This document shows, piece by piece, positions 1 to 20,175 of a stretch of 20,175 nucleotides of DNA (positions are counted from its first letter, which is position 1; each line of letters begins with the position of its first letter). A model generated the notes under the pieces. That model did not search any database and had not been told where the DNA came from. It was given only the letters and a program-made list of their open reading frames with translations. Source of the stretch: a virus; the IMG/VR virus record IMGVR_UViG_3300032294_001134, positions 1-20,175 of that record; one strand, written 5' to 3'. The translations under genes were made by a program, and so were the position numbers.

Positions 1-1
1 C

Positions 2-2380
2 CTAGCCGCTAATTTCTTTTACTGTCTTATATTTTCCTCGGTGTAGAACTCTGTCACCAACTTTGATGTTAGTTCCGACTAAATCAATAGGTTCTTCAGG
101 GTCACGCTTGTAAGCAGGTAGCCCAGGCATCATTCCTTTATCAAAACGTGGAGTGTCATCTTTAGGGAATGGAATATATTGTGGAGATTCTTCTTTTTCT
201 TCTTTATCTGTAGGAACAGCAGGTGCTTTTTTGGCAACAGGAGACTTTGCTCCAGGAGCAAATGGTCCTTCTTCGGCCATAATCTGTCGCATAACTTCTG
301 CTGCATCCTCATCATTGAGAGCAACTAAATCTCCTGCTTCAGCATAAATCTCTGTTGTAGCAATATTGGTATCTACGCCTTGAAGTTGTAGTGCGTCACG
401 AATTGCTTCGCCTGGAACGTTGGCTACGAACTCTTCACCATCATCTGTTGTTAGTTTGATTGCGCCATACCCTGGTGCTTCGTTTCCTGGCTCTAGAGCA
501 CGACGAAATTCTTTAAGAAGTTCTTCTTGAGAGATGTTTTGCGCTAAAAATACTGGGTTATCACTAAAACCTATTGGAAGATTTGGGTCTTGGTCTTGTT
601 CTGTAACTTCGCGCCAGTTTTGGAAAGGAGCAGGGTCAAGTTTGTTGTATCCCTCTGGGATTTCTTCGTTTGGAATATCAAAATTCTTTGGAAGATGTAT
701 GGTGTGGTCCTTACTCTCCATAAAGCGAGCAAGTTCATTCTCTGTAAGACCTTTTAGCAGTGTTGGAAGCGGTGTTGTGTCGCGTTCTTCTTCTTTGAAC
801 TCTGGTTCTTCTGCTGCTGGAGCAACATCTGGCGTATTTTCTTTTGTAACGCGCTCAAATGCTTCAGCAATGTCTGGCATCTGACCAGAAACCTCTTCTG
901 GACCCTTGCGTGAGTCAATGAGAGCCTTTTCGTTAGCATCAGAGCCAAGACCCTTGTCATAAATCTTTGCTAATTCAAGGTCAGCATCTTCTCCAGACTC
1001 TCCTAATGCTTTGTAGATAGCCTCTGCTGGAACTAACTCGTCACCACGACCAAATCTAAGTGCTCCATAGCCAAAAGCGTTTTCATTTTCACCTTGTGGC
1101 AAAACTGCTTGCTCTAAAGCCTCAATAAGTTCACTAGGCTCAAATCTTTGAGCAAGTTCTACAGGGTCATCAGTAAAATCTGGACTTTCTTCGTCTTGAC
1201 GACCTTCTGGGTCATACTCTCTTCCTTGATAAAGTTTTACAGCACCCTGTGGGTAATTAAATTCAAATCCAGGAGCAGGTTTCTTTTCTTGTTCTTGTTT
1301 TTGTTCTGGCTTAGCCTCTGGTTGCTTGTCTGCTACCTTTTCAAAGTCATCAATGCCGTCAAGAATATCTGCCCAGCCGTTACCTTCTACTTGTCCGCCT
1401 TCGCCATTTGTTGCGTTGAACTTTCCTGCTTCATCTTTTGTAACAGCCCAGTTTTCATTCTTCCAAACATCGCCGTCTTTTTCCCAGCCGTTAGGGGCAT
1501 CAAAAACTTCTAACTGTGATTCGTCAACAACTTCGTCAAACATCGAAACATTTTTTACTGGAGCAGGTGAATATCCATCTTTACTCTGTCCAGGAAGAAT
1601 TGCCTTTAGGTATTCTCCCTTTTCTGGATTTACAGCAACAATTTTTCCGTCAGCAAGTTCAATCTGAACTCTTCCATCTGGAAGGTCCATCAATGTTCTG
1701 CCAGAAAGACTGAATACTTGTCCTGCACGACGAACGAGTGCCCTAATACCTCCACCTTGGAAAGCAAATCGTCCTAAACGGTCACGACGCTGTAGTTGAG
1801 CACGAAGAGAACGGTTCATTGGAGAGTTTCCGTCTCCAAATGCTGCTAGTAGCGCTTCTGTAGGAACTAATCCTGTAGGCATTCCTGAAAGAACAGATGT
1901 GTAGTAGATATGTTCTACAGAACCTGGTTCGGAAGAGAAAGCAGAGGCAAGAATAATTCTTGCACGCTCGTCGGTAATGCGTGGGTCATCCGCAAACCAC
2001 TGAGACTTATAGTTTCTTAGAGCAGATGCTGTCAACGTGTGTTGACGTGTAGAACGTGGGTGTGAAATAGGAAGAAGGTCTGTATGAGAAAGAGTAAGTG
2101 AGTTTACTTTATTACTTTGAGCAAGATTGATATATGAAGAAAGTTCCTTGAGAGCCATGTGCTCGCGGAGAGAAAATGGAAGGTCTCGTGTTTGTTGTAA
2201 TGAGCGAAGAACAACTGTAAACGCTGAGCGCTTTGTGACTCTACGAGATACAGAGGTGTTCTGATTGACTTCTTCAAGAATCTGAAGAACTGAATCACGC
2301 AAACGCATTGCTTGTTTAGTTGCATTGGCACGACGACCCTGCTCAGCAATAGCGAAACTCAAACGACGGACTCTACTCAT
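2..2380 (-). CDS. Large acidic head-region protein with internal duplication
   Basis: A 792-residue protein of unknown exact role, next to the portal block and so probably structural. The N-terminal ~200 residues are basic and helical and carry DLLPxxHxRST (from about residue 101) followed by LTASAL (116-121), both shared with the upstream neighbour. The rest is acidic and Pro/Glu/Lys-rich. Two clearly related units lie at about residues 402-476 and 605-683; each has F-(T/S)-D-x-P-V-x-L-A-Q, then GYGA, VPxEAI and IY. A small SH3/KOW-like segment (VGDRVLHRGKY) ends the protein. The ATG at 2380 is preferred: it overlaps the upstream stop as ATGAGTAG and follows a GAGGAAG ribosome site; an in-frame TTG at 2398 is less likely. 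I do not recognise a named family; a minor capsid or scaffold-like protein is a guess. Confidence 0.8.
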   Translation of the reverse strand: MSRVRRLSFAIAEQGRRANATKQAMRLRDSVLQILEEVNQNTSVSRRVTKRSAFTVVLRSLQQTRDLPFSLREHMALKELSSYINLAQSNKVNSLTLSHTDLLPISHPRSTRQHTLTASALRNYKSQWFADDPRITDERARIILASAFSSEPGSVEHIYYTSVLSGMPTGLVPTEALLAAFGDGNSPMNRSLRAQLQRRDRLGRFAFQGGGIRALVRRAGQVFSLSGRTLMDLPDGRVQIELADGKIVAVNPEKGEYLKAILPGQSKDGYSPAPVKNVSMFDEVVDESQLEVFDAPNGWEKDGDVWKNENWAVTKDEAGKFNATNGEGGQVEGNGWADILDGIDDFEKVADKQPEAKPEQKQEQEKKPAPGFEFNYPQGAVKLYQGREYDPEGRQDEESPDFTDDPVELAQRFEPSELIEALEQAVLPQGENENAFGYGALRFGRGDELVPAEAIYKALGESGEDADLELAKIYDKGLGSDANEKALIDSRKGPEEVSGQMPDIAEAFERVTKENTPDVAPAAEEPEFKEEERDTTPLPTLLKGLTENELARFMESKDHTIHLPKNFDIPNEEIPEGYNKLDPAPFQNWREVTEQDQDPNLPIGFSDNPVFLAQNISQEELLKEFRRALEPGNEAPGYGAIKLTTDDGEEFVANVPGEAIRDALQLQGVDTNIATTEIYAEAGDLVALNDEDAAEVMRQIMAEEGPFAPGAKSPVAKKAPAVPTDKEEKEESPQYIPFPKDDTPRFDKGMMPGLPAYKRDPEEPIDLVGTNIKVGDRVLHRGKYKTVKEISG

Positions 2381-3335
2381 CTGCTTCTTCCTCTTCAATT
2401 TCTGGAAGTAAATCTGCGTCTAAACTTTCATAACCCAAGGAGGCTAAAAGTGCTGCTCTCTTGAATGGGTCCTCACCATTTCTTACACCACGAAGCCATG
2501 AAGCACGGATTGCATGTTCTGCTTCATAGCCAAATCCTGAATATTCTGCCATAGCCAAAATAGCATCTTCTGGATATTCGTAATCTTCTTTATCTTTTAG
2601 TTCTATAGTAAGTTCTTTTTCTACCATGTATTCTTCAATTTCATCTGTAAGACCTTTATACTCAGGCTTTACTGAAACAACACCCTCTGGAATCACAGCA
2701 AAGCGGCACTTACCATCTGCCTCAACTTCGAGAGAAATAATCTGACACTTGTTTGGTCCTTGGAAAAAGATGCAGTTGCTGCACTTGACACCAATATCTT
2801 TAACTTCATTTTCTAAAGCAGGTGTGTAGCCGGCCCAAACTCCACTACCGTCTTGGTCAAATGGACCATGCTTTTGAGTGATTGCAATAAGCGCTTCTGC
2901 TAAATCTCGCTCTTCTGGAACTAAGCCAGATGCAGTAATAGATGCTGATTTCTTTGTAGAACGTGCGTGGTTTGCTGGAAGTAAATCATTATCTGCTTTA
3001 TATGCAGAGTTAGAAGGCTTTCCGCTCTTTACTAGACGCAAGAAAGCGTTGACGCGACCCATTGCCCATTGGTTGCGATTCATTCCAGGACGATGAGATA
3101 CAGAGTATGCACCAGCACCACGACGATACACAGCCTTAAGCGTTCCTAAAGTTACTTTCTTAGAAGACTTCTCGTTATGTTGTTTTACTTTTTCTTTCAA
3201 AGACTTTTCTACAGCAGCAGAGAACTTTACTTTACGAGCAGTCTTTCCTGTAGAAGCAGAGCCCTTAGCGTTTTTACTAGAGCCTTTTACTCTATCTTTT
3301 TTAGGCGCTGGCGTTTGGGCTAGTTTCTGTACCAC
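2373..3335 (-). CDS. DUF5824-type phage head-region protein with four-Cys motif
   Basis: Recognised by the segment from TLGTLKAVYRRGAGAYS to HRPGMNRNQWAMGRVNAF (about residues 62-98), which I recall as the DUF5824 signature of phage proteins near portal genes. It is followed by DNDLLPANHARST and ITASGL (133-138). Four cysteines at about 185, 188, 197 and 210 (C-x2-C-x8-C-x12-C, in KCSNCIFF...GKCRFAVIPEG) could hold zinc or an Fe-S cluster. The N-terminus is very basic and the C-terminus acidic (EIEEEEADE). The start is uncertain: the frame opens to an ATG at 3383, which would overlap the portal by 83 nt; a GTG at 3335 follows GGAAGGCGGTGAG and gives a shorter overlap, so it is used here. The gene sits between the portal and the large acidic protein, suggesting head assembly. 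Confidence 0.8.
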   Translation of the reverse strand: MVQKLAQTPAPKKDRVKGSSKNAKGSASTGKTARKVKFSAAVEKSLKEKVKQHNEKSSKKVTLGTLKAVYRRGAGAYSVSHRPGMNRNQWAMGRVNAFLRLVKSGKPSNSAYKADNDLLPANHARSTKKSASITASGLVPEERDLAEALIAITQKHGPFDQDGSGVWAGYTPALENEVKDIGVKCSNCIFFQGPNKCQIISLEVEADGKCRFAVIPEGVVSVKPEYKGLTDEIEEYMVEKELTIELKDKEDYEYPEDAILAMAEYSGFGYEAEHAIRASWLRGVRNGEDPFKRAALLASLGYESLDADLLPEIEEEEADE

Positions 3336-5064
3336 TTGGCTCACCGCCTTCCACTGGTGCAACAGGCTTACCAAAAGCGGCATCTCTAATCATTTGGTCT
3401 TGCTCTGGAGTCATATTTGTTTGAGATGCTGATACTGCTTGCTCTCTAACTTCGTTCATAACCTCTGGAGCAAACGCTGCTAAGAATGTTTCAGTAAGTT
3501 CTGGAGTAATAACTCCCTTTTCATTGAGCATTCGTAGAGCAAACTCATTTGCTGTTGGAGCATCAGCATCGGAGAACCCGTGGGCACGACGCCAAGTCTG
3601 TTGACTAATAACTCCTCGGTCATAACCTGCGTCAGCATCTGCTGCTCGGTCATTACGAGTTGAAACTGCTGATGGGTCATACCAAACAACAATCTTTTCT
3701 ACATCTGCTTCGTTGTAACCCTGAGCAACTAGGTATGGACGAAGATAAACAATAGTCAAAGCATCAGCGATAAGAAGCATTAAAGGTTCAATGTGTGCCT
3801 TGTATAGTGCTTCATCAATTTGTAGTGCGTTTGAATACTTTACATTCGCAAGACCTGTAACAACATCCTTTGGAACATCTAGTCCCTGCAAGATGCGCTC
3901 TAGAACACGGTCCGCACGTTGAGCCAACGCTGGGTCAAATGAACGCTCGAACTTAAACTGCTTAATCTTGTCGCCAAGTTCTGCTGGACCACGAATAATA
4001 AGTGGAACAACTGCTGATGCTGACTCTTCATCACGAATTGGAGTTGTCATAGCATCAATGAGTTGCTCTTCAAACTCATCTTCTGCTTCTTCAGCAACAA
4101 ACTGTGGATTTAGTTCATTGTCAGTGTCATATGGATAATCTGGGTCGCCTTGTGCAGCAACAGAAAGTCCATCAGGCAAATACAACGCACCAGCATTGAG
4201 GCGAGAGCGTGCAGTTGCACGGAATGTTCTGTTGAGGAGAAGAAGTTCTGCGCAAAGGTCTAGCAAACCGCGTAGCGATGAGTCTGCTTCATCTGAGAAG
4301 CGTGGGTGTGAACGCCAAATGCGACCAACAAATGCTTTGTTGTTTAGTCTCTTGATACCAATGTTGCTTTGTCCGCCAGATTGTTCACGACGAGAGATTA
4401 CGTTGTATCCACCACGGTTATCAGCAAGAACCTCATCAACAGAACGAATATCCCAAGACTCTGGTAATCCAGTTCCACGCAACTCTGGCATCTGAACTAA
4501 ATAACATTCACCAGCAACAGAAAGATTAAGTGCTGCATCACGAAGAAGACCTGCTTGTCCTCCGTATGCTGAATCTAAACGAGCAAGAGCACGCTCTGCT
4601 GCTGCCGCAAGACGTGGGTCAATCTTTGAAGAGTCTCTTACAGATGCAGGAGCCTCTGATGGATTATCTACAATCGCTGCATAAATACGAATACGAGAAA
4701 CAACAGATGCAACTAAATTAAAAGCATATTTGATTTCACCAATAGCATCGTAATATTCCCAGGCTTCTGCTTGCCATGCTGATGATGCTGCTGAACGACG
4801 AGTTCTAAATTGTTCGAACTCACCCTTGTCGTTTATTTTTATCTGAACTGCTGCCGCAGTTAAAGTTCTTGGAGTTGAATAAGATGCAGACTTTGCTTGA
4901 TTAGAAAGAAAGATAGATGCCGCGCCAGTTACTACTGGAGACTGTGCCACTACTTGAGTAGAGCGACTACTTCTGCGACTGGATGTTCTTTTTCGAGACG
5001 CCTGAGCCGCTACTGGCTTCTTAGGCTCTTGTGTGTTCTCGCCATCGCGTAGGAAAACTCCCAC
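3301..5064 (-). CDS. Phage portal protein
   Basis: Portal proteins form the dodecameric ring at the capsid vertex through which DNA is packaged and to which the tail attaches. This 587-residue protein matches the actinophage portal type in overall layout: a basic, Ser/Arg-rich N-terminal tail, a helical segment (YAFNLVASVVSRIRIYAAIV), LLRDAALNLSVAGECYLV, a W-R-S-H-P motif before a long helix (LLLNRTFRATARSRLNAGALYLP), and the stem/crown region with FERSFDPALAQRADRVLERI and GLANVKYSNALQIDEALYKAHIEP. An LTAAAV motif at about residues 68-73 resembles the LTASA/ITASG motifs of the next two proteins. The start is GTG at 5064, because AAGGAG lies 7 nt upstream; an in-frame GTG at 5088 has no comparable ribosome site. 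Unusually, no large terminase gene precedes it in this window. Confidence 0.9.
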   Translation of the reverse strand: MGVFLRDGENTQEPKKPVAAQASRKRTSSRRSSRSTQVVAQSPVVTGAASIFLSNQAKSASYSTPRTLTAAAVQIKINDKGEFEQFRTRRSAASSAWQAEAWEYYDAIGEIKYAFNLVASVVSRIRIYAAIVDNPSEAPASVRDSSKIDPRLAAAAERALARLDSAYGGQAGLLRDAALNLSVAGECYLVQMPELRGTGLPESWDIRSVDEVLADNRGGYNVISRREQSGGQSNIGIKRLNNKAFVGRIWRSHPRFSDEADSSLRGLLDLCAELLLLNRTFRATARSRLNAGALYLPDGLSVAAQGDPDYPYDTDNELNPQFVAEEAEDEFEEQLIDAMTTPIRDEESASAVVPLIIRGPAELGDKIKQFKFERSFDPALAQRADRVLERILQGLDVPKDVVTGLANVKYSNALQIDEALYKAHIEPLMLLIADALTIVYLRPYLVAQGYNEADVEKIVVWYDPSAVSTRNDRAADADAGYDRGVISQQTWRRAHGFSDADAPTANEFALRMLNEKGVITPELTETFLAAFAPEVMNEVREQAVSASQTNMTPEQDQMIRDAAFGKPVAPVEGGEPSGTETSPNASA

Positions 5065-5098
5065 TGATTTACTCCTTGTCTTTTTCACGGAATACGAA

Positions 5099-5392
5099 TC
5101 AATTTCTATTTTCGTATGCGGCTAGAAGACCCGCTATGGCCGATAGTGAAAACACTATACAAACATAGAGAGTTATCGTAGGCATAATGATACTTGATAG
5201 AACAAACAGCGATGCTGTCCAAATGCTCATACACCACATACAAGTAAATAAATATCCGAACTTATTAGTCTCTGGGGGGAACCTGCGCCACAGGCGGTTC
5301 CTGAGCCCGTTGAAGATTTCGTCCTGGGTCAAGATTCTGCTGAGACGGTAGGTGGCAAGAGCACCTACAAGAAAGTAGAAGAACTCGGTCAT
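5099..5392 (-). CDS. DUF1360-like small membrane protein
   Basis: A 97-residue membrane protein starting MTEFFYFLVGALATYRLSRIL. It has an N-terminal hydrophobic segment (about 3-20), a short charged loop, the motif CMWCMSIWTAS (about 51-61) and two further hydrophobic stretches up to about residue 92. The C-x-W-C-x-x-x-W motif and the opening A-x-Y-R-L-S-R are typical of DUF1360, a family of unknown function found in Gram-positive bacteria and their phages. The ATG at 5392 overlaps the upstream stop as ATGA, so translation is probably coupled. The frame extends further upstream, but that would overlap the preceding gene by ~50 nt without a good ribosome site. Confidence 0.75.
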   Translation of the reverse strand: MTEFFYFLVGALATYRLSRILTQDEIFNGLRNRLWRRFPPETNKFGYLFTCMWCMSIWTASLFVLSSIIMPTITLYVCIVFSLSAIAGLLAAYENRN

Positions 5393-5733
5393 GCGACAAT
5401 GTTCCCATAAGGCTGCCAAGAACGTAAGCGCGACCCGCATCCGCAGTTGTCGTCTTTCTTGAAGACCATCACCTTGCCATCAGCGGTTTCGACAATATGT
5501 AGTTTGTCTTTCTTTTCGTAGGAAACATACTTTTCTTGGAAGACTAGTGTTGGACCCTCTGGAGAATCAACACCAATCATTATTCGGTCATTGACGACTA
5601 CGATTCGGCATCTATCTAGGCGTCTAGTGCCCTGTGGGCCGCCACCACGAGGTCCGAAGGAGTCAAAGTCAATCACTGACTCTCTAGGGGCAATCGCAAC
5701 GGCTGCTGGGAAGACGTCTGCATGAACTTTCAT
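5389..5733 (-). CDS. Hypothetical phage protein with CGCGSRLRSW motif
   Basis: A 114-residue soluble protein of unknown function. The middle is predicted beta-rich (RIVVVNDRIMIGVDS, LHIVETADGKVMVF), consistent with a small beta-barrel. The C-terminus carries NCGCGSRLRSWQPYG, with Cys in a C-x-C arrangement followed by a basic-aromatic tail; I recall similar endings in small proteins near portal or terminase genes of actinophages, but cannot name the family. Start and stop overlap both neighbours as ATGA (5730-5733 and 5389-5392), so it belongs to the tightly coupled structural operon. Confidence 0.75.
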   Translation of the reverse strand: MKVHADVFPAAVAIAPRESVIDFDSFGPRGGGPQGTRRLDRCRIVVVNDRIMIGVDSPEGPTLVFQEKYVSYEKKDKLHIVETADGKVMVFKKDDNCGCGSRLRSWQPYGNIVA

Positions 5734-6077
5734 TTCAAATCCTTATATTCTGTAGGTATATAGAACTCTTCCCAGCCTAGATAATGCTTGGCAAGACTTA
5801 TAGGAACTAGTAGGGGCTTCTCTCTTGTTGCTTTACCTTTGAAAAGCACGTCATCTATATCTTCTTGGCTTTTAGCCACTTGGCAATACATCCAAGACTG
5901 TATCTTTTGAAGCATCTCTAAGGGAAAAGCAATCGGATAAGGATTTTTCTCTGCTGTAAGGGTCTCAAGGGGTCTGGCGTTGGGTCTAGCCTTTGCCTTC
6001 TTTGGGTTTGTCCATATAGCAACTACTAACTCGTGCTCAGAGAAATTTCCAGAAGATGTTTTATAGATTCTAGCCAT
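5730..6077 (-). CDS. Hypothetical protein in structural operon
   Basis: A 115-residue basic protein, no family recognised. Visible features are a Lys/Ala/Arg/Pro-rich stretch (NPKKAKARPNARPLETL, about 25-41), a probable helix (FPLEMLQKIQSWMYCQVAKSQEDIDDV) and a C-terminal part rich in aromatic residues (HYLGWEEFYIPTEYKDL). No signal peptide or membrane segment. It overlaps the upstream HTH gene by 8 nt and the downstream gene by 4 nt (ATGA), placing it in the leftward operon that leads to the portal gene. Confidence 0.7.
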   Translation of the reverse strand: MARIYKTSSGNFSEHELVVAIWTNPKKAKARPNARPLETLTAEKNPYPIAFPLEMLQKIQSWMYCQVAKSQEDIDDVLFKGKATREKPLLVPISLAKHYLGWEEFYIPTEYKDLK

Positions 6078-6570
6078 TGGAGAGCCGCCTTGCGATGGCT
6101 CTGTAGGTTATCCCAGCGGCTTCAGCGATGTCTGCGGCAGGAACTCCGCGGTTGTAAAGCATACGAGCCACATGGGTAAGTTCTTGATTGGCTTTAGCAA
6201 ACGGGCTATCTGGAGGAGTCTTGGCTCTATAGCGATTTGCTAAGACTGCTAATTCTTGTAGGTGAGCCTTTAGTTCTGGGGGAACGCTTGGGGAGATACT
6301 GCGAAGTCGAGGTGAGTTGAGTAGAGGTGCTGTTGTAGTAAGAGACTTAGGAGGTGTAGGCGGTATTGCTCGACGCTGTTCCTGTGGTGTTGCGTTTTGA
6401 ACCCAGAAGTGAACTGTTGATTTAGGTCTTTGTGGCTCAAGAGAATCGGCAATAATCTTTAGAGACCATCCAGCCTCCCAGAGGGCTCTCAGACGGCTAT
6501 GAAGCAACTCTGGCTCTAGAGAAGAAAGGAATCTAACCTCATCTGCTGGAAGTCTAACCTTTTTCTTCAT
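6070..6570 (-). CDS. DNA-binding protein with two HTH segments
   Basis: A 166-residue basic protein with two helix-turn-helix-like parts separated by a Pro/Ser/Thr-rich linker. The N-terminal one (about 21-56) reads LHSRLRALWEAGWSLKIIADSL; the C-terminal one (about 130-166) reads LTHVARMLYNRGVPAADIAEAAGITYRAIARRL, a good match to HTH modules with A-x-x-A-G-I-T recognition turns. The layout parallels the rightward gene at 8364-8999, including PPELKAHLQELA against PNEELLARLKEL, so the two are probably distant paralogs. It is the first gene of the leftward structural block, and its ATG at 6570 borders the non-coding control region. A regulator is the likeliest role; a small-terminase-like DNA-binding role is an alternative. 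The ribosome site is poor. Confidence 0.75.
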   Translation of the reverse strand: MKKKVRLPADEVRFLSSLEPELLHSRLRALWEAGWSLKIIADSLEPQRPKSTVHFWVQNATPQEQRRAIPPTPPKSLTTTAPLLNSPRLRSISPSVPPELKAHLQELAVLANRYRAKTPPDSPFAKANQELTHVARMLYNRGVPAADIAEAAGITYRAIARRLSNG

Positions 6571-6654
6571 TGCTCTATATTACAGCATTTATATTGATGC
6601 GTACAGGAAACTCTAGAAGATTTGGAGCCCTGTAATGGACGATTTACAAAATAT

Positions 6655-6753
6655 ATGAAGGTTTACGATTATTGGTTTTGGCCTGTGAGATGGAAGTGCT
6701 ATTTCTTAGCCTCTCTGCAAATCGTTTCCGGAGTTGTTCTTATGTTTTATTAA
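6655..6753 (+). CDS. Possible tiny membrane peptide
   Basis: A 32-codon frame, MKVYDYWFWPVRWKCYFLAS followed by a hydrophobic tail ending VVLMFY. It has an aromatic/basic front and one hydrophobic helix long enough to span a membrane, a non-random composition for so short a frame. Against it: no Shine-Dalgarno sequence, and the start lies in a region otherwise made of control sequences. A 7-codon frame beginning at about 6635 ends in an ATGA overlap with this start, so coupling is possible. Treated as a candidate only. Confidence 0.3.
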   Translation: MKVYDYWFWPVRWKCYFLASLQIVSGVVLMFY

Positions 6754-7018
6754 TTTTGTTTTTATTTTGGATTTACGCTTACAAAGTTGAGTCATAGTGG
6801 CTCAAGTTTTACTTTCTGCTTTCTAGGGGGTCATAGGAAAGGTAACAAAATGTTACAAATGAGCCTAGTTGTGTGTCTAAAAAGTTTTTATAAGTTGTTT
6901 GTAGTCATTACTAGACATCTTGGTTGCTTGTGTCATTGTCTAAAGTTGTAGTCAATAGTCTGACAAGTGTTAGGTCTAAATAAGTTGCTAACAAATAAGA
7001 GGACATTGACTAGATACT

Positions 7019-7038
7019 AAGTTACTAGCGAGTAACTT
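7019..7038. promoter_or_regulatory. Perfect inverted repeat, possible operator
   Basis: Arms AAGTTACT and AGTAACTT are exact reverse complements around AGCG. It lies about 85 bases upstream of the P1 -35 box, among many related AGTAAC/GTTACT words. A dimeric regulator site is likely; the binding protein is unknown. Confidence 0.45.
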
Positions 7039-7088
7039 ACTAGCCTGACTACTAACAAGTAACAAGGCTACTGACTAGGCTGGCTAGG

Positions 7089-7104
7089 TGTGTTATAAAA
7101 CACA
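7089..7104. promoter_or_regulatory. TGTGTT-ATAA-AACACA palindrome upstream of P1
   Basis: A 16-base perfect inverted repeat with 6-base arms, 20 bases upstream of the P1 -35 box. The same palindrome, with ACAA at the centre, occurs at 7797-7812 upstream of P3. Two copies placed before two related promoters suggest an operator. Confidence 0.5.
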
Positions 7105-7124
7105 GGGCGTGGGCGTGTTATAAC

Positions 7125-7153
7125 TTGACAAGCGTGTATAGGTGTTATAGTCT
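7125..7153 (+). promoter_or_regulatory. Promoter P1 (TTGACA-N17-TAGTCT)
   Basis: TTGACA at 7125-7130 and TAGTCT at 7148-7153, 17 bases apart (an alternative -10, TATAGT, sits two bases closer). The following bases TTTACTCAT are shared with P2, which supports a common promoter family. It would give a ~40-nt leader before the ATG at 7197. Confidence 0.75.
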
Positions 7154-7196
7154 TTACTCATTGCTACAAGGTGTAGTAATAAGAAAGGGAAAACAA

Positions 7197-7433
7197 ATGG
7201 CACAATACGGAGTAATGATTACAGTTGATGAGGGAAAGTCTTACGAGACAAATTACAGTTTCGTAGTTGATTACAAGGAAAGAGTGCGAGAGTTACTTCT
7301 AGGCACTACCGCACCCATCACAAGCGTTATCGTTACAGAGGAAGCCTACGGCACAGAAACCCGTATGCTCACCGCAGAGGAAATCTTGGGAATTGTTCTC
7401 AACCACCCACGAGAGGCTCTATCACTAGCCTAA
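7197..7433 (+). CDS. Hypothetical early-type protein
   Basis: A 78-residue protein, MAQYGVMITVDEGKSYETNY onward, no family recognised. It appears to be a small alpha/beta protein: two strands at the front (YGVMITV, NYSFVVDY), a helix (KERVRELLLG), a strand (ITSVIVTEEAY) and a C-terminal helix (AEEILGIVLNHPREAL). The ATG at 7197 follows AAGAAAGGGAAAACAA; the frame stays open back into the P1 promoter, so longer starts are not credible. It is the first rightward gene, transcribed alone from P1 and closed by a strong terminator at 7448-7471. Position next to the control region fits an early regulatory or host-takeover protein, but that is inference. Confidence 0.75.
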   Translation: MAQYGVMITVDEGKSYETNYSFVVDYKERVRELLLGTTAPITSVIVTEEAYGTETRMLTAEEILGIVLNHPREALSLA

Positions 7434-7447
7434 AAGACTTCGCAGAG

Positions 7448-7471
7448 AAGCCCCCGCAAGGGGGCTTTTTT
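7448..7471 (+). terminator. Rho-independent terminator
   Basis: AAGCCCCC-GCAA-GGGGGC followed by six T. It lies 15 bases after the stop of the 7197-7433 gene. Confidence 0.9.
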
Positions 7472-7496
7472 GTTACCTAAATCACCTAAAATAAAC

Positions 7497-7525
7497 TTGA
7501 CACGCTTACCCGCATAGCATAGTAT
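7497..7525 (+). promoter_or_regulatory. Promoter P2 (TTGACA-N17-TAGTAT)
   Basis: TTGACA at 7497-7502 and TAGTAT at 7520-7525, spacer 17. It shares TTTACTCAT after the -10 with P1 and drives the 7568-7750 gene. Confidence 0.8.
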
Positions 7526-7567
7526 TTACTCATAAGCACAAGGGGTGCTTACAAAGGGGGAAACAAA

Positions 7568-7750
7568 ATGTTTGACACAATCACACAAGACCTAGAACTT
7601 GACTTCGGTATGGGTATGAAGTTTGAGGGTTCAAATGTTCAACCGCTAAAAGTAAATAAGAAGGCTCGCTATTGCGAGTGTGGCACTAAACTCTCAATGT
7701 ATAACCTAGAGGACAAGTGCTACCGCCACTTGACAGGCATAGCGTTCTAA
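7568..7750 (+). CDS. Small zinc-ribbon-like protein
   Basis: A 60-residue protein with a C-terminal metal-binding pattern: RYCECGTKLSMYNLEDKCYRH, giving C-x-C-x12-C-x2-H. CECGTKLSxYN is a motif I recall from short actinophage proteins with C-x2-C in the last position; here the last ligand would be His. The N-terminal half is acidic (TQDLELDFGMGMKFEG). ATG follows AAAGGGGGAAACAAA. The gene has its own promoter (P2) and its own terminator (7757-7780). The function is unknown; protein or nucleic-acid binding is likely for such ribbons. Confidence 0.75.
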   Translation: MFDTITQDLELDFGMGMKFEGSNVQPLKVNKKARYCECGTKLSMYNLEDKCYRHLTGIAF

Positions 7751-7756
7751 GGCGAG

Positions 7757-7780
7757 AAGCCCCCCGCAAGGGGGGCTTTT
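7757..7780 (+). terminator. Rho-independent terminator
   Basis: AAGCCCCCC-GCAA-GGGGGGC followed by TTTT, directly after the 7568-7750 gene. Near-identical in design to the terminator at 7448-7471. Confidence 0.85.
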
Positions 7781-7796
7781 CTATGCCCGCATAGTA

Positions 7797-7812
7797 TGTG
7801 TTACAAAACACA
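7797..7812. promoter_or_regulatory. TGTGTT-ACAA-AACACA palindrome upstream of P3
   Basis: Second copy of the 16-base palindrome found at 7089-7104, differing only in the central base. It ends 10 bases before the P3 -35 box. Candidate operator shared by P1 and P3. Confidence 0.5.
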
Positions 7813-7822
7813 CCCCTTAGGC

Positions 7823-7851
7823 TTGACAATCGTGTATGTATGTCATACTAT
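7823..7851 (+). promoter_or_regulatory. Promoter P3 (TTGACA-N17-TACTAT)
   Basis: TTGACA at 7823-7828, TACTAT at 7846-7851, spacer 17. Its spacer begins ATCGTGTATGTATG, close to AGCGTGTATAGGTG in P1. It drives the 7881 and 8057 genes. Confidence 0.8.
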
Positions 7852-7880
7852 TAGGGCATAACAAAGAAAGGGGCAAGACA

Positions 7881-8030
7881 ATGAGAGGACTACCTGATAG
7901 CGCAGTATGGGGAACTTACAAAAGAGTAACCCGCACAGGGCGCAGGGCTAACAAGGGCTATCACTACTACCAAGCCAATGCTGACCTGCTCAATAGTTTT
8001 GTAGCCCGCATAGTAAAGATGTTCGACTAA
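7881..8030 (+). CDS. Small LPDS/FVAR-type phage protein (copy 1)
   Basis: A 49-residue basic protein. It begins MRGLPDSAVWGTYKRVTRTG, has a central HYYQANADLLN and ends in FVARIVKMFD. It is clearly related to the 54-residue protein encoded on the opposite strand at 13977-14141: both share GLPDS, a basic middle, YYxxNAxxLNxFVAR and similar length. The C-terminal half is a likely amphipathic helix. The start at 7881 is chosen for AAAGGGGC 8 bases upstream; the frame stays open upstream only into P3. Function unknown. The basic nature and small size would suit a nucleic-acid or polymerase-binding protein, which is a guess. Confidence 0.75.
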   Translation: MRGLPDSAVWGTYKRVTRTGRRANKGYHYYQANADLLNSFVARIVKMFD

Positions 8031-8056
8031 TCTAAAGACGAAAGGAAAAAGTAAAA

Positions 8057-8305
8057 ATGAGTGAGACGCTAACAATAGAACAACAAAAGGAAAGAGCCAA
8101 CAAGTTTTGGCAAAACTATTACGGCAGTTTCGAAGGCGCGACAATCCAAAAGTTTCTCGGTATGACAGAGGACGAGTGGGGTGGCAAGCCTTTCCCCGTA
8201 TTCGAAGTGCGATTTGCCAATGGTGAAGTAGGGCAGATTGAGATTAGCCAAGACGAGGAAGGCAATGGTGGGGGATTTATTTTCGGATTGAACCTGCCTA
8301 ACTAA
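8057..8305 (+). CDS. Hypothetical acidic early-type protein
   Basis: An 82-residue acidic protein. The N-terminal half is helical (TLTIEQQKERANKFWQNYYG); the second half looks like beta strands (FPVFEVRFANGEVGQIEISQ) ending in a Gly-rich stretch (GNGGGFIFGLNLP). No family recognised. The ATG is reached through GGAAAAAGTAAAAATG, which contains a near copy of the window's dispersed 14-mer directly over the ribosome-site spacer. It follows the 7881 gene by 26 bases and is probably co-transcribed from P3. Confidence 0.7.
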   Translation: MSETLTIEQQKERANKFWQNYYGSFEGATIQKFLGMTEDEWGGKPFPVFEVRFANGEVGQIEISQDEEGNGGGFIFGLNLPN

Positions 8306-8306
8306 T

Positions 8307-8335
8307 TTGACAAAAGATTTGTCGTTGTCTATGAT
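8307..8335 (+). promoter_or_regulatory. Promoter P4 (TTGACA-N17-TATGAT)
   Basis: TTGACA at 8307-8312 directly after the stop of the 8057 gene, TATGAT at 8330-8335, spacer 17. It drives the two-HTH gene at 8364. Confidence 0.75.
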
Positions 8336-8363
8336 TATGACAAAGAAAGGATAAAAGGATAAA

Positions 8364-8999
8364 ATGACAAAGATAAACTTCAGGACAAACCCTGAACAAC
8401 TAAAGAAAGCGCACTCCGCTAGGGAAATCAACAGATACCCGCGAGTGAAAACAAACAGACGACTGGCTGGAGAAATCAACAAGATAGGACAAGTCCTACC
8501 TGATGAAATGGCTGAAACTCTAAAGTCGCTAGACCAAGAAGGTCGAAATGGTCTTATTCACGCTCTTACTAAAAAGGGCTGGACACAGGCGAGTATTGGA
8601 AAAGCGTTAGAACTATCACGAGAAACAATTAGACAAATCGTGAAGGGAACTACCGCGACACCTATCTCATCTGACTTGGTGCTACCTGAACCACCGCGTT
8701 ATCCAATGCCTACGCAGGTTCAATACACAATGCCTAACGAGGAACTACTGGCAAGGCTAAAGGAACTTCAACCTTTCGCTCAACAGGTTCGCTCGTCTAG
8801 TAAGAAGTTTAGGGCAGAGGCAGAGGAATACTCTTACCTACTCAATCAGGCAACAGAGCAAGGCGTAACAGTTTATCGTTTAGCAAAACTACTAGGCGTT
8901 ACTCCATCTGCTATTCAATTCAGGCTCGTTCGCTATGGCTACCGCAATAGTGCTGGCGAGAGCAAGTCATACCAAACTATCAAGAAGGAAAACAGATAA
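8364..8999 (+). CDS. Two-HTH DNA-binding regulator
   Basis: A 211-residue basic protein with two helix-turn-helix segments. The first (about 63-94) reads LIHALTKKGWTQASIGKALELSRETIRQIV, a sigma/Xre-like HTH. The second (about 155-192) reads YLLNQATEQGVTVYRLAKLLGVTPSAIQFRLVRYG. They are joined by a Pro-rich linker (VLPEPPRYPMP) and a helical spacer (NEELLARLKELQPFAQQV). This matches the arrangement of the leftward protein at 6070-6570. The gene has its own promoter (P4) and ribosome site (AAAGGATAAA). It is a good candidate for a regulator of the divergent control region or of the dispersed 14-mer sites, but no binding evidence exists in the sequence. Confidence 0.8.
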   Translation: MTKINFRTNPEQLKKAHSAREINRYPRVKTNRRLAGEINKIGQVLPDEMAETLKSLDQEGRNGLIHALTKKGWTQASIGKALELSRETIRQIVKGTTATPISSDLVLPEPPRYPMPTQVQYTMPNEELLARLKELQPFAQQVRSSSKKFRAEAEEYSYLLNQATEQGVTVYRLAKLLGVTPSAIQFRLVRYGYRNSAGESKSYQTIKKENR

Positions 9000-9351
9000 C
9001 TTGAAGCCAAGAGCGTGTTCTCAATGCGGAGATTGGTATAACCCAAAGTTTCAGGGAACTGAAAACTTATGTGGGAAGTGTCATCTCAAAGAAGTAATCG
9101 GCAAACCAAAGACGGAGGCAGAGGTCGTAGAGCAAAAAGTAAAAAACTTTACGACCGCAAGCCAACCACAAACAAATCACCGACCTGAACCCCGGCTGAA
9201 GCGAGATGAGTCTGAGTTTAGAGGTGTATGTGCTAAGTGCGGATTGTGGCTGGAAGGTTCTGAAGTCTATAACAGAGAACGAGGCTGGATTTATTCGTGG
9301 ACTCACGTTGATTATGACCGCACACGCAGGAGTTACTGCCTAGTAGCCTAA
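8935..9351 (+). CDS. Zinc-ribbon protein with two Cys clusters
   Basis: Up to 138 residues with two C-x2-C-based clusters: ACSQCGDWYNPKFQ...NLCGKCH near the front and VCAKCGLWLEGSEVYN near the end, the second followed by His and a late Cys (WTHVDYDRTRRSYCLVA). A Lys/Glu/Pro-rich linker lies between. The start is uncertain: ATG at 8935 overlaps the HTH gene by 65 nt and has no good ribosome site, while a TTG at 9001 (giving LKPRACSQCG) lies downstream of AGAAGGAAAA. Coordinates use the ATG. The coding region contains one exact copy of the dispersed 14-mer (9132-9145). Last gene of the rightward block. The exact role is unknown. Confidence 0.7.
   Translation: MATAIVLARASHTKLSRRKTDNLKPRACSQCGDWYNPKFQGTENLCGKCHLKEVIGKPKTEAEVVEQKVKNFTTASQPQTNHRPEPRLKRDESEFRGVCAKCGLWLEGSEVYNRERGWIYSWTHVDYDRTRRSYCLVA
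9132..9145 (+). repeat. Dispersed 14-mer, exact copy 1
   Basis: GCAAAAAGTAAAAA inside the zinc-ribbon coding region, same strand as the gene, encoding Q-K-V-K-N. Confidence 0.7.
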
Positions 9352-9386
9352 GTTTCTTACTGGCAAGACAGGTAGCCCGTAAGAAC

Positions 9387-9430
9387 AAAAAGCCCCCCTA
9401 GTTTTACCTAGAGGGGGCTTTTCGCTTTTA
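9387..9430. terminator. Bidirectional terminator between convergent genes
   Basis: AAAAAGCCCCCCTAG pairs with CTAGAGGGGGCTTTT around a short loop, with A/T tracts on both sides. It can end the rightward block (stop at 9351) and also back up termination of the leftward lysis pair (stop at 9517). Confidence 0.85.
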
Positions 9431-9460
9431 CAAGCCAAGTTGTCGTCCTTCCATAAACCT

Positions 9461-9501
9461 AACGCCCCGGCTCATCAAGTTTATGTGAGAGCCGAGGCGT
9501 T
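9461..9501 (-). terminator. Strong hairpin after lysis genes
   Basis: AACGCCCCGGCTC (9461-9473) pairs with GAGCCGAGGCGTT (9489-9501) with one mismatch or wobble and a 15-base loop. It sits 15 bases after the stop of the leftward gene. The T tract is weak, so termination or mRNA protection are both possible. Confidence 0.55.
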
Positions 9502-9516
9502 GATTTGTTTAGAAGA

Positions 9517-10008
9517 TTACTCTGAAACCTTTACTGAGGTTCCTTCGAAAAGACGCTTGATAAGTTTTTCATCATCAACCCGCACAGATGCTTCATCACA
9601 GGAGCAAAACTCTGCGAGCGCCTTGCGTGTTCCATCACTTAGCCAACCTGGTTGGTCTTCATAACCACCATCATAGCCAAGTTGATAAAGTCTTTCTTGA
9701 ACCAAGAATACAGAACGAGAGTTTCTTGAAACTGCCTTGAACTTCAGGCTAGACAACAAAACAACTTCGTCATCTGCAAAAGTATCTGGCGCTGCAACCG
9801 CAGACTTTTTACTTTTTGCTTTTGGTTCTTCGACTACAACAACCGGCTCTTCAACAACAATTGGGTCTTCTACAACTTCTGGTGTTGCGAAAAATTGTGG
9901 TTCTGGTTCAGGTGTTGGCTCAACGACAACGGACTCAACCGCAACAGGCTCTACTACTGGTTCGTAGTAATACTGTGGTTCTGGGGTTGTTACTTCTTCA
10001 TTGTTCAT
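9517..10008 (-). CDS. Peptidoglycan-binding-like lysis partner
   Basis: A 163-residue protein with a long Pro/Val/Glu-rich low-complexity front (about 10-70, e.g. EPVVEPVAVESVVVEPTPEP), a Lys/Ser-rich hinge and a C-terminal domain (about 98-155). VFLVQERLYQLGYDGGYEDQPGW...DGTRKALAEF resembles the PG_binding_1 pattern (V-Q-x-x-L-x-x-L-G-Y ... T-x-x-A-L-x-x-F). It has no signal peptide. The ATG at 10008 follows AGAAGGATTCTCAA inside the end of the lysin gene (11-nt overlap), so the two are translationally coupled. The likely role is to bring wall binding to the lysin next door. An exact copy of the dispersed 14-mer (9806-9819) encodes part of AKSKKS. Confidence 0.7.
   Translation of the reverse strand: MNNEEVTTPEPQYYYEPVVEPVAVESVVVEPTPEPEPQFFATPEVVEDPIVVEEPVVVVEEPKAKSKKSAVAAPDTFADDEVVLLSSLKFKAVSRNSRSVFLVQERLYQLGYDGGYEDQPGWLSDGTRKALAEFCSCDEASVRVDDEKLIKRLFEGTSVKVSE
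9806..9819 (-). repeat. Dispersed 14-mer, exact copy 2
   Basis: GCAAAAAGTAAAAA on the minus strand, inside the wall-binding-like gene and co-oriented with it. Confidence 0.7.
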
Positions 10009-10612
10009 TTGAGAATCCTTCTGGGAAGCGTTCATACCAATACTGAAATCTTACCTCATCACGATTAGTGTAAGGGGCTTGAATCTTCCAAGAAATCCAA
10101 TTCTCGCCACCATTACTCATATGATAAGCAATCTCCGCGTTGACTACTGGGTCAAACAAGTCTTTGTTTGAGTCTAGGTCATACTTATCTCGACGAACAA
10201 CGCCAAGCCCACCAATCATATTGATTTGGAAGATTCCGTATGACGAGTCCCCTGTTCGTGTGTTGCCATTGAAGGCTAGGGGACGACCATTTGATTCCTT
10301 CTTCACGACAGCCCACGCTGTTTTGAGAGCCTTGCCCTCAAAGCCAACCGCGCTAAGCAGTTGTGCTAGTTCTACATCTGAGAAGGGAGTTTTCTTTACT
10401 GAGAACTTCTTTAGTTGAAGTTCTGCGAGTTTTGCTTTTTGTGCTTCTATTTCCGCCTCTACGGACTTTAGAGTTATAGCCTCTTTCGCCTGTAGGCTGG
10501 CAACATCTTCTGAGCCTGAAGTTTGGGCAAAAGCCGAAACGACAGAGAAAAATGTTACTGACAACGCCACCGCAATGATTTTTTCGACGGCTTTGTTAGT
10601 AGGTTTTAGCAT
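9998..10612 (-). CDS. Secreted lytic transglycosylase-like lysin
   Basis: A 204-residue protein with an N-terminal signal peptide (MLKPTNKAVEKIIAVALSVT to about residue 29, cleavage after AFA). A helical, probably coiled-coil stretch follows (about 35-75), then a lysozyme/SLT-like fold. The catalytic Glu is likely in AWAVVKKESNGRPLAFN (E106), with the family motif SSYGIFQIN (about 124-131) and a W-x-x-W-K end. It would cut the glycan strands of peptidoglycan. The signal peptide implies Sec export rather than holin-only release. The start at 10612 is chosen because AAAGGA lies 7 nt upstream; the frame runs 17 codons further without a better site. The leader (10613-10735) is unusually long and hairpin-rich. 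Confidence 0.8.
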   Translation of the reverse strand: MLKPTNKAVEKIIAVALSVTFFSVVSAFAQTSGSEDVASLQAKEAITLKSVEAEIEAQKAKLAELQLKKFSVKKTPFSDVELAQLLSAVGFEGKALKTAWAVVKKESNGRPLAFNGNTRTGDSSYGIFQINMIGGLGVVRRDKYDLDSNKDLFDPVVNAEIAYHMSNGGENWISWKIQAPYTNRDEVRFQYWYERFPEGFSNEQ

Positions 10613-10735
10613 TGAGTGTTCCTTTGTTAGGGGACAGGGACAGGGTGCTGTGGAAGCCACCATCGGCGTTACTTACCCGCCTTATTCCCCCCGCTGTGGG
10701 GAGAGGGTTGTTTTACAACCTTTCTTTTATAAGTC
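10613..10735 (-). promoter_or_regulatory. Long structured leader of the lysin gene
   Basis: About 120 bases with several small hairpins on the minus strand: GGTTGT-AAA-ACAACC, CCCC-ACAG-CGGGG, GGCG-N9-CGCC and GGTG-N10-CACC, ending in the lysin ribosome site. AGCGGGGGGAA and a later CTAAC faintly recall conserved blocks of the c-di-AMP (ydaO) riboswitch, which in actinobacteria often sits before wall-hydrolase genes, but the full consensus is not visible. No clean -35/-10 pair was found for this gene. Confidence 0.35.
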
Positions 10736-10772
10736 GCTATGTCTTATGGTGTTACCTTAGCACAGAAAAGTC

Positions 10773-10814
10773 AGACAAGTGGCGATTTCGGGGGTGAAAG
10801 TCGCCACTTTGTCT
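10773..10814 (-). terminator. Terminator of the DUF6011 gene
   Basis: Minus-strand AGACAAAGTGGCGA pairs with TCGCCACTTGTCT (one bulge), then GACTTTTC. It lies just after the stop of the 10825-11286 gene. Confidence 0.75.
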
Positions 10815-10824
10815 AACCCGTGTC

Positions 10825-11286
10825 TTATCTTCCGAAAGCCTTTCGGCAAACCGGACCAAGACCTAACTCACGACTAACATCATCTGTGAGTTCAGCACCG
10901 CACTTGGCACAGCAAGCGTAGTGAACAGCGAACAACTTGGCATACTTGTATGGGTCGCCAAGCAAAATACGCACAAAAGCAAGCGTATCTTCGGGTGCTG
11001 GCTTGATACGAGAGAAGCCTCCGTATGAGCCAATCAGACGGCGAAGATATGTGGTCTTCTTGAACTCGCGGATTTCAACGAATACAAGGTCATTATCAAC
11101 AGGCTGAACCATATAATCACCCATAAGTTCATCTGTTGGTATGGCATACTTCGATTTAGGAAGTTTAGAAAGTGCCTCATAAAGTTCTTTCCAATTGAAC
11201 TTTGGGGCAACATTTGCGACAGGCGCAGGAACCGCAGGTGCGGGAGCAGGGTTCTCACCAAAGAGAACTAATTGTTGTGTGGTCAT
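10825..11286 (-). CDS. DUF6011-containing phage protein
   Basis: A 153-residue protein starting MTTQQLVLFGENPAPAPAVP, with a Pro/Ala-rich linker, a central alpha/beta region and a C-terminal Cys motif (ACCAKCGAELTDDVSRELGLGPVCRKAF). The pattern C-x2-C-G-x-x-L-T-D-x-x-S-x-x-x-G-x-G-P-x-C is the DUF6011 signature found in actinobacterial and actinophage proteins. The function is unknown; the Cys residues probably bind zinc. The ATG at 11286 follows AAAGGGGGTCTTCA; the frame runs nine codons further upstream without support. The gene has its own TTGACT promoter (11310-11338) and terminator. Confidence 0.8.
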   Translation of the reverse strand: MTTQQLVLFGENPAPAPAVPAPVANVAPKFNWKELYEALSKLPKSKYAIPTDELMGDYMVQPVDNDLVFVEIREFKKTTYLRRLIGSYGGFSRIKPAPEDTLAFVRILLGDPYKYAKLFAVHYACCAKCGAELTDDVSRELGLGPVCRKAFGR

Positions 11287-11309
11287 TGAAGACCCCCTTT
11301 CAAGACATA

Positions 11310-11338
11310 ACAATACTATAAGTCAAAACAAAAGTCAA
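11310..11338 (-). promoter_or_regulatory. Promoter (TTGACT-N17-TATTGT) for the DUF6011 gene
   Basis: TTGACT at 11338-11333 followed by TTT, spacer 17, TATTGT at 11315-11310, about 24 bases before the ATG. Confidence 0.65.
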
Positions 11339-11349
11339 TACGACACGCA

Positions 11350-11390
11350 GAAAGAAGCCCCCCGCAAGAGGAAGGTATGCGGAGGGCTTT
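11350..11390 (-). terminator. Terminator of the small-gene operon
   Basis: Minus-strand AAGCCCTCCGCA and TGCGGGGGGCTT form a 12-bp stem with one G-U pair and an 11-base loop, followed by CTTTCTG. It lies after the last gene (11404-11553) of the operon starting near 13128. Confidence 0.75.
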
Positions 11391-11403
11391 GTCTTGAACT
11401 TGT

Positions 11404-11553
11404 CTAGCGTTCCCTGCTTGCGAGCGTCGCGCTCGTCAAAGCCGAGAATCCTAGGGCGATAGTCCAAGGAACTGAATTCTGCCACGCCGCGAAGAAAGAA
11501 GCAAGTCCGAAAACCAATGCTCCTACGGCAGTCCATACAATGTTCACTTTCAT
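11404..11553 (-). CDS. Tiny two-helix membrane protein
   Basis: A 49-residue frame: MKVNIVWTAVGALVFGLASF, then FAAWQNSVPW, TIALGFSALTSATL and the basic end ASRER. Two hydrophobic segments (about 5-23 and 29-45) are joined by a short turn, so a hairpin membrane protein is likely. ATG at 11553 follows AAGGAAGTAAGAA and lies 3 bases after the stop of the HTH gene. Size and topology are compatible with a holin or another small phage membrane protein, but it is not next to the lysin genes and I assign no role. A longer frame in another register (to 11300) is rejected because it runs through the terminator. Confidence 0.7.
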   Translation of the reverse strand: MKVNIVWTAVGALVFGLASFFAAWQNSVPWTIALGFSALTSATLASRER

Positions 11554-11556
11554 TTC

Positions 11557-11775
11557 TTACTTCCTTTTCTTCGGGCTAGTCCTGCCTTTGACACGGGCAG
11601 ATGGGTCTCGCAGGGGAACTCCCCTACTTCTTATTGCTTTGCGAGCGCATCTATAGGAAACCTTTAGTTCGCTGGCAACACTCTCGATTGACAACCCCTC
11701 CGCGTACAAACGGGAAGCGTCCTCCTCGATTCTTTTACTTTTTGTTGTTCCCACAACAGACTTACTCTTCGTCAT
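11557..11775 (-). CDS. Small HTH DNA-binding protein
   Basis: A 72-residue, very basic protein. LYAEGLSIESVASELKVSYRCARKAIRSRGVPLRDPS (about 23-59) is a typical helix-turn-helix of the resolvase-like kind (G-L-S-I-x-x-V-A-x-x-L-x-V-S), with an R-G-V-P-L-R-D wing. The tail is Lys/Arg-rich (KGRTSPKKRK). It overlaps the DUF7694 gene by 14 nt. A near copy of the dispersed 14-mer (ACAAAAAGTAAAA) lies at 11733-11745 in its coding region. A small transcriptional regulator is likely; its targets are unknown. Confidence 0.75.
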   Translation of the reverse strand: MTKSKSVVGTTKSKRIEEDASRLYAEGLSIESVASELKVSYRCARKAIRSRGVPLRDPSARVKGRTSPKKRK

Positions 11776-12235
11776 AAGGTCTTTGCCTTGCTCCCATAAT
11801 TACCTCTGGGTCTAAACCTTTTGACCGCAACCACTCTTTGTTCTCTGGGTCTTGGGGGTCATTGACTACATGACGACCTTCGTTCCAAGTGAAGAAAGAT
11901 GTTGTGCCTTCAGGTAGAACCCAAAGGTGATACTGATTTGATGTATCAACAAGTTGGCTTTCAGGTGGGAAGATTTCTACGGCTTCTCTTTCAGCACCCG
12001 CAAGTTCGTTCTTGATACGCTGGAAGTGTCTCCAATCTCTAACCGCCTTTCGTTCGTTATGGCGAATAGAAAGATGGATACCACTCTTGTCTCCAAGTTC
12101 AGGCTCAAGTATGTGCTTGATAACTGTGTAGAACTTGTTTCTCCAAATAGTTTGATTAGGGTCAAGGCCTACCTTGTGCCAATTTACAACCGCAGTTGCT
12201 TCCTCAAACTTATCCCAAGTGGGTTTGTTCGTCAT
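11762..12235 (-). CDS. DUF7694-type phage protein
   Basis: A 157-residue protein. The central stretch (about 53-107), with HLSIRHNERKAVRDWRHFQR, KNELAGAEREAVEIFPPES and LVDTSNQYHLWVLP, matches the pattern I recall for DUF7694, a domain common in actinophage proteins. The N-terminus reads WDKFEEATAVVNWHKVGLDP and the C-terminus is acidic and Pro-rich. The function is unknown. Start ATG overlaps the upstream stop as ATGA; the end overlaps the HTH gene by 14 nt. Confidence 0.75.
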   Translation of the reverse strand: MTNKPTWDKFEEATAVVNWHKVGLDPNQTIWRNKFYTVIKHILEPELGDKSGIHLSIRHNERKAVRDWRHFQRIKNELAGAEREAVEIFPPESQLVDTSNQYHLWVLPEGTTSFFTWNEGRHVVNDPQDPENKEWLRSKGLDPEVIMGARQRPYDEE

Positions 12236-12408
12236 AGGACATTACCTTTTACTTTCTTGATAATGCGATAAATAACATAACCCGCAATACCTGCTAACAA
12301 TGCTGGCGTATAAACCGACACATTGAAGAAGTTTGATGAGACTTCAATCCACTCGAACTGGCACTTGAAATCACACTCTGCGTCCGCAATAATCTGTGAT
12401 GTTTCCAT
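12232..12408 (-). CDS. Tiny membrane protein
   Basis: A 58-residue protein beginning METSQIIADAECDFKCQFEW. A single hydrophobic helix (YTPALLAGIAGYVIYRII, about 33-50) is followed by a basic end (KKVKGNV), so the C-terminus is probably cytoplasmic. Two cysteines (12 and 16) lie on the probable outer side. The ribosome site GGGAGGTGAA is near perfect, and the stop overlaps the next ATG as ATGA. No family recognised. Confidence 0.75.
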   Translation of the reverse strand: METSQIIADAECDFKCQFEWIEVSSNFFNVSVYTPALLAGIAGYVIYRIIKKVKGNVL

Positions 12409-12576
12409 TTAGTTCACCTCCCTTATCTTCTTCCACTCCAACTCGACCAACTCTTGGCGTAGTTGTTTGTTCTCCCGCATCAACTTCCCGTAGGCGTTGA
12501 TGGAAACCACCATCACAAAGCACGAACCTGCGAGCGCAATAATGATGGCAAGCATTGTTCCTGTGTCTAGAACCAT
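12409..12576 (-). CDS. Tiny membrane protein with coiled-coil tail
   Basis: A 55-residue protein: a hydrophobic helix near the front (MLAIIIALAGSCFVMVVSI, about 8-26) followed by a charged heptad-like helix (KLMRENKQLRQELVELEWKK, about 31-50). This is the layout of small phage membrane proteins such as Rz-like spanins or accessory proteins, but the length is short and no lysis gene is adjacent. The stop is immediately followed by the next ATG (TAAATG). The ATG at 12576 is preceded by AGGATAAAGTAAAA, related to the dispersed A-rich box. Confidence 0.75.
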   Translation of the reverse strand: MVLDTGTMLAIIIALAGSCFVMVVSINAYGKLMRENKQLRQELVELEWKKIREVN

Positions 12577-12578
12577 TT

Positions 12579-12749
12579 TTACTTTATCCTAACTTCTTCG
12601 AGGGACGCTATTTCTTGCTTGATAGTTACATAAGCATTACCGCACGGATAGCAATACTTTTCTGTGAAAGGCATTTCCCGCATAAAGGCATCTACGCCCG
12701 AATAAATAAGGTTTGTGTTTTCACAATGAGGTGTTGCGCACTTCTTCAT
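12579..12749 (-). CDS. Tiny zinc-ribbon protein
   Basis: A 56-residue protein beginning MKKCATPHCENTNLIYSGVD. It carries C-x4-C (C4, C9) and C-x2-C (C33, C36 in KYCYPCGNAY), a treble-clef or ribbon-like layout, and ends in a Lys/Glu-rich helix (TIKQEIASLEEVRIK). The ATG overlaps the upstream stop as TAATG, so it is translationally coupled. The function is unknown. Confidence 0.75.
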   Translation of the reverse strand: MKKCATPHCENTNLIYSGVDAFMREMPFTEKYCYPCGNAYVTIKQEIASLEEVRIK

Positions 12750-12937
12750 TAGTTTCCCTTTCGTTGTAGTTGAGGTAGCGGAAGATTTCTCATAAACTCC
12801 CTACGCGCTTCTTTTGTTGGTAAGTTGTCTCGTTCTTCCATTTGTTCTGGAGTCATAAATGCGAACTTCAATAAGAACTCCGCAAACTCGTTATCTGAAA
12901 TCTTGGCAAGGTCTTGCCCATACTTTCCTTTATTCAT
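12749..12937 (-). CDS. Small helical hypothetical protein
   Basis: A 62-residue protein, MNKGKYGQDLAKISDNEFAE onward, rich in helix formers (EFAEFLLKFAFMTPEQMEER) with a basic end (RREFMRNLPLPQLQRKGN). No family recognised. The ATG at 12937 is chosen because GGGGAGGGAAAGTA lies directly upstream and it overlaps the preceding stop as TAATG; an in-frame GTG at 12961 is less likely. Confidence 0.7.
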   Translation of the reverse strand: MNKGKYGQDLAKISDNEFAEFLLKFAFMTPEQMEERDNLPTKEARREFMRNLPLPQLQRKGN

Positions 12938-13128
12938 TACTTTCCCTCCCCGAAATAGCACTCAACCATTTGACCCCAGCAGTAGCCTTCTTCGCCACCA
13001 ACCCACCATAGGTTTCCTGATACCTGAACTAATCCCCACACAAGCGCACCTGCGAGCGCGAGAGCGATAACAAACGCAACTCGTCTGCGTTGTATGAACT
13101 TCTTATCCATCTTCATTACTAGTGCCAT
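12937..13128 (-). CDS. Small single-helix membrane protein
   Basis: A 63-residue protein: a basic front (MKMDKKFIQRRR), one strong membrane helix (VAFVIALALAGALVWGLVQV, about 17-36), then an aromatic and acidic outer part with two cysteines (GYCWGQMVECYFGEG). Positive-inside logic puts the C-terminus outside. First gene of the eight-gene run down to 11404. An upstream promoter is seen at 13177-13205, and the first bases of the transcript hold a perfect inverted repeat (13151-13169). Confidence 0.7.
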   Translation of the reverse strand: MALVMKMDKKFIQRRRVAFVIALALAGALVWGLVQVSGNLWWVGGEEGYCWGQMVECYFGEGK

Positions 13129-13150
13129 CTTCTTAGCCCTTTCTCTAAGT

Positions 13151-13169
13151 TTGACTTCTTCTAAGTCAA
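13151..13169. promoter_or_regulatory. Inverted repeat at transcript start
   Basis: TTGACTT-CTTCT-AAGTCAA, perfect 7-base arms, starting about 7 bases after the -10 of the 13177-13205 promoter. The arms themselves contain TTGACT, the -35 word of the leftward promoters, on both strands. Operator or 5' mRNA hairpin. Confidence 0.45.
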
Positions 13170-13176
13170 TGGAGTA

Positions 13177-13205
13177 ATAATACCAACTTCCCTGACTTTT
13201 TTCAA
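13177..13205 (-). promoter_or_regulatory. Promoter (TTGAAA-N17-TATTAT) for the small-gene operon
   Basis: TTGAAA at 13205-13200, TATTAT at 13182-13177, spacer 17. It sits at the end of the 13207-13410 gene and precedes the 13128 start. Confidence 0.65.
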
Positions 13206-13206
13206 G

Positions 13207-13410
13207 TTACCTGACTTTCGGCGTGTCGCAAGTGGAGAGGTAGATTGGATTGGTTTTTACTTTTTGCTTAGAACCTTCTTCCTCACAACCCCACTCCACA
13301 TAAGCGCACTCACTCCAATAGCAACGCACCGCAAAGCACATCTCATCACCGCAAGGGCAATCTATCCACTTTGCGTCTGCGTCGCACTTGGAGCAAGTGG
13401 TTGCTTCCAT
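13207..13410 (-). CDS. Small Cys-rich protein
   Basis: A 67-residue protein with eight cysteines in the first 42 residues (CSKC, DCPCGDEMC, RCYWSEC, GC), probably binding one or two zinc ions. WSECAYVEWGC resembles ribbon proteins that bind nucleic acid or protein, but no family is recognised. The ATG overlaps the phosphatase stop as TAATG, so the two are translationally coupled. An exact copy of the dispersed 14-mer (13254-13267) encodes SKQKVK. Confidence 0.75.
   Translation of the reverse strand: MEATTCSKCDADAKWIDCPCGDEMCFAVRCYWSECAYVEWGCEEEGSKQKVKTNPIYLSTCDTPKVR
13254..13267 (-). repeat. Dispersed 14-mer, exact copy 3
   Basis: GCAAAAAGTAAAAA on the minus strand, inside the 13207-13410 gene and co-oriented. 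The reading frame differs from that of copy 2, so the match is not explained by a shared peptide. Confidence 0.7.
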
Positions 13411-13946
13411 TACTCCGCCTTAGGGAGCGAGAGCAACCACTTCTCAAAGGTTGAATTGAATAATGCGTATTGGCTTCGCTTATCTCGGATTAGGCAAATC
13501 GCTTCTTCCGCAGAATAACCTTCACGCATTAGGACTAATGCCATAACTAGCCCTGAACGATTTAGTCCTGCTTGGCAACGAATAAGAACTCGCTTACCTG
13601 ATTTCCAATCTTCGTGAGCAATCCGCACAATTTGGAATAACTCCTTGAAGTCAATCCCACTCATATTTGGACTATCGTAGAACGGATAGCGAATTTCCTT
13701 TACTAGCCAATCCGCAGGGTTTGCGTATTGGTAGGCAGTAATTACTGTATCGAAGTCTTCTTTAGTAATCCGCACATCACCTTCACGATTTCTCTCAAAG
13801 ATAGTGTCGTCATCATCTGTACCTCCCTGAAATAGGTTAGGCAAGATTTCGTTCCACAGTTCAGTTGGGTAATCAATCGCTGTGTATTGCGGAGCAATAC
13901 CTAAGTCGTCTTCATCTACTTCTGTCCATTGTGTATTTGTCGTCAT
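13410..13946 (-). CDS. Dual-specificity protein phosphatase-like protein
   Basis: A 178-residue protein with the Cys-based phosphatase signature C-x5-R: VLIRCQAGLNRSGLV, catalytic Cys124 and Arg130. An Asp in YPFYDSPNMSG (about residue 91) is in the right place for the general acid. ELWNEILPNLFQGGTDDDD matches the start of the DSP fold (I-L-P-x-L-F-x-G). It would dephosphorylate Ser/Thr/Tyr phosphoproteins or possibly RNA 5' phosphates. The ATG at 13946 follows AAAGGAGAAAACAAA; the frame extends six codons further without better support. Its stop overlaps the next ATG. Such phosphatases occur in various phages; the target here is unknown. Confidence 0.85.
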   Translation of the reverse strand: MTTNTQWTEVDEDDLGIAPQYTAIDYPTELWNEILPNLFQGGTDDDDTIFERNREGDVRITKEDFDTVITAYQYANPADWLVKEIRYPFYDSPNMSGIDFKELFQIVRIAHEDWKSGKRVLIRCQAGLNRSGLVMALVLMREGYSAEEAICLIRDKRSQYALFNSTFEKWLLSLPKAE

Positions 13947-13970
13947 TTTGTTTTCTCCTTTCATAATAGT

Positions 13971-13999
13971 ATTTTATCAGTTTTTTCCTTTTTTGGCAA
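13971..13999 (-). promoter_or_regulatory. Promoter (TTGCCA-N17-TAAAAT) for the phosphatase gene
   Basis: TTGCCA lies at 13999-13994 inside the end of the 13977-14141 gene; TAAAAT at 13976-13971 begins directly after its stop. Weaker than the TTGACT promoters; read-through from upstream is also possible. Confidence 0.45.
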
Positions 14000-14141
14000 A
14001 TCCAAATAAACGAGCAACAAAGGCATTTAGCATCTCCGCATTTTGTTCGTAGTATGCGTGGTCTTTAGTCTTGCTCTTTCTTTTCTTAGTAGAGCGTTTG
14101 ACCGCAGTATAAATAACACTATCGGGTAATCCCTTTGGCAT
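13977..14141 (-). CDS. Small LPDS/FVAR-type phage protein (copy 2)
   Basis: A 54-residue very basic protein, MPKGLPDSVIYTAVKRSTKK, then RKSKTKDHAYYEQNAEMLNA and FVARLFGFAKKGKN. It is the leftward relative of the 49-residue protein at 7881-8030: GLPDS, a basic middle, YYxxNAxxLNxFVAR at matching positions. The ribosome site AAAGGAGGAACAA is near ideal and a TTGACT promoter lies at 14168-14196. A longer overlapping frame in another register (14027-14251) is a shadow. Function unknown. Confidence 0.8.
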   Translation of the reverse strand: MPKGLPDSVIYTAVKRSTKKRKSKTKDHAYYEQNAEMLNAFVARLFGFAKKGKN

Positions 14142-14167
14142 TTGTTCCTCCTTTCTTTGTAAGACAA

Positions 14168-14196
14168 AGAATACCCTATTACCGCATAAAAGTCAA
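14168..14196 (-). promoter_or_regulatory. Promoter (TTGACT-N17-TATTCT)
   Basis: TTGACT at 14196-14191 followed by TTT, spacer 17, TATTCT at 14173-14168. Drives the 13977-14141 gene. Confidence 0.75.
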
Positions 14197-14321
14197 ATCC
14201 TAAAAAAGAGATGTATCTCACAGGCAAAATGTCCGAATTGTCTTCACACATTTTTTGCTAAGGTTTTTGCTCACTACGAACAACTTTGCATTGTTTCCGG
14301 ACCCTACCGGCTATTGCATGA

Positions 14322-14335
14322 TTTTTACTTTTTGC
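14322..14335 (-). repeat. Dispersed 14-mer, exact copy 4
   Basis: GCAAAAAGTAAAAA in the non-coding stretch 14200-14350, 40 bases from CCGG-N6-CCGG (14299-14312). It lies between a terminator and the next promoter. Confidence 0.7.
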
Positions 14336-14352
14336 TACACCTTTGCACGCAC

Positions 14353-14383
14353 AAAAAAGAAAACCCCCGCACTTGGCGGGGGC
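14353..14383 (-). terminator. Terminator of the 14399-14623 gene
   Basis: Minus-strand GCCCCCGC...GCGGGGG stem, then TTTTCTTTTTT. Confidence 0.85.
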
Positions 14384-14398
14384 TTCCTTGAATTCTAT

Positions 14399-14623
14399 TT
14401 AGTTTTTTACAAGCACCGCAGGGTCAAACTTCTTGGCACACTCTCTGCCTATGTTCCAGAACCCCTGTGAGTCTGCTTCGCTGGCTGGGTGTAACACCGC
14501 ACCGCCTGTGGATACATTTACTAGGTAAGCGTTCTTACCTGTCTTGCGTCCGCATTGAATACAGTAGTTCTCGTAGTTGCCATTAGGCTCTACCCAATTT
14601 ACGAAATCTCCAAAACTTAGCAT
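14399..14623 (-). CDS. Small Cys-containing hypothetical protein
   Basis: A 74-residue protein. FVNWVEPNGNYENYCIQCGRKTGKNAYLV carries C-x2-C-G, and a later WNIGRECAKKFDP supplies a third Cys, recalling DUF6011-like endings (G-x-x-C-x-K-x-F). A beta-rich centre (AYLVNVSTGGAVL) lies between. It probably binds zinc; the function is unknown. ATG at 14623 follows AAAGGGGGTGAAGATAG. Transcribed alone from the promoter at 14655-14683 to the terminator at 14353-14383. Confidence 0.75.
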   Translation of the reverse strand: MLSFGDFVNWVEPNGNYENYCIQCGRKTGKNAYLVNVSTGGAVLHPASEADSQGFWNIGRECAKKFDPAVLVKN

Positions 14624-14654
14624 CTATCTTCACCCCCTTTCTGCTAATACCCTA

Positions 14655-14683
14655 AGCATAACATAGTGGAATTAGAAAGTCAA
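14655..14683 (-). promoter_or_regulatory. Promoter (TTGACT-N17-TATGCT)
   Basis: TTGACT at 14683-14678, TATGCT at 14660-14655, spacer 17. The -35 overlaps the end of the upstream gene (stop at 14685). Confidence 0.75.
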
Positions 14684-14684
14684 G

Positions 14685-14855
14685 TTACTCTTTTGGTATA
14701 AAAGTCGGGTCGCATTGAAAACAAACGGGTTCTCCATTTATCTCGTTCATACAACCACTATCAAAGTTCTCTGAACATTTCACGCAATAGCAAGCATCTT
14801 CCTCTACCGCGTGAGTATTCAAGCAAGACTTACATAACTTCGCAGTCGTGTCCAT
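14685..14855 (-). CDS. Small Cys-rich zinc-ribbon protein
   Basis: A 56-residue protein starting MDTTAKLCKSCLNTHAVEED. It has three C-x-x-C or C-x-C pairs (CKSC, CYCVKC, CFQC) plus one further Cys, a layout suited to two zinc sites. Acidic overall. The ATG at 14855 lies 9 bases after GGAGG; an in-frame ATG at 14873 is less favoured. It overlaps the end of the 14830-14940 gene by 26 nt. No family recognised. Confidence 0.65.
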   Translation of the reverse strand: MDTTAKLCKSCLNTHAVEEDACYCVKCSENFDSGCMNEINGEPVCFQCDPTFIPKE

Positions 14856-14940
14856 AGCCCCACTCCTCCGCATCTATCTCATTGAGTAGGTCAAAGACCC
14901 TACCGCACTCTACGCACTTGGCTTTAGTTGTTATTTCCAC
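14830..14940 (-). CDS. 36-residue zinc-finger-like protein
   Basis: A short frame from GTG at 14940, VEITTKAKCVECGRVFDLLN followed by EIDAEEWGYGHDCEVM. KCVECGRVFDLLNEIDAEEWGYGHDCE is a compact C-x2-C ... H-x-C module that I recall as a recurring unit in actinophage small proteins. GAGGTGG lies 10 bases upstream of the GTG, inside the end of the 14931-15071 gene, so the start is coupled. Strong motif but small size; confidence is moderate. Confidence 0.65.
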   Translation of the reverse strand: MEITTKAKCVECGRVFDLLNEIDAEEWGYGHDCEVM

Positions 14941-15071
14941 GGCGAGTGAACCACCTCGTTGTCGTATCCGCACTTTACGCAGGTAAACCAATAGGTTGAA
15001 CCATCATCTTCAAAATCTTCGTTCTCTGTCTCACACTCATCTGCCTCACATAGAACCACATACTTTGCCAT
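14931..15071 (-). CDS. Tiny acidic zinc-ribbon protein
   Basis: A 46-residue protein, MAKYVVLCEADECETENEDF onward, with C-x4-C (8 and 13) and C-x2-C (31 and 34 in FTCVKCGYDNE). The middle is highly acidic. ATG follows AAGGGAAAAGAA. First gene of the three-gene zinc-ribbon cluster 15071-14685, driven by the promoter at 15102-15131. Function unknown. Confidence 0.75.
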   Translation of the reverse strand: MAKYVVLCEADECETENEDFEDDGSTYWFTCVKCGYDNEVVHSPWK

Positions 15072-15101
15072 TTCTTTTCCCTTTCGTTGGCTTGTTGTCT
15101 A

Positions 15102-15131
15102 AGTATAACATCATCTATCTTAGAAAGTCAA
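15102..15131 (-). promoter_or_regulatory. Promoter (TTGACT-N18-TATACT)
   Basis: TTGACT at 15131-15126 followed by TTCTA, TATACT at 15107-15102, then TAG as in sister promoters. Confidence 0.75.
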
Positions 15132-15196
15132 GTCGTGTCGCAAAGTTATTTCTATGTCCAGCACCGCTGCCAAATAGCCAGACCGCAAAACGCAAG

Positions 15197-15210
15197 TTTT
15201 TACTTTTTGC
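15197..15210 (-). repeat. Dispersed 14-mer, exact copy 5
   Basis: GCAAAAAGTAAAAA in the gene-free stretch 15135-15240 between a terminator and the next promoter. The same stretch holds CGCAAAGTTATTTCTATGTC (15138-15157), related to CGCAAGTTGTTTCTATCTC near copy 6. Confidence 0.7.
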
Positions 15211-15241
15211 TTTAGGGGTACCTCCGGAATCTGCGAACAAC

Positions 15242-15272
15242 AAAAAAGACGCGGGGGTTAGCCCGCGCCTTC
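15242..15272 (-). terminator. Terminator of the DUF3846 gene
   Basis: Minus-strand GCGGG-N6-CCCGC-type stem extended by flanking pairs, then GTCTTTTTTG. Confidence 0.8.
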
Positions 15273-15288
15273 TCTGTGGGAAATCTAT

Positions 15289-15657
15289 TTAGTTGTATAG
15301 CGCACCGAATAAGTAGGCAGTTGGAATTACCTGTGAGTTGTATGCCAACCACTTTTCTACCTGCTCGTCAGTCAGTCCTAGCGTGTAGCCTTCTTCATCT
15401 GTCCCGCCAGTAATGATTACATTGCCGAGAATAGGATTACCTGCTTTCCAAGTCTCCGAATAAATCGCAGACCCGTGTAGGTTGAGTGGCAAGCCCTCTG
15501 CTATGCCATTTTCATTTACCCACATATCTGTGTTCTCGTCAATTCCAACGCACTCTATCATTCCGCCAACCGCGTCAGATAAAGTCTTGTAAGAAGTTTC
15601 GTTGGTAAATTCAACCACTTGCTTCTCACCACTTGTTGTGATTATGACTGCTTTCAT
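15289..15657 (-). CDS. DUF3846-like phage protein
   Basis: A 122-residue acidic protein beginning MKAVIITTSGEKQVVEFTNE. The order of elements (front strand, YKTLSDAVGGMIECVGI, MWVNENGIAEGLPLN, then ILGNVIITGGTDEEGYTLGLTDEQ) matches DUF3846, a family widespread in actinobacteria and their phages. Its biochemical role is unknown. ATG at 15657 follows AGAAAGGGGGGACACT. This ribosome site is exactly complementary over 12 nt to the first loop of the candidate C-rich RNA at 17678-17790. Single-gene unit with its own promoter and terminator. Confidence 0.8.
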   Translation of the reverse strand: MKAVIITTSGEKQVVEFTNETSYKTLSDAVGGMIECVGIDENTDMWVNENGIAEGLPLNLHGSAIYSETWKAGNPILGNVIITGGTDEEGYTLGLTDEQVEKWLAYNSQVIPTAYLFGALYN

Positions 15658-15680
15658 AGTGTCCCCCCTTTCTTTCTCTA

Positions 15681-15709
15681 AGTATAACACCGCGTCTAAT
15701 AAAAGTCAA
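15681..15709 (-). promoter_or_regulatory. Promoter (TTGACT-N17-TATACT)
   Basis: TTGACT at 15709-15704, TATACT at 15686-15681, spacer 17, followed by TAG. Drives the DUF3846 gene. Confidence 0.8.
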
Positions 15710-15716
15710 GTATTAG

Positions 15717-15755
15717 GAAAAGAAAAACTCCCCCGCACCAACCAAGACGAGGGAG
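15717..15755 (-). terminator. Terminator of the WGR-like gene
   Basis: Minus-strand CTCCCTCG pairs with CGGGGGAG (one G-U) around a 12-base loop, then TTTTTCTTTT. Confidence 0.8.
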
Positions 15756-15773
15756 CCTTTCCCGCCCACCGAA

Positions 15774-16013
15774 TTAGGCTACGAGCACCACTTCGTAGCC
15801 TCTTGTAAGTTTAGATTGAACCTTGTCGTTAGCGTATGCCTTAGCAAGGAATGGATAAGCAAAACTCTTTACTTGCTTTGCTTGTGGAGCGACTTCTTCA
15901 GCCTTACCCCAAAGTGTAATAACTTTGTTATCTTCAACGATAACCTGATAAATCTTCTTGAGACCGGCATTTCCGCGTTCTCCGTCAGACTTCTTGACGA
16001 GTATCCACTTCAT
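15774..16013 (-). CDS. WGR-domain-like small protein
   Basis: A 79-residue basic protein. KKIYQVIVEDNKVITLWGKAEEV matches the core of WGR domains (strand, turn, strand, W-G-R/K), and FLAKAYANDKVQSKLTRGYEVV matches the C-terminal helix and G-Y strand. WGR domains bind nucleic acid, for example in PARP proteins. Here the Arg of W-G-R is Lys. ATG at 16013 follows AAAGGGGAAAACA. Single-gene transcription unit. Confidence 0.7.
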   Translation of the reverse strand: MKWILVKKSDGERGNAGLKKIYQVIVEDNKVITLWGKAEEVAPQAKQVKSFAYPFLAKAYANDKVQSKLTRGYEVVLVA

Positions 16014-16043
16014 TGTTTTCCCCTTTCTGAAGTTGATAAGAGT

Positions 16044-16071
16044 ATTTTACCAGTTTTGGCAGGGAAGTCAA
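16044..16071 (-). promoter_or_regulatory. Promoter (TTGACT-N16-TAAAAT)
   Basis: TTGACT at 16071-16066, TAAAAT at 16049-16044, spacer 16. Drives the WGR-like gene. Confidence 0.65.
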
Positions 16072-16195
16072 GTTGAAATAGGAAATCCGCATTGTGTTTT
16101 GTATCACATTTATAAATCCTATGCCAGCAAGAACCCTTTGGCACTTCTTCCGCAAGTTGTTTCTATCTCCAGACAGCCGGGTCCCGGAGCAACAA

Positions 16196-16209
16196 GCAAA
16201 AAGTAAAAA
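16196..16209 (+). repeat. Dispersed 14-mer, exact copy 6 (reverse orientation)
   Basis: GCAAAAAGTAAAAA on the plus strand in the gene-free stretch 16076-16250. It is the only exact copy running against local transcription. It is flanked by CCGGG-T-CCCGG (16178-16188) and GCCGGC (16216-16221). Confidence 0.7.
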
Positions 16210-16252
16210 ACTTTAGCCGGCTCCTCCATCTTCAGAATAACTTGCGTGCATG

Positions 16253-16282
16253 AAAAAACCCCGGCTTCTTCAGCCGGGGCTT
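16253..16282 (-). terminator. Terminator of the 16294-16527 gene
   Basis: Minus-strand CCCCGGCT-GAAGA-AGCCGGGG, then TTTTTT. A very strong intrinsic terminator. Confidence 0.9.
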
Positions 16283-16293
16283 CTCCAGATAAA

Positions 16294-16527
16294 TTACCTA
16301 TCTAAGCGAAGTATCCGCACTAGGTCGCCGGCAGATAACTCCCAGCCGGAATCAGTCTTGCGAGCGCAAGCGGGGTGTGGCTCTATGTCCGCAGGTAAAG
16401 TAATTACCGCATCATAGTCTTCTGCCTGATAAAACTCCCACGCCTTGATAGCGGGTTCCGCGTAATCAAGTGGTAGGGGTGGATAGAAATTACCACGCAA
16501 GTGGTAGGTCATAGACATTGTGTCCAT
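16294..16527 (-). CDS. Hypothetical protein behind a structured leader
   Basis: A 77-residue protein, MDTMSMTYHLRGNFYPPLPL onward. A Pro/aromatic front is followed by a helix (EPAIKAWEFYQAEDYDAVITL), a PHPAC segment and an acidic-to-basic end (WELSAGDLVRILRLDR). No family recognised. ATG at 16527 follows AAAGGGGAACGC. The gene is unusual for its ~105-nt leader, which can fold into a long stem (16554-16632), suggesting control of its expression at RNA level. Confidence 0.7.
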   Translation of the reverse strand: MDTMSMTYHLRGNFYPPLPLDYAEPAIKAWEFYQAEDYDAVITLPADIEPHPACARKTDSGWELSAGDLVRILRLDR

Positions 16528-16553
16528 GCGTTCCCCTTTCAAGAGAAATTAGG

Positions 16554-16632
16554 TTCAGTAGGGGAGTCGTATTGTTTCCCACCCTCCGGAGTTCAAGTGG
16601 TTCAGGTGTCCAGCGACTTCCCCCCTACTGAA
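16554..16632 (-). promoter_or_regulatory. Structured 5' leader RNA, possible cis-regulator
   Basis: Minus-strand TTCAGTAGGGG (16632-16622) pairs perfectly with CCCCTACTGAA (16564-16554), extended by GTCG/CGAC after a small internal loop. The stem encloses about 43 bases containing CTCCGGAG and CACC/GGTG pairs. It starts within about ten bases of the expected transcript start and ends some 27 bases before the ATG. No riboswitch class is recognised; a phage-specific protein- or ligand-binding leader is possible. Confidence 0.55.
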
Positions 16633-16639
16633 TAACTGA

Positions 16640-16668
16640 AGTATAGCAACCCTAGAAAGAAAAGTCAA
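16640..16668 (-). promoter_or_regulatory. Promoter (TTGACT-N17-TATACT)
   Basis: TTGACT at 16668-16663, TATACT at 16645-16640, spacer 17. Drives the structured leader and the 16294-16527 gene. Confidence 0.8.
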
Positions 16669-16757
16669 GTCGTGTCGTTCAGCAAATAGGCGTACGCATA
16701 GCGACTTCAGAATAACTTTTTGACTTGCAGGGGACCGGCTTGTTGCGTGCCGGAGAG

Positions 16758-16771
16758 TTTTTACTTTTTGC
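16758..16771 (-). repeat. Dispersed 14-mer, exact copy 7
   Basis: GCAAAAAGTAAAAA beginning at the last base of the HslV-like gene's stop codon and co-oriented. It is followed by the hairpin CCGGC-N9-GCCGG. Confidence 0.7.
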
Positions 16772-17343
16772 TAAGCCACACCGAAGTGTTGAACCATCAC
16801 ATAAACCGGTGGCGAAGTATTTGGGTCAAGGCGTGAGGCGATTGTTACTGCTTGCCTTGCTAATGTCTTGGCAGTTCCAAGAGTTCGTTTGCGGGTTTCA
16901 AGCGTAGCAAGTAACGCCCCTTGTGCGTATCCTCCGCCAGACCCGATTGTATAAACTCCAGACTCATCTCTAGCCCAAGAGAAGTCCTCACCTATCTCGT
17001 AGATAGTGCCGTTGATAGCAACAATGATTTGGCTATCGTGTTCGCCATCTTTTGAGTATGAGTTGTCCTCGAATAACTTTTTCATTTCAGGTATGAAGTT
17101 CATAGTCATAAACTTGTCTAGCCTTACGCCATAAGCGGTTGGGGCAATAGTAGGTGGCTTGAATACATACGCCATTAGATTGACGGCTCTCATGTCCCCC
17201 GCTACGCCAATGAGGTAGTCGCCATTTTTTATTACCTTGCCGTTGTCCTTCGGCAAAGAGTAAATCTTGTTGTCTTCAGTAACACGACTGTCGTAAGCAA
17301 GTACAGCCCAATTCTCGCCCTGAACGGCTGCAATTGTAGTCAT
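16771..17343 (-). CDS. HslV/proteasome-like Ntn hydrolase
   Basis: A 190-residue protein with the layout of proteasome beta-type/HslV subunits, close to HslV's usual ~175-180 residues. It starts MTTIAAV, as HslV does (MTTIVSV), so removal of Met would expose the catalytic Thr. AYDSRVT places Asp18 (17 after Met removal) at the conserved active-site Asp position. GKVIKNGDYLIGVAG supplies a likely catalytic Lys36. YTIGSGGGYAQGALLATL (134-141 GSGGGYAQ) is the HslV GSGGxYAQ signature, followed by the usual helix. No HslU-like ATPase is in the window. It could act alone, with a host unfoldase, or as a non-degrading relative. The weak link is the lack of a clear ribosome site: the gene starts 36 bases after the previous stop, across a near copy of the A-rich box. 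Confidence 0.8.
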   Translation of the reverse strand: MTTIAAVQGENWAVLAYDSRVTEDNKIYSLPKDNGKVIKNGDYLIGVAGDMRAVNLMAYVFKPPTIAPTAYGVRLDKFMTMNFIPEMKKLFEDNSYSKDGEHDSQIIVAINGTIYEIGEDFSWARDESGVYTIGSGGGYAQGALLATLETRKRTLGTAKTLARQAVTIASRLDPNTSPPVYVMVQHFGVA

Positions 17344-17378
17344 CGTACTGCTCCCTGTCGGTTTTTACTTTTTACTAC

Positions 17379-17624
17379 CTAGCCTACGAAGTCTCCCCAG
17401 AGGTCTTCTCTAAGTTGTTCGTATTTGTCTCCGTTATGCCCGTTGTATTTATTTGAGATGTCTTCATCACGCAACAAGTAGTCTAGCGAAAGAACCGCAA
17501 CACACCCTTCCTCCCCGAACATAATAACAAGTTTCGTGTCGCCGTCATCAGGGTTATCAACGATAGACGCAACAAAGGGGGAAGCCCCGCCGTTAGGGTG
17601 AAAGTCTTTAGCCACTACTCGCAT
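17379..17624 (-). CDS. Hypothetical acidic protein upstream of the HslV-like gene
   Basis: An 81-residue acidic protein, MRVVAKDFHPNGGASPFVAS onward, with a beta-rich front (SPFVASIVDN, TKLVIMFGEEGCVAVLSLDYLL) and a charged helical end (KYEQLREDLWGDFVG). No family recognised. Start is uncertain: ATG at 17624 has no clear Shine-Dalgarno, and the leader would be only ~15-20 bases if the promoter at 17648-17675 is right. Probably co-transcribed with the HslV-like gene 36 bases downstream. Confidence 0.6.
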   Translation of the reverse strand: MRVVAKDFHPNGGASPFVASIVDNPDDGDTKLVIMFGEEGCVAVLSLDYLLRDEDISNKYNGHNGDKYEQLREDLWGDFVG

Positions 17625-17647
17625 AGCAAAAAGGGTAGCGTGCCGAA

Positions 17648-17675
17648 ACACTATCAGTAGTTGTATAAAAGTCAA
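17648..17675 (-). promoter_or_regulatory. Promoter (TTGACT-N16-TAGTGT)
   Basis: TTGACT at 17675-17670 followed by TTT; -10 TAGTGT at 17653-17648 is weaker than in sister promoters. It directly follows the T tract of the upstream terminator. Confidence 0.55.
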
Positions 17676-17677
17676 AC

Positions 17678-17721
17678 AAAAAAAGACACCACTCCCTTCG
17701 GACAGGAGCGAAGGAGAGTGG
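17678..17721 (-). terminator. Strong intrinsic terminator
   Basis: CCACTC-(T)-CCTTCG pairs with CGAAGG-GAGTGG around 8 bases, then TGTC and seven T. It ends the transcript of the 18873-17806 genes and of the candidate small RNA. Confidence 0.9.
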
Positions 17722-17790
17722 CGGAGCGACAGGGGGAAAGGGTATTACCCCGCGCTCTTTATCGCCATCAGAAAGGGGGGAGATGGCGAC
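17678..17790 (-). ncRNA. Candidate C-rich small RNA (6C-like)
   Basis: The minus strand after the stop at 17806 reads as two hairpins plus a terminator. Hairpin 1: TCGCCATC (17789-17782) pairs with GATGGCGA (17769-17762), and the loop is TCCCCCCTTTCT. Hairpin 2: GAGCG (17757-17753) pairs with CGCTC (17728-17724) around a loop containing CCC and CCCCC runs, though GGGG in the same loop may pair with them. A 12-bp terminator stem with seven T follows. Two C-loop hairpins before a terminator is the layout of the actinobacterial 6C RNA, known to act by pairing with G-rich mRNA sites. The first loop is complementary to the phage's own G-rich ribosome sites. No clear own promoter; it may be processed from the 3' end of the 17806 gene transcript. 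Confidence 0.5.
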
Positions 17791-17805
17791 AATGCTTTTA
17801 CATAG

Positions 17806-18156
17806 TTAAATTTTATCAACTATTTCTAGGGGCACTATGACTTCGGCAGACAAAATCTCGCCACTAGCCATCTTGCGAATAAAGCGTCCCTTTGGGTTAT
17901 CAAGGTTGATAGCAAGTTTAGTTCTGCGTTTGCCCACGATAGTGGCACTTTCGCCACGCAGGTAGGTAGTTCCGCACCTATCGTTTATACGAACCTTGTC
18001 GCCAATACCGAAATCGTCTAACTTTTTAGTTGCTCCAATAAGTGCCAGCCTTGTATCAACAAGTCTGCGTAGGTCGTGGAGTTGTTTGTCCATCTCGCCA
18101 TTTTCTATTTTGTCCGAGACAGATACATACAAATCAAGATTACTCAACGCTATCAT
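17806..18156 (-). CDS. SH3/KOW-like hypothetical protein
   Basis: A 116-residue protein. The front is helical (GEMDKQLHDLRRLVDTRLALIG). The second half (GIGDKVRINDRCGTTYLRGE...ATIVGKRRTKLAINLDNPKGRF) looks like a small SH3-type beta barrel with G-D-K-V-R-I-N-D-R-C, a pattern I recall from actinophage proteins of unknown function. Start choice: several in-frame ATGs (18168-18156) lie within the end of the preceding gene; 18156 has GGAG at about 8 bases. Translational coupling with the upstream gene is likely. Confidence 0.65.
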   Translation of the reverse strand: MIALSNLDLYVSVSDKIENGEMDKQLHDLRRLVDTRLALIGATKKLDDFGIGDKVRINDRCGTTYLRGESATIVGKRRTKLAINLDNPKGRFIRKMASGEILSAEVIVPLEIVDKI

Positions 18157-18367
18157 CATCATCTCCATCTACGATACCAATGTCGTTAGATACAGAGGCA
18201 ACATCAAAGCCATAGTATTCCTTGATAAAGACACTAGCAGTTCTCACCGCAAAGTCTTCATCTTCCTCCCCATCAAGTCTCAACTTATCATCAAGAACAA
18301 CTGTGGTCATAAGAGTGAAGTAGTCCCCAACAAACAATACTGTTCGTGAAAGATTTATGTTATCCAT
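18140..18367 (-). CDS. Hypothetical acidic protein
   Basis: A 75-residue, strongly acidic protein: MDNINLSRTVLFVGDYFTLM, then LRLDGEEDEDFAVRTASVFIK, with a C-terminal Asp run (DGDDDDSVE). No family recognised. It starts through TAAGGAAAAAGTAAAATG: the stop of the upstream gene, the ribosome site and a near copy of the dispersed A-rich box are fused together. Acidic small proteins of phages sometimes mimic DNA or bind basic partners, but nothing specific is seen. Confidence 0.65.
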   Translation of the reverse strand: MDNINLSRTVLFVGDYFTLMTTVVLDDKLRLDGEEDEDFAVRTASVFIKEYYGFDVASVSNDIGIVDGDDDDSVE

Positions 18368-18379
18368 TTTACTTTTTCC

Positions 18380-18595
18380 TTAGCAATCCATAGTAGAGAT
18401 AATGTGAGATAAATAATCATCATAGACATCAGCATTACGATAAAACTCGCCATCACCTTGATAGGCATACTTCCACTCGTTCTCTGCTTCGTCCCAAATA
18501 GTTCCATCAGGAAAGCGCACTTCTTCGCTATCTGTGTCGTGAGACCAAGTTCCTGTCTCATCATCAAACTTGATTATGTAATGGTGTTCAGCCAT
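18380..18595 (-). CDS. Hypothetical acidic aromatic-rich protein
   Basis: A 71-residue acidic protein beginning MAEHHYIIKFDDETGTWSHD, rich in Asp, Glu, Trp and Tyr. RFPDGTIWDEAENEWKYAYQGDGEF suggests a small beta sheet. The ATG at 18595 overlaps the upstream stop as TGATG, so it is coupled. No family recognised. Confidence 0.7.
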   Translation of the reverse strand: MAEHHYIIKFDDETGTWSHDTDSEEVRFPDGTIWDEAENEWKYAYQGDGEFYRNADVYDDYLSHIISTMDC

Positions 18596-18873
18596 CACAA
18601 GCCCTCTTCTTCTGTGGCTTTCTCAATGTGTTCCGCAATAAGGTCAGGGTCGCAACCAGCAGACACCAACATCTTGCGCCACAAGTTCATAGCACCAAAC
18701 TTCTTATCCATCAAGAAGAACATCTCTTCCAAGTCAAACTCTTGACCGCGCTCGCCCCTCTTGTGTCGGCGTTCAATCTTTTCGTCCATCAAAGTAATAA
18801 ACATACCCACCGACATAGTAAGCAAAGATAGTTCTTCTTCAGTTACTTGTACTTCTACTAAATCGTTAGCCAT
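18595..18873 (-). CDS. Hypothetical helical protein
   Basis: A 92-residue, probably all-helical acidic protein: VTEEELSLLTMSVGMFITLM, DEKIERRHKRGERGQEFDL, then FFLMDKKFGAMNLWRKMLVSAG and AEHIEKATEEEG. No membrane or signal segment. ATG follows AAAGGGGTTAGCAA. First gene of the four-gene unit 18873-17806, driven by the strongest-looking promoter in the window (18904-18932). Function unknown. Confidence 0.75.
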   Translation of the reverse strand: MANDLVEVQVTEEELSLLTMSVGMFITLMDEKIERRHKRGERGQEFDLEEMFFLMDKKFGAMNLWRKMLVSAGCDPDLIAEHIEKATEEEGL

Positions 18874-18903
18874 TTGCTAACCCCTTTCTTTTCCCTTGTC
18901 TTT

Positions 18904-18932
18904 ATTATACAGGACTTCCCCTTAGAAGTCAA
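18904..18932 (-). promoter_or_regulatory. Promoter (TTGACT-N17-TATAAT)
   Basis: TTGACT at 18932-18927 and a perfect TATAAT at 18909-18904, spacer 17. Drives the 18873-17806 unit. Confidence 0.85.
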
Positions 18933-18940
18933 GTCTATTT

Positions 18941-20008
18941 TTACTTCGCCAACACGAATACTTTGCTCTTGGCGATAAGTGGTTTGTCTTCCGGACCTTT
19001 TACATAAGGACTAATCCAAATACGCTTTTTGATTACGCCCTTACTAATTGGGTCTTTGTATGGTTGCCATCTCCAATGACCACCAACAATCCATCTATGC
19101 GACCACTCAACCGCACTTTCTTCGTGGGTCTCATCTGTGTCCGCATTTACATACCTGCGCTTGCGGAATTGAACAACTACAAACTCTGCTGGCAACTTAT
19201 CTCGCTCAATGCGTTTGCGTTGCGCTCTGTTCTCTGCTTGGTGCTTTGATACCTCTGTAAGTGTCTGCGACATAATCAAGAAGTAAGCCCACATAAGTCT
19301 TGTGTTGTTAGTGGCGGGAGTTAGTTTATTGTTTTTGTATTCTTCCCACTCTTCGTCCGAAAGAAGTTCTTTTCCACCGGGCTTGAAAGTCAAAGCGCGT
19401 ATAGCGTCCATGTCTTTTTCGTTAGCGTTGATTTCTTCTTTGCCTATCTTTTCGTGTTGAAAGATACTCTTACAACTAATCCAATGAAAGCGACCTAGAA
19501 GCCTAGTTACATCATCAGGCTCGGCAAGAATAACTTTTGCTAAATCATCAGGAGTTCTATAAGCGTCATTCCAGAAAGAGATTGAAACGCCTAATTTTCC
19601 ATCTTCACCAAATACTTTTTTCCAAAGCATTAGGTTGATAAGCATTTCTCTTCCGCGAACATCTCGAACCGCGAGTGGCTTCTCAAAGTAAGCAAAGCCT
19701 CTATCAGTAGGGATTAGGCTTATGTCTATCTCATCTGTCTCATCTAATTTATTAGAAGCAAAAGTAACTAAGTCAGACATTTCATCTTTGACGAAGAAAC
19801 ACTCCGCGTTCGTTCCTGCTTCAATAATGTCCTTGCGATAAACACCAATAGCCTTCTTGTGGTCAGACTTTTCCCACTCTGCCTCTGTGTAAAGGTATTT
19901 CTTTCCAACCGAAATCTCTACATAGGTTTGTAGTAAATCTTCCCAACGACTATCTAGGCACTTCCCCTTGAAGTATGCCTGTATGTCTAATACATCTGTT
20001 GGCTTCAT
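18941..20008 (-). CDS. Conserved phage protein of unknown function, 355 residues
   Basis: A 355-residue soluble protein, the largest gene outside the structural block. The N-terminal two thirds is charged alpha/beta with no recognised motif. The C-terminal ~110 residues read VVVQFRKRRYVN ... WSHRWIVGGHWRWQPY ... RIWISPYVKGPEDKPLIAKSKVFVL. I recall the combination W-S-H-R-W-x-V-x-G-H-W-R and I-W-I-x-P-x-V-K-G-P-E-D-x-P-L from many actinobacterial plasmid, prophage and phage proteins of unknown function. Its basic and aromatic residues would suit nucleic-acid binding. ATG follows AAGGGGAAAA. It has its own promoter; no terminator separates it from the 18904-18932 promoter. Confidence 0.8.
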   Translation of the reverse strand: MKPTDVLDIQAYFKGKCLDSRWEDLLQTYVEISVGKKYLYTEAEWEKSDHKKAIGVYRKDIIEAGTNAECFFVKDEMSDLVTFASNKLDETDEIDISLIPTDRGFAYFEKPLAVRDVRGREMLINLMLWKKVFGEDGKLGVSISFWNDAYRTPDDLAKVILAEPDDVTRLLGRFHWISCKSIFQHEKIGKEEINANEKDMDAIRALTFKPGGKELLSDEEWEEYKNNKLTPATNNTRLMWAYFLIMSQTLTEVSKHQAENRAQRKRIERDKLPAEFVVVQFRKRRYVNADTDETHEESAVEWSHRWIVGGHWRWQPYKDPISKGVIKKRIWISPYVKGPEDKPLIAKSKVFVLAK

Positions 20009-20032
20009 TTTTCCCCTTTCCTTATTGCCCTA

Positions 20033-20061
20033 AGTGTAACAAAAAAATTTGATTTAGTCAA
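20033..20061 (-). promoter_or_regulatory. Promoter (TTGACT-N17-TACACT)
   Basis: TTGACT at 20061-20056, TACACT at 20038-20033, spacer 17, followed by TAG. The -35 lies over the last codons and stop of the upstream gene (L-D-stop). Confidence 0.75.
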
Positions 20062-20175
20062 GTTCATCTTCCTGCGCTCTTCGCTCTTTTTCTTCGAGAG
20101 CGTCAGCACACTCAATCAGTTCCTCAATGGGTCTGTAATCAAGTTGGTCTAGGTGTTCTTGGAAGCAAAGAGCCA
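20054..20175 (-). CDS. Partial hypothetical protein, 3' end only
   Basis: An open minus-strand frame running in from the window edge and ending at TAA (20056-20054). The 39 or so visible residues, ALCFQEHLDQLDYRPIEELI then ECADALEEKERRAQEDELD, are acidic and helical. Too short to assign. The other two minus-strand frames here contain stops, so this is the likely gene. Confidence 0.55.
   Translation of the reverse strand, partial: ALCFQEHLDQLDYRPIEELIECADALEEKERRAQEDELD

Follow-up and report, generated by a model that had tools for sequence, protein, structure and literature searches.

Introduction

Genome-silencing arrays of dispersed binding sites are best known from the Cluster A phages and their relatives, which are temperate actinophages, and class I activator boxes are located upstream of phage promoters. 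The stoperators of Cluster A are short, asymmetric and dispersed, lie mostly between genes or at gene ends, and have a consensus that differs between related phages (PMC3029335, PMC6550527). The SAS/ESAS element of Cluster K is a dispersed, asymmetric 13-bp repeat among non-structural genes, mostly in one orientation (PMC3203893). Here we describe an array of a short asymmetric repeat in IMG/VR record IMGVR_UViG_3300032294_001134, of which positions 1 to 20,175, the whole stretch analysed, are called the window. The window represents part of the genome of a large freshwater actinophage.

Copies of the repeat in the window

Seven exact copies of the 14-mer GCAAAAAGTAAAAA are present, with left ends and strands (9132+, 9806-, 13254-, 14322-, 15197-, 16196+ and 16758-) as given in a sequence-only reading of this DNA, and its judgement that they are far beyond chance was borne out, as order-3/4 Markov models predict 0.0015-0.002 copies. 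Allowing up to two mismatches to the 14-mer, the window holds 15 matches, against a mean of 0.48 and a largest value of 3 in 100 dinucleotide shuffles of the window. An origin by chance or composition is ruled out by the shuffles, the Markov expectation and the family-wide counts below. The near copies reported earlier also exist, those at 17362 and 6806 exactly where they had been placed and three others slightly displaced (8044, not 8046; 11732, not 11733; 18366, not 18367), and additional ones were found at 7645, 12576 and 16189. The near copies at 8044, 12576 and 18366 fall on RBS+ATG (GGAAAAAGTAAAAATG-like) and are for this reason less certain individually. The sites and the neighbouring signals, with partners in the related records G003 and G040, are:

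8044..8057, + strand: one-mismatch 14-mer with exact core; overlaps the start codon of 8057-8305; matched to G040:74352
9132..9145, + strand: exact site inside the + ORF 9001-9351; a strong hairpin (z = -5.15) places it in the loop; orthologue in G003 at 8580
9806..9819, - strand: exact copy in the linker region of a peptidoglycan-binding-like gene
11732..11745, - strand: two-mismatch copy, uncertain; inside ORF 11557-11775
12576..12589, - strand: two-mismatch copy, uncertain; on the start codon of 12409-12576
13254..13267, - strand: exact copy close to the end of ORF 13207-13410; a promoter -35 follows 49 bp downstream
14322..14335, - strand: exact copy in a terminator-promoter gap; orthologue G003:14174
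14357..14389, - strand: intrinsic terminator, preceding site 14322
15102..15131, - strand: promoter TTGACT-18-TATACT, downstream of site 15197
15197..15210, - strand: exact copy in a terminator-promoter gap; orthologue G003:15018
16196..16209, + strand: exact site in a terminator-promoter gap, antisense to both flanking genes
16640..16668, - strand: promoter TTGACT-17-TATACT, downstream of site 16758
16758..16771, - strand: exact copy over the stop codon of 16771-17343, with promoter 16668-16640 downstream
17362..17375, - strand: one-mismatch 14-mer with exact 12-mer core, between two genes; orthologue G003:17192
18366..18379, - strand: two-mismatch copy, uncertain; on the start codon of 18140-18367

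Within called ORFs, sites 9132 and 13254 read ...QKVK... and site 9806 reads AKSKK; the in-gene copies, described earlier as lying in different reading frames, occupy two frames and not three. The 9806 site is found in the same frame and at the matching place in about 13 more contigs of the family.

The array in related phages

Comparison with relatives identified the 12-mer AAAAAGTAAAAA, mostly present as TAG[C/T]AAAAAGTAAAAA, as the selected unit. It occurs 265 times over 17 contigs, where the next-best word of the form AAAAAnnAAAAA reaches 8. Over 13 contigs there are 221 exact cores against 1.05 expected and 79 one-mismatch cores against 25 expected, and this large excess of exact cores beside a small excess of one-mismatch cores points to very strict recognition. 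Three long records (123-127 kb) carry 19, 20 and 29-30 copies: in G003 all 19 lie at 8.6-31.8 kb of 125 kb, in G040 18 of the 20 lie at 74-99 kb of 123 kb, and in G047 the 29-30 copies lie at 75-105 kb of 127 kb. Nearly all copies are found in a single stretch of small genes, and they are nearly absent from the rest of the long records. The genes of this block are probably early genes, short and individually promoted.

In G003, eight of the nine sites in the window are partnered by an exact core lying between the same genes, where the immediate flanks of partnered sites are on average 52% identical, and as little as 28%. In G040 seven of the nine are partnered, with a flank identity of 37%. 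Sites are thus kept between the same genes even at flank identities of only 26-50%. Site 16196 retains both place and orientation at G003:16023 and G004:23903, with flank identities of 0.28 and 0.38. The sequence-only reading had named a lack of whole-genome enrichment, or of conserved sites in related phages, as findings that would speak against it; whole records show enrichment, and the sites are conserved in relatives. Because it is confined to the small-gene block and frozen amid changing DNA, the 12-letter word almost certainly serves as the docking site of a regulator. In a literature search, no phage paper stood out as containing the 12-mer.

Placement relative to genes, promoters and RNA structure

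Among 215 sites of the family, 136 are intergenic and 34 lie at gene edges. Sites near promoters are upstream of them, between the terminator of one unit and the promoter of the next, and the others are on start or stop codons or within genes. Around the TSS of 100 strong promoters, the bins between -40 and +99 contain no site centre. Relative to the start site, gap sites of the window family lie at about -100 to -200; a fixed site-promoter spacing was looked for and not found, the distance to the -35 ranging from 9 to several hundred bp. For 67 non-redundant strong promoters, only 26 core copies lie in the 150 bp upstream.

The gap sites of the window family run mostly with transcription (231 co : 40 anti), and 32 or more sites are antisense to the genes on both sides. 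The earlier statement that all exact copies but one run with local transcription is true for the window, but the in-gene polarity (54:2) is that of any A-rich word, since control words are equally biased (AAAAAnnAAAAA without GT, 21:0; AAAAnnAAAA, 173:20), and in-gene orientation was dropped as evidence of polarity. A general hairpin element was likewise rejected, since no more than about 9% of sites sit in strong stems, compared with 2.6% of re-paired flanks, and Rfam gave no match to a known RNA family.

Candidate binding proteins

Three proteins encoded in the window had been named as possible binders, and a second copy of the first is encoded 14-20 kb beyond the array, outside the window:

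8364..8999, + strand: two-HTH DNA-binding protein of 211 aa, copy 1, with HTH_3 and Sigma70_r4 hits
6070..6570, - strand: distant two-HTH paralogue, also in phages without arrays
11557..11775, - strand: small protein with one HTH, present also in the array-less DSL-LC01 and G033
46351-46911 of IMGVR_UViG_3300022752_000026: copy 2 HTH gene

Of the named proteins only 8364-8999 tracks the A-tract arrays, and does so imperfectly; 6070-6570 and 11557-11775 were rejected as specific binders because both occur in array-less relatives. The most likely binder, judged from its distribution, is a member of the two-HTH family that 8364-8999 represents. Neither DSL-LC01 (129 kb, complete) nor G033 (160 kb), both without an A-tract array, encodes this family, and the copy-1 proteins of array phages group in a single supported clade. 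An AF2 model of 8364-8999 places the HTHs at about 58-94 and 150-190 in separate, linker-joined domains, an arrangement that would be suited to an asymmetric site.

As sole binder, 8364-8999 is untenable, since copy 1 is missing from the array carriers G025, G028 and G084-G087; its N-terminal recognition helix varies widely, whereas the sites do not. Copy 2 is the better candidate because it is found in every array record that reaches its place (G003, G006, G023, G040, G042, G044, G047, G083 and G088). The protein at 8364-8999 is a candidate binder or a paralogue of the binder. The Cluster A repressor (7TZ1/7R6R), which in its gp71 form combines an HTH with a Stoperator domain, was absent among profile hits to E 1 and among the 50 best fold matches.

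Sister phages with variant motifs

Sister phages carry the in-register variant motifs AAAAAATAAATAC, AAAAAATGAATAC and AAAAATGAAAAAT, which run antisense to genes (20:0, 34:2, 24:1 and 20:1). Each of these arrays keeps a single orientation and has one site per transcription unit, at the unit boundary, near an HTH gene. Polarity relative to transcription is not conserved over the wider group. Sister gap sites often lie about 32 bp before the -35, and in record G077 13 of 17 detected promoters begin 29-33 bp after a site. The motif variants follow the HTH clades, and other genes would follow the phage phylogeny too. Small-gene content varies between relatives. One 135-kb record has an array of another motif and no member of the two-HTH family:

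G111, record IMGVR_UViG_3300032214_000528: GGGGTAAAAA group

In cultured Microbacterium phages with genes for the HTH family (L217-L220), a k-mer scan found no comparable array. Three other repeats were rejected as the same element: the GAGCTGAGCTA repeats (L158/L160/L199) are tandem and were not counted, and both TAATTATATCAGG (L182 group) and the AAGATGTTATA of DSL-LC01 resemble an extended -10 promoter.

Discussion

The preferred, if tentative, reading is that the array consists of recognition sites for a phage protein, a two-HTH binder, and serves stoperator-like silencing or insulation of the early block. A phage-encoded two-HTH protein would recognise TAGCAAAAAGTAAAAAC and, bound at gene ends, at start codons and just downstream of terminators, would obstruct RNA polymerase arriving by read-through or from internal starts, which would let the whole early region be shut down together. 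The proposal builds on the enrichment and regional confinement of the sites, their conservation against diverged flanks, the in-register variants, and the placement relative to genes and strong promoters; from these we infer that the binder may be such a protein, that its effect would be repressive, and that its purpose would be early shut-off rather than lysogeny. The positions of the gap sites (-100 to -200, and about 32 bp before the -35 in sisters) also suit an activator, and this counts against silencing.

Activation, in which a phage protein bound upstream of early or middle promoters would switch them on together, agrees with the many gap sites upstream of TTGACT/TATACT promoters, with the narrow spacing in G077 and with the one-oriented sister arrays. 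We nevertheless consider it unlikely, given the variable spacing in the window family, the many sites on start codons or in genes, and the few cores close to strong promoters. True stoperators of the Cluster A type, where the lysogeny repressor of a temperate phage blocks prophage elongation in one orientation only, would fit in size, asymmetry, copy number, intergenic and gene-end placement and motif variation (PMC3029335, PMC6550527), and the array-less relative DSL-LC01 is predicted to be lysogenic (PMC10611076). They appear quite improbable here: no tyrosine integrase (PF00589), ParA (PF13614) or large serine integrase was found in the records, which may be incomplete, the sole recombinase being a serine recombinase of about 220 aa with a partial PF07508 match, and no homology to 7TZ1/7R6R was detected. 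The stoperator reading is further weakened because in-gene polarity is no greater than base-composition bias, because the sister arrays run antisense to genes and because no site overlaps a strong promoter.

Silencing or insulation by a bound protein has also to be set against roles of the DNA or RNA itself. That the repeat is a recombination or cassette-boundary sequence, letting phages shuffle small early genes, is suggested by the single boundary copy per small transcription unit in sisters and by the differing small-gene content, but is distinctly unlikely, as many copies lie within genes at conserved places, the core stays exact while the adjoining boundary DNA diverges, 12 bp is very short for homology-driven exchange, and the motif variants track HTH clades. 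Another DNA-level role in the early region, in replication, compaction or partition, would agree with the regional confinement, the two orientations and the very strict core; we find it very improbable, since one site per transcription unit at gene boundaries mirrors gene organisation, no ParA was found and the motif is not palindromic. An RNA-level element (a translation start signal, leader or processing site, comparable to the Cluster K SAS) seems highly unlikely. Many sites do overlap ATG or lie in leaders, mostly sense, and stem-loops are more frequent than in re-paired flanks, but the sites antisense to both neighbours lie in gaps expected to be little transcribed, such antisense sites are conserved (16196), and the distance to starts is not fixed.

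Returning to silencing of the early block, it is possible, though rather doubtful, that the array is a stoperator-like system of independent origin, in which a near-invariant 12-bp A-tract site would be recognised by a two-HTH protein that is not related to the Cluster A repressor. Such a system would have sites at most early transcription units of a region controlled as a block, in phages seemingly without integration or partition genes, several clades of which would have their own site versions. If true, uncultured and seemingly non-temperate freshwater phages would have a second array, one with different sites and apparently a different protein, which would suggest more than one origin of array-type control and a use of it beyond lysogeny. 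Since the motif variants and their matching proteins form a natural series, recognition could be put to the test without new construction work.

Comparison with known systems

Like class I activator boxes, the gap sites are located upstream of promoters, with a spacing near 32 bp in G077; unlike them, the window family has no fixed spacing and includes intragenic and start-codon sites. The array shares its dispersed, asymmetric nature with the Cluster K SAS, which lie 3-7 bp ahead of start codons and include AGGAG, whereas the core here has no such sequence and only a minority of the 215 sites touch start codons, many being in gaps, in genes or antisense. The analogy with Cluster A stoperators drawn in the sequence-only reading is not supported by in-gene polarity or by the sister arrays, nor as regards operators, integrase and ParA, and repressor homology: the A-tract site is unrelated to GGTGGMTGTCAAG, no sites lie over strong promoters whereas Cluster A systems include true operators, array polarity is not conserved across the group, and recognition is stricter. 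It holds for layout, enrichment and conservation. As with L5 gp71, Bxb1 gp69 and the TipsytheTRex repressor, the sites are short and asymmetric (about 20-35 copies of a 13-bp motif per genome there, 19-30 of a 12-mer core here), lie mainly between genes or over gene ends and differ in motif between related phages, and the candidate protein, like the Cluster A repressor (PMC9283540), has two DNA-binding domains.

Identification of the repeat

All seven exact copies of a 14-mer that the sequence-only reading had placed in the window (left ends 9132, 9806, 13254, 14322, 15197, 16196 and 16758) were confirmed, where order-3/4 Markov models predict about 0.002. Allowing up to two mismatches gave 15 matches, where shuffled sequences average 0.48. 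The part that is invariant across relatives is the 12-mer core AAAAAGTAAAAA. The two bases before it vary by phage (usually GC, sometimes CC or GG; GT in contigs G006, G007 and G047), and the extended consensus in relatives is TAG[C/T]AAAAAGTAAAAA[C/T]. In family totals, which count orthologous sites of related contigs more than once, AAAAAGTAAAAA occurs 265 times over 17 contigs and every other AAAAAnnAAAAA at most 8 times, and in 13 contigs exact cores number 221 (1.05 expected) and one-mismatch cores 79 (25 expected), so that core recognition appears to be very strict.

Source phage and location of the array

The portal protein encoded by the window record, a virus contig of 20,175 bp, matches phage DSL-LC01 (OQ999401) from lake water, Microbacterium phages Pumpernickel, Cece and Zooman, and 80 IMG/VR loci, which makes this a large actinophage. 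The contigs compared are metagenome fragments. The whole-record enrichment that the sequence-only reading had set as a test was found in three long relatives, with all 19 cores of G003 (124,941 bp) within 8.6-31.8 kb, 18 of the 20 in G040 (122,901 bp) within 74-99 kb, and all 30 in G047 (127,375 bp) within 75-105 kb. This region is a short-gene block beyond the terminase/portal end, which we infer from gene order and the DSL-LC01 annotation to be the "early" region. A motif-only scan of viral contigs added array phages G083-G088.

The window also encodes the following, the first two in its small-gene block:
13410-13946, dual-specificity phosphatase
16771-17343, HslV/proteasome-like protein
12232-12408 and 12409-12576, very small proteins of 59 and 56 aa, probably of the membrane (in G003 at 11636- and 12198-, minus strand), which occur in 22 of the 23 array contigs but neither in DSL-LC01 nor in contig G033

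A second dispersed word, AACTACAAACAACTT, lies near promoters in gaps of several array phages, namely G015 (loci L089/L090; nine copies), G011 and G023.

Placement and conservation of the sites

The 215 cores divide into 136 between genes, 34 that touch a gene edge and 45 within genes, the gap counts being approximate as genes were called by a simple codon-based script. Gap sites follow the terminator of one unit and precede the next unit's TTGACT...TATACT promoter. Near 100 strong promoters, site centres lie at about -200 to -81; the -60 bin contains three, and the bins from -40 to +99 are empty. A fixed spacing to the -35 was not found in the window family.

Sites are kept between the same genes despite diverged flanks. 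Exact-core partners were found for 8 of 9 window sites in G003 (mean identity 52% in the 25+25 bases flanking the core) and for 7 of 9 in G040 (37%). Site 16196, antisense to both neighbours, is found in G003 and G004 at the same place and in the same orientation, with only 28-38% flank identity, and site 9806, in the linker of a peptidoglycan-binding-like gene, reappears with its frame unchanged in some 13 further contigs. From these comparisons, the sites appear to be under selection.

On the proposal that the sites run with transcription, gap sites in 23 contigs count 231 with and 40 against. Within genes the bias (54 sense, 2 antisense) is equalled by control words in the same genes (21:0 and 173:20); it therefore reflects base composition, and was dropped as a real orientation signal.

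Candidate binding protein and sister phages

The protein encoded at 8364-8999 (copy 1) has two HTH regions, one near residues 68-99 that matches HTH_3 (E 6e-8) and Sigma70_r4 and a second near residues 159-185, and its predicted structure (mean pLDDT 84) shows two distinct tri-helical domains. Its clade (support 98/97) consists of array phages, and the family is absent from DSL-LC01 and G033, both lacking the A-tract array. Copy 1 is missing from array contigs G025, G028 and G084-G087, and its N-terminal recognition helix is highly variable whereas the 12-mer core is not. A second member, copy 2, lies 14-20 kb past the far end of the array, was found in each of the nine array records extending that far, and has helices that closely resemble those of sister phages. 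In array records with neither copy, the array always continues to the end of the contig on the side where copy 2 would lie. The gaps and variable helix of copy 1, set against the presence of copy 2 in all nine records, make copy 2 the preferred candidate binder.

Homologues of the 8364-8999 protein occur in 80 loci. Those with close homologues carry AAAAAGTAAAAA, and several others have dispersed words of their own, as recovered by a k-mer search that may miss degenerate sites:
AAAAAATGAATAC, G067, 21 copies of its 11-mer
AAAAATAAATAC, G077, 38 copies
AAAAATGAAAAAT, G066, 22 copies, and G075, 26 copies
ACTCAAAAAAC, G081, 14 copies

In an alignment with AAAAAGTAAAAAC, the first three are in register. 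They also occur about once per transcription unit, in the terminator-promoter gap and near the HTH gene; in G077 the distance from the end of the site to the -35 is often about 32 bp. In the AAAAAGTAAAAAC register they are antisense to genes (20:0, 34:2, 20:1 and 24:1). The window family more often has the reverse orientation, so these phages do not share one polarity relative to transcription.

The HTH family is also encoded by two Aquiluna MAG contigs, L215 (with 8 copies of AAAATAACTA) and L216, a hint that the hosts of one sister clade are Aquiluna-like. Locus L210 carries the palindrome TACCTAGGTAA four times at 1283-1488, spaced about 46-111 bp.

GGGGTAAAAA forms arrays of 18-23 copies, placed in gaps and at gene starts, in related contigs G037 (L125-L127; 10.3-34.8 kb), G106 and G111 (59.7-77.9 kb), and in G037 many copies closely follow TATATA. 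No HTH-family member was found in G111 (135 kb) or its GGGGTAAAAA-array relatives, which would either use another protein or represent a separate system. In DSL-LC01, AAGATGTTATA occurs 17 times at 24.8-43.3 kb, all on the same strand and adjoining TCTAAAGATGT and GTTATAATAGA; it is apparently a conserved extended -10 promoter at many small genes.

Possible role and comparison with known systems

The placement on stops, on starts and just after terminators, together with the avoidance of promoter cores, fits a bound protein that would block read-through or internal transcription better than it fits classical operators. Early-gene shut-off is the role that we tentatively prefer for the array. 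Its main rival is that the sites bind an activator, as a promoter lies downstream of many gap sites. Lysogeny is doubtful, since neither PF00589 nor ParA was found in the records, which may be incomplete, and the only recombinase found is a serine recombinase of about 220 aa.

An AGGAG motif and a fixed link to start codons mark the Cluster K SAS (PMC3203893), and neither applies to the present sites. Among Cluster A phages, L5 has 24 stoperators and Bxb1 has 34; these asymmetric 13-bp sites lie mainly between genes and point in the direction of transcription (PMC3029335). The protein that binds them is a monomer and has two DNA-binding domains (PMC9283540), and their motif spectra follow the repressor (PMC6550527). 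Tests of the array phages for repressor homology, operators and integration genes set them apart from Cluster A, and the array is therefore not classed as a member; the stoperator likeness raised by the sequence-only reading is one of layout.
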